DNA from: a virus | Strand: one strand, 5' to 3' | Virus record (IMG/VR): IMGVR_UViG_3300025652_000126 | Span: 1 to 47,764 of that record | Length of the DNA: 47,764 bases | Part shown: positions 1 to 47,764 of the stretch, piece after piece | How positions within the stretch are numbered: the stretch's first letter is position 1 | Layout: every line of letters starts with the position of its first letter | Notes under the pieces: model-generated | Database searches by the model: none | Told to the model about the DNA's origin: nothing | The model's input: only the letters and a program-made list of their open reading frames with translations | Program-made: the position numbers and the translations under genes

Positions 1-1536
1 GATCTTAACTTTGGCGACAATGCCAAGAATAGAATAATCGCTGGTGTAGACAAACTGGCATCTGCCGTAAAGTCTACATTAGGCGCCTCTGGAAAGTGTG
101 TTATTTATGAAGATGCTAGAGGCAACCCGGTCATAACAAAAGACGGTGTAACCGTTGCAGAAAGCGTAGTCTTATATGATCCGGTTGAAAACATGGGTGC
201 AACTTTAATCAAAGAAGCAGCCCGAAATACTGTAAAAGAAGCAGGTGATGGCACAACAACCGCTACGGTGTTAGCTGAATCACTGCTAAAAACAGTAAAC
301 TCACCAAGATTTGAGCAAAATTCACTAAGAGAGCTAAAAACAGGTATAAACTCAGGCCTTGAAAAGGTTAATGACTACCTTGATACTATCAAAATTGACG
401 TAAACGACGATATGTTGCAAAACGTAGCGGCTATTTCGTGTAATAATGATGAAAAGCTCGGTAAAATCATAGCTGAAGCATACACTACTGTTGGTAAAGA
501 CGGTGTTGTGCTCATGGAAACGTCAGAAACTGAAGAAACTTACGTTGAGGTTGTTGATGGTGTGCAATTTGACTCACCATTAACGTCACCTCACTTTGCT
601 ACGGCTACAGAGAAGCAAAAAGCAGAGCTAGACAACCCATTAATCTTAATATGCATGTCCGAAATACCTAATGTACGAAAAATACAAGGTATATTAGAGC
701 ATGTTATAAAAACTAACAGATCTTTACTAATAGTAGCTCCAGTATCACAACAGGTAAAGTCGGCACTTTTAATGAATAAAGTAAAAGGTAACATTAAAGT
801 TAACATTATTGACCTGCCTGGCTTTGGCCCTACTAAAAAAGATTCATGTGAAGACTTAGCTGCACTAACCGGCGCTACGGTAATGAACGAAGAACTAGGT
901 GATGATTTAGATGGTATAACATTAGATATACTAGGAGAAGCTGAGTATGCAACTACAGATATTAATAATACAGTAATAACAATATTAGAAGGAGTAGATG
1001 TTGAAGATAGGATTGACCAAGTCGCAAAACTCATTGCAGATGAAAAAAGTGGTTTCTTTAAAAAGAAGCTGGAAGAAAGATTGTCTATGCTATCAGGTTC
1101 AGTTGGTATCATCAAGGTGGGCGCTGACTCTAAAGTCGAGCTCAAAGAAAAGAAGGATAGGGTTGAAGACGCGATATACGCAACTAAAGCAGCTTTGAAA
1201 GAAGGTATAGTGCCAGGAGGTGGTATTGCCCTCTTTAATGCGGCGAAAAAAATCGAACCTACTAACGTAGGTGAAGAAGCATTGTTTTCTTCTATTGTAG
1301 CCCCAATGGCGACTATATTAGATAACGCTGGTATGCCAACTCACGTAGACTTACCAGAAGAACAAGGTCATGGATTTAACGTTGTAACCGGTGAAGTTGT
1401 TGATATGGTTAAAGAAGGTATCATCGATCCTGTGTTAGTAACTAAGACGGCTCTTAAAAATGCTGTATCTGTTGTAACTACTATTATATCCGCCGACTGT
1501 GTAATTTCAAACATACGAGTAAATGAAAGCAGTTAA
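1..1536 (+). CDS. groEL: GroEL-like 60-kDa chaperonin (5' end outside window)
   Basis: Group I chaperonin subunit, which would form an ATP-driven folding ring in the cytoplasm. The reading frame is open from base 1, so the gene starts upstream; the visible 511 residues match GroEL from about its first helix. Seen: the ITKDGVTVA and ENMGA segments, the ATP-site [12 protein letters not shown] block, the RVEDA segment holding the second catalytic Asp, and the [11 protein letters not shown] block. The apical segment is diverged: where E. coli GroEL has RGYLSPYF this has SPLTSPHF, so two substrate-binding tyrosines are replaced. The C-terminus ends in NIRVNESS without a GGM-type tail. It overlaps the co-chaperonin gene by 14 bases, with groEL first, the opposite of the usual bacterial groES-groEL order. 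Family assignment is certain; a specialised phage role in capsid or tail protein folding is inference. Confidence 0.95.
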
Positions 1537-1780
1537 TCATTATTTAGTGATTGAGCCAATTAAACAAGAGCTTAAAAAAGTTGGTGGATTAATCCTTACT
1601 GACGAGGTCAATGAGGACAATAGGTATTTAAAAGCAAAAGTCATATCAACTGGTAACCTTGTAGAAGGTATTAACGAAGGTGATGTGGTTTATTATGACA
1701 AACACGCTGGACATGGGATTCAGCATAAAGATAATTTTTACGGCGTTATCAAACAAATGGACGTTGTATTAATTGATTAA
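1523..1780 (+). CDS. groES: GroES-like co-chaperonin (Cpn10)
   Basis: Predicted lid for the chaperonin encoded just upstream. The 85 residues follow the Cpn10 plan: an N-terminal strand (HYLVIEPI), a mobile loop around residues 18-35 with GGLILTDE, where cellular GroES has GGIVLT, then KVISTG and a second strand block EGDVVYYDKHAG, ending in MDVVLID. It is shorter than the usual 95-97 residues, mainly because the hairpin forming the roof of the dome is reduced. The ATG lies inside the last codons of groEL in another frame, so translation of the two is probably coupled. The mobile-loop hydrophobic triad LIL would contact the GroEL apical domain; phage co-chaperonins such as T4 Gp31 also vary here. 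Confidence 0.9.
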   Translation: MKAVNHYLVIEPIKQELKKVGGLILTDEVNEDNRYLKAKVISTGNLVEGINEGDVVYYDKHAGHGIQHKDNFYGVIKQMDVVLID

Positions 1781-1854
1781 ACCTAAACCGCAGACTGTAG
1801 TCCATAAAACACAGACGACAAACAAATTATTTATTAATCAAAACATTTTAAAAA
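1781..1854 (+). other. A+T-rich leader between chaperonin genes and first structural genes
   Basis: A 74-base gap, the largest in the window. It becomes strongly A+T-rich towards the next start and ends in a run of A directly before the ATG. A promoter here would fit the change from chaperonin to virion genes, but no clear sigma-70 or Bacteroidetes-type promoter boxes could be assigned with confidence. No tRNA-like fold or terminator was seen. Confidence 0.2.
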
Positions 1855-2190
1855 ATGGCTTACAATGAAAATTATTTGTTCTTCAACGAAGGAACAGATG
1901 CGGCTGACGCTACTGGCGATGGTCAAATGTTTAGCTCTTCTAGTTTTTTAGGTGCAAATGTAACGGGCTCTGCTGTAGTAACTTTACATTTTGCTTCTAG
2001 AAACGGAGCAGCTACAGATGATACTGTTGCTATTACAATGGGAACATCTAACGTGAAATTATTAATGCAGGAATTAACTGCAGTATTGTCTAACCCAAGA
2101 GGTGGTTTGTTTTTTCAAACTGACTTTGCAGGAGAAGCTAAAAACTTCTTATCTGGAACAAACACTCTCGTAATAACAACGGCATCGTAA
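1855..2190 (+). CDS. Probable virion protein, tandem paralogue 1 of 3
   Basis: Function not recognised. The 111-residue protein opens with NENYLFFNE, then SSFLGANV, a beta-rich middle and a helix-like segment (NVKLLMQELTAVL) followed by GGLFFQTDFAG. The two following genes share the same plan: an aromatic N-terminal motif (N-[YF]-L-x-F), a xxLGA turn, a xVxLxxxxGK-like strand, a helix ending in a Leu/Ala-rich stretch, and a final strand with TD or DV. No signal peptide or membrane segment. Three small tandem paralogues ahead of the packaging genes suggest abundant virion or capsid-decoration proteins, but that is inference from composition and position. The start is the only ATG near the frame start and is preceded by five A residues. 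Confidence 0.75.
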   Translation: MAYNENYLFFNEGTDAADATGDGQMFSSSSFLGANVTGSAVVTLHFASRNGAATDDTVAITMGTSNVKLLMQELTAVLSNPRGGLFFQTDFAGEAKNFLSGTNTLVITTAS

Positions 2191-2194
2191 AACT

Positions 2195-2548
2195 ATGAAA
2201 GGAGAAAATTATTTATATTTCAACGCTCACACAGCTGAACCAGCTGCTGATGACAAAGCTATGATGATACCTGCTTCTACAGTTTTAGGTATTGCTATTG
2301 GCGCTATTGCTGGAACTGTTGATGTTGATGCTATTTACTTGACTTGCGAAGGATTCGTAGGTGATGGTAATAGTAGAGGCTCAGTTGTTTTAGCTGTAAA
2401 AGAAGGTAAATTAGTAGAAGCTATGGACGATTTAGTAACTGCTATTAATGCTAATCCAGGAGATGGATTCCAAGTTATAGCTGATGTTGCTAACGACGTG
2501 TTCTGTAGCGAGCATATAACTGGATGTACAGTAGATTCTGCTGTTTAA
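2195..2548 (+). CDS. Probable virion protein, tandem paralogue 2 of 3
   Basis: A 117-residue protein starting four bases after the previous stop. It repeats the plan of its neighbour: ENYLYFNAH at the start, STVLGIAIGAIAG, a strand with SVVLAVKEGK, a helix VEAMDDLVTAI, and FQVIADVAND. It ends with HITGCTVD, which aligns with DLGITACQIT at the end of the third paralogue, so these two are closer to each other than to the first. Low charge and Ala/Gly/Val richness fit a compact beta-rich structural protein. No enzyme motif is visible. Function is inferred only from context. Confidence 0.75.
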   Translation: MKGENYLYFNAHTAEPAADDKAMMIPASTVLGIAIGAIAGTVDVDAIYLTCEGFVGDGNSRGSVVLAVKEGKLVEAMDDLVTAINANPGDGFQVIADVANDVFCSEHITGCTVDSAV

Positions 2549-2572
2549 TATTAACTTATAAAAACTAAAAAA

Positions 2573-3367
2573 ATGAACGCAAATAAAAACTTTTTAAGAT
2601 TTATGGGTTACCGAGAGCAGAGCTTTACTATTGCAGGTAACTTTGTACATGACTCCGGTCATGGTGACGCAAACACTGTAAATCTAACTGACGCCGCTGA
2701 CGGCTTTGGAAACATAGTAAACCCAGGAACAGCTGCTACAGACTTGATTGTTACTGTAACTGCTGATGGCGCTGAATCTAGCGCTAGAGGAACTCAATAC
2801 ACGATAGACGCTAATACAGGCGTTGCTTTTACAGCTGCTGCTAACGTTGCTGCTGGCGAAGTAACTAGAATACACTCTGATGATTTAGGTCTACACGCTT
2901 CAGATGGTACGTTAACTATAGCAGCTAAGTCAAGTGCTGTTGGTTATGACTTGAACGCTGGTGAAGTTGTACGAGTTATTTCTTACCTAGGAGCTGGAGA
3001 TACTGACAACAAAGTTATCGGTACGCACTCTGTACTTAACGCAACTAACGCACACGCTGCTTCAACAGCATTTACAGAAAATGATGGTGTTATTTTACCT
3101 GCTGCTAATTATTTAGGAGCTGATTCTATTAGCGCTACCGCTACAAGATTTTCTTTTAAATCTTTAGCTGGTACAGCTGCTGACGATCACGTACTATTAG
3201 TACACGGTTCTGGTAAATTTAAAGCTGCATGTGAAATGATGCAAGCTGCTTTAAACTCTGATTTTAAAGGTAGCCCTATAATTATCACTGATGTTGCTAA
3301 TGGGATTGTTCCTTTTTCAGGACAGTTTGATTTAGGAATTACTGCTTGTCAAATTACTTTGGCTTAG
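2573..3367 (+). CDS. Probable virion protein, tandem paralogue 3 of 3 with insert
   Basis: At 264 residues it is more than twice the length of its two relatives. The N-terminal motif NKNFLRFMG and the C-terminal core, from about residue 180 (ANYLGAD, then HVLLVHGSGKFKAACEMMQAAL and IIITDVANG), match the whole of the shorter paralogues. The extra 150 or so residues between them are Thr/Ala/Asp-rich and probably an inserted beta domain. This insertion into a common scaffold suggests a surface-exposed decoration domain, but no homologue was identified. No catalytic motif, signal peptide or membrane segment is visible. Confidence 0.75.
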   Translation: MNANKNFLRFMGYREQSFTIAGNFVHDSGHGDANTVNLTDAADGFGNIVNPGTAATDLIVTVTADGAESSARGTQYTIDANTGVAFTAAANVAAGEVTRIHSDDLGLHASDGTLTIAAKSSAVGYDLNAGEVVRVISYLGAGDTDNKVIGTHSVLNATNAHAASTAFTENDGVILPAANYLGADSISATATRFSFKSLAGTAADDHVLLVHGSGKFKAACEMMQAALNSDFKGSPIIITDVANGIVPFSGQFDLGITACQITLA

Positions 3368-3370
3368 TAA

Positions 3371-3811
3371 GTGCGATTAACTAGTCACGATTTACGTGAA
3401 TTACAAATCCTAAAGTATTACAGGCTCACTAGAAAGTGGGCTTGTAAGACTTACGGGTTAACAGATGCCGATCTTGAACTTCTAATATTTTTAGATTGTC
3501 AAAAACGGTTTACAAGACAAGAATTTATTGATGGTACTTATACCATGAGCTGGGATAAGACTCGGTGGGATAAACTAAGAAAGCTAGGCTGGATTGAAGT
3601 GTGGAGACACAGAAACAGAACGACGATTAAATACTCAATATTTAAGACATCGTTTAAATGCAGTCAATTAATAAGTAGAATATACAGGATACTATTAGGT
3701 GAAGAAGATATGCCTGTGTCAGAGAGAAGTGTATTTTACAATAACAAATCATATACAGATAAAGTATTTAACAAGGCTATAGACGATATGATAAAAGATA
3801 AAGATAGATAA
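3371..3811 (+). CDS. Winged-helix (MarR-like) DNA-binding protein
   Basis: Probable transcription regulator of 146 residues. Residues about 30-56 give helices ending in FTRQEFIDG, followed by the helix WDKTRWDKLRKLGWI and a basic hairpin VWRHRNRTTIKYSI, which reads as recognition helix plus wing. Arg/Lys-rich throughout, consistent with DNA binding. The start is GTG: an in-frame TAA lies immediately before it (3368-3370) and the next ATG is about 58 codons downstream and would remove the first helices. It starts three bases after the preceding stop and its own stop overlaps the next start as TAATG. Similar MarR-like proteins occur in the late regions of other phages, where they may switch late transcription; the target is unknown. 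Confidence 0.65.
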   Translation: MRLTSHDLRELQILKYYRLTRKWACKTYGLTDADLELLIFLDCQKRFTRQEFIDGTYTMSWDKTRWDKLRKLGWIEVWRHRNRTTIKYSIFKTSFKCSQLISRIYRILLGEEDMPVSERSVFYNNKSYTDKVFNKAIDDMIKDKDR

Positions 3812-4242
3812 TGGGATTTAAACTAGGTAAAGGTAGAACACCAGTAGCGGTAAACGGGCAAATATCAAAGAAAATGAGATTTGGTCAAGAAGCTGGAGAT
3901 GCTGACGTGTCTGTACCTGGAACACCTGTTATTAGAAAAACACTAGAGCCTGGTATTATGGGTGAAGCTAATATGGATGGTAGCATCTACATTAGCAATA
4001 AAATACAGCCTGGCAGTGATATAGAAAAACAAGTGATCAACCACGAAATGAGACACTCTACAGATATGAAAACTGGTAAGCTAGAGTATGGTGATGATTA
4101 CGTTAAATGGAATGGTAATACTTACCCAAGACAAACTATCAACGGTAAAGATATGATAATAGTTGATGGTGTAGCTAAAGAGGCTGGAGACGGTGGATTT
4201 CCTTGGGAAAGAGAAGCAAACAACGGAAACGCGTATGGTTAA
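3811..4242 (+). CDS. Small HExxH putative metallopeptidase
   Basis: A 143-residue protein with a zincin-type motif: His78-Glu79-Met-Arg-His82 within a helix-like segment (QVINHEMRHSTDM), and a downstream PWEREAN at 131-137 that could supply a third Glu ligand as in gluzincins. The N-terminal part is glycine- and lysine-rich (GFKLGKGRTPVAVNG). There is no signal peptide or membrane segment. It overlaps the preceding gene by one base and the next by eight. Possible roles are maturation of a virion protein, or a virion-associated peptidase that attacks host material. The motif is visible; enzyme activity is inference, because short HExxH matches can occur by chance. Confidence 0.6.
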   Translation: MGFKLGKGRTPVAVNGQISKKMRFGQEAGDADVSVPGTPVIRKTLEPGIMGEANMDGSIYISNKIQPGSDIEKQVINHEMRHSTDMKTGKLEYGDDYVKWNGNTYPRQTINGKDMIIVDGVAKEAGDGGFPWEREANNGNAYG

Positions 4243-4657
4243 TAATATATTAGGTGGTTTATTTGGCAAGGTAGTTGAAAACGCCGAAGGTATACTAGAT
4301 AAAGTAATAACTACAGATAAAGAAAGAGACGCTGCTAAATTAGCATTAAAGCAAATAATGCTAGATGCAGAGCGTGAAGCTTTTGCAAAAGAAGTTGAAG
4401 ATCGCAAAGATGCGCGTGATCTTTATAAAGACGATGCTATTATACAAAAGGTTTTAGCAACGTTGTTTACAGTAGCATACTTTGGTATTACATTTGTGAT
4501 GTTTAATTACTTTGTTACAAAATCAATAGAGCTAGGCGAATTTGAAATTAGCTTTATATCAACAATCTTTGGCGCTATGAGTGCTAAGGTAAATACAATA
4601 ATAGACTTCTTCTTCGGTGGAAGCTCAAAGAAAAACGAACAAATAAAAGAAAAATAA
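4235..4657 (+). CDS. Holin-like membrane protein (GTA-holin 3TM type)
   Basis: Candidate holin of 140 residues that would form the inner-membrane lesion at lysis. An amphipathic N-terminus and a charged helix (ALKQIMLDAEREAFAKE, then DRKDARDLYKDD) precede two clear hydrophobic segments at about 72-93 and 104-126, followed by FFFGGSSKKNEQIKEK. The D-x-x-D-A-R segment, the paired membrane spans and the aromatic-FGGSS-Lys tail match the holin-of-3TMs family known from gene transfer agents and many phages. The start chosen is the ATG eight bases inside the upstream gene; a longer reading from 4193 would add 14 polar residues and a deeper overlap. No endolysin gene lies beside it. Confidence 0.7.
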   Translation: MVNNILGGLFGKVVENAEGILDKVITTDKERDAAKLALKQIMLDAEREAFAKEVEDRKDARDLYKDDAIIQKVLATLFTVAYFGITFVMFNYFVTKSIELGEFEISFISTIFGAMSAKVNTIIDFFFGGSSKKNEQIKEK

Positions 4658-4658
4658 A

Positions 4659-5423
4659 ATGATTTCAAAAAATTATAAAACTAACGAAATAAAGCCTGAC
4701 ATAACACTTGGTAATTTAGTGTTTACTGCTGGCGACTTAATGTTTGATTGGGTACCATTTGAGATTCCTTTAGGATCTGCAGAGCTAAAAGATGTTTCAG
4801 GTCATATAATGGGAACTGATACTGCTGAACAAGCCGGAGAGCTATTTAGTTTAGTATTTGCTAAATCCATAAACGGCGTTGCGCCAACTAGCTTAGGAAC
4901 AGTAAATTCTGCTATAGCTGCTGCTAATTCAATGTTATGTAGAAACAATATAATAGGCTATTACAGTATAGACTTTGGAGAGCAAGCTGATGCTGTTTTA
5001 GACTCTATGGTTTCTTACAACGTTTTTGGAAGTAACAGCTCTACGAATACCAGTCCTAATTTTCAAGGTTTAGTTTTAGAAGGTGATCCTGCTGGAGCTA
5101 CTAGAGCTGGATACCAAACTATATATGTAGCTGGTATAGCTGAAGCTGCATTTAACTTTGGAACAGGCGTATTGATAGCAGGTACTCACTCTGCTGATGA
5201 CTTAACTATAGTCGTAGATGGCAACGATGCTGATGATGTGTTTACTATTGGAGATGTTATATACGCTGCAAACGCTACTAATGGAGCGAGCGCTACTGCT
5301 GACATGACTATAACTGCTGTGGCTGAAGAATTAATAACCGTTTCATCCGCTCCGGCTATAACTGACGACTTTGAAGTTGTACCTAAAAATCCATTATCTC
5401 TAAGATTTGGCTTTGAATATTAA
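4659..5423 (+). CDS. Probable virion structural protein
   Basis: Family not recognised. The 254-residue protein begins with a polar segment, then WVPFEIPLGSAELKDVSG, an Ala-rich region (NSAIAAANSML), and later Ala/Asp/Thr-rich beta-type sequence (ADDLTIVVDGNDADDVFTIGD) ending in LSLRFGFEY. Composition is acidic, beta-rich and without membrane spans or signal peptide, much like the other proposed virion proteins in this window. It begins one base after the holin-like gene stop. The TIVVDGNDADD style of segment recurs in phage decoration and tail proteins, but this is a weak argument. Confidence 0.55.
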   Translation: MISKNYKTNEIKPDITLGNLVFTAGDLMFDWVPFEIPLGSAELKDVSGHIMGTDTAEQAGELFSLVFAKSINGVAPTSLGTVNSAIAAANSMLCRNNIIGYYSIDFGEQADAVLDSMVSYNVFGSNSSTNTSPNFQGLVLEGDPAGATRAGYQTIYVAGIAEAAFNFGTGVLIAGTHSADDLTIVVDGNDADDVFTIGDVIYAANATNGASATADMTITAVAEELITVSSAPAITDDFEVVPKNPLSLRFGFEY

Positions 5424-5454
5424 AACTAACAATTAACTTAAATTAAATTAAATT

Positions 5455-5736
5455 ATGGCAAAAAGAAAGACGGCAAAGGTTAAAGACCTTAGGCCAAGTA
5501 AAATCAATGATGAGCAGTTAACAAAGCTGCAAGGTATTGTATCTGCAATAAATGAAAGCAACGCAAATCTAGGTAGACTAGAAGTTCAAAAGCATCAAAT
5601 TTTACATCAGCACGAACAGCTGCAAGGAGCTATCAAAGAGCTTCAGCAAGCTCTCGAAGATGAATATGGCACTTGTAATATCGCTATTCAAGATGGCACT
5701 ATAAAATACGAAGAAGATGAGCAAGCTGATTCGTAA
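5455..5736 (+). CDS. Small coiled-coil protein
   Basis: A 93-residue protein with a basic N-terminus (AKRKTAKVKDLRPSK) and one long predicted coiled-coil helix from about residue 17 to 70 (QLTKLQGIVSAINES, QILHQHEQLQGAIKEL), then a short conserved-looking C-terminal end (TCNIAIQDGTIKY) and an acidic tail. Its 3' end overlaps the next gene by 20 bases. Similar short coiled-coil proteins with a nIxxxdGxI ending occur in marine phage late regions, without known function. A chaperone or assembly-factor role is possible but unsupported. Confidence 0.65.
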   Translation: MAKRKTAKVKDLRPSKINDEQLTKLQGIVSAINESNANLGRLEVQKHQILHQHEQLQGAIKELQQALEDEYGTCNIAIQDGTIKYEEDEQADS

Positions 5737-5938
5737 AATCACAATAGGGAAAGACTACAAAATTGACTCCATGCACTATTCTGTTAATCAGGAAGTGTAT
5801 GGTGGTCATACTATTTGTGATATAATAGAAGAAGACGACAAATACTCTATATACATTAGAAAAGGAAAAGACGTATTGCCTTGGAAAGACTTCAATAAAA
5901 ACATGGCCGTATCTGTTGAGTATAACTTAGAATATTAG
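5717..5938 (+). CDS. Small conserved-type phage protein, function unknown
   Basis: A 73-residue protein with a mostly beta pattern: KITIGKDYKIDSMHYSVNQ, then HTICDIIEEDDKYSIYI and a closing KDFNKNMAVSVEYNLEY. No recognised domain. The reading frame starts inside the end of the coiled-coil gene and its stop overlaps the next gene's GTG start as TAGTG, so the three genes are likely to be co-translated. The size and strand pattern suggest a small beta-barrel, perhaps a partner of the adjacent GroES-like protein, but this is inference from position alone. Confidence 0.6.
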   Translation: MSKLIRKITIGKDYKIDSMHYSVNQEVYGGHTICDIIEEDDKYSIYIRKGKDVLPWKDFNKNMAVSVEYNLEY

Positions 5939-6519
5939 TGAAAGCACCATTTGATTTTGTTATTGAGCCTAAAGGCGAAAGATACAACAATTCTAAAAAA
6001 GTTGGAGATAAAGATCTTATTTTAAATACTGAGATATTTAATCATCAATACGTAAACAGGAGTGCTATTGTTAACGCTGTGCCCACTGCTTTTGAAACTA
6101 AAATAAAAGTAGGCGATGAGGTTATAGTACATCACAACGTGTTTAGAAGGTGGCACGACCAACAAGGTAATGAAAAAAATAGCAGAAGTTATTTTGATGA
6201 AAATACTTATCTAGTTAAAGAAGATCAAATATTTCTTTATAAATCAAAAGATAAGTGGAAAGCTTGCAATGGGTATTGTTTTGTTCAGCCGATTAAGCAA
6301 AGAAACAAATTATCAGAAGATGTTGAAGAGCAGTGTATTGGTATTGTTAAATATACCGATGGCAAAAACACAATAGGCGAGCTTGTAGGTTTTACACCTT
6401 TCTCTACGTACGAGTTTGTTGTTGACGGCGTCAAGCTTTATAGAGTTTTAAATAAGTTTATTACAATTAAATATGAATATCAAGGAGACGAAAAAGAGTA
6501 TAATCCAAGCTGGGCATAG
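5938..6519 (+). CDS. Putative tandem GroES-like (double Cpn10-fold) protein
   Basis: The 193 residues read as two related halves. The first runs from FDFVIEPKGER to VKEDQIFLYK and contains IVNAVP and KVGDEVIVHHNVFR, the order of strands and the KxGDxV turn typical of the GroES barrel. The second starts again with CFVQPIKQRNK and has IGIVKYTDG, ELVGFTPFS and a closing LNKFITIKYEY. The inserted hydrophilic loop after VHHNVFR (RWHDQQGNEKNSRS) resembles a dome-loop extension. GTG is taken as start: there is no other start in the frame upstream and no later ATG. It may be a second co-chaperonin used with the window's GroEL or the host's. Assignment is by pattern, not by search. Confidence 0.55.
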   Translation: MKAPFDFVIEPKGERYNNSKKVGDKDLILNTEIFNHQYVNRSAIVNAVPTAFETKIKVGDEVIVHHNVFRRWHDQQGNEKNSRSYFDENTYLVKEDQIFLYKSKDKWKACNGYCFVQPIKQRNKLSEDVEEQCIGIVKYTDGKNTIGELVGFTPFSTYEFVVDGVKLYRVLNKFITIKYEYQGDEKEYNPSWA

Positions 6520-6748
6520 AGCAGTTGAAGAGCTTATTAAAGTAGCTAAAGAAGCTATTGTTGATAGTGGTGATGATATTACAGCTGATAGACTTAAAAA
6601 CGCAGCTGCTACAAAGAAGTTAGCTATATTCGATGCTTTTGAAATACTTAATCGCATCCAAGAAGAAGAAGCTATGCTCAGCGGTAAAGAGCCAGAAAAA
6701 AAGGAAGAGCGAATATTTAAGGGATTTGCTGAAGGAAGATCTAAATGA
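6473..6748 (+). CDS. Candidate terminase small subunit
   Basis: A 91-residue, mostly helical, charged protein directly before the large terminase gene, with the stop overlapping that start as ATGA. Segments: KSIIQAGHRAVEELIKVAKEAI, then DDITADRLKNAAATKKLAIFDAF and a Glu/Lys-rich tail. The position and size fit a DNA-recognition subunit of the packaging motor. No helix-turn-helix is obvious by eye, so it could also be another small packaging factor. It overlaps the upstream gene by 47 bases; there is no later ATG before residue 67, so the early start is kept. Confidence 0.5.
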   Translation: MNIKETKKSIIQAGHRAVEELIKVAKEAIVDSGDDITADRLKNAAATKKLAIFDAFEILNRIQEEEAMLSGKEPEKKEERIFKGFAEGRSK

Positions 6749-8961
6749 GCTACAAGCAAACGCTATATAAAATAATAGAGCCTGTAAAAAGAACTACTAT
6801 TAGCCGAATGAATAAAGGCAACAAGTGGAAGTACGGCTACGATAAAGATCACGATATTGTAGTTATATCTAAAACAGGTAAAATAGGAGATATATACGAA
6901 ATACAAGGTTTAAAAATAGCTCTACCTAAAGCTCCAAAAACAGTGCACGCTAATGAAGATAACAAATGGCGTCAAATAGAAAAGCCAAAAGTTCTTGAAA
7001 AAATAAAAACTATATTTGATTGGCGAGCTTATCCTGAAGAGCAAAAAGAACAATGGTACGATTATATAGATGAAGAATTCAAAAGACGTGACGAGGGTTT
7101 CTGGTTTCAAAATGCTAGTATTCCAACTTATATTACAGGAACTCACTACATGTACCTCCAATGGTCTAAAATAGATGTAGGCGCTCCAGACTTTCGTGAG
7201 GCTAATAGATTATTTTTTATATTTTGGGAAGCTTGTAAAGCTGACAAAAGATGTTACGGTATGTGTTATCTTAAAAACAGACGTTCTGGCTTTTCTTTCA
7301 TGAGCTCTGCTGAAACCGTTAACTTAGCTACAATATCGAGTGATAGTAGATATGGAATACTATCTAAAAGTGGTGGTGATGCTAAAAAGATGTTTACTGA
7401 CAAGGTTGTACCTATATCTATAAACTATCCTTTTTTCTTCAAACCTATTCAAGATGGTATGGACAGACCTAAGTCTGAACTAGCGTATCGTGTGCCAGCG
7501 AGCAAGTTTACTCGTAAAAAAATAGAGGTAAATGAAAAGCTAGAAGAGATAAAGGGACTTGACACAACGATTGATTGGAAGAATACAGGTGATAACAGCT
7601 ATGATGGTGAAAAATTAGCGCTGTTAGTACACGATGAAAGCGGTAAGTGGGAAAGACCTGACAACATACTTAACAACTGGCGAGTTACAAAAACTTGTCT
7701 TAGATTAGGTGCTAGGGTTGTAGGTAAATGCATGATGGGCTCAACGTCTAACGCGCTAGACAAAGGAGGAGATAACTTTAAAAAATTGTACAATGATTCA
7801 GATGTCACTTCTAGAAACCGCAATGGACAAACAAAGTCTGGTTTATATTCTTTGTTTATCCCAATGGAATGGAACTATGAAGGATTTATTGATGAGTTTG
7901 GACAACCAGTATTTAATAACCCAGATCATGATGTACACGGACCCGATGGTGAATTAATAGACATAGGTATTATTGATCACTGGAATAATGAGGCTGATGG
8001 TTTAAAAGGAGATCAAGATGGTTTAAATGAGTTTTACCGTCAATTTCCAAGAACTACAGAGCATGCTTTTAGAGATGAAGCAAAAAATAGCTTGTTTAAC
8101 TTAATAAAGATATACGAGCAAATAGATTATAATGAAGGTGTTGGTAGTGATTCAACGGTAACAACAGGTAGCTTCCAGTGGGAGAACGGGATAAAAGACA
8201 GTAAAGTTATATTTTATCCAGATCCTAGCGGAAGATTTAAAATAAGCTGGGTACCACCGTCAAACCTTCAAAACAAATTTATAACTAAAAATGGAGTTAA
8301 ATATCCTGGCAACGAACATATGGGTGCTTTTGGCTGCGATAGTTATGATATTAGCGGTACTGTTGATGGTAGAGGATCCAACGGATCTCTTCATGGACTA
8401 ACAAAGTTTTCAATGGAAGACGCTCCGCCAAACCATATGTTCTTAGAATATATTGCAAGACCACAAACCGCTGAAATATTTTTTGAAGATATATTAATGG
8501 CTTGCGTATTTTACGGTATGCCAATACTAGCAGAGAATAACAAACCAAGACTTTTATATCACTTCAAAAGAAGAGGCTATAGAGGTTTTAGTATGAATAG
8601 ACCAGATAAAGTTTGGAATAAGCTTTCTGTTACTGAAAAAGAAATAGGTGGAATACCAAACTCTAGTGAAGATATAAAGCAAGCTCATGCAGCTGCTGTA
8701 GAAATGTATATCAACGATCACGTTGGCCACAAAGGCGATGGGGTTTACGGTAACATTTACTTTAACGAAACATTAAACGACTGGGCTAGGTTTGACATAA
8801 ACAAAAGAACAAAGTTTGATGCAACAATAAGTTCTGGTTTAGCTATAATGGCTTGTAACAGACACTTGTATAGACCACACGCTGAATATAAAAAGCAACC
8901 ATTAAATGTAAGTATTTCTAGATATAGTAATACTGGTAACACATCAAGAATAATAAAATAA
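6745..8961 (+). CDS. terL: Terminase large subunit
   Basis: ATPase-nuclease of the DNA packaging motor, 738 residues. Residues 173-186 (YLKNRRSGFSFM region) hold a deviant Walker A; a hydrophobic strand ending in Asp297-Glu298 (LALLVHDES) is Walker B; GSTSNA at about 332 is the coupling motif. QFPRTTEHAFRDE around 435 is a common linker between the ATPase and the nuclease domains. The nuclease begins near AFGCDSYDISGT, where Asp532 would be the first metal ligand, with further acidic residues downstream. It is longer than most TerL proteins (about 450-600) because of an N-terminal extension of about 100 residues. Followed four bases later by the portal gene. Confidence 0.9.
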   Translation: MSYKQTLYKIIEPVKRTTISRMNKGNKWKYGYDKDHDIVVISKTGKIGDIYEIQGLKIALPKAPKTVHANEDNKWRQIEKPKVLEKIKTIFDWRAYPEEQKEQWYDYIDEEFKRRDEGFWFQNASIPTYITGTHYMYLQWSKIDVGAPDFREANRLFFIFWEACKADKRCYGMCYLKNRRSGFSFMSSAETVNLATISSDSRYGILSKSGGDAKKMFTDKVVPISINYPFFFKPIQDGMDRPKSELAYRVPASKFTRKKIEVNEKLEEIKGLDTTIDWKNTGDNSYDGEKLALLVHDESGKWERPDNILNNWRVTKTCLRLGARVVGKCMMGSTSNALDKGGDNFKKLYNDSDVTSRNRNGQTKSGLYSLFIPMEWNYEGFIDEFGQPVFNNPDHDVHGPDGELIDIGIIDHWNNEADGLKGDQDGLNEFYRQFPRTTEHAFRDEAKNSLFNLIKIYEQIDYNEGVGSDSTVTTGSFQWENGIKDSKVIFYPDPSGRFKISWVPPSNLQNKFITKNGVKYPGNEHMGAFGCDSYDISGTVDGRGSNGSLHGLTKFSMEDAPPNHMFLEYIARPQTAEIFFEDILMACVFYGMPILAENNKPRLLYHFKRRGYRGFSMNRPDKVWNKLSVTEKEIGGIPNSSEDIKQAHAAAVEMYINDHVGHKGDGVYGNIYFNETLNDWARFDINKRTKFDATISSGLAIMACNRHLYRPHAEYKKQPLNVSISRYSNTGNTSRIIK

Positions 8962-8965
8962 AAAT

Positions 8966-11389
8966 ATGGCAGAGTCTGTTGTAAAGAGTTATTTTCCAAG
9001 TCAAGTAGTTAGCGATGCTGAAAAGTTAAGTTATGACTACGGGTTAAAAGTTGCGAAAGCAATAGAAACAGAGTGGTTCCATAATGATAGAAATCACAAT
9101 AGGTATCAAAACAACCTTAATGACTTTCACAAGTTAAGACTGTATGCTAGAGGAGAGCAATCAGTTCAAAAATATAAAGACGAGTTATCAATAAATGGAG
9201 ACTTATCTTATTTAAACTTAGACTGGACACCTGTTCCAATAATCCCTAAGTTTGTTGATATTGTAGTTAACGGTATAGCTGATAGAGCTTTTGAAATAAA
9301 AGCTTACTCACAAGACGAGTATGGAGTTTCTAAGAGAACAGAATACATGCAGAGTATTCTTGATGATATGGCTGCTAAAGAAATGAATGACTTCGTGGCG
9401 GACGAGTTTGGAATCAACTTGTATCAAAACGATCCTGAAACTCTACCTGAAAATAATGAAGAGCTAGAGCTGCACATGCAGTTAAACTACAAGCAAGCCG
9501 TAGAAATAGCTGAAGAGCAAGCTTTAAACGTTTTGCTTGAAGGTAATAATTACGACTTAATAAAGAAAAGGCTATACTACGACTTAACAGTATTAGGTAT
9601 TGGCGCTGTTAAAACTGATTTCACTACGTCTGAAGGCGTTACTATAGACTACGTTGATCCAGCTGACCTTGTTTATTCCTACACTGAGTCACCATATTTC
9701 GATGACATATACTATGTTGGAGAGGTTAAGACGATACCTATTAACGAGCTTGCTAAGCAGTTTCCTTACCTAACGCAAGAAGACTTAGAAGAAATACAAC
9801 AGTCTGGCTATGCTCAAACAAACTCTTATCAAAGCGGGCCTAGATACGAAGAGTCTGACAACAATAAAGTTCAAGTTTTATATTTTAATTATAAAACACA
9901 TATGAACGAGGTTTACAAAGTAAAAGAAACTGGAAGTGGAGCTGACAAGCTTATAGAAAAAGATGATAGCTTTAATCCACCTGAAGGCGTTGAAGGTAAT
10001 TTCTCAAAGCTTGAAAGGGCTATTGAAACATTGTATGAAGGAGCTTTGATACTTGGCACTAACAAGTTGCTAAAGTGGGAGATGTCTGACAACATGATGA
10101 GATCTAAGAGTAATTTTACAAAAGTTAAAATGAACTACAGCATCGTTGCGCCTCGCATGTATAAAGGTCGCATAGAATCTTTAGTTAAGCGTATAACTGG
10201 TTTTGCTGATATGATTCAGCTTACTCATTTAAAATTACAACAAGTAATGTCGCGAATGGTTCCAGACGGCGTTTATTTAGATGCCGATGGTTTAGCAGAA
10301 GTTGATTTAGGTAACGGCACAAACTACAATCCACAAGAAGCTTTAAACATGTTCTTCCAAACAGGTTCTGTTATTGGTAGATCATTTACAAGTGAAGGCG
10401 ATATGAATCCTGGTAAAGTACCTATTCAAGAAATAACATCTGGATCAGGAGGCAACAAGATAAATGCTTTAATAGGTAATTACAACTATTACCTACAGAT
10501 GATACGTGATGTAACCGGGCTTAACGAAGCGCGTGATGGTAGTACGCCTGATGAAAGGGCTTTAGTTGGTATTCAAAAAATGGCCGCTGCAAACAGCAAT
10601 ACAGCTACGCGACATATATTAGATTCAGGTTTATTTTTAACAGCTGAAACAGCGGAAAAGCTTTCGCTTCGTATATCTGACATTATAGAATATTCTCCTA
10701 CAAAAGAAGCTTTTATACAAAGCATAGGTGTACACAATGTTGCTACGCTAAAAGAAATGTCTGAACTTCATTTGTATGACTTTGGTATATTTTTAGATTT
10801 AGCTCCAGACGAAGAACAAAAAGCTTTATTAGAAAATAACATACAACAAGCGTTAGCTCAGAAAACTATAGATATAGAAGACGCTATAGATCTTAGAGAT
10901 ATATCTAATATTAAAGTAGCTAATCAACTGCTAAAACTTAGAAGAAATAAAAAACAACAACAAGATCAACAAGCGCAACAGCAGAATATACAAGCTCAAG
11001 CTCAAGCTAATGTTCAACAGCAGCAAGCTGCCGCTCAACTAGAAATTCAAAAACAACAAGCTTTAAAGCAGGCTGAGGCTCAATTATTGCAAATGCAGTC
11101 TCAATTAGATGCTGGTAAAATGCAAGCTGAAACACAAATGAAAGCACAATTAGCTGCTCAGAAGTTTCAGTACGACATGCAACTAAAATCTTTAGAGTCT
11201 AGCGTGCTAAAAGATAGAGAAAAAACCAAAGAAGACAGAAAAGACGAAAGAACTAAAATACAAGCCACTCAACAGTCAGAAATGATTGATCAAAGAAAAT
11301 CAGGTAAACCACCTAAAAACTTTGAGCAAACGAGTAATGATATACTTGAAGGTGGATTTGATTTAGGACCTATTGATCTTAACAGATAA
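8966..11389 (+). CDS. Portal protein
   Basis: Dodecameric vertex channel through which DNA is packaged and ejected; 807 residues. Assigned from size, position between TerL and capsid genes, and typical segments: an N-terminal alpha/beta region with WTPVPIIPKFVDIVVNGIADRAF, a DPADLVYSYTESP strand region, and a helical stem and crown with IQLTHLKLQQVM and NEARDGSTPDERALVG. The last 170 residues are Gln/Ala-rich coiled coil (QQQDQQAQQQ and QAEAQLLQMQSQLDAGK) ending in a basic segment and a short polar tail. Such Gln-rich C-terminal barrels occur in podovirus portals, including those of crAss-like phages. Confidence 0.85.
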   Translation: MAESVVKSYFPSQVVSDAEKLSYDYGLKVAKAIETEWFHNDRNHNRYQNNLNDFHKLRLYARGEQSVQKYKDELSINGDLSYLNLDWTPVPIIPKFVDIVVNGIADRAFEIKAYSQDEYGVSKRTEYMQSILDDMAAKEMNDFVADEFGINLYQNDPETLPENNEELELHMQLNYKQAVEIAEEQALNVLLEGNNYDLIKKRLYYDLTVLGIGAVKTDFTTSEGVTIDYVDPADLVYSYTESPYFDDIYYVGEVKTIPINELAKQFPYLTQEDLEEIQQSGYAQTNSYQSGPRYEESDNNKVQVLYFNYKTHMNEVYKVKETGSGADKLIEKDDSFNPPEGVEGNFSKLERAIETLYEGALILGTNKLLKWEMSDNMMRSKSNFTKVKMNYSIVAPRMYKGRIESLVKRITGFADMIQLTHLKLQQVMSRMVPDGVYLDADGLAEVDLGNGTNYNPQEALNMFFQTGSVIGRSFTSEGDMNPGKVPIQEITSGSGGNKINALIGNYNYYLQMIRDVTGLNEARDGSTPDERALVGIQKMAAANSNTATRHILDSGLFLTAETAEKLSLRISDIIEYSPTKEAFIQSIGVHNVATLKEMSELHLYDFGIFLDLAPDEEQKALLENNIQQALAQKTIDIEDAIDLRDISNIKVANQLLKLRRNKKQQQDQQAQQQNIQAQAQANVQQQQAAAQLEIQKQQALKQAEAQLLQMQSQLDAGKMQAETQMKAQLAAQKFQYDMQLKSLESSVLKDREKTKEDRKDERTKIQATQQSEMIDQRKSGKPPKNFEQTSNDILEGGFDLGPIDLNR

Positions 11390-11410
11390 CACTAACTTAT
11401 ATTTTATATT

Positions 11411-12604
11411 ATGGAAGAAAATGAAAACGTAGTTGAAGAAACTACACAAGAACAAGCTGTAGAAACAGTTGATGAAAGTAAGTTTGAAAGCGCTGGCGAT
11501 GACAGTGTAATCAAAATAGATTTAGACAAACCAATTGAAGATGAAAAACCAGAAGAAACAACAGAAGCTGCAGATGGCCCAGCTGACGACACAGGAGTGG
11601 TTGGAAGCGATGAAAGTGCCGACGCCACACCGGAACAAGAAGAAGTACAGCCGGAAGCCGAAGCACAAGACACAGTACTAGAAGAAGTAACTGAAGAAGA
11701 GGTAAAAGAAGAAGTTGAGCAGGTTACAGAAGAAGTAGAAGAAGCTATAGCTGAAGCTAAAGAGACTGGAAAACCATTACCAGAAAACGTTCAAAAGTTA
11801 GTTGACTTTATGAACGATACGGGTGGTGATATAGAAGACTATGTCAAGTTAAACAAAGATTATTCAAGTCTAGACAACTTAAGTCTTTTAAAAGAATACT
11901 ATAAGCAAACTAAACCTCATCTAGACTTAGAAGAAATAAACTTCATGATGGAAGATCAATTTGCATTTGATGAAGAACTAGACGAGGAAAGAGATATAAA
12001 AAGAAAGAAATTAGCTTTGAAGGAGCAAGTTGCTCAAGCAAAGAACCACTTGGAAAGTGTAAAATCCAAATACTATGAAGACATCAAGTATGGCTCTAAG
12101 TTGACACAAGATCAGCAAAAAGCCGTTGATTTCTTTAATAGATATAACAAGGAGTCGGAAGACAACAGGAAAGTAGCTGAAAAACAGCAAAGAACGTTTT
12201 TAAACAAGACTAGTCAATTATTCAACAAAGACTTCAAAGGTTTTGAATACAATGTTGGAGATAAAAAGTACAGGTTTAATGTTAAGAACGCTGACGCTGT
12301 TAAAGATACTCAAAGCGATATTAATAACTTCATAGGAAAGTTTCTTAATGAAAGTAATGAAATACAAGATGCTAAGGGTTATCACAAAGGTTTATTCACA
12401 GCTATGAACGCTGACGCTGTAGCGCAGCACTTTTATGAGCAAGGTAAAGCAGACGCTTTAAAACAAAGTGTAGCTAAATCTAAAAACGTTAACATGAACC
12501 CACGTCAACAATTCGGCGGAGTTCCTAATAACAGCGGTATGAAAGTTAAAGTGCTAGGTGATAATTCTTCTGATTTTAAGTTTAAAATTAAAAACAGAAA
12601 ATAA
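11411..12604 (+). CDS. Acidic scaffold-like head assembly protein
   Basis: Sits between portal and major capsid genes, the usual place of a scaffolding or head-assembly protein. Of its 397 residues, the first 130 are extremely Glu/Asp-rich and low in complexity, the middle (LSLLKEYYKQTKPHLDLEEI, KKLALKEQVAQAKNHLESVK) is helical and coiled-coil-like, and the C-terminus is basic (DFKFKIKNRK). An acidic body with a basic C-terminal end that could bind the inside of the capsid is the classical scaffold design. No protease motif is visible. The start ATG follows an A+T-rich leader. Confidence 0.7.
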   Translation: MEENENVVEETTQEQAVETVDESKFESAGDDSVIKIDLDKPIEDEKPEETTEAADGPADDTGVVGSDESADATPEQEEVQPEAEAQDTVLEEVTEEEVKEEVEQVTEEVEEAIAEAKETGKPLPENVQKLVDFMNDTGGDIEDYVKLNKDYSSLDNLSLLKEYYKQTKPHLDLEEINFMMEDQFAFDEELDEERDIKRKKLALKEQVAQAKNHLESVKSKYYEDIKYGSKLTQDQQKAVDFFNRYNKESEDNRKVAEKQQRTFLNKTSQLFNKDFKGFEYNVGDKKYRFNVKNADAVKDTQSDINNFIGKFLNESNEIQDAKGYHKGLFTAMNADAVAQHFYEQGKADALKQSVAKSKNVNMNPRQQFGGVPNNSGMKVKVLGDNSSDFKFKIKNRK

Positions 12605-12633
12605 TTTATTAACCCATTTAAAACTATAAAAAA

Positions 12634-14109
12634 ATGGCAATTACTCCAGGTACTAATTTGAATAGCGTGCCTGCTTCGTTGAAGCAAACGTTATCTACAA
12701 ATTACTTAGACCTTTCTTCTGCGGATAACGCAGGTTGGGGTCAACAATACGTTCCAGATTTAATGGAAAAAGAGGCTGAGGTTTTCGGCCCAAGAACAAT
12801 TTCAGGTTTTTTAGCACAGGTAAGTGCTGAAGAAGCTATGACGGCTGATCAAGTTGTATGGTCTGAACAAGGACGTCTACACTTATCTTACAAAGCTCAC
12901 GCTTTTGCTGAGAACAAAGTTAGATTAACATTTGATATTGATGAAGCGGCAGGTGCTACTTCTGGTATACTAGCTGTACACGGTGTTAGATTAAATGACA
13001 CTGTACTTGTATCAAACGCTAACGGGGTGTTTAAGTGTTTAGTTACTTCTATAGATAACGACGACGAGTTAACACTAGCTGCTTACGATGGTGTCGCTTT
13101 TGATGCTTTAGCTGGCGAAAAAGCAACTACTGTATTAGTTTACGGTTCTGAGTACGCTAAAGGTGTTGGTTACAACGCTGCTGGTGCTGCTGCTAACGTA
13201 GAGTCTAGAGGCGCTAACGAGCCAGACTTTAAAACTTTTACTAACAAGCCTATTATCATGAAAGACTTTTACGAAGTATCTGGATCAGATTCTTCTCGTA
13301 TTGGTTGGGTAGAGGTTTCTACTGAAGGTGGACAAGGCGGATACTTATGGTATCTAAAAGCTGAGTCTGATACAAGAGCTCGTTTTACTGATTATGTAGA
13401 AATGTCTATGTTAGAATCTGTAAGAGGTTCTGGTAGTAACGGTGTTGATACATTCTTAGGTCAAGCTGGCAACGATACTGCTGTAGGTACTCAAGGTTTA
13501 TTTGATGCTATCGAAGACAGAGGTAACGTAACTTCAGGTATTACTGGTGTTAACGCTGCTACTGACTTAGCTGAATTTGATGCTATCTTAGCTGAATTCG
13601 ACAAGCAAGGTGCTATTGAAGAAAACATGATGTTTGTAAATAGAGCTACGTCTCTAGCTATGGACGATATGTTAGCTTCTATGAATTCTTACGGTGCAGG
13701 TGGTACATCTTACGGTGTATTCAACAACTCTGAAGATATGGCATTGAACTTAGGCTTCTCTGGTTTCCGTAGAGGATCTTACGACTTCTATAAGTCTGAC
13801 TTCCGTTACTTAAACGATTTGTCTACACGTGGTGGTATTAACGCCGCTGCTGGTTCTAACGCTATTCGCGGAGTCATTATTCCTGCTGGTTCTTCATCTG
13901 TTTATGATCAAACTGTTGGTGCTTCTATCAAGCGTCCGTTCTTACACGTACGTTACAGAGCTTCTCAAACTGATGATCGTAGAATGAAGACTTGGACTAC
14001 TGGTTCAGTTGGAGCTGCTACATCTTCTCTAGATGCAATGAATTTACATTTCTTAACTGAAAGATGTTTGATCACTCAAGGTGCGAACAACTTTATGTTA
14101 ATGAAGTAA
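12634..14109 (+). CDS. Major capsid protein
   Basis: Predicted HK97-fold shell protein of 491 residues. Evidence is positional (portal, scaffold, this gene, then neck genes), the size, and composition: Ala/Gly/Ser-rich, alpha/beta, with neither membrane segments nor long low-complexity runs. Segments such as LMEKEAEVFGPRTISGFLAQV near the N-terminus, a beta insertion between about 105 and 175 (LAVHGVRLNDTVLVSNANG), and a C-terminal LHVRYRASQTDDRRMKTWTTG are compatible. It is followed by a strong hairpin terminator, as expected for the most highly expressed virion gene. Codon use looks smoother than in its neighbours (many GCT, GGT, TCT, TTC), also suggesting high expression. Confidence 0.85.
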   Translation: MAITPGTNLNSVPASLKQTLSTNYLDLSSADNAGWGQQYVPDLMEKEAEVFGPRTISGFLAQVSAEEAMTADQVVWSEQGRLHLSYKAHAFAENKVRLTFDIDEAAGATSGILAVHGVRLNDTVLVSNANGVFKCLVTSIDNDDELTLAAYDGVAFDALAGEKATTVLVYGSEYAKGVGYNAAGAAANVESRGANEPDFKTFTNKPIIMKDFYEVSGSDSSRIGWVEVSTEGGQGGYLWYLKAESDTRARFTDYVEMSMLESVRGSGSNGVDTFLGQAGNDTAVGTQGLFDAIEDRGNVTSGITGVNAATDLAEFDAILAEFDKQGAIEENMMFVNRATSLAMDDMLASMNSYGAGGTSYGVFNNSEDMALNLGFSGFRRGSYDFYKSDFRYLNDLSTRGGINAAAGSNAIRGVIIPAGSSSVYDQTVGASIKRPFLHVRYRASQTDDRRMKTWTTGSVGAATSSLDAMNLHFLTERCLITQGANNFMLMK

Positions 14110-14120
14110 ATCACTTTAAG

Positions 14121-14152
14121 CTACCCTGCCTTCGGGTGGGGTAGTTTTTTTT
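14121..14152 (+). terminator. Rho-independent terminator after the capsid gene
   Basis: A ten-pair stem, arms ctaccctgcc (14121-14130) and ggtggggtag (14135-14144), with two G-U pairs, closes a TTCG tetraloop and is followed directly by eight T. It lies 12 bases after the capsid stop codon. It probably ends most capsid transcripts and reduces, by partial read-through, expression of the downstream neck and tail genes. Confidence 0.9.
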
Positions 14153-14175
14153 ATTAATTTTTATTATATTATATC

Positions 14176-15003
14176 ATGGCAAAAAAAGAAACAAAAAAGG
14201 TTGATGTAGCTCCTGAAGTAAAAGCTACAAACGAAATGGCTGAGGTTAAAGTAAAAGCTAAACCTGAGCCTAAAAAACCAACTTGGGAAATAAAAGATAG
14301 GGTTTACAACTTAAAAAGTAACAAAAAGCCATTGTCTAGAATGATCAAGTCTGCGGGCATATATTATTTTGATGAAGAAAAAGGTTACGAAAGAGAGTTG
14401 AAGTATTGTCAAAATCAAAGAACACCTTTCGTTGATGAAATGACCGGTGATCAAAGACTAGAGCATATTGTTTTTAGAAACGGTAGCCTTTACGTTGAGA
14501 AGTCAAAAACTACTTTGCAAAAGCTTTTATCTTTATATCACCCAGACAAAGACAAGCTATACGATGAGTATGAGCCTGTAAAAGAAGCTGCTAGTGAAAT
14601 AGAAATACTAGAAATGGAAGCAGACGCAATATTAATGGCTAGACAAATAGATATTGATATGGCTGAAGCTATAATGAGAGTAGAGAAAGGATCAGAGGTA
14701 TCTAACATGAGTTCTAAGGAGCTTAAAAGAGACTTGCTATTATTTGCTCGAAACAATCCTGCTTTGTTCTTAGAGTTAGCGGCTGATGATAACGTACAGC
14801 TCAGAAACTTTGGTATTAAAGCTGTAGAAGAAGGTATTATTAAACTATCTGCCGATCAACGTAATTTTATATGGGGATCTAACGACAGAAAAATAATGAC
14901 TGTACCATTTGATGAACACCCATACACCGCTCTTGCACATTGGTTTAAAACTGATGAAGGTATGGAGATATATTCAAATATTGAAAAGCGTTTAAACGCG
15001 TAA
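14176..15003 (+). CDS. Head/neck accessory protein, function unknown
   Basis: A 275-residue protein between capsid and neck genes. The first 35 residues are Lys/Glu/Pro-rich and disordered-looking; residues about 36-120 look folded (WEIKDRVYNLKSNKKPLSRMI, IYYFDEEKGYERELKYC, LEHIVFRNGSLYVEKSK); the C-terminal half is helical with EIEILEMEADAILMARQ, ELKRDLLLFARNNPALFLEL and NFIWGSNDRKIMTVP. Similar proteins occur beside capsid genes in several marine phage groups, with no known role. The gene begins after the capsid terminator and is followed by another hairpin. It could be a capsid-associated or vertex protein; that is inference. Confidence 0.65.
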   Translation: MAKKETKKVDVAPEVKATNEMAEVKVKAKPEPKKPTWEIKDRVYNLKSNKKPLSRMIKSAGIYYFDEEKGYERELKYCQNQRTPFVDEMTGDQRLEHIVFRNGSLYVEKSKTTLQKLLSLYHPDKDKLYDEYEPVKEAASEIEILEMEADAILMARQIDIDMAEAIMRVEKGSEVSNMSSKELKRDLLLFARNNPALFLELAADDNVQLRNFGIKAVEEGIIKLSADQRNFIWGSNDRKIMTVPFDEHPYTALAHWFKTDEGMEIYSNIEKRLNA

Positions 15004-15017
15004 CCATATATAGTAGA

Positions 15018-15044
15018 GCAGCCACTCTTCTATAGGGTGGTTGC
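15018..15044 (+). terminator. Stem-loop with terminator-like stem but no T tract
   Basis: Arms gcagccactc (15018-15027) and gggtggttgc (15035-15044) form a ten-pair stem with two G-U pairs around a seven-base loop. Only two T follow, so it is unlikely to be an efficient Rho-independent terminator. It sits in the 62-base gap between the accessory protein and the first neck gene and may act as a weak terminator, a processing site or a 3'-end stabiliser. Confidence 0.5.
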
Positions 15045-15065
15045 TTAACTATAAAATAAAACATA

Positions 15066-15812
15066 ATGGCGGGACAACTTGCAAATATAAACACAGTATA
15101 TCAAACAGTTTTAGCGTTAGCTAATAAAGAGCAAAGAGGATATATAACGCCTCAAGAATTTAACTTGTTCGCCAAACAAGCTCAGATGGAAATATTTGAG
15201 CAATATTTTTTTGATTTAGATCAATTTAGAAGAGGTATAAAAGGAGCTGAATCTGATTTTACTCCTAATATTCAAACAGCAGTAGAGCAAAAACTTTCTA
15301 AATTTTTAACTTCAGATCCAGCTGGAGAAGTTGCTCCTGGAGCCTTTAGTATTCCAACAAACTGCTACAAACTATCAACAGTATCTGTTACTAAGTCTGA
15401 CCAAAACTACGGTTGTGTAGCAGACATGCTGGATCACGATGAAGCTATTAAAATTTTAAATAGTGGATATTTAACCAGACCTACTTCTAATAGACCTATA
15501 TGCTACATAAAAGGCTACGAGTCCAGCCACTTATTATATGTAGCGCCATATGATCCAAGCACATCTACAGGAGTAGTTTTATCGTACTTTGTGGCTCCAA
15601 AAGATCCTAACTGGACATACATAGTAGTTAACGAAAAAGCCATATTCGCTAACAATAATAATTCTCTTCAAAACTTTCAACTTGATAAATCTGAAGAGCG
15701 AAATTTAATATTGAAAATACTTCAACTAGCCGGTATAGCTATTAAAGAATTTTCTTTAGCACAAGCCGCTGCTCAAGCCGACAATAATGTTGTAATGCAA
15801 CAAAAAAGATAA
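15066..15812 (+). CDS. Neck/ring protein 1 (portal adaptor type)
   Basis: Predicted head-to-tail connector of 248 residues. The N-terminal helices contain ALANKEQRGYITPQEFNLFA and then QAQMEIFEQYFFDLDQF, a signature I associate with neck ring proteins of crAss-like and other Bacteroidetes podovirus-like phages (from memory). The middle is beta-rich (CYKLSTVSVTK, HLLYVAPYDPSTSTGVVLSYF), and the C-terminal helix (NLILKILQLAGIAIKEF) ends in a Gln/Ala-rich tail. It is followed four bases later by the second ring-protein candidate. The ring order, adaptor then a larger ring, fits a short-tailed virion. Confidence 0.75.
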   Translation: MAGQLANINTVYQTVLALANKEQRGYITPQEFNLFAKQAQMEIFEQYFFDLDQFRRGIKGAESDFTPNIQTAVEQKLSKFLTSDPAGEVAPGAFSIPTNCYKLSTVSVTKSDQNYGCVADMLDHDEAIKILNSGYLTRPTSNRPICYIKGYESSHLLYVAPYDPSTSTGVVLSYFVAPKDPNWTYIVVNEKAIFANNNNSLQNFQLDKSEERNLILKILQLAGIAIKEFSLAQAAAQADNNVVMQQKR

Positions 15813-15816
15813 ATAG

Positions 15817-17361
15817 ATGGGTTATATAAACGATACAGATTACAATTACTATGAAGGTAGCGACTTAGGTGGTTATCAGTTTGTTTCCATAGACGATATT
15901 GTTAGTCAATTTATGGTTGCTTATGTTGGTGAAGAAAAATTAATATCAAAAGTAAATAGAACAGATGTTCAGTTTCATGCTTATAGAGCTTTAGCAGAAC
16001 TTTCTTTTGATACGTTTAGATCTTTTAAAGCCCAGCAAATAGACGTGCCACCTAGTTTAACAATGAGACTTCCAAAAGACTATGTTAACTATACCAAAGT
16101 GAGTTGGGTAGACACAGCTGGTATTAAGCATCCTTTATATCCTACTAGGCATACTTCAAACCCTTATCAAATAGCACAAGAGTCTGACGGAGATTATGCT
16201 TACGATACAGCTATAGATTCTTTTGTTCTTTCAAAAACTAATGGTTGGGTTGTTAATGGCTTCAAGTCTGGTGGTCGAAATGCTGCTACGCATATATTTG
16301 CTAATACAGACGAAGTAGTTGTTAAACAACATTTTATTGGAAGATTTAAGTTAGGATCTTATGTAACATATTGCTATAAAGCTATAGATGTTTCTGAATA
16401 TAGAGGGGCTTCATTAACGGCAACAGCGGTTTCAGCCGCAGCTTCTACTTTAGTTTTAGATGGAAGTGAAAGTGAGCCTGTAAACGCCACTAGGTTAGCT
16501 AACGCCGGTACTTACGCTCAACCTGCCACTACGGTCAGAGTTGGGTTAAGCTCTAGCCCTCCAGACACTCCAGACGCTAGTGGACTTGTTAATCTTAGAG
16601 AAGTACCAGCGCCTGGTCAGCCGAGCGCCCAACACAGAGATCCAAACTATTTTGACTTAGGATATATAGAGTGGACAGCTGGCGAAACTGGACAAAAAGT
16701 TTTAGGTGAAGATGAAGAGTTAAATTTCGGTAATTTAGAGCAAGCCTACCTAGTCATAGTTTGTATTGCTCCATACGAATTAAGTCAAAGCGATATTGGA
16801 GGTGTTTCTTCTGTAAGTACGAATAACTTTGTTCAGTCTACTATTTCTGGCATATCTTTAGAATCTATAGTTCCTTCAGCTAATATAAGCTCTACTAACG
16901 AGCAAGAATCATCTACATTTACTAGCTTTAAGTCTATGACACCTAGTGAAAACGAAAACGATGATTACAAGAACGATGATTATCAAAGGGTACCAGATGA
17001 AAGATATGGTTTAGATCCAGCCCATGCGCAGACTAACGGTTCTTTTTATGTTGATCAAAGATTAGGTAAAATAAACTTTAGCTCTAATATTTCTGGAAAA
17101 ACTGTAATATTAGATTACATAAGCGATAGTCTTGGCACTGATGGAGAGATGCAAGTTCATAAGTTTGCAGAAGACGCTATGTATAAATGGATTTCTTATG
17201 GCGTATTGTCTTCTAAAGCTAACATACCAGAATACGTAGTAAGGAGAGCAAAAAAAGAAAAGTTTGCCGCTACTAGGCAGGCTAAGCTAAGGCTTTCTAA
17301 TATTAAGCTTGAAGAGATTACCCAAACACTTAGAGGAAAGTCTAAGCAAATAAAACACTAG
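15817..17361 (+). CDS. Neck/ring protein 2 (tail tubular type)
   Basis: A 514-residue protein between the portal-adaptor candidate and the giant stabilisation protein. The N-terminus is helical (VSIDDIVSQFMVAYVGEEKLI, then VQFHAYRALAELSFDTFRSFK), leading into a PPSLTMRLPKDYVNYTKVSWVD strand region. The centre has Ser/Ala-rich and beta-type sequence with a likely inserted domain (about residues 190-350), and the C-terminus is a basic helix (KLRLSNIKLEEITQTLRGKSK). The N-terminal helix pair followed by a MxLPxDYVNYTKV strand is the pattern of tubular/ring proteins in crAss-like phages, again by recollection. No catalytic motif was seen. Confidence 0.7.
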   Translation: MGYINDTDYNYYEGSDLGGYQFVSIDDIVSQFMVAYVGEEKLISKVNRTDVQFHAYRALAELSFDTFRSFKAQQIDVPPSLTMRLPKDYVNYTKVSWVDTAGIKHPLYPTRHTSNPYQIAQESDGDYAYDTAIDSFVLSKTNGWVVNGFKSGGRNAATHIFANTDEVVVKQHFIGRFKLGSYVTYCYKAIDVSEYRGASLTATAVSAAASTLVLDGSESEPVNATRLANAGTYAQPATTVRVGLSSSPPDTPDASGLVNLREVPAPGQPSAQHRDPNYFDLGYIEWTAGETGQKVLGEDEELNFGNLEQAYLVIVCIAPYELSQSDIGGVSSVSTNNFVQSTISGISLESIVPSANISSTNEQESSTFTSFKSMTPSENENDDYKNDDYQRVPDERYGLDPAHAQTNGSFYVDQRLGKINFSSNISGKTVILDYISDSLGTDGEMQVHKFAEDAMYKWISYGVLSSKANIPEYVVRRAKKEKFAATRQAKLRLSNIKLEEITQTLRGKSKQIKH

Positions 17362-17364
17362 TAA

Positions 17365-20300
17365 ATGGCTGAAATTAAAAACACGTTTCTAAAAGGTAAA
17401 ATGAATAAAGACCTTGACGAAAGATTAGTGCCTCAAGGTGAGTACAGAGACGCTATGAACGTTGAGGTTTCTACTTCTGAAGGATCTAACGTTGGAACAG
17501 TTCAAAATATATTAGGAAATATACAGCTGCAGCAACCTGGACTTATAAATGAAGGCGCTTCATGTATAGGCTCTGTGTCAGACGAAAAAAACAACAGGCT
17601 ATATTGGTTTGTTACTAGCGAAAACGTAGATGTAATATTAGAGTGGGACGATCTTGAACAAAAATCCTCCTTGGTGTTTGTTGATCCAAACAAAAAAAAT
17701 TCAAACGCAACACTTAAATTTCCTAACACGCATATAACTGGGATTAATATTTTAGATGATTTTTTACTTTGGACAGACGGTTTTAACGAGCCAAAGAAAA
17801 TAAATATAAAAGATAGTAAGCTAGGCACAGATCAAATTCAAACGCCAACTCTTAAACACACAGAGTTAATTGTTAATGGTTTTACAGTAAAGTCAGGCTA
17901 TGTCAACGAAGATGGTGTAGAAGAAAATCAAATTGTCACTGAACAATATATTACGGTGATAAAAAAAAGACCTCAACTTCCACCTACCGTAAAAATAAAC
18001 ACTAACAAAAATAAGTCAGAGAAAGGTATATTTGAAAAAGTTCTACCTAGATTTTGTTACCGATACAAATACAAAGACGGCGAGTATTCTGCCTACGGCC
18101 CTTTTACTAACGTAGTATTTAGTGCAGAGCATCAAGACACGATAAACTCTACCAACTTTTACTCAATTGAAGAGAATAGAAATGCATCAATGGCTAACTC
18201 TATAGAGTCTGTAGAGTTGTTAGATTTTGTTCCATCAGACATGCCAAAAGATGTTATTCAAATTGATTTATTATACAAAAGTGAAAACTCAAACGTAGTT
18301 TATTCTGTAGCAAACGTAAAGCGTCAGGATAAAGAGTTTGATTTACCAGGCTCAGCTCAAAATGTAGAAGAAATATATTTTGGAAACTTTTTAAGTGAAA
18401 CTAATAAAGGTAGGTATTTGATAACTACCGAAAATATATATGCTGCTCTACCAGAAAATCAATTACTTAGATCTTGGGACAATGTACCTAAATCTGCTAA
18501 AGCTCAAGAGGTATCTGGTAGTAGAGTTGTATATGCAAACTACAAGCAAGGCTACGACTTAAAGCAAAGTGTTATATTGAACTCTAGCTATGAAAAAAGA
18601 AACACTAGGCAAAATGATTTACAGTTAGGTGGAGTTGAAACAGTAAAGTCATTAAGAGATTACCAGCTAGGAGTGGTATGGGGAGATGAGCAGGGAAGAG
18701 AAACGCCTGTTTTTTCTTCAAGTAATAGCTCTGTTAAAGTACCTTGGTTAAACGAGAGATATTCAACCCCTAACTATTATCTACCGCTATGTATTACTGG
18801 CGCTCTAGAAACTCAAGCTCCAGACTGGGCTTCGTACTTTAAGTTTTATATAAAAGAAACTTCAGGTGAATACTACAATTTGTTAATGGACAAGCTGTAT
18901 ATACCTAGTCAAAGCACTGATTTTGATAATAAAGAGGATCATGTTTGGCTATCATTTCCTTCTTCAGAAATAAATAAAATAACAGAGCAAGATTATCTAA
19001 TACTAAAAAGAGTATCATCATCTACAATAAATCCTGTAGAAGAAAAAAGCAGGTACAAGGTTATTGACATATCTACAGAAGCACCTGACTCTATAGCCTA
19101 CAATTACTTTTCTATAGGTGAAGCTTCTAATGTAGATAGTGCAACAAATGATATTTTAGCAAATACAGATGCGGATGCTGCGATATTTCCAAATGCAGAT
19201 AGAAGAATAGATAAAGAAACAGATGTTATTGAGATAGATAGATCTAACACTTTAGAGGTAGGCATACCTTTACTTAGAGCTATAGGTGATGCAGATGGAA
19301 ACAGCGGAGTTGACAATAGTTCTGATGTTGACGAATTGTACGTGGCTTGGAAGCAAGTTTCTTCAGGCGTAACTACGCACTCTAAAAGATATAAAGTTAT
19401 TTCCAACGAGTTTGTAGGAACTTCTTATAAAATGAAGCTTTCTGAAAAAATAACAGAAGATGATGCTCTTCTAGCCGCCAACGATGCTAGTTCTTTAAAT
19501 CAAGATTTGGTTTTTAGTATATTTAGAAAACAGCTAAGAGACGGTGAAAACTTTTCAGGTAAGTTTTTTGTAAAGATAAAGTCCGATGATATTATTAAAA
19601 ATAAAATATTAAACTTAAATAATAATATATCTTCAAATAAGTTTATATCTTCATCTAGAGAAACGTTTTGGTTTTATGATACTAGAGCCGGCGGATCAGG
19701 AGAGACAGAATCTATATTAAACGCTCCGGCTTTAGGATCTCTACCTAATGTTATATCAAACAACGCAACAGAAAATATAGTCGATGGAGTTTCTAATACT
19801 TCCACAGAGTGGGATAACATACTGATAAACAAAGATAAAGCCTTTTTTATCGACAACATGTTTATGACCGCGGCTAACGTTTGCTCCAACAGCTACGCTA
19901 AAGAGGCTGGTCAAGGCGTAATTGCTAACCCAATGCAGTACGGCGAGGTAGAATGGAAATCTAACTTCAACACTGACGAAGATGAATACCCTTGGTCTTT
20001 AAACGCAGAAACTACGTGGTCGCAGTCTGATGCTTCTACTGTAGACTGGAGCTCTACAGTTCAAAACTTTATACCTGGTGTAATTACATCAAACGCTGAT
20101 CACATAGACGAAGGAAAATACGTTTGGAAAAAGTCGATATTTGATTCTCAAGAAAATACTAAAACATACGGAGAAGAAGCTGGTGGGTTTTTTATGCACG
20201 TATCGTTTTTAGCTCCTGGCAAGAACTTACACGACGGATCTTTTGACGGAGCTGCTAACTTAGATAACGTAGAAGTATTTGGCGAAAACAGTCTAGCTGG

Positions 20301-23300
20301 CCTTTTAAAAGGAATATGGGGTGGTGGAGCCTTTACAGATGAGTTTGGAGGTAGTTTAGGTCTAGACGACGAAGGTAACGACGTTAAATTTGTTGAGCTT
20401 GAAGGAAACTATCTAGAAGAAAATCCTCTTGGAGATGCACCAGGACCTGGTGTAGGTAAAGGGTACGACTTAGAATATAGAGAGCATCACGAAAGACAGT
20501 GGGACCCAACGTTTGCTCCATCAAAACTTGAAGTTGGTATTGACGCAGCTTCTCAGGTTGATAAAGATTTAGAAGATTTTGTAAAAAATCTAGCCATTGG
20601 CAAAAAGTTTAAATTTCAAAACGACACCACAGAGCAGCTATATACTATATTAGATGTTTCTATAAAACACGTTTATAATCACACTCCTTGGAGATCTAAA
20701 CTTGTTTACACTAATACTGATGAAATTGCTAGGGGCGGCGATAGTGTTGAAGAAGCTGCTGTTGCTTGGGCTAAAGCTAAACTAACAAACACACTCGCTG
20801 GTGAAGATACAGCGTTAGTAAATAAAATAGTAGATTTTGGTAAAGCTAGTAATAGAAGAACCGTATATATATTAAGGCTAGATAAAGATCCAGTTGACGC
20901 AAGTGAAAGCCCTGTAGCTGGTTCAGCGACAGATATAAACTTTAGTTTGTCACAAAAAATGCAGTTTGTAGATTCTGACGCTCAAGTTAATTCTGGTTTA
21001 ATAAAAGACGTTGAAGCTGTTTTTGAAACAGAGCCAAAAGAAGCTTTAGATCTAAACATATTCTACGAGGCTAGTCAGGCTATACCTACTTACTTAAATT
21101 TAGAAAATGCTAATCAATTTGCGCCTATAGGATGTAGAGTTGAATTTGTAGATTTGCCAGACGCTAGAGTTGGAGAAAACAATATATCTGAAACAATACA
21201 CGTTGCTGAGTGGAAACACACTGATAGCGGTGAATTAGCATTTGTTTGCCAGCAAGAAAACGGTGCTGGGCCAAACGCTAGAGGTTTTAATAAAAAAAGA
21301 GCTGATGGCGTAGAAATAGACTATGTAGATGCTAGAGTTAGATTTTATAGACCTGATGGTAGCTTTACAACATGTAGACTAGGGCCAATGCAAGCTGCCG
21401 GACAAGGCGCAAGTGGTCTTAGAAGACTGTTTATAGTTAATAGAGTTGTAGACGTAACTCAAGAAACAGGTTTAGGTTGGTTTAACTGTTTTACTTTTGG
21501 AGATGGCGTAGAGTCTAATAGAATTGAAGATGACTTTAACGCTAGTTTTATTAAAAATGGCGCTAGAGCTTCTACTACTTTAGACGAGCCTTACTCGGAA
21601 GAGCACCGCAAGTACGGTTTAATATATTCTGGTTTATATAACGCTAGCTCTGGTTTAAATAACTTAAATCAATTTATACAAGCTGAAAAAATAACAAAAG
21701 ACTTAAACCCTACGTACGGTAGTATACAAAAGCTTTTTTCAAGAAGAGCTGACTTAATAGCTTTCTGTGAAGATAGAGTAATAAAAATACTAGCTAACAA
21801 AGACGCAGTGTTTAACGCTGACGGTAATCCTCAGCTTGTGGCTACAACTAACGTTCTTGGACAGGCTACGCCTTTTGTTGGAGACTACGGCATATCTACT
21901 AATCCAGAGTCTTTTTCTGCAGAATCATACAGGGCTTATTTTACAGACAAACAGAGAGGCGCTGTGCTTAGATTATCTATGGACGGGCTAACTCCAATAT
22001 CAGACGCTGGTATGCACGACTTTTTTAGAGACGAGCTTCCAAAAGCAGGTGTAGTGCTAGGTACTTACGACGAATACAAAAGACAATACAACGTAACGTT
22101 TAAAGATTTCGTCTATAACAATATAATTAAAAACTCTTATCTTGCCGAAGGTGAAGAGCTTAACATATCTAACGATGTTACAGAAATAATAAGAAATCCA
22201 TTGTTAGATTCTGGTATTAACTATGTTGCTTCAGATATTAACACAATATATCAAGACGCTGTAGATTCAGGGACAGAACTACTGTTAAACACAGGTATTG
22301 ATGCTGGCGTTATTATAACTTATTTTCCAGGAATAGCAGCTGGAGACATCACGGCTTATCAAGCTCAAACAATTGATCAACCAGCTGTATACGAAGATAC
22401 TACTGTTCCGAATTACGGACCTATAGTTACTACTATAAACGCGGGTGGTACTCAGCAATATCAGACTAATCAAGGTGAACTAGTGACAACTCAAGATTTT
22501 GTTGCAGGTGTTTTTCCTGTATATGATGGTTTTAGAAACTTGTTTAGAAGAGAAGAGTTTTCTGTTAATTTAGATACTGAAGGAATTACAAGCTCAAGCG
22601 CAACTGCCACTGTACACGCTCCTTTTTATGTAAACCTTACAAATGCAGACAATCTAGCCACTTCAAGTAGCTCTAACGATGGTCAGTCACGAGGAGGACC
22701 TAGTCCAGGAGGATTTGCGCTAAACAATGAAGATTCGATACAAATTCCCAGTACGCCTGTTGATGAATTCTTTTCTAATCAAGTTCAAAGCGCTGTTCGA
22801 GCGCAATATCCAGACGCTACAGACTGGACTATATTTAATGGTGAAGAGCTAGCTGTCAAAATAAACTATAGAGTAGAGTTTTATAAAGCCAACCAAACCC
22901 AGTGGTCAGACGATACGTGTAGTCAAGCTAACGCCGCTCCTAATATGGACATTACGTTAAGGCTTATCGATGGTACTACAGGAAATGCAGATGGATTTAG
23001 ATCTGTGCCAGGTAGTAATATAGGTATAGGCAACTACGTGGGCGCTAGTGATACAGCAACTAGCACTAATAATCCGTGGACTTCTTTTGGCGGATCAGAC
23101 ACAAACTCAAATAACTTTGAAACAGCTAACGCTAGTTTTGTTGGTTATTCAGAGTATTCTTGGGCTAACTCAAATAAACGTTATCTTTACTCACCAGGTG
23201 GAGCTCTTGATAGTTACGACTGCTCTTTTACATGGGCAGTTCCTGGTGTTTCCGTTATTGGAGAACAAGAAGAGTACAGAGATGCGAACTACAATGAAAC

Positions 23301-26211
23301 TGGCTATGAAAGTGAAAACGATGACTCTTCCTTAGGCGGCTCAATACAAAATAACTTATACGGGCAAAGATACACATCTTCTGGAGGTTACAGATGGTAT
23401 ACTGAGCATAGATCGATGGTTGTGAAGTTTAGGATATTTAAAGACGACGGCTCGCATTTAGCTAATAACGATATAGCTATACAAAAATTAGAGGTTGATA
23501 TTGAAGCTGCATCGAGCAATACTACAAGGCATAAACTTTGGGTTGAAGGTTTTTACGTGTTTAAGGTTAACGAATTAGATTCTCCGGGCGTTGAGTCTAT
23601 ATCTGAAGTTCAACAAGCTGCAGCCGCAGAGTACGATGTTATCTCAAGTACTGAGGCATTTGGTGATGTTGATGGAAACTTACAAGTAGAGGCGTCGGTA
23701 AATGGTCAATCATATGGAACTTTAAGTCAAGCTACAGATGAATTTGGCAATGTAGGTTTTGCGGGTGACTCACTTGGAGATATTGTAACTGAAGTAGACG
23801 GAACACTTGTTTCAGCGGCAACCTTCTTTCCTGAAGTGCTTGCGTTTCCAGATGTAGATCTTGATCCTTTCGTTGTAGTAGAACATATTAACCCTAGCGA
23901 TTGGGCAGGAAGCAGTTCTGACGATAGGGTAAACCTAACAGCTGGTATAGAAGAAGTTTATGGTCCAGATAATTCTAGTCAAGTTCAATTAAAAAATCAT
24001 ACAGACGAATTAGGAAACAGCTATAGCTATTTTGCTCTTGAAGATAGTAGCGGTAACGCTATAACCGACAATGGCGTTACTTTTTATAACGCGGCAAACA
24101 ACGGTACAACAATAACTACATACAGCGGTAGCTCTGTAGACGACGGCTACTATCTAAGCATACCTACTCAAGAAACATTAAGCGTAGATAGCTATGTTAG
24201 TGTTGTAGGATATGAAGATGGTGACATTACTTTAAATACTTCCAGCGCTAAAATAACGCAAGGCGTAAACTTAATTCACGGTAATTGGTACGCTGTCGAT
24301 GTAGAGTTAGAAGATGATGGTTATCAAATTACTAATGAAACAACTAATATAAGCATTAACGGTGGAAGACTATTGTTGTATGGGGCTATAACTTCAGAGT
24401 TAAGTGTGGCCGCTTACACAGCTAGCCACTTAAACCCTGGAACCAACTACCCAGCCGGAATGTTTGGTCAAATACACAACGCCAACCACGTTAGGTTTAT
24501 GCCTATAACAGTTAACTACGGCGGCGAACAAAGAGAAGTTTTTAGAGTTGTTTTTCAAGCTGATCAAACTACTTCAAATGGGTTGAGCACGCTAGAAGTA
24601 GGTACTTATGGCAACGAAACTGCTATAAACGTAACTAGAATAGACTTAATAGATGTGACTTTAGCTGAGGGCAGTGGTAATAGCGGTACTTTTTCTTTAA
24701 ATTGGAATACAAGCACTACAAACAGCTTGGTTACAGCGCTAGACGTTCCTGCATCTTACTATCAGAACGGAGGCTGGGTTTGGAATCTTTACGAACACCC
24801 CAACGCTCAACTAAACACTATTACTCAAGACTTAGAGGGTAACTTAACTGAAGCTACTGTAGATGGCTATACTTTATCTTTTCAAATAACAAACGCTCCA
24901 GACTACGACGCAACGGCTACAGGGCAAATAAACGGAGTTGAAGGTGAGCTTCAAATACATGTCGTTACAGAAGCTTGGGAAGATGGTCAGCACAGAGTAA
25001 TATCTGTTACCGGAATAAATACTTACGGAACTAACTACTCTATACCTTTTAACCTCGACGGAAGCGCAGTTGACATTGAGTCAATATCTCAACCTGTAGG
25101 ATCTAACATACAGATTAGTCTAACCACTGTAGCTGCCGAAGCGCTAGAATACGCAGAAGATCAAATAACAATACTGCCCGGCGCTGAAGGTTTCTATGGT
25201 AGACTAACTCAAATATCTATACAAGACGATTCTGAAATAGTAAGTGGAGGTAATACAGACTCTTGGATATTTACTAGTTACGATACTGCTTCTTTAGAGT
25301 CTAACCCAATACAAGCTTCTTCTGAATATAAGTTTGAAAACGAGCAGATAGTTTTTGCTAGCGCTCCAGAGAATATTCAAGTTAGTCAATCTATAAGTCA
25401 AGATATTAACGAAGGTGAAACTTACGAAATATCTGTTGATGTAGGTCATATTGAAGGCCAGTTTGATATTTACTACTTTAGCAAGCCAGGCGTTGGTTTT
25501 GTTATTAGTAGCGGAGCAAACCCAACGTCAGGCGTTGTTACAAGAACAGTAGAGCAGTCAGAATATTATCAGCCTGGTATGATAACTGGAGCTTTAGTAT
25601 TTGTAACTACTGATAGCTTAAATACTTTTAGTTTAGACAACATAACAATGACTAGGGTAGCTACAAACGAGGTTAATAAAAAAACAATATCATACAGCGA
25701 AGATGTTAACGGCTGGGTAAGTTTTAAATCTTATTATCCTGAAAGCGGCGTTAATGTGTCTAAAAAATATTTTACTTTTAACGAAGGTAAGATACATCAG
25801 CATTACCATAAAGATGCTATTGCCAACACTTTTTATAATCAACCTCTTGTAGAATCACAAATTACTACTGTTCTAAACGCAGAGCCTGGTGTTATAAAAA
25901 CGTTTAAAACCCTTGTGTACGAGGGTAGTCAAGCTAAAATTAACAAGCACGACTCTATGGGCCATGATGTTGAGCTGTATAATTTAATTGCTAAAGACGG
26001 GTGGAGAGTAGAGTCTATAAAAACTAATCTAGATCAAGGATCAGTTAAAGAGTTTGTAGAAAAAGAAAACAAATGGTTTAATTACATTAAAGGTATTGAA
26101 TACAGTTCAGATACTGTGGCAGAAAATTTAGCTAATCTTAATTTCCAAGGCGTAGGTATCTTATTACAAAACCCAGTTTTAATGCTTGAAGAAGAAGAAG
26201 ATCTATCATAA
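17365..26211 (+). CDS. Giant tail stabilisation / tail hub protein
   Basis: At 2948 residues this is the largest gene in the window. The first 50 residues (KNTFLKGKMNKDLDERLVPQ, then GEYRDAMNVEVSTSEGSNVG) match the start of stabilisation proteins that plug the neck in podovirus-like phages, comparable to P22 gp10. Around residues 1430-1590 lies SIQKLFSRRADLIAFCED, later AYFTDKQRGAVLRLSMDGL and GTYDEYKRQYNVTF, which read as propeller-like blades. Long Ser/Thr/Asn/Asp-rich beta segments and GDVDGN or DDGSYY-type loops fill the C-terminal 1300 residues, so this part may act as tail needle, spike or receptor-contact domains. The usual stabilisation protein is much shorter, suggesting fusion with tail proteins. 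The end is acidic (EEEEDLS). Confidence 0.75.
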   Translation: MAEIKNTFLKGKMNKDLDERLVPQGEYRDAMNVEVSTSEGSNVGTVQNILGNIQLQQPGLINEGASCIGSVSDEKNNRLYWFVTSENVDVILEWDDLEQKSSLVFVDPNKKNSNATLKFPNTHITGINILDDFLLWTDGFNEPKKINIKDSKLGTDQIQTPTLKHTELIVNGFTVKSGYVNEDGVEENQIVTEQYITVIKKRPQLPPTVKINTNKNKSEKGIFEKVLPRFCYRYKYKDGEYSAYGPFTNVVFSAEHQDTINSTNFYSIEENRNASMANSIESVELLDFVPSDMPKDVIQIDLLYKSENSNVVYSVANVKRQDKEFDLPGSAQNVEEIYFGNFLSETNKGRYLITTENIYAALPENQLLRSWDNVPKSAKAQEVSGSRVVYANYKQGYDLKQSVILNSSYEKRNTRQNDLQLGGVETVKSLRDYQLGVVWGDEQGRETPVFSSSNSSVKVPWLNERYSTPNYYLPLCITGALETQAPDWASYFKFYIKETSGEYYNLLMDKLYIPSQSTDFDNKEDHVWLSFPSSEINKITEQDYLILKRVSSSTINPVEEKSRYKVIDISTEAPDSIAYNYFSIGEASNVDSATNDILANTDADAAIFPNADRRIDKETDVIEIDRSNTLEVGIPLLRAIGDADGNSGVDNSSDVDELYVAWKQVSSGVTTHSKRYKVISNEFVGTSYKMKLSEKITEDDALLAANDASSLNQDLVFSIFRKQLRDGENFSGKFFVKIKSDDIIKNKILNLNNNISSNKFISSSRETFWFYDTRAGGSGETESILNAPALGSLPNVISNNATENIVDGVSNTSTEWDNILINKDKAFFIDNMFMTAANVCSNSYAKEAGQGVIANPMQYGEVEWKSNFNTDEDEYPWSLNAETTWSQSDASTVDWSSTVQNFIPGVITSNADHIDEGKYVWKKSIFDSQENTKTYGEEAGGFFMHVSFLAPGKNLHDGSFDGAANLDNVEVFGENSLAGLLKGIWGGGAFTDEFGGSLGLDDEGNDVKFVELEGNYLEENPLGDAPGPGVGKGYDLEYREHHERQWDPTFAPSKLEVGIDAASQVDKDLEDFVKNLAIGKKFKFQNDTTEQLYTILDVSIKHVYNHTPWRSKLVYTNTDEIARGGDSVEEAAVAWAKAKLTNTLAGEDTALVNKIVDFGKASNRRTVYILRLDKDPVDASESPVAGSATDINFSLSQKMQFVDSDAQVNSGLIKDVEAVFETEPKEALDLNIFYEASQAIPTYLNLENANQFAPIGCRVEFVDLPDARVGENNISETIHVAEWKHTDSGELAFVCQQENGAGPNARGFNKKRADGVEIDYVDARVRFYRPDGSFTTCRLGPMQAAGQGASGLRRLFIVNRVVDVTQETGLGWFNCFTFGDGVESNRIEDDFNASFIKNGARASTTLDEPYSEEHRKYGLIYSGLYNASSGLNNLNQFIQAEKITKDLNPTYGSIQKLFSRRADLIAFCEDRVIKILANKDAVFNADGNPQLVATTNVLGQATPFVGDYGISTNPESFSAESYRAYFTDKQRGAVLRLSMDGLTPISDAGMHDFFRDELPKAGVVLGTYDEYKRQYNVTFKDFVYNNIIKNSYLAEGEELNISNDVTEIIRNPLLDSGINYVASDINTIYQDAVDSGTELLLNTGIDAGVIITYFPGIAAGDITAYQAQTIDQPAVYEDTTVPNYGPIVTTINAGGTQQYQTNQGELVTTQDFVAGVFPVYDGFRNLFRREEFSVNLDTEGITSSSATATVHAPFYVNLTNADNLATSSSSNDGQSRGGPSPGGFALNNEDSIQIPSTPVDEFFSNQVQSAVRAQYPDATDWTIFNGEELAVKINYRVEFYKANQTQWSDDTCSQANAAPNMDITLRLIDGTTGNADGFRSVPGSNIGIGNYVGASDTATSTNNPWTSFGGSDTNSNNFETANASFVGYSEYSWANSNKRYLYSPGGALDSYDCSFTWAVPGVSVIGEQEEYRDANYNETGYESENDDSSLGGSIQNNLYGQRYTSSGGYRWYTEHRSMVVKFRIFKDDGSHLANNDIAIQKLEVDIEAASSNTTRHKLWVEGFYVFKVNELDSPGVESISEVQQAAAAEYDVISSTEAFGDVDGNLQVEASVNGQSYGTLSQATDEFGNVGFAGDSLGDIVTEVDGTLVSAATFFPEVLAFPDVDLDPFVVVEHINPSDWAGSSSDDRVNLTAGIEEVYGPDNSSQVQLKNHTDELGNSYSYFALEDSSGNAITDNGVTFYNAANNGTTITTYSGSSVDDGYYLSIPTQETLSVDSYVSVVGYEDGDITLNTSSAKITQGVNLIHGNWYAVDVELEDDGYQITNETTNISINGGRLLLYGAITSELSVAAYTASHLNPGTNYPAGMFGQIHNANHVRFMPITVNYGGEQREVFRVVFQADQTTSNGLSTLEVGTYGNETAINVTRIDLIDVTLAEGSGNSGTFSLNWNTSTTNSLVTALDVPASYYQNGGWVWNLYEHPNAQLNTITQDLEGNLTEATVDGYTLSFQITNAPDYDATATGQINGVEGELQIHVVTEAWEDGQHRVISVTGINTYGTNYSIPFNLDGSAVDIESISQPVGSNIQISLTTVAAEALEYAEDQITILPGAEGFYGRLTQISIQDDSEIVSGGNTDSWIFTSYDTASLESNPIQASSEYKFENEQIVFASAPENIQVSQSISQDINEGETYEISVDVGHIEGQFDIYYFSKPGVGFVISSGANPTSGVVTRTVEQSEYYQPGMITGALVFVTTDSLNTFSLDNITMTRVATNEVNKKTISYSEDVNGWVSFKSYYPESGVNVSKKYFTFNEGKIHQHYHKDAIANTFYNQPLVESQITTVLNAEPGVIKTFKTLVYEGSQAKINKHDSMGHDVELYNLIAKDGWRVESIKTNLDQGSVKEFVEKENKWFNYIKGIEYSSDTVAENLANLNFQGVGILLQNPVLMLEEEEDLS

Positions 26212-26212
26212 T

Positions 26213-27445
26213 ATGAAGTTAATAAATAACATATCTATAAACCTAGTAGAACTTCCTGAAGCGGGTGGTTTAAAAAGATTTAAAATATTAGGAGACGACG
26301 GAGCTAAATTTATTATTATTGTTAGTAATTCTTCTGGGGATTATTATAACTTTAACACTCAAACGTTTTCAGCTGGACACAGTCCTCAAAAAATGTTAAA
26401 AGGAACTATATCTGGATCTTTTTTTGAAGGCGTAATAGTTTTTCCAGGTGTAGCTGGGGCTAATTACGATATTTTGCTGCAAGCAGATCCTACTGATAAT
26501 ACAGAAATGCGTAGAGGTAAGCCTATAAATAAAAGACTAAAGCAACTAGGTAATACTACTTTAACGTTAGCTGTAGCCACTACAAACAATAGCTCGTTTT
26601 ACAATACGTTTCCTAGCAACGTTGCAATAACAAATAGCCCTACAGCGCCGCCATCTACAAATTCTATTAATTGGACAATAACTAATGTTACGTCGAATGT
26701 AGATGATGGATTTGGTAGCGGGCTTATGTTTAACGCTAAAACAGTGATACCTATAATTCAAGATTCAGCTTGGTATTTCAGCACCACTGACACTGTCAAC
26801 GGAGCAATATCAGGAAGTAATGAATTAGTTGTAGACTCAGTGGATAATCTTTTTGCAGGTATGTCAATAGTATCAGGAGTTACTGGCTTTAGCGGCGCTA
26901 TTAAGCCGGTAATATCAAAAATAGATCCGACTACAAAAACTTTATTTTTAAACAAAACATGCAATGCTAGTGATGGCACTACACTAACTTTCAACGGGTA
27001 TGGGCTAGCTAATATAAATGCTGCCTTAGGTTGTAGTATATCTGTAAACTTAAAGATAACTAACATAGCTGAAGTAACAACAACCGTTAGAGGCGCTGTA
27101 AGCGGAACTGCAGTAAACGTTAACGGCACATACGGTATAAGTGGTCTTGACAACTATGACCCAGGCACTGGATTTACGCATCCAGCCACGTTTAGCGGTG
27201 TTAATGCTCAGCCTGCTGTTGTAACAGGCGTAACAGCTGACGCTACGCAAGGATCTTTTGTATCTAGCGTTGCTCAAAGTTTTAAAGGCGGAGAAAAATT
27301 AACTTTTTCGCATATTAATAAAGACTTTGCGTACACAACTCAATTTACTGTAGAAGGAACTTTAAACATAAGTTCACACCCAAGTTCAAATCAAACGATA
27401 TTTTTTGATTTAGATAAATTTGTAACAACAGGACAAGACGATTAA
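26213..27445 (+). CDS. Probable tail or virion structural protein
   Basis: Start placed at the ATG one base after the preceding stop; a longer reading from 26186 would overlap by 26 bases. The 410-residue product begins with ISINLVELPEAGGLKRFKI, then FIIIVSNSSGDYYNF and GVIVFPG, a beta-domain seen in tail-associated proteins of marine phages. The remainder is Ser/Thr/Asn-rich with SGSNELVVDSVDNLFAGMSI and GLDNYDPGTGFTHPATF, resembling repeated beta-solenoid or Ig-like stretches. It precedes another small structural gene and follows the giant tail protein. No enzyme motif seen; role as tail fibre or appendage is inferred. Confidence 0.65.
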   Translation: MKLINNISINLVELPEAGGLKRFKILGDDGAKFIIIVSNSSGDYYNFNTQTFSAGHSPQKMLKGTISGSFFEGVIVFPGVAGANYDILLQADPTDNTEMRRGKPINKRLKQLGNTTLTLAVATTNNSSFYNTFPSNVAITNSPTAPPSTNSINWTITNVTSNVDDGFGSGLMFNAKTVIPIIQDSAWYFSTTDTVNGAISGSNELVVDSVDNLFAGMSIVSGVTGFSGAIKPVISKIDPTTKTLFLNKTCNASDGTTLTFNGYGLANINAALGCSISVNLKITNIAEVTTTVRGAVSGTAVNVNGTYGISGLDNYDPGTGFTHPATFSGVNAQPAVVTGVTADATQGSFVSSVAQSFKGGEKLTFSHINKDFAYTTQFTVEGTLNISSHPSSNQTIFFDLDKFVTTGQDD

Positions 27446-27447
27446 TT

Positions 27448-27816
27448 ATGGCAACGTATCACAAATTAATATTCAACTCAGGTATTGATAATCCATCTCT
27501 ACAATCATACGATGTAGCTTATAAAGTATCTGCTCAAACAACTCCATTTTCAGAGGTAAATGGTATAACATACGCTGGCGCAAACGTATTACCAGTTAAG
27601 CTTGGAACAATAACAAAGCTAGGTAGTAATTTTATAATAATAAAAGACATGGTAGCTGAACCTCAGGCAAACGACTTAATAATGTTTGCTAAAAACAATT
27701 CTGTTAACAAGTCTGGAATTAAAGGATACTATGCTGAGGTTAAGTTAAAAAACAACTCTACAGAATTAGTAGAGCTATTTTCAATAGCGTCTGAAGTTTC
27801 CCCAAGCAGTAAATAG
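27448..27816 (+). CDS. Small virion protein
   Basis: A 122-residue, beta-rich protein starting two bases after the preceding stop. It contains LPVKLGTITKLGSNFIIIKDM, then NDLIMFAKNNSVNKSGIKGY and LVELFSIASEVSPSSK. The ending GYYAxVxLxN, ELFxIxSEV, SSK recurs, as I recall, in small structural proteins of marine myo- and podovirus genomes. It may be a fibre or baseplate-like component. It has no signal peptide, membrane segment or catalytic motif. Confidence 0.6.
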   Translation: MATYHKLIFNSGIDNPSLQSYDVAYKVSAQTTPFSEVNGITYAGANVLPVKLGTITKLGSNFIIIKDMVAEPQANDLIMFAKNNSVNKSGIKGYYAEVKLKNNSTELVELFSIASEVSPSSK

Positions 27817-27857
27817 CGCGCTTAAAATGTAACTATAAAAAGATAAAATGTAATGAT

Positions 27858-29084
27858 ATGGCAATTGTAGGTAAAACATCACCTTATAAAAAAAATAAAA
27901 AAGAAAGTCCTTTTAAAGCTCCTTGGCTATTGCCTGTGATCGCTGGGTTAAACTACTTGTCTTCAAGAAAAGATGCTAAGCGAGCTCGTAACATGCGAAG
28001 AGAAGATCAAGAAAGGTACGAAGAGCAGAAAGAGGCTTTTGAAGCTTATGAGTTTACAAATCCTTACGAGGGTATAGAAAACCCATACTCAGGGTTGACC
28101 AGCCAATTCGCAGGCTTAGACAATCAGTTTAGTGGATTACAAAATAATTACCTAGGTTTATCTAGCCAATACTCTGGCATGGAAAATCAATTTGAAGATT
28201 TGCAAAATCAATTCACAGGTTTACAAAATAGATTTGAAGGTGCTGAAAATGTATTTGAAGATTTAACGGTAGACAGGCGGGCCGCTGATTACATGCGTGA
28301 GCAATCTCAACAACAACAAGCTAATCTACTAGGTCAGCTTGGCGGTGTAGCTGGTAGTAGTGGCGTAGCAGGTTTAGCTCAAACAATATCAAACGTAGGT
28401 ACGCAGCAAGCTAGAGAAGCTTCTATAAATATAGCGCAGCAAGAGCGTCAAAATCAAATGACGTCTCGTCAAGAGCAAGCTAGGTTACAACAGATGAGTA
28501 GAGGCGAAGCTTCAAGACTAGATCAATTAAGAGCTCAAGAAGATGCTAGACTACAGTCTATGACTGCTCAAGAGCAAAGTAGAATAAATCAATTACAAGC
28601 ACAAGATCGATCTAGACTACAGCAACTGCAAGCTGGCGAAATGTCAAGGCTACAAACATTAGAGGCTCAAGAAGCTTCTAAGCTAGCTCAGTTAACAGCA
28701 CAAGAGCAATCTAGGCTAGATCAGCTAATAGCTACTGGAGATTTTCAAGTAGACATGCTTGATCGTAAAGGACAGCAATATGTTGAACAAATGGGATTCA
28801 ATAGACTTCAAGCTATGTACGGTTTATCGGCTTCTAATTTATCGGCGTCTACTCAGTTTTCTAATGAAGCTAGTTCTAACGCTAGTGCTGCGTTTGGTGA
28901 TTTCTTAACATCAGCTGTTAGTTCTGGTATGTTTGACGGTAGTGGTGGTCCATCAACTTCTAACTTAGAGTTTGCGCCTGGTAGCGGGCCAAACGCTAAT
29001 GTTATGACAAGTAATGTTACTTATCCTACTAGCCCAGCTAGTGGTCAGTTTGATTACGGAAACACTTATAATATTCCAGGATAA
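27858..29084 (+). CDS. Repeat-rich internal virion or tail rod protein
   Basis: A 408-residue protein with two different regular repeats. Residues 68-137 are ten heptapeptides of type NQFxGLx; residues 208-295 are eight 11-residue units of type SRLxQLxAQEx. The N-terminus is basic with a hydrophobic patch (PFKAPWLLPVIAGLNYL), a Gln-rich linker contains QQQQANLLGQLGGVAG, and the C-terminus is Ser/Gly/Asn-rich. Eleven-residue repeats form slightly right-handed coiled coils and heptads form left-handed ones, so the protein is probably a long rod. Its place before two large likely internal proteins suggests a role in the tail or ejection apparatus, comparable to internal virion proteins of podoviruses; this is inference. 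Confidence 0.7.
   Translation: MAIVGKTSPYKKNKKESPFKAPWLLPVIAGLNYLSSRKDAKRARNMRREDQERYEEQKEAFEAYEFTNPYEGIENPYSGLTSQFAGLDNQFSGLQNNYLGLSSQYSGMENQFEDLQNQFTGLQNRFEGAENVFEDLTVDRRAADYMREQSQQQQANLLGQLGGVAGSSGVAGLAQTISNVGTQQAREASINIAQQERQNQMTSRQEQARLQQMSRGEASRLDQLRAQEDARLQSMTAQEQSRINQLQAQDRSRLQQLQAGEMSRLQTLEAQEASKLAQLTAQEQSRLDQLIATGDFQVDMLDRKGQQYVEQMGFNRLQAMYGLSASNLSASTQFSNEASSNASAAFGDFLTSAVSSGMFDGSGGPSTSNLEFAPGSGPNANVMTSNVTYPTSPASGQFDYGNTYNIPG
28059..28268 (+). repeat. Ten tandem 7-residue repeats, consensus NQFxGLx
   Basis: Each 21-base unit encodes a variant of [NS]-[QPNRV]-[FY]-x-[GD]-[LIMA]-x. Units in order begin NPY, NPY, SQF, NQF, NNY, SQY, NQF, NQF, NRF, NVF. The periodicity is exact with no insertions. 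The bases have diverged, so it is an old amplification held by selection on the protein. Confidence 0.9.
28479..28742 (+). repeat. Eight tandem 11-residue (hendecad) repeats, consensus SRLxQLxAQEx
   Basis: Eight consecutive 33-base units, starting with ARLQQMSRGEA and ending with SRLDQLIATGD. Leu/Ile/Met at positions 3 and 6 and Ala/Gly near position 8 make the hydrophobic stripe. No gaps between units. It is a coding repeat and not a CRISPR array. Confidence 0.9.
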
Positions 29085-29086
29085 TT

Positions 29087-30907
29087 ATGGCAAAGAAAAA
29101 AACAACAAATTCAACAAATTTAATGAGCTATGACTTCTTACCAAACATGGGCGGTAATGTTGGTGGTGGCCTGTATAGTCAACTAGCTCAGCTAGGTAGA
29201 GTACAAAGATCGCAGCCAGTCATGAATCAAATGGCTACACAGGCGTTTTTTAGTCCTATAACAACTTACATTAACAAAGCTGAAGAACAAGCTGTAGCAG
29301 GTATGGTTGAGTATAATATGGCTAATCCTGATGTAGACGACTCACAACTTTTTGATGGTACAGAAGAAGCTATAGGCTCAGAGCTGCAAGAAAACAGTGC
29401 TAGATTTAGAGAGCTTAATAGAAAGCTTGCTTACATGAGTCCTAACAATAAAGACTACGCTGACACTGTAACTGAAATAAATAAAATAAACAAAGCTAAC
29501 GTAGATTTAAGAGATCAAAACAAAAAGCTTTTAGACATTAGAAACTTAATAAAATCGTCTGACATGAGTGAGTTCTCATTTAGCAATGGCGCTGCTTATC
29601 GAGACATGTATACCGATATTCAGCAAGGCAATAAAGATAACTTCTCTATAAAAAATGGTAAAATTACGTGGACTAACCCTAAGGCTGGTAACGTTAAATC
29701 TATAGACGTTGACACTATACCAGCTGAAGGACCTGAGTTTGTAAACAAAGCTGGTTATGAATTCCACCTTCAAAACAAACTAGACACTTACAAGATAAAC
29801 GCTAAAGGCGCTATGACGCCTGACGCTTTAAATGTTATGGCTTATAAAATGCGCGAAGAACTTGGTGAATCTGGTCTTAAGTCTTTGATTTGGGATAATC
29901 AAAACGGAACAAACGCGTTAAGTAAAAACGGTAGATTTTATAACACGGAGCCTTTTATTCAACAATATATAGCTAGTGCTGGTAAATCAGTTTCTGATCC
30001 ATTTATCGTAGATGAGTTAAAAACAAGAAACACAAACTACGTTTTACCTGGAGCTAACAAAAGTATAGGTGAAGCGTTTATGGATTATTATAAAACAGAG
30101 CTTGCTAAAGAAACTACGTTTGGTCAAGGTTATGTACCGCCAAAGCCAGAAGAAGAAGAATCTACTTCAACAAAAACTGATAAGTATGGAGGGTTTTTAT
30201 ATGGTAGAAATGAAACTAGCGGCGATCCTAATCACCCTGATCCAAACAAAAGAGCTGGTTATCAAAACATTGGTTATTTAAAGCAGATGCAAAATAGAAG
30301 TGCTTTACTTAACTTTGACCCAGAAGATCCTCAAACAATAAGAGGATTGCATTATGATTACAACTATGACAAAGACGAAGGTTGGCAAGCTTTTAATAAT
30401 GGTGATTTTGTAAAAAATGTTAAAGGAAGCCAGATAGCTAACATTGAAGGTTTACTAAGTGCTAATGACGTGAGAGCTGGCGAAGGTACTTCTATGTTCA
30501 ACGTTTCTAATGTTTTAAAAGATCAAAAAACAAAAGCAGAGGAAGAAAGAGTAGCTCCTACCGTGCCCGGTACTGTTGGATTAAGAGACATAGAAGCTAA
30601 AGGTAAAACTGCTAATGCACAATATCAAGAAGTAAGAGATAATTTATTTAATGTTTTCAACGCTCAATTTAGAGAAGATTTTGATATATTACCAATAACA
30701 ACTACCACTGGTTTTGGTGGAGGTATGTTTGGTACAGGTTCAACAACTAGCACTGTTAGAAATAAAATAAGAATAAAAAGTAAAGATGGTAGTTTTGATG
30801 AAACTTATAATATAGGAGAAAACGCTACTAGAGATATAGCAGATCAAATCACTCAAGACTTTAGTGCCTACATAGTGCCGATTGATCCTGATTTAATAAT
30901 AAAATAA
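29087..30907 (+). CDS. Probable internal or tail virion protein
   Basis: A 606-residue protein of unrecognised family, three bases after the repeat-rich gene and eleven before the giant polyvalent-type gene. It starts with a basic, Asn/Thr-rich segment and a Gly-rich patch (GGNVGGGLYSQLAQLGRVQ), then helical regions (RFRELNRKLAYMSPNNKDY, INKINKANVDLRDQNKKLL), and a more globular part with SEFSFSNGAAYRDMYTDI and GYEFHLQNKLDTYKINAK. A Glu/Ser/Thr-rich linker occurs at about residue 355. The last third is beta-rich with a Gly/Phe loop (GFGGGMFGTG). Position between rod and ejected-type proteins suggests an internal virion protein. Confidence 0.6.
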   Translation: MAKKKTTNSTNLMSYDFLPNMGGNVGGGLYSQLAQLGRVQRSQPVMNQMATQAFFSPITTYINKAEEQAVAGMVEYNMANPDVDDSQLFDGTEEAIGSELQENSARFRELNRKLAYMSPNNKDYADTVTEINKINKANVDLRDQNKKLLDIRNLIKSSDMSEFSFSNGAAYRDMYTDIQQGNKDNFSIKNGKITWTNPKAGNVKSIDVDTIPAEGPEFVNKAGYEFHLQNKLDTYKINAKGAMTPDALNVMAYKMREELGESGLKSLIWDNQNGTNALSKNGRFYNTEPFIQQYIASAGKSVSDPFIVDELKTRNTNYVLPGANKSIGEAFMDYYKTELAKETTFGQGYVPPKPEEEESTSTKTDKYGGFLYGRNETSGDPNHPDPNKRAGYQNIGYLKQMQNRSALLNFDPEDPQTIRGLHYDYNYDKDEGWQAFNNGDFVKNVKGSQIANIEGLLSANDVRAGEGTSMFNVSNVLKDQKTKAEEERVAPTVPGTVGLRDIEAKGKTANAQYQEVRDNLFNVFNAQFREDFDILPITTTTGFGGGMFGTGSTTSTVRNKIRIKSKDGSFDETYNIGENATRDIADQITQDFSAYIVPIDPDLIIK

Positions 30908-30918
30908 AATTAAATAGC

Positions 30919-33900
30919 ATGTTTGAAATAAATGGCAAAAGTTATTCAATAGAACAACTACAAGACGCTGCTAACAGACAGGGTGTTGACTTTGGTTTGT
31001 ATTTAGAAAAAATGAAAGAGCAAGGCCTTGTGGAAAAGCAAGTCGGCTTACCGCAAGACCCGACGGCGAGCCAAGAAGATATGGGGTCGCAATTGGACGA
31101 TGGTTCATCGGAATCAGTAAGTTGGTTTGATCAAACATGGTTTGGTAGAGGTTTTAGAGCTGCAAGCACTACAGGTGAAGCCACAGATCTTATGGCTGAA
31201 AACTTTTCTAACGTTGACATAGAAAAAGTTAGAGATTTTATAGCTGCTAAAGAAGATGAAGCTAAAAACTACGTTCCTTCTGAGCGTATGCAAAAATTTC
31301 AAAAACAATATGTCAAAGAAGGCAAGACGTGGTCTGCTTTTTTTAGAGGCGTAAAAAATCAACCTGGTTTATTACCAGAGCTTTTCGTACAATCGTTAGG
31401 TACTCAAGTAGGTACAGCTTTTGACGCGCCTGAATCATTAGCCGCCGCAGGTACTGGTGCAATTGCTGGTGCCGCTATTGGAGCAGCGCCTGGCGCTATT
31501 GCTGGAGCTATGGGTGGATTAGCAACGTCTATGGAAGCTGCTTTAACTTTTGGTGAGCTTATCGAAAAAGAATTAAAGCTAGAAGGTAAAGAGTTTACTG
31601 ATGAAAATATTAAAGCGTTACTAGAAGGACCAAAAGGACAAAAAATAAGAAATAGATCTATTGGTAGAGGCCTTGCTATCGGCTCAATAGAAGGTCTTAC
31701 AGGAGGTTTAGCTGGTAAAGTAGCTGCTACTACCAAACAAGTTGTAAAAGGCGCTAGAAAATCAACTCTTGCAGCCGCTACTACAGGTACAACTGTTGAA
31801 GCTGTAGGTGGTGGTGCTGGTGAGGTTGCGGGTAGAGTTGCTGCAGGTCAAGATATGGACGCTGCAGAAATAGGTTTTGAAGCTATAACAGGTACTGTAA
31901 CTGCACCGGTAAACGTAGGATATGCTTTGGCTACAGCAAAAGCACCAGTATACAAGATTAACGGTGAGACTGTTACTTACGAGCAAGTGAAAGATTTTGT
32001 TGATACAGCTGACGATGTTGACGTTGCTACCGCCGATATTCAAATGGAAAACGACTTTACTGGTTTAGGTAAAAAAGCTACAGCTAAACAAGAAGCTGCT
32101 AGAGCAGGTATTGCGCTCTCAGGTGACGTAGAAACTATAGGTTTAGTAGACGAAGCCATTGCTGAGAAAGACTACAAAGCTAATATGGAGTTTGCTAAAA
32201 AGCATAGCAAATTGTACGGGCTAGACTTTACAGAGCTTACTCAAGAGCAGATGGAACAAAGATTTCCAGATAAAACATCTAAAGAATTATCAGAAACACC
32301 AGGCACTATTTTAGATAGTGAAATAGTAATAAATAAAGACGCTGCTAAAAAGAAATTGTATGGCGATAACGCTGGTAACCATGAGCTGCTACACGGTATA
32401 ATAAAAGCTAGCGGTCAAAAAGGTAGAATAACTGATAAAACTATATCTGAATTTTTAAATATTATAGGCGAAGAAAACGCGGGTTTAATTCAAAAAAGAA
32501 TTGATGAAAACTACGGTCAAGACTATATGTCTGAACATAGAGACGAATATTTTACTATATTTTCAGATCTTATTGCCAACGAAGAGGTTAAGTTTAACGA
32601 TAGCGTATTTACAAAAATACAAGACTTTGTAAGAAGATTATTTGCAAATCTTGGCCTTGCCGACGTTGATTTTACAAGTGGTAAAGGTGCCTATAACTTT
32701 TTAAAAGATTATAATAAAAGTATACACAAAGGCGCCTTAAGCAAAGGCGTTACTAAAGCCACTAAGGGTGATGTAACTTTTGACGAAGCACAGTTTTCTA
32801 GAGTATACCAAGAAGTTGAAGCTTTAAAAGAAGATCTTATAGATCCTGAAACTAAAGAAAGCACAGCGTTTATAGCGGCTGACACTTTAAAAAATGAAGT
32901 TGACAGAATTTTACCTACTATAGAAGGTATAACAAAAGAAGATAGAGCCGACATAGTACAAAACTTTGTTACATCAGAAAGAGGTTTATTTGGGTTACTT
33001 AAAAAATATAATCCAAATAGAAACGATAGTATAATGGGTTATTTAAACTCAACAACTCCTGCTGGCAAGCTGCTACAGGCTAGACTTCAAGAGTTTTATA
33101 AAGATAACCCTAGGTTTGGTAATATATTCCAGACTACAACTGATGAAGCTGTGGCTTCTAAAGTTGAAAAACAAACAGCTATAATTGATACAGATTCTTC
33201 TCAGCAAGCTGAACAAAAAAGAACTAAAATAGATATACTTGACTTTGCTGAAACAAGAAAAGTTTCTGACAAAATAAAATCTACTGTAAAAGTAAAAGAA
33301 GGTGATAACTTTAAAGATATATCTTCTAAGTATGCTGGCAAAGTAGGTGAGATGATATTTAATGTTCCTGCTAAAAAAATAATGGAAGGAGGTGCAAATT
33401 TAGTGCCTACAACTAAAGTTAAAGAAGGTATGGCTTTACCTTCTGAAGCTTTAAATATACAAAGAGTTTTTAGCGCTGAGCAAAACTTAAGCAACTTTGT
33501 CAAAACATTACCGCTTTACAATGTTTCTGAGCCTACAGCTGAAATAAACAAAGCTGGAGAAAGTATAGACGTTTCAAGAGATACTTATGGCATTGCTATA
33601 GGACTAAAAGGATTACCTTTAGATTATTTTTATGAAGATTTTACAGATCCTTCTGGTGTTATGACATCTCCGTCTGGTAGAAGTAGAGGTTTAAAGTCTC
33701 AAACCCCAGTTAAAAAACTAAAGCAAAAGTTTGTAAACCCTACTAAAGAAGTTGTAGATCAACTTAAAAAAGATATAGGTATAACTCCAGCTGGTCAGCA
33801 AAACTTATACGATAGAAATATAGGCCAGTTATTAAAAGGTCTTGCTAAAGTTTATTCTATCAACGCTTCTTTATCAGCTGCTCAAAGAAATCAAGAGGCT

Positions 33901-36900
33901 AAACTAAAAGACGCGACGCCTCAAGAAGCTAAAGCTATAAAACAACAAACAGCTGACATTACAGCTGCTCAGAGTAAGGCTGCGTTTAGTAAGTCAGTTA
34001 AGGATGTAATAAGCATTAAATCTTTGTTTGAATTAGAAACTAAAGGTATTGATAAGCTACTAAATAGCTTAGGTGTTGATCCTACATTTAAACTTACAAA
34101 AGAAGAAGGTAGAGAAGGTTTTATTAAAGCTATACAAGAAGAGCTATTACCATTAATGCCTAGAGCTTTTTGGTTTGGACCTGACAGCACTGTGTTTACA
34201 GCTAGCAATAAAACGTACGGTCTCAGCATGTCAACAACTGACGGCAAAAGAAAGAATAAAAATAATGAGTATAAAAAACCAGAAGAAGCTAAAGCTTACA
34301 ACGACTTTAGAGATAGACTTAAGGCTTTAAGTAAACTACCTGACAGCTCTTTTGGTAAACCTATAATCGTAGATGGCAAAGAAATAGATTTTAGCATATC
34401 TAGCTACGATACTATGTTTAGCGATGTTGCTAAGATAAAAAAGAAAATTAAAAACGGTGACATTAAAGCTTGGAACGAAAAAGTTGGTTTAATACACAGA
34501 GAAATGTGGTCAAGATTTAACAAAGCTATAAACAAAGGTGGTCAAGTTAATTCTAAAACTGCAGCTGCTATTGGAACATACTTAAAGCTTGTTGGTAGTG
34601 ACACTAACCACTGGCATAAGCTTGGAGCTCAATTTGCTGGTTATTCAAAAGCAATAACTGGAACTAGATTTGAATATGAACACGCTATGCCTGCAACAGC
34701 CGCGTATCTATACCTGATGGATGCTGCTATTGGTGATTCTAACTTTAAAGCTTCTTACGATTTAGTTATAGAAAACTATAAGCTTATATCGCTAGATAAA
34801 GCTATGGACAAAAAACTAACATCAGTAGGTCTTCAAAGACGTATGCCCGTAGGCTGGGATTTAATAGAAAATAATTGGTGGAACAGATACTTCAATAGCG
34901 ATGTATCTAAAGTTAGTGGTGGTATAAGCCCTAACTCACTAATAACTATAGACGGAAAAACGTTTGGACAAGAGTTTCAAGTTAACGCAGAAGGTAAGTC
35001 AATAGCATTAAAAGACAACGCTAGCAGAACAGTTAAGTTTAGCAAAGCTATTACAAACGCTAGATCTTCTAGTAGTGAAACAAAATCACGAGGTATGTCT
35101 ACGTTTGACTTTGATGAAACGCTAATTATTGATGGTAAAAACTTTGTTACAGCAACTAAGGGTGATGATGTAGTAAAAATACCTTCTGACAAATGGCCAA
35201 TAGATGGTCCTACCTATGCTCAAGAAGGTTATACTTTTGACTTTTCTGACTTTGCAAATGTAAGAGGCGGCAAACAAGGTCCGCTACTACAAAAGATGAA
35301 AAACCAAATACGTAAGTACGGCCCTAGCAACGTGTTTGTTTTAACAGCTCGTATGCAAGAAGCGGCAGGACCTATACATAAATGGCTTCAAAGTCAAGGT
35401 ATAAATATACCTTTAGAAAATATCACTGGATTAGGTAGAAGTGAAGGCGACGCTAAAGCGCAGTGGTTTGTAGAAAAATACGCTGAAGGTTATAATGACA
35501 TGTACTTCGTTGATGATGCGTTACCAAACGTTAAAGCTGTTAAGCATGTCTTTGATCAGCTAGATATTAAAGGTAAGTCTGTTCAAGCTAAAATGCAGTT
35601 TAGCAAGTCTATGGACGATAGATTTAATAGCATACTCGAAGAGGTTAAAAATATAGATGCTAATAAAAGATTTTCAGAGTCTAAGGCTAGGAAAAGAGGT
35701 AAAGGCGAAGGTAGATTTAGATATTTTATACCGCCTTCACACGAAGATTTTGTAGGCTTACTCTACAACTTTATGGGTAAAGGCAAAAGAGGTAATCAGC
35801 ACAGAGACTTTTTTGAAAAATCTTTAATACAACCTTTGAATAGAGCGTACAGGGAGTTAAACTCTGCCAAGCAAGCTATATCAAACGACTACAAGGCTCT
35901 ATTAAAGCAATACCCAGGCATGAGAAAAAGGTTAACAACTAAAACTCCTGATGGTGATTACTTATTATCTGATGCAGTAAGAGTTTATCTTTGGAGTAAG
36001 TTTGATCTTGATATACCTGGCATGACTAAAACAGATAAAGCTGATTTAGCTAGAGTTGTTTTAAACGACAAAGATTTACTTACATTTGCTGAGTCTTTAG
36101 CTGTAATATCTAGAGTTGAAGAAGGTTATGTTAAACCAGGCGAAAGCTGGGAAATTGGTGATATAACTACAGATCTACAAGACGCTACTGGTCGAGTGGG
36201 TAGAGGTAAGTTTTTTCAAGAGTTTATAGAAAACGCTGATATTATATTTTCTACAGAAAACTTAAATAAAATTGAAGCTGCTTATGGTACTAATTTTAGA
36301 GAAGCTTTAGAAGATGTTCTTTATAGAACTAAAAACGGAACTAACAGACCTACAGGTAAAAATAGGCTGGTTAATAGATTTTTAGACTACATAAACGGTT
36401 CTGTAGGCGCTACAATGTTCTTTAACTCTAGATCTGCGGTGCTACAGCAATTATCTATGGTTAACTTCTTAAACTACGGAGACAACAACATATTTAAAGC
36501 CGCTGTGGCTTTTGGTAATCAAAAACAGTTTTGGGCAGATTATGTTACTATATTTAACTCTGACATGCTAAAGCAAAGAAGAGCTGGCAGAGCATTTGAT
36601 CTTAATGCTAATGAAATAGCTGCTCAAGTTTCAAAGTCTAAACAGCCTATTAGAGCTTTAATAAAGTACTTGTTAAATCTAGGGTTTACACCAACGCAGC
36701 TAGCAGATAGTAACGCTATAGCTTTAGGTGGTGCAACGTTTTATAGAAATAGAATTAAAACATACTTAAGCCAAGGGCTTTCTGAACAAGAGGCTCAAGC
36801 TAAAGCTTTTGACGACTTTCAAGAAATAGCAGAAGCAACACAGCAGTCAGCAAGACCTGATATGTTAAGCCAACAACAAGCGTCTCCGTTAGGTAGAGTA

Positions 36901-37662
36901 ATATTAGCGTTTCAAAACACGCCGTCTCAGTACGCTAGATTAATTAAAAAAGCAGGTTTAGATTTAATAAACAGAAGAAAAGCGCCTGGTTATACTACTC
37001 AATGGCAAAGCGATATGTCTAACATATCAAGAATAATGTATTACACAGCCGTTCAAAACGCTATATTCTATACTTTGCAGACAGGTTTGTTTGCGATGAT
37101 GTTTAGTGATGATCCGCAAGACGAAGAGTTTTTTGCCAAAAAAAGAGATAGAATTTTAAACGGAACTATAGACAGTATACTTAGAGGCTCAGGCGTTGGT
37201 GGCGCTGTTATATCTACTATTAAGAACGCTGCTATTAAAATGCACGAGCAAAACAAGTTAGAGTCTTGGCAAAAAGAAGACAATGCTTTAATGATGGAGC
37301 TATTACAATTATCACCGCCGATAGGTATTAAAGCAAGAAAACTACGATCAGCTGAAAGAGAACTAATATTTAACGCTAAAGAAATAGAAGAAACCAGCCT
37401 GCTAGATATAAACAATCCTATCTATACAGCCGGAGCTTTAGCCGTAGAAGCTACTACAAACTTACCTACAGCTAGAGCGCAAACAAAATCACAAAACATT
37501 GAAGATGCTATGAATAATGAATTTACTTGGTGGCAAAGATTAGCTATGGGTCTTGGTTGGAGTAAGTGGAACTTAGGCGCTACTGAAAAAGAGCTTGAAG
37601 TAGAAAAGAAAAGATCTAGAAAATCATCTAGAGGCCGCGGAAGTAGAAGTAGAAGTAGATAG
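30919..37662 (+). CDS. Giant polyvalent-type virion protein with HExxH and HAD domains
   Basis: A 2247-residue protein, probably packaged and ejected into the host with the DNA. Seen in order: a short N-terminal domain; Gly/Ala-rich hydrophobic segments at about 173-205 and 250-265 that could insert into a membrane; a zincin motif His488-Glu-Leu-Leu-His492 with EHRDEYF downstream; long helical regions; a HAD-type phosphohydrolase domain at about 1395-1555 with DFDET (Asp1397, Asp1399), Thr1476 in VLTAR, Lys1513 and Asp1532-Asp1533 in FVDDA; then a helical C-terminal region with a hydrophobic stretch near 2045-2062 and an Arg/Ser tail. Segments beginning FSK or FSR separate domains. This agrees with phage polyvalent proteins that carry several effector domains. 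Substrates are unknown. Confidence 0.8.
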   Translation: MFEINGKSYSIEQLQDAANRQGVDFGLYLEKMKEQGLVEKQVGLPQDPTASQEDMGSQLDDGSSESVSWFDQTWFGRGFRAASTTGEATDLMAENFSNVDIEKVRDFIAAKEDEAKNYVPSERMQKFQKQYVKEGKTWSAFFRGVKNQPGLLPELFVQSLGTQVGTAFDAPESLAAAGTGAIAGAAIGAAPGAIAGAMGGLATSMEAALTFGELIEKELKLEGKEFTDENIKALLEGPKGQKIRNRSIGRGLAIGSIEGLTGGLAGKVAATTKQVVKGARKSTLAAATTGTTVEAVGGGAGEVAGRVAAGQDMDAAEIGFEAITGTVTAPVNVGYALATAKAPVYKINGETVTYEQVKDFVDTADDVDVATADIQMENDFTGLGKKATAKQEAARAGIALSGDVETIGLVDEAIAEKDYKANMEFAKKHSKLYGLDFTELTQEQMEQRFPDKTSKELSETPGTILDSEIVINKDAAKKKLYGDNAGNHELLHGIIKASGQKGRITDKTISEFLNIIGEENAGLIQKRIDENYGQDYMSEHRDEYFTIFSDLIANEEVKFNDSVFTKIQDFVRRLFANLGLADVDFTSGKGAYNFLKDYNKSIHKGALSKGVTKATKGDVTFDEAQFSRVYQEVEALKEDLIDPETKESTAFIAADTLKNEVDRILPTIEGITKEDRADIVQNFVTSERGLFGLLKKYNPNRNDSIMGYLNSTTPAGKLLQARLQEFYKDNPRFGNIFQTTTDEAVASKVEKQTAIIDTDSSQQAEQKRTKIDILDFAETRKVSDKIKSTVKVKEGDNFKDISSKYAGKVGEMIFNVPAKKIMEGGANLVPTTKVKEGMALPSEALNIQRVFSAEQNLSNFVKTLPLYNVSEPTAEINKAGESIDVSRDTYGIAIGLKGLPLDYFYEDFTDPSGVMTSPSGRSRGLKSQTPVKKLKQKFVNPTKEVVDQLKKDIGITPAGQQNLYDRNIGQLLKGLAKVYSINASLSAAQRNQEAKLKDATPQEAKAIKQQTADITAAQSKAAFSKSVKDVISIKSLFELETKGIDKLLNSLGVDPTFKLTKEEGREGFIKAIQEELLPLMPRAFWFGPDSTVFTASNKTYGLSMSTTDGKRKNKNNEYKKPEEAKAYNDFRDRLKALSKLPDSSFGKPIIVDGKEIDFSISSYDTMFSDVAKIKKKIKNGDIKAWNEKVGLIHREMWSRFNKAINKGGQVNSKTAAAIGTYLKLVGSDTNHWHKLGAQFAGYSKAITGTRFEYEHAMPATAAYLYLMDAAIGDSNFKASYDLVIENYKLISLDKAMDKKLTSVGLQRRMPVGWDLIENNWWNRYFNSDVSKVSGGISPNSLITIDGKTFGQEFQVNAEGKSIALKDNASRTVKFSKAITNARSSSSETKSRGMSTFDFDETLIIDGKNFVTATKGDDVVKIPSDKWPIDGPTYAQEGYTFDFSDFANVRGGKQGPLLQKMKNQIRKYGPSNVFVLTARMQEAAGPIHKWLQSQGINIPLENITGLGRSEGDAKAQWFVEKYAEGYNDMYFVDDALPNVKAVKHVFDQLDIKGKSVQAKMQFSKSMDDRFNSILEEVKNIDANKRFSESKARKRGKGEGRFRYFIPPSHEDFVGLLYNFMGKGKRGNQHRDFFEKSLIQPLNRAYRELNSAKQAISNDYKALLKQYPGMRKRLTTKTPDGDYLLSDAVRVYLWSKFDLDIPGMTKTDKADLARVVLNDKDLLTFAESLAVISRVEEGYVKPGESWEIGDITTDLQDATGRVGRGKFFQEFIENADIIFSTENLNKIEAAYGTNFREALEDVLYRTKNGTNRPTGKNRLVNRFLDYINGSVGATMFFNSRSAVLQQLSMVNFLNYGDNNIFKAAVAFGNQKQFWADYVTIFNSDMLKQRRAGRAFDLNANEIAAQVSKSKQPIRALIKYLLNLGFTPTQLADSNAIALGGATFYRNRIKTYLSQGLSEQEAQAKAFDDFQEIAEATQQSARPDMLSQQQASPLGRVILAFQNTPSQYARLIKKAGLDLINRRKAPGYTTQWQSDMSNISRIMYYTAVQNAIFYTLQTGLFAMMFSDDPQDEEFFAKKRDRILNGTIDSILRGSGVGGAVISTIKNAAIKMHEQNKLESWQKEDNALMMELLQLSPPIGIKARKLRSAERELIFNAKEIEETSLLDINNPIYTAGALAVEATTNLPTARAQTKSQNIEDAMNNEFTWWQRLAMGLGWSKWNLGATEKELEVEKKRSRKSSRGRGSRSRSR

Positions 37663-37698
37663 CAGTAAAATAAAGCAAAAACAAGTAATATATAGACT

Positions 37699-38058
37699 AT
37701 GGCTTATATCCAAAAAAACAATCCACTTGCAGTTACTTCTTGCGGCAGACGCAGGGCTGGAGGTATAGGCTCTGGCTTTAAGATGTCAGAAGAAGATTCG
37801 CCAATGCAAAAGCGGTTGAGAAAAACAACTAAGGGTAAAGGTAGAAACTTTAGAACAGCCAAGGAAGGCGCTGGCATGACTTCTAAGGGAGTTAAAGAGT
37901 ATAGACGCAAAAACCCAGGTAGTAAGCTAAAAACAGCTGTTACAGGCAAAGTTAAACCTGGCAGCAAAGCAGCTAAGCGTAGAAAATCATTTTGCGCAAG
38001 ATCAAAAGGTTGGACTGGCGAAAGAGGTAAAGCTGCTAGACGTAGATGGAAATGTTAA
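37699..38058 (+). CDS. Small basic protein, DUF6321-like
   Basis: A 119-residue, very Lys/Arg-rich protein. The C-terminal half (GVKEYRRKNPGSKLKTAVTG, KPGSKAAKRRKSFCARSKGW, ending ARRRWKC) matches a motif known to me from cyanophage and giant-virus proteins and named DUF6321. The two Cys and conserved Trp/Arg suggest a small DNA- or capsid-associated fold. It starts the block of small genes after the giant virion protein. A nucleic-acid-binding role inside the capsid is inferred from charge. The family name is from memory and was not searched. Confidence 0.7.
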   Translation: MAYIQKNNPLAVTSCGRRRAGGIGSGFKMSEEDSPMQKRLRKTTKGKGRNFRTAKEGAGMTSKGVKEYRRKNPGSKLKTAVTGKVKPGSKAAKRRKSFCARSKGWTGERGKAARRRWKC

Positions 38059-38068
38059 AAATATAGAT

Positions 38069-38323
38069 ATGGGATACGTAAGTGCAGCACAAAGAAAAGC
38101 CGTGTGGGCTAGTAAAAAAGATGGTGGCAAAGGAAATCCAAATAAGAAAAGCCCTAACAAAGCGTTAGGTGTAAAAACAATTGGAGAAAAAAGCCCTATG
38201 CTAGGTAAAATTAGCGCTAGTTGTAAAGCTAGAGCTAAAAAGAAATTTAAAGTTTGGCCTAGTGCTTATGCTTCAGGTTGGGGTGTAAGATGTACTAGAG
38301 GAGATTTTAAAAAGAAAAAGTAA
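38069..38323 (+). CDS. Small basic Cys/Trp-motif protein
   Basis: An 84-residue basic protein. The C-terminal motif CKARAKKKFKVWPSAYASGW, then GVRCTR, is a recurring small domain in large marine phages and giant viruses, often beside the other two basic domains of this block. Ends in Lys-rich KKKK. Its stop overlaps the next start as TAATG, so translation is likely coupled to the phosphatase gene. No enzymatic motif. Probably a DNA-associated or virion protein; the two Cys might bind metal but only one pair is present. Confidence 0.65.
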   Translation: MGYVSAAQRKAVWASKKDGGKGNPNKKSPNKALGVKTIGEKSPMLGKISASCKARAKKKFKVWPSAYASGWGVRCTRGDFKKKK

Positions 38324-38865
38324 TGTTTAAGGACTTTGACATATCTTCATTCAAAAAGATGAAGCCACCAGGCGACAATACTTTTGATACGATGCAAGAG
38401 ATCAAAGAACTTGAAAGCATACCGCTAAACAAAAAGTTTGTGAAAGACAACGATGACATTGAGGCTGCTTTTAAAAAAACAGCTAAAGACAGCGGTGTTA
38501 AAGATTATGATTCTAAGGTTGCAGCAAAACTCATAACTGACTCTGCACCTATTATAATAGAGTTAAAAAAACATTTCAACAGACCAAGACCTAAAACTAT
38601 AGCTAAAAAAATGAATATCAATATGAAAGATATTGAAATGGAATCAATGAAAACACCATCGTACCCATCAGGACACTCAGTGCAAGGCATATTAATAGCT
38701 AAAGCTCTTGGTGATAAATACCCTAAAGCTAAATCAGCCTTTAATAAAACCGGCGAAAATATATCTTATAGTAGACGGGTTGCTCATGCGCACTATAAGT
38801 CAGATAGTAAAATGGGCGAGAAATTAGGTAACTCAATGTATAAACACATTAAAAACAAAATTTAA
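38323..38865 (+). CDS. PAP2-family (acid-phosphatase-like) phosphatase
   Basis: A 180-residue protein with all three motifs of the PAP2/class A acid phosphatase superfamily: K-x6-R-P at Lys82-Arg89-Pro90 (KKHFNRPRP), PSGH at 115-118, and S-R-x5-H-x3-D at Ser150 to Asp161 (SRRVAHAHYKSD). His118 is the expected acid and His157 the nucleophile. Unlike most members it has neither signal peptide nor membrane spans, so it would act in the cytoplasm or the virion on a soluble phosphoester. It lies inside the block of small basic genes. Likely substrates (nucleotides, inositol- or lipid-type phosphates) cannot be chosen from the sequence. Confidence 0.85.
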   Translation: MFKDFDISSFKKMKPPGDNTFDTMQEIKELESIPLNKKFVKDNDDIEAAFKKTAKDSGVKDYDSKVAAKLITDSAPIIIELKKHFNRPRPKTIAKKMNINMKDIEMESMKTPSYPSGHSVQGILIAKALGDKYPKAKSAFNKTGENISYSRRVAHAHYKSDSKMGEKLGNSMYKHIKNKI

Positions 38866-38866
38866 A

Positions 38867-39118
38867 ATGAAAAAAGCACCTGCAAAAATGAAAAAAGGTC
38901 CAATGAAAATGGCTAAAAAGTCGCCTGCAAAATTAAACAAAGGTTTTGAAGCTCTTCCAAAAAACGTTCAAGCTAAAATCAAAAAAGAGTCAGACTCTGT
39001 AGCTAAGATGAAAAAGTCTGCAATGAAGATGAAAAAGGAGTCTATGGCTATGATGAAAAAAGCTGCGATGAAAATGAAAAAAGTTTCAGCTATGAAAATG
39101 AAAATGAAGAAAAAGTAA
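38867..39118 (+). CDS. Lys/Met-rich low-complexity protein
   Basis: An 83-residue protein of which by hand count about 30 residues are Lys and 15 Met. It is built from short units such as MKKAPAKMKKGP, SAMKMKKES and AAMKMKK, flanking a less repetitive centre (GFEALPKNVQAKIKKESDS). Strongly basic, like histone H1-like and phage core proteins. The gene starts one base after the phosphatase stop and its stop directly abuts the next start. A DNA-condensing role in the virion or the cell is likely from composition only; metal binding by the many Met is an alternative. Confidence 0.6.
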   Translation: MKKAPAKMKKGPMKMAKKSPAKLNKGFEALPKNVQAKIKKESDSVAKMKKSAMKMKKESMAMMKKAAMKMKKVSAMKMKMKKK

Positions 39119-39487
39119 ATGTACGACATTAAGTCTAAGTTTAAGAGTAGTCCACTGCCTTGTTGGAGCGGTTACGAAAGAGTACCTGGAACTGCCGAAG
39201 GTAGCAAAGGTAGCTGTCGTAAGTCTTCGCCTGCAACTAAAAAGCAAAAAGGCGGTGGCACTCGAAAAACTTGTTTACCTGCAGCTAAAATAGCTAGCAT
39301 GAGCAAGAAGGAAAGACAAAGACTTGTAAGCGCTAAACAAAAATCTGGTAAAGCTGGAAAATACAAAAGGTCTTCAAAAACTAACGTAAAAGGAGCTCGT
39401 AAAAAAGGAGCTACACTAAGAGATTGGTTTAAAAAAGAAGACTGGAGACAGGTTAACAACCCCAGCAAAAAATGTGGTGAGAAATAA
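39119..39487 (+). CDS. Small basic protein, DUF5872-like
   Basis: A 122-residue basic protein. The N-terminus has LPCWSGYERVPGT; the C-terminal two thirds read TRKTCLPAAKIASMSKKERQ, then KAGKYKRSSKTNVKGARKKG and LRDWFKKEDWRQV, ending in PSKKCGEK. This ordered set matches the DUF5872 motif that I associate with giant-virus and large-phage proteins. Start abuts the stop of the Lys/Met-rich gene and its stop overlaps the next start. With the two other basic Cys/Trp-motif proteins it forms a set that may bind DNA in the virion. Name from memory. Confidence 0.7.
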   Translation: MYDIKSKFKSSPLPCWSGYERVPGTAEGSKGSCRKSSPATKKQKGGGTRKTCLPAAKIASMSKKERQRLVSAKQKSGKAGKYKRSSKTNVKGARKKGATLRDWFKKEDWRQVNNPSKKCGEK

Positions 39488-39762
39488 TGGCTAAAGAATT
39501 AAACGAAAATACTAGTTTTAAAATTAGTATACAGACTCTAATAGGTATAGGATTTGGTATGGCAACTATTATAAGCATGTGGTTTGTTTTACAAGCTGAC
39601 ATTGCTGAAGCTAAAGAACTTCCAAAACCAGATATAACTCGCATGGAGTTTAACATGAAAGACGAAAACATACGTAATACTATTATAGAAACTAGAGATG
39701 ACGTCAAGAAGTTAGAAGAGCGTATGATACGTATGGAAGATAAAATCGATGCGCTAAAATAA
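39487..39762 (+). CDS. Single-span membrane protein with coiled coil
   Basis: A 91-residue protein: a short polar N-terminus, a hydrophobic segment at about residues 14-35 (IQTLIGIGFGMATIISMWFV), a linker with KELPKPD, then a charged coiled-coil helix (RNTIIETRDDVKKLEERMIR) to the C-terminus. Probably anchored in the inner membrane with the helix in the periplasm. Size and layout resemble inner-membrane spanins or holin accessory proteins; without an outer spanin this is a guess. It begins the chain of envelope-directed genes and overlaps the next gene as TAATG. Confidence 0.65.
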   Translation: MAKELNENTSFKISIQTLIGIGFGMATIISMWFVLQADIAEAKELPKPDITRMEFNMKDENIRNTIIETRDDVKKLEERMIRMEDKIDALK

Positions 39763-40085
39763 TGAAAGCGCTACTAACTACAATACTGCTTTTAATTTGT
39801 GCTACGGCCTATTGTCAAATTGAAGCGGTTCACTTTAACGCCGGCTGGAACGACGCCAACGACGTTGAGTGGTTTTCTAAAATAAAAGACTGCGATACTA
39901 AAAGCTTGTTGATAGAAGATGACAACAATCAAGGCGAATATGAGATCGCAATAGTACCAACAATAGTAATATTTGATGATGGAGAAGAAGTTAAAAGATT
40001 TCAAGCAGACCTTAGTTTCAAAATGGTTGCAACTAAAGAAGAAGTTAAAGAATATATTGAAGAACTTATAATAAGCAAATTTTAA
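39762..40085 (+). CDS. Secreted thioredoxin-fold protein without CxxC
   Basis: A 107-residue protein with a signal peptide (MKALLTTILLLICATAYC, cleavage probably before Gln19). The mature part has a thioredoxin layout: AVHFNAGWNDANDVEWF, where thioredoxins have a strand then WCGPC, a DCDTKSLLIE strand, the cis-proline loop IVPTIVIF with Pro66, DDGEEVKRFQ, and a closing helix. The CxxC pair is missing (replaced by WNDAN); the only mature Cys is Cys44, so it cannot act as a disulfide oxidoreductase. It would work in the periplasm as a binding or scaffold protein, or as an inhibitor of host redox folding. Overlaps both neighbours by one base. Confidence 0.7.
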   Translation: MKALLTTILLLICATAYCQIEAVHFNAGWNDANDVEWFSKIKDCDTKSLLIEDDNNQGEYEIAIVPTIVIFDDGEEVKRFQADLSFKMVATKEEVKEYIEELIISKF

Positions 40086-41890
40086 TGAAATATTTAATCA
40101 CACTATTATTATGTGTTAATATAGCGTTTGCGCAATGCCCTAACGGCACGTACGTAAATATAATTATTAATCCTGACCAATATCCAGAAGAAACTTCTTG
40201 GGCTATTATATCATTGCTAGAAGATACTATTGTTACTGGCGGACCTTATGAAGATATTGTAGATTACCAGCCGCAGGTTATTCAAGTGTGTATACCTAAT
40301 GGAGAGTATTTGTTTAGTATATCTGATTTATATGGTGATGGTGTAGCTGGTAGTATATGGGGTGGACAAGATGGATCATACTACGTAGTTCACTGTGGTG
40401 ATACTATAGTACAGCCGGACTCTGCTAACTTTGGATTTGCTGCATTTCACGGGTTTACACTAGAAGACTGCGCGCCACCACCACCTGTTTTTGGTTGCAT
40501 GAACGAGATGTATGTAGAGTTTTTACCTGAAGCCACTGTAGATACAGGCATGTGCTTTACAGAAAAATTATTTGGCTGTACTGATATAGAAGCTTTTAAT
40601 TACGACAGTATGGCTAACACAGATATACTAACAGATAGCTGCTCTCATACGCTAGAATTAACAGATTTAGCTGGCAATGGTTGGGCTGGATCATATCTAC
40701 AGGTTTATCAAGGTTATAATTTTATAGGTGAGTTTACTTTAGAAGATGGTTTTGATACTACGTTTACTTTTAACTTAAGCATATCAGAGCCTGTAAGAGT
40801 ACAATTTAATATAACTCAACAATCAGATTTTACCGCGGTGCAATGTGGCTATATTCTTTATTCTGAGGAGCATGTTGCTATAGAAATAGAAGGTGGCTTT
40901 GTAAATCCAATACCACCATTTGTATTTTTATTTGCTGAGCTTGAGTGCGGTAACAACTGTATAGAAAAGACCTACGGTTGTATAGACGAAATAGCCTTAA
41001 ACTACAACGACAGTGTAAATACAGATGATGGCAGTTGCTATTATAATCCTGGTTGTACTAACCCTTTATATTTAGAATATGACGCAGCTTATGATTATGA
41101 TGACAGCTCGTGTGCTACACTTATCGCATACGGATGTATGGACTCTACAGCATTTAACTACGATCCATTGGCTAACGTTGAAATACCTGGCTCTTGTATT
41201 GCTATCGTAGAAGGCTGCATGGATGATGACGCCTTCAATTACAACATTAATGCTAATGTTGATGATGGAAGCTGTATACCTTTAATATTTGGATGTATTG
41301 ATCCTACGGCTTTCAACTACTGTGACACATGCAACACTGATAATGGAGGTTGTATACTAACTATTAACGGTTGTACTGATAGTACGGCATTAAATTATAA
41401 CGAAGTTGCAAACACTGATAATGGCTCTTGTATTTATCCGCTGCCTGGTTGTACTGATCCGACCGCTGTTAATTATAACGCAGAGGCTAACGTGCCAGAC
41501 TCTAGCTGCTATTATTCTGCTGATTGCTACGTTGGTGATATATACTACATTCCTAATGCTTGCTTTGAGTGGGTGATAGAAGTAGATCCATATTGCTGTG
41601 ACGATCAGTGGGATTATGCTTGTGACGATTTATACGCCTACTGCCAAGATGGTTGGACTGGACCTACTAGCGTAGAGTCTTTTAGTAGGCTAGGAGTTTT
41701 ACCTTACCCTAATCCTTCTACAGGTTTAGTAAGCTTTAACGCTGAGGTTGATGTGCGAGTGTATAGCATAGAAGGTAAACTTGTTTACGAAGCTGAAAGC
41801 ATTACACAATTAGAGTTAGACAAAGGATTTTACTTAGTTAAAATATCTAAAGATAACTTAAACATAACAACAAAGCTTATTGTACAATGA
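40085..41890 (+). CDS. Secreted GCTD-repeat protein with T9SS sorting domain
   Basis: A 601-residue protein carrying a signal peptide (MKYLITLLLCVNIAFA, cleaved before QC), a Cys-containing beta-domain (YPEETSWAIISL, later ISDLYGDGVAGS), nine repeats of type GCxDxxAxNYxxxAxxDxGSC from residue 137 to about 475 with a second beta-domain (LELTDLAGNGWAGSYLQVY) between repeats two and three, a Cys-rich segment, and at about 535-601 a type A T9SS C-terminal sorting domain: YPNPSTG at 541, RVYSIEGKLVYE, GFYLVKI and TTKLIVQ. Such proteins are exported by Sec, then passed through the outer membrane by the host T9SS and attached to the surface or released. Its placement in a phage late block is unusual. 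It may alter the surface of the infected cell or be released at lysis. Overlaps the next gene as ATGA. Confidence 0.9.
   Translation: MKYLITLLLCVNIAFAQCPNGTYVNIIINPDQYPEETSWAIISLLEDTIVTGGPYEDIVDYQPQVIQVCIPNGEYLFSISDLYGDGVAGSIWGGQDGSYYVVHCGDTIVQPDSANFGFAAFHGFTLEDCAPPPPVFGCMNEMYVEFLPEATVDTGMCFTEKLFGCTDIEAFNYDSMANTDILTDSCSHTLELTDLAGNGWAGSYLQVYQGYNFIGEFTLEDGFDTTFTFNLSISEPVRVQFNITQQSDFTAVQCGYILYSEEHVAIEIEGGFVNPIPPFVFLFAELECGNNCIEKTYGCIDEIALNYNDSVNTDDGSCYYNPGCTNPLYLEYDAAYDYDDSSCATLIAYGCMDSTAFNYDPLANVEIPGSCIAIVEGCMDDDAFNYNINANVDDGSCIPLIFGCIDPTAFNYCDTCNTDNGGCILTINGCTDSTALNYNEVANTDNGSCIYPLPGCTDPTAVNYNAEANVPDSSCYYSADCYVGDIYYIPNACFEWVIEVDPYCCDDQWDYACDDLYAYCQDGWTGPTSVESFSRLGVLPYPNPSTGLVSFNAEVDVRVYSIEGKLVYEAESITQLELDKGFYLVKISKDNLNITTKLIVQ
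40493..41509 (+). repeat. Nine GCTD-type Cys-rich protein repeats
   Basis: Units of about 21 residues begin with G-C-[TMI] and end with [GS]-[SG]-C or a variant; the clearest is GCTDSTALNYNEVANTDNGSC without its last residue. Seven units are nearly tandem at 40976-41509, and two more lie upstream at 40493 and about 40574. The Asp/Asn pattern at the centre and end could bind calcium. Similar arrays are common in secreted marine flavobacterial proteins. Confidence 0.85.
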
Positions 41891-42927
41891 GATATATAGC
41901 AATATTAATATTATTCTTAGCTTCTTGTGCGGCACCTAAAAAGTGTTGTTCACAAATTAAAAAAGCGTTTAAGTTTTCTACATTTTACGTAGCTGCAAAC
42001 GGCGGTACTTCTTTATCAGATGAAGATATATATTCTGTAGACGGTAGTACGCTTGTGTACGACACTATATTTACTCCGTACGATTACTCATTAACTATGG
42101 GTATACGTAGAATAAAAAGATTTGGCTACGAAGGATCAACGCCATTTAAAGATGGTACAGAAACATCGTTTTCAGACGCGGCTAGTGTTGGTAGATCACC
42201 TTTTGAATACTTATTTGAAGTAGATTACAAAAGACAAGAAGGTATAGAGTACTTTGACCAAACGCATTTCTTGCGTTATGTAAAAGATAATTGGCTAGCT
42301 AAAGCCGAGTACATTAAAGATGGTTTTGCAGACATTGAATACTTTGAATCTTCACAGAGACTTAGAGTAGGTAAAGGTAAATTATCGCTTAACCTTGGGG
42401 CCGTGCAAAGACTTGCCGAGCCTTATGGATATGATCCACTTGAAGAGTGGTCGTTTGACAACAATAGAATACACTACACGTGTTTAGCTATTGAAGAGGG
42501 TTATAGCGTCGATGTATATGAATCTGAGTACCGTAATCCTGATGGAGAGATTGTAGCTACTAGCTCAGAAGTATGGAATCAAGTAGTTATGCCTGGTATA
42601 TTAAAAGACTTTGTTGAAGACAAGCGTAAAGAACTACAGAACCAATGGCAACACTCTGTTGTTGTAGGTTTTGACTTTTATCATTACAAGAAAAACTTTT
42701 GGCTACATAGCTGGGGTAACTTAATGCCTTATCATTACAACGATGGTGGAGAGTTTTCTTACCACAACTTTAACGACGGCGAGCAATGGTACGATTATTC
42801 TGGTGGTTTAATATTTGGCTATAAGCTAAACAAAAATTTAGGATGCTTTATAGAGGGCAAATACAACAAGTACTGGAGCAAAGAGTGGTACGACTTTAAG
42901 TGTGGTATTAACTATGTAATCTTTTAA
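41887..42927 (+). CDS. Putative outer-membrane lipoprotein / beta-barrel-like protein
   Basis: A 346-residue protein with a lipoprotein signal: hydrophobic MRYIAILILFLASC, lipobox Leu11-Ala12-Ser13-Cys14. The residues after the Cys (AAPKKCCSQ) lack the acidic export signal of surface-exposed Bacteroidetes lipoproteins, so it may face the periplasm or form a barrel. The rest is rich in alternating aromatic and polar strands (FKFSTFYVAANGGTSLSDED, HSVVVGFDFYHYKKNFWLHS, YDYSGGLIFGYKLNKNLGCF) and ends in Phe (INYVIF), as outer-membrane barrels do. Phage-encoded outer-membrane lipoproteins commonly block receptors against superinfection; this role is inference. Its start overlaps the T9SS gene stop. 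Confidence 0.65.
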   Translation: MRYIAILILFLASCAAPKKCCSQIKKAFKFSTFYVAANGGTSLSDEDIYSVDGSTLVYDTIFTPYDYSLTMGIRRIKRFGYEGSTPFKDGTETSFSDAASVGRSPFEYLFEVDYKRQEGIEYFDQTHFLRYVKDNWLAKAEYIKDGFADIEYFESSQRLRVGKGKLSLNLGAVQRLAEPYGYDPLEEWSFDNNRIHYTCLAIEEGYSVDVYESEYRNPDGEIVATSSEVWNQVVMPGILKDFVEDKRKELQNQWQHSVVVGFDFYHYKKNFWLHSWGNLMPYHYNDGGEFSYHNFNDGEQWYDYSGGLIFGYKLNKNLGCFIEGKYNKYWSKEWYDFKCGINYVIF

Positions 42928-42936
42928 ACGTATAAT

Positions 42937-43404
42937 ATGAAGTTAAAAGTATTAAGATTTAGCTCAGAGAAAGACTCAACTCACGGACTTCTTTTCGAGG
43001 AAAACGATTTAGGAAATAGGTTTCTGTGCTACACTTTAGAAGATGAAGCTAGAGCTTTGAAAGTAAAAGGTGAGACTAGAGTGCCTGCTGGGATTTATAA
43101 TGTAGAGCTAAGAAAAGAAGGTGGATTTCATGATAAATACAGTAGAAAATATCCTGGTGTACACCGTGGTATGCTTCACGTCGTTGATGTTCCTGGGTTT
43201 GAGTATATTCTTATACACACTGGAAATACTGACGAGCACACTGCTGGTTGTCTGCTTGTGGGCGACAGCCAAGAAAATAACCAATTGCTACCTGACGGTT
43301 TCATTGGCAAAAGCGTTAACGCGTATAAAAGAATTTATCCTTCTATTGCAAAAGCGATAGAGCAAGGACAAGAAGTAATAATAGAATATATAGATTTCGA
43401 CTAA
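42937..43404 (+). CDS. DUF5675-like protein, probable lysis-associated
   Basis: A 155-residue protein matching the pattern of DUF5675, a small phage family often next to lysis genes. Seen: FLCYTLEDEAR, RVPAGIYNVELRKEGGF, and the block ILIHTGNTDEHTAGCLLVG, with His94 and Cys105 in an H-x(10)-C arrangement reminiscent of L,D-transpeptidase-type peptidoglycan enzymes. No signal peptide is present, so a holin or other route would be needed to reach the cell wall. It ends the envelope-directed block. The family name is from memory; enzymatic activity is unproven. Confidence 0.7.
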   Translation: MKLKVLRFSSEKDSTHGLLFEENDLGNRFLCYTLEDEARALKVKGETRVPAGIYNVELRKEGGFHDKYSRKYPGVHRGMLHVVDVPGFEYILIHTGNTDEHTAGCLLVGDSQENNQLLPDGFIGKSVNAYKRIYPSIAKAIEQGQEVIIEYIDFD

Positions 43405-43406
43405 CT

Positions 43407-43808
43407 ATGGCAACAACAACAGCAACATTAACATTAGCTAGCACAGACTTATTGTCTGACGAATTAGCTTTAACTACGTCAGCTACACTTACAGGCGCTG
43501 GCAACTCTACCGGTGTTACTAATACTTCTGGTTTAAGTAGAAAAACAGTAGCAGGTAGTCACGCTCAATACACTTTGTTTGACGGCAATGACTACACGGC
43601 AGATAAAGCGCACAAACTATATTTAAAAAATATTTCTACAACAGCTGCAGAATACTTTTTAGTAACAATAAATGGTGAAGATTTAGGTAGAATTTACGCT
43701 GGCGACTGGGCTTTAATACCTTGGTCAGCACACGACGCAGACAACGACATTAAGATAGATCCTAGTGCTAATGATATGACACTAGAATACATGCTTTTTG
43801 TAGATTAA
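43407..43808 (+). CDS. Probable tail/appendage protein, tandem paralogue A
   Basis: A 133-residue, Thr/Ser/Ala-rich beta-type protein starting MATTTATLTLAST. The C-terminal half holds the motif shared by the next two genes: a strand with YFLVTINGEDLG, then GRIYAGDWALIPW and a final strand DMTLEYMLFVD. No enzyme motif, signal peptide or membrane span. Its place just before the fibre genes suggests a small appendage or fibre-adaptor subunit. Tandem triplication implies that the three products may form a heteromeric collar or provide alternative tips; this is inference. Confidence 0.7.
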   Translation: MATTTATLTLASTDLLSDELALTTSATLTGAGNSTGVTNTSGLSRKTVAGSHAQYTLFDGNDYTADKAHKLYLKNISTTAAEYFLVTINGEDLGRIYAGDWALIPWSAHDADNDIKIDPSANDMTLEYMLFVD

Positions 43809-43831
43809 TAAATTATAAACAATAAATAAAA

Positions 43832-44266
43832 ATGGCAACAACAGCAACTTTTACATTAACAAGTGCAGACATTGCTGGTGATCCAGTAAATGTTTCTAAA
43901 ACGGCTACTTGCACGAAAGCAGGGGCTACAACTGATTTAGATCAAACTACTGGGCTCAACAGAGTTCATTTAAGATCTACAGTAAACAAAGTATTACTTG
44001 GCGCTAACGCTGAAGGTAATGATTTAGCAGCTAAAGTTTATATTATAAACAAAGCTACAGATCCTAGCCTATACGTTACAGTAACAATTAATGCTCAAAC
44101 AATTGGAAAACTATACGCAGGAGACTGGATGTTTTTCCCATGGAGTCAAACAGATACAGCCGCTGATATTGAAGTAGCAGCATCTAGCTGGACAGCTTCA
44201 ACTGGAGACATACCTGTTGAGTACGCGCTATTCCATGAAGACACAGATTTTTTAACTAACGCTTAA
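43832..44266 (+). CDS. Probable tail/appendage protein, tandem paralogue B
   Basis: A 144-residue relative of the preceding gene. It begins MATTATFTLTSADI and has CTKAGATTDLDQTTGLNRV, VYIINKATDPSLYVTVTI and GKLYAGDWMFFPWSQ, then IPVEYALFHEDTD. The GDW-x(3)-PW motif is conserved with both neighbours, while loops differ in length; this copy has a longer C-terminal loop. Separated from the preceding gene by an A-rich leader of 23 bases. Function inferred only from context. Confidence 0.7.
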   Translation: MATTATFTLTSADIAGDPVNVSKTATCTKAGATTDLDQTTGLNRVHLRSTVNKVLLGANAEGNDLAAKVYIINKATDPSLYVTVTINAQTIGKLYAGDWMFFPWSQTDTAADIEVAASSWTASTGDIPVEYALFHEDTDFLTNA

Positions 44267-44276
44267 TAATAAAGAC

Positions 44277-44675
44277 ATGGCAACAGTAAACGCAACAATT
44301 TCATTAGCTAGCGATATTACAGATAGCAATATCAATGTTAGCAACACTAGCTCTTTATTTGAAGCTGGTAGTACAACGGGTTTAACAACAATGACATCCG
44401 TAACTAAAGTTTTATCAAGCACTAGCCAAGTTGATTTAATTACAACTGGTAGTGTTTCTACAACTCACGCATACGTTTATATCAACAATCCTTCAACAGA
44501 CGCTACAGAGTTTTTCAAAATTACTATTGGAGCTCACGATGGTGGTGACGTTGAAGAAATAGGTAGATTATACGGCGGTGACTGGATGTGGTTTCCTTGG
44601 GATGTAGATGATGACATAACTGTTATCCCTAGTGTAGCTACTGATATGACTATTGAATATCAAGTATTTAGCTAA
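44277..44675 (+). CDS. Probable tail/appendage protein, tandem paralogue C
   Basis: A 132-residue third member. It begins MATVNATISLASDI, contains SLFEAGSTTGLTTMTSVTKV and AYVYINNPSTDATEFFKITI, and carries the motif GRLYGGDWMWFPWDVDDD, ending DMTIEYQVFS. The order of strands matches the two previous genes. It is followed two bases later by another small structural gene. No evidence for catalysis. Confidence 0.7.
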   Translation: MATVNATISLASDITDSNINVSNTSSLFEAGSTTGLTTMTSVTKVLSSTSQVDLITTGSVSTTHAYVYINNPSTDATEFFKITIGAHDGGDVEEIGRLYGGDWMWFPWDVDDDITVIPSVATDMTIEYQVFS

Positions 44676-44677
44676 AC

Positions 44678-45046
44678 ATGCCAGCGGTAAAGAGGCATAG
44701 TATAACCTACAACAGTGGTTTATTCCATAATGGAGTAGCCACTGGTGTAGATATAGATCTACTAAACCCTGGTGACGGGGTAAGTGGTATAAGCTCTATA
44801 GTTATCGCTAATACCCACGACACCTCAGACGCTACTATAAGTTTGTTTTTGCAGAACTCGCCTGACAGCGGTACAGCTAAAACATTTTTTATTATCAAAA
44901 ATGTAGTTATACCTAACGGGGTTTCATTATTGTTAGACGATTCTAGTATGCTTTCGTTTAACAACAACTCTTCTACAGGCTTTGGTTTGTTCGCTACGAT
45001 AGGCGCTAGTGACGGAACACAACTTGTAGATATTTTAATTAACTAA
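44678..45046 (+). CDS. Small virion protein
   Basis: A 122-residue beta-rich protein with SITYNSGLFHNGVATGVDID, then SIVIANTHDTSDATISLFLQ and VVIPNGVSLLLDDSSMLSF. The pattern of an N-terminal strand pair, the ANTH turn and the IPxGxSLLLDD strand is familiar from small phage tail proteins. It starts two bases after the triplet of paralogues and precedes the fibre region. No signal peptide or membrane span. Exact role not determined. Confidence 0.6.
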   Translation: MPAVKRHSITYNSGLFHNGVATGVDIDLLNPGDGVSGISSIVIANTHDTSDATISLFLQNSPDSGTAKTFFIIKNVVIPNGVSLLLDDSSMLSFNNNSSTGFGLFATIGASDGTQLVDILIN

Positions 45047-45047
45047 C

Positions 45048-45302
45048 ATGAAATTTATAGGGAAAGAAGTTATGACGTCACCAATAATAGGTGACATTAC
45101 TTTTACTCACAATCAGAATACAACATCTGACACGTGGGTAATAACACATAACTTAAATAGATTTCCTTCTGTTACAGTTATAGACTCTGGAAACAGTATA
45201 GTTCAAGGCACAGTAGTGTACAACTCTAACAAACAGCTTACAATAACATTTTTTTCTGGTGGTAGCGCTTTAGCGTTTCAAGGAAAAGCATATCTTAATT
45301 AA
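45048..45302 (+). CDS. Short fibre-module protein
   Basis: An 84-residue protein mostly made of one module: SDTWVITHNLNRFPSVTVID, then VQGTVVYNSNKQLTITFFSG and ALAFQGKAYLN. The ITHNLxxxPxVxV motif also occurs near the C-terminus of the next large fibre protein (VTITHNLGTADIMVQVYD). It may be an isolated fibre-tip or adaptor domain. It begins one base after the preceding stop. Confidence 0.6.
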   Translation: MKFIGKEVMTSPIIGDITFTHNQNTTSDTWVITHNLNRFPSVTVIDSGNSIVQGTVVYNSNKQLTITFFSGGSALAFQGKAYLN

Positions 45303-45313
45303 AAAAATAAAAA

Positions 45314-47092
45314 ATGGCTATTAATTTTTACAGCAGCATAAGCTTAAATAAAAACGAACTACAAAACGCCGTAGTACAAAATGCAGGATCAGATCCTGGT
45401 AGCCCAGCCGCTGGTCAAATATACTACAACTCAGGAGATAATACTCTAAGAGTATACGACGGGTCTAACTTTGTAACGCTATCAACAACAACTGGTGATA
45501 TTACAGGTGTTACTGCTGGCGCAGGTTTAACTGGTGGTGGATCATCTGGCGCGGTTACTTTAAATGCTATTGCCGGAACTGGTATTACTGTTAATGCTAA
45601 CGATATTCAAACTAACGACTCAGAGATTGTACACGATAATTTAAGTGGCTTCGTAGCAAACGAGCATATCGATCACAGTGGTGTTACAATAACGGCTGGT
45701 ACAGGTTTGACTGGTGGTGGTTCAATAGATGGTTCTAGAACTATAAACGCTGTTGGTGGTGATGGTATTACAGCTAACGCAAATGATTTAGCTATTACAG
45801 CCGCACAGACAACTATAACTTCTGTGTTAAACACCGGTTTAGTTTTAGGTAGAGATGCTGACAATCAAATTAAGTTTGGCACAGATAACCAAATGATATT
45901 TAGAGTTGGCGCTGGTGACGGTGTAACATTTAAAGCTTCTGGTGAAATTGAAGCTACTAGCTTAGATATATCTGGTGACGTTGACGTTGATGGTACTATG
46001 GAAGCTGACGCTATAACGCTTGGCGGTACAGCTATTCAAACGTTCATGCAGAACAATCTTACGTTTACTACAAACACAGACGTAGATGTAAGTAATGCTA
46101 ACTTATTAACTAGACTAGCTGCATTAGAATCAGCTGGCGGCGCTGCAGATCAAAACATTGTTATAGGTACTGACTCAGGCGATACGATTGTTATTACTGG
46201 TAACTTACAAGTTTCAGGTACTACAACAACGGTAGATTCAACTACTGTAAGCATAGGAGATCACAATATAGTTTTAGACTCTGACAACTCTACTTCGGCC
46301 GTGGTTGACGGCGCTGGTATAACTCTTGAAGGTGGATCTGGCGATGACGTTACTTGGATGTGGAGCGCTGGTAACGGTAGAATGGAGTTAAAAGCTGGAT
46401 CTTCATTGACTAGAATGGCGGCTTCTGATTTTGTTGGTAACTTAACAGGTAACTCTACTACTGCTACTACTGCAGTAACGGCTACAAATGTTACCGCTGT
46501 AGCAAACAACTCTAACAACGAGACTGTATACCTAACGTTTGTTGACGGTGCTACAGGACAGCAGGGAATAGAAACTGATACAGCTTTAAATTATAATCCT
46601 TCTTCAAACATTTTAACTGTAGTTGAATTAGATGTAAGTGGAGATGTTGATGTAGACGGCACGCTTGAGACAGACGCTCTTACAATTGGTGGAGCAGCTG
46701 TATTAGCTCAAGCTACAACAGATGCTGTTGGTGCGGTTGAACTTGCTACGTCTGCAGAAACACAAACTGGCACTAGTACAACTAGAGCTGTTACGCCTGA
46801 CGGTTTAGCAGCAAGATCTGTAGTAGCTGATATAGACGTATCTAGCTTAACAGATGCTAATATAGTTACTATAACACACAACTTAGGTACCGCAGACATA
46901 ATGGTTCAGGTTTATGATAAGACTACTGAAGCAAACATTATGTGTGACATTGCTAGAACTACTGACGACTTTGCTACGGCTAGTACAAGCGTTGTTTCAA
47001 TTGACTTTGGAACAGCACCTCCAAATGACTGTAGAGCTTTAATAACATCGTTAAAAGGAGCAACAGCATCTGGAACAGTAGCTTATACGTAA
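45314..47092 (+). CDS. Tail fibre protein
   Basis: A 592-residue protein of the tail-fibre type, Gly/Thr/Ala/Asn-rich with many short beta units. It starts MAINFYSSISLNKNELQN and GQIYYNSGDNTLRVYDG, has two GTGLTGGG-type repeats (about 45515-45616 and 45694-45795), two DxSGDVDVDGTxExDA repeats (about 45965-46053 and 46631-46710), a helix TRLAALESAGGAADQN, and the segment NLQVSGTTTTVDSTTV plus IGDHNIVLDS that is very common in marine phage fibres. The C-terminus carries a GLAARSVVADIDVSSL link and the ITHNL module. It probably trimerises and contacts the host surface. Confidence 0.8.
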   Translation: MAINFYSSISLNKNELQNAVVQNAGSDPGSPAAGQIYYNSGDNTLRVYDGSNFVTLSTTTGDITGVTAGAGLTGGGSSGAVTLNAIAGTGITVNANDIQTNDSEIVHDNLSGFVANEHIDHSGVTITAGTGLTGGGSIDGSRTINAVGGDGITANANDLAITAAQTTITSVLNTGLVLGRDADNQIKFGTDNQMIFRVGAGDGVTFKASGEIEATSLDISGDVDVDGTMEADAITLGGTAIQTFMQNNLTFTTNTDVDVSNANLLTRLAALESAGGAADQNIVIGTDSGDTIVITGNLQVSGTTTTVDSTTVSIGDHNIVLDSDNSTSAVVDGAGITLEGGSGDDVTWMWSAGNGRMELKAGSSLTRMAASDFVGNLTGNSTTATTAVTATNVTAVANNSNNETVYLTFVDGATGQQGIETDTALNYNPSSNILTVVELDVSGDVDVDGTLETDALTIGGAAVLAQATTDAVGAVELATSAETQTGTSTTRAVTPDGLAARSVVADIDVSSLTDANIVTITHNLGTADIMVQVYDKTTEANIMCDIARTTDDFATASTSVVSIDFGTAPPNDCRALITSLKGATASGTVAYT

Positions 47093-47113
47093 AATACAAT
47101 TAAATATAATTAA

Positions 47114-47683
47114 ATGGCGGTAAATTTTTATTCAAACGTACATTTTGCTGACAACATAGAGCTTGGCCATGTTTCAGACACTACGATAGCTAGATCTGCA
47201 GCTGGTAAAGTTACAATTGAAGGCGCGCCTATACAGACAACTCAAATAGTCACAAGCCATCACAACATGTCTTTAGATGGCGGTAGTTCTACTGTTGATT
47301 ATTACTTCCCTATTAACTCATTAGCAGATGGTAGTAGCTCTAGTTTATATTATACTAGAGTTTTACCTGCATACGATGGTAAAGTAGTTAAAATTTTATT
47401 TAGAGGCTCTGGTAACATGGGTAGCAGCTGTACAATATATATGTCTAGAAGAGCTCACGACGGAACATCTTCATCGCATCAAACTAGTAGTTTTCAAGCC
47501 TCAGAAACATTTAACGGCGCAACAAAGACTACCGTAATAGTACCTTGTGGTGTTGGTGGTAGTAATGCTGCTGACTGGGTGTTTGAAGAAGGAGATCAAC
47601 TAGGTTTTTCATTAGTTAAAAATACAACTGCAACAAACGTGGATTTAGTAGTTACAATAGTTTACGAATATACAATAAGTTAA
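47114..47683 (+). CDS. Tail fibre / adhesin protein
   Basis: A 189-residue protein whose start MAVNFYSNVHFADNIELGHV parallels the start of the preceding fibre protein (MAINFYSS). Next come DTTIARSAAGKVTIEG, a fibre-type linker, and a globular beta domain (TVDYYFPINSLADG, LYYTRVLPAYDGKVVKILFR, GSSCTIYMSRR, GDQLGFSLVKNTTATNVDLV) ending in YEYTIS. The C-terminal domain looks like a jelly-roll-type tip that could bind receptor. Separated from the previous gene by a short A+T-rich stretch. Confidence 0.7.
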   Translation: MAVNFYSNVHFADNIELGHVSDTTIARSAAGKVTIEGAPIQTTQIVTSHHNMSLDGGSSTVDYYFPINSLADGSSSSLYYTRVLPAYDGKVVKILFRGSGNMGSSCTIYMSRRAHDGTSSSHQTSSFQASETFNGATKTTVIVPCGVGGSNAADWVFEEGDQLGFSLVKNTTATNVDLVVTIVYEYTIS

Positions 47684-47684
47684 T

Positions 47685-47764
47685 ATGGCATTAGGTAATA
47701 GAAGATCAGCAGACATATTTAATAAAAACACAGGTGATAACGCAGATGCTAAAAGTATAACTAG
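47685..47764 (+). CDS. Partial gene, probable further fibre or structural protein
   Basis: Starts one base after the previous stop and runs out of the window in an open frame. The 26 visible residues read MALGNRRSADIFNKNTGDNA followed by DAKSIT. A short polar N-terminus like this would fit another fibre or virion protein, but too little is visible to name it. Confidence 0.5.
   Translation, partial: MALGNRRSADIFNKNTGDNADAKSIT

Follow-up and report, generated by a model that had tools for sequence, protein, structure and literature searches.

The described enzymes closest to the protein analyzed here are the class A non-specific acid phosphatases (PhoN, PhoC and the E. blattae and P. aeruginosa enzymes), which are soluble and secreted or periplasmic. 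In acid phosphatases of the PAP2 fold, one histidine acts as the nucleophile and another as the acid/base, and the strict class A signature reads GSYPSGHT. Among the class A enzymes, PhoC is listed with 5'- and 3'-nucleoside monophosphates, i.e. phosphomonoesters, as substrates (PMC8475336). Our literature search found no paper on such a PAP2 enzyme in phages; some of the papers that it returned used the name for a giant-virus domain or for a phage.

The window, which is the complete stretch of DNA analyzed (a virus record of 47,764 bp), encodes a class A acid phosphatase-like PAP2 protein of 180 aa on the plus strand at 38323-38865. Its membership in the PAP2 superfamily is established by Pfam (PF01569, E=3.5e-7, 30.5 bits against a cut-off of 27.2), and all three motifs of the superfamily are intact: K82-X6-R89-P90, P115-S116-G117-H118 and S150-R151-X5-H157-X3-D161. 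In an alignment of 39 homologues, K82, R89, P90, S116, G117, H118, R151, H157 and D161 are invariant. The class A spacing (K-X6-RP-X12-54-PSGH-X31-54-SR-X5-H-X3-D) is found in the window protein and in 105 of the 115 distinct family members, and the remaining 10 have the same motif residues and deviate only in the PSGH-to-SR distance. As the catalytic set is complete, nothing in the sequence hints at a decoy. Furthermore, the gene evolves under purifying selection, with a dN/dS of 0.05-0.22 against the relatives compared. A search of PHROGs returned no family for this protein.

A sequence-only reading of this DNA had described a soluble PAP2 protein with intact motifs and with neither a signal peptide nor a membrane segment, and our analysis bears out this description. 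The ATG of the gene shares bases with the stop codon of the upstream gene (TAATG), and an in-frame stop is located shortly 5' of it, the open frame being 184 aa long. Hence, there is no space for a hidden N-terminal signal peptide. The window protein has no membrane segment and lacks the hydrophobic N-terminus of a secreted or periplasmic enzyme (the top 19-residue Kyte-Doolittle mean is 0.68), and no membrane or signal segment was seen among the 115 distinct family members, in which the same mean does not exceed 1.28. The solubility of the protein turned out, however, to be less exceptional than had been implied. Several distant proteobacterial homologues (encoded in the stretches L139-L145 and L149) also have no obvious signal peptide, so a soluble, non-exported PAP2 protein is uncommon but not unique to these phages. 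These proteins of Alphaproteobacteria and a few other bacteria share 'SGHSTQ' and 'HYxSDSxxG'-like stretches with the viral protein, but they are only about 24-32% identical to it, are longer and have other N-termini and other gene neighbours. A Peptidase_A4 gene (8416-9417 in L143) adjoins the Bradyrhizobium soluble PAP2 homologue, and a similar protein is encoded in L144 (7982-9457).

The AlphaFold model of the protein, made with 39 viral sequences, has a mean pLDDT of 96.2 and a pTM of 0.92. In a Foldseek comparison with the PDB, class A acid phosphatases, including that of P. aeruginosa, were the best matches (7f17/7f18, PhoC, the E. blattae enzyme and PhoN; TM ~0.7, probability 1.00), and membrane PAP2 enzymes and haloperoxidases ranked below them. 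A profile search gave E-values of 3e-12 for PhoN, 4.5e-4 for LpxE and 0.09 for a bromoperoxidase. The membrane PAP2 lipid phosphatases (LpxE, PgpB and the B. subtilis PgpP-type enzymes) share the core motifs with the viral protein, but their transmembrane helices are absent from it, and the structural match to LpxE is likewise weak (TM 0.62). With the class A enzymes, the viral protein has the fold, the catalytic residues and the solubility in common. In contrast to them, it has no signal peptide, is encoded by a virus and is linked to cationic proteins, and its 180 residues compare with ~210-230 in the matched class A structures, to which it is ~20% identical. It reads PSYPSGHS in place of the strict signature and scores 26.1 bits with the NCBIfam PhoC equivalog model, the cut-off of which is 430 bits. 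As it lacks the secretion feature, the signature and the PhoC score, we do not file the protein as a class A enzyme, although it is predicted to work like one. It represents a novel viral branch within a known fold, in an unusual gene setting, and not a typical secreted class A enzyme. The viral protein A0A1B1IV46 in BFVD (74% identity, TM 0.96) is a deposited member of the same family, and the tables consulted give neither a name nor a function for it.

Sequence, model and fold match thus all support the soluble, non-exported phosphatase that had been proposed, its activity being a prediction. The best reading is that of an active phosphomonoesterase akin to the class A acid phosphatases. By analogy with the class A enzymes, His157 would be the nucleophile that forms a phosphohistidine intermediate and His118 the acid/base, and the phosphate would be held by K82, R89, S116, G117 and R151.

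The family is found almost only in marine viruses of Bacteroidota-type hosts. Hundreds of viral contigs encode it (relatives are present on 479 viral-contig stretches), yet only three matches, all of them weak, turned up among 50,697 phage records. When 84,980 prokaryotic genomes were scanned, only 15 distant relatives with 24-34% identity emerged, none of which is from Bacteroidota by its record title. The tree unites the viral proteins in a single group apart from the cellular ones (support 99/99), and a long branch lies between the viral clade and the soluble bacterial homologues of L139-L145 and L149. With no close cellular homologue, and none of the 15 from Bacteroidota, a recent acquisition of the gene from a host was rejected. 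One contig (L027) has two divergent PAP2 genes at separate positions (6034-6564 and 11237-11767).

A Bacteroidota host of the window phage is indicated by the relatives of its terminase, which is 63% identical to that of the uncultured podovirus MW202828 and ~45% identical to those of Flavobacterium elemo phages, and by a window protein with a Por secretion tail. The latter (40085-41890) has 601 aa, apparently bears a signal peptide and contains Cys-rich 'GC.D..A.NY' repeats; its C-terminal sorting domain is of the Por secretion type. It is apparently exported via the host type IX system and has homologues in relatives. An apparently secreted thioredoxin-like protein with a weak Pfam match and no CxxC motif (39762-40085) is also present in relatives.

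The sequence-only reading had placed the phosphatase among virion genes, which is true of the region, as the terminase, the portal and structural PHROGs are found upstream, but not of the immediate neighbours, which are small cationic proteins and not identified virion proteins. Five consecutive ORFs at 37699-39487 have a pI of 9.7-11.6, whereas most other ORFs of the window are acidic. All of them are on the plus strand. The gene w26 (37699-38058, pI 11.6) encodes a protein with a C-terminal DUF6321 module (Pfam E=1e-10) and is followed by w27 (38069-38323, pI 10.6), which has a 'KVWPSAYASG..RC' motif and the stop codon of which overlaps the PAP2 start. On the other side of the PAP2 gene are w29 (38867-39118, pI 10.7), which encodes a repetitive, Lys/Met-rich protein, and w30 (39119-39487, pI 10.5). 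Genes like w29 flank the PAP2 gene in relatives, and a relative of w27 in L163 matches DUF5872 weakly, below the cut-off. In the window, the cassette comes directly after the gene of a 2247-aa giant protein, inside a block with structural genes. Elsewhere it is found either in the same place or near GroEL/GroES and the terminase region, and in some genomes it sits between w5 and w6. The giant protein (30919-37662) has no Pfam match; it contains HELLH at residue 488 and the HAD-like motif DFDET at residue 1397, and looks like a polyvalent injected protein. A phage GroEL that is truncated by the end of the contig (1-1536), a GroES (1523-1780) and a second GroES-like protein (5938-6519) are encoded upstream of the terminase.

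The cationic surroundings of the phosphatase are nearly constant. In relatives, 97% of the upstream and 96% of the downstream neighbours have a pI above 9.5, compared with 15% of the genes more than four genes away. Both immediate neighbours are above this value in 96 of the 103 PAP2 loci, whereas permutation of the gene order within each stretch gave an expectation of 15.7 such loci (sd 3.5) and at most 29. Of the w30 loci, 33 out of 78 show no PAP2 gene, in some cases because the stretch is truncated. The phosphatase is hence an optional member of the cassette, and the cationic proteins can do without it.

In four contigs (L164, which is the same contig as L127, L165, L166 and L167), the C-terminus of PAP2 is fused to w30. 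The three such fusions that are present in the tree occupy three separate places, and two of them have long branches. As adjacent in-frame genes fuse easily by the loss of a stop codon, these fusions support the compatibility of the two proteins more than they prove a complex. In one viral clade of 13 proteins (support 100/99), the N-terminus of PAP2 is fused to an HExxH zincin-like protein, which in the window is encoded by a separate gene (w6, 3811-4242, plus strand). The model of the fused protein consists of two folded parts (mean pLDDT 89, pTM 0.68), of which Foldseek matched only the PAP2 half among the matches listed. By sequence, the HExxH domain matched no solved structure, and in Pfam it gave only a sub-threshold M90 hint. 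In the L050 contig, which carries the fusion, the domain is found only in fused form. The HExxH protein is nevertheless present in all 23 of the 23 relative contigs that cover its region, so its presence alone says little, and it was rejected as a PAP2-specific partner. It is the cationic cassette, together with the fusions, that offers the best clues to the function of the phosphatase; the sequence-only reading contains neither. The near-constant adjacency and the repeated fusions argue that it probably works together with the small cationic proteins.

Where this joint work takes place can be proposed only tentatively. We favour, ahead of lysis and, after that, of free intracellular metabolism, a reading in which the phosphatase acts with its cationic partners in the particle or on the genome being packed or delivered, possibly as virion cargo. 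This reading draws on the fold, the motifs, the purifying selection, the cationic neighbours, the w30 fusions, the position in the structural block and the substrates of PhoC, as well as on the T4-like cyanophage S-N03, in which a DUF6321 module is also C-terminal, in a 500-aa protein encoded between the neck/terminase-small and the terminase-large genes. The phosphatase would be made in the cytoplasm, probably late to judge by its gene position, as a part of the tightly packed cassette, and would act where the cationic proteins act. These may bind polyanions in the particle or on the genome, and the phosphatase may strip phosphomonoesters (nucleotides or terminal phosphates) in the same compartment. 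What counts against this reading is that the cassettes of other relatives adjoin holin or endolysin genes and that PAP2 is not seen in 33 of the w30 loci, as described above. Possible too, with a distinctly lower probability, is a set of small, mostly Cys-containing cationic proteins, widespread among marine phages, whose optional phosphatase, sometimes fused to a cationic protein or an HExxH peptidase-like domain, acts on phosphorylated polyanions during packaging, delivery or exit. Genome ends, lipid A and other phospho-polymers would be the candidate targets. We found no earlier description of a phage accessory of this kind.

The idea of a lysis accessory arose from the two endolysin families and the holin-like genes found beside the cassette in several relatives. 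The phosphatase and the cationic, mostly Cys-containing proteins would be retained in the cytoplasm and would reach the envelope only once the holin has opened the inner membrane. There, the cationic proteins would disturb the outer membrane and the phosphatase would dephosphorylate lipid A or undecaprenyl or phospholipid carriers. Phages are known to use cationic peptides, the disruptins, to disrupt the outer membrane during lysis (PMC12819732). The cassette proteins are small and cationic like these peptides (archetype PhiKT), which is an analogy only. The cassette or the HExxH-PAP2 gene adjoins a holin-like gene in many relatives, and in others the cassette directly abuts an endolysin gene of the M15_3 or Amidase_2 family. 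A control count shows, however, that a lysis gene is present within 2 kb in 25 loci, compared with an expectation of 23.4 derived from other genes on these stretches. The adjacency, striking as it is in single loci, is not above expectation, and the linkage was rejected. In addition, the PAP2 enzymes that act on lipid phosphates are normally membrane proteins, whereas the viral one is soluble. We consider a role in lysis unlikely, if still the next choice after the particle or genome.

Somewhat less likely again is that the phosphatase serves intracellular nucleotide or phosphate metabolism by dephosphorylating nucleotides, sugar phosphates or signalling nucleotides for salvage, takeover or counter-defence, which was the general idea of the sequence-only reading. 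A cytoplasmic location is expected for a protein without a signal peptide, and PhoC, a class A enzyme, cleaves 5'- and 3'-nucleoside monophosphates (PMC8475336). The gene, however, has cationic proteins as its neighbours and belongs to the structural half of the genome, outside the early and nucleotide-metabolism regions, and late hydrolysis of nucleotides would deprive the phage of precursors. The protein matched none of the PADLOC models and hence no known defence-system family. As class A PhoC is listed with phosphomonoesters, a direct cleavage of cyclic-nucleotide signals is unlikely, and counter-defence could work only via phosphomonoester substrates; an anti-defence role was rejected on these grounds. 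The salvage of phosphate from the environment fits a PAP2 protein without an export signal poorly, and secreted scavenging was likewise rejected. The recurrent fusions would also suit a catalytically minor PAP2 fold that serves the cationic proteins as a phosphate-binding scaffold. This is improbable, as a pure binder would not need the catalytic set, which is kept, including the nucleophile and the acid/base histidine, in 115 of 115 members. Least probable is a soluble vanadium-dependent haloperoxidase, which has the same fold, shares the superfamily residues and is matched weakly by Foldseek. The matched haloperoxidase chains have more than 400 residues, and acid phosphatases match far better both in Foldseek (E ~1e-5 compared with 1e-2) and in the profile search given above, so this identity was rejected by size and scores.

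The near-constant cationic partners and the recurrent fusions offer a testable handle on the DUF6321 and DUF5872-like proteins. Of these, the DUF6321 module recurs in marine phages whose hosts belong to several phyla. It is small, basic and unusually similar between unrelated marine phages: among the matches listed, residues 50-119 of the window protein encoded at 37699-38058 are 54-79% identical to their counterparts in Pelagibacter, Synechococcus and Methylophilales phages. Also of note is a DUF5675 protein (42937-43404) with an L,D-transpeptidase-like HTGN...TAGC motif, which is a possible endolysin of the window phage.
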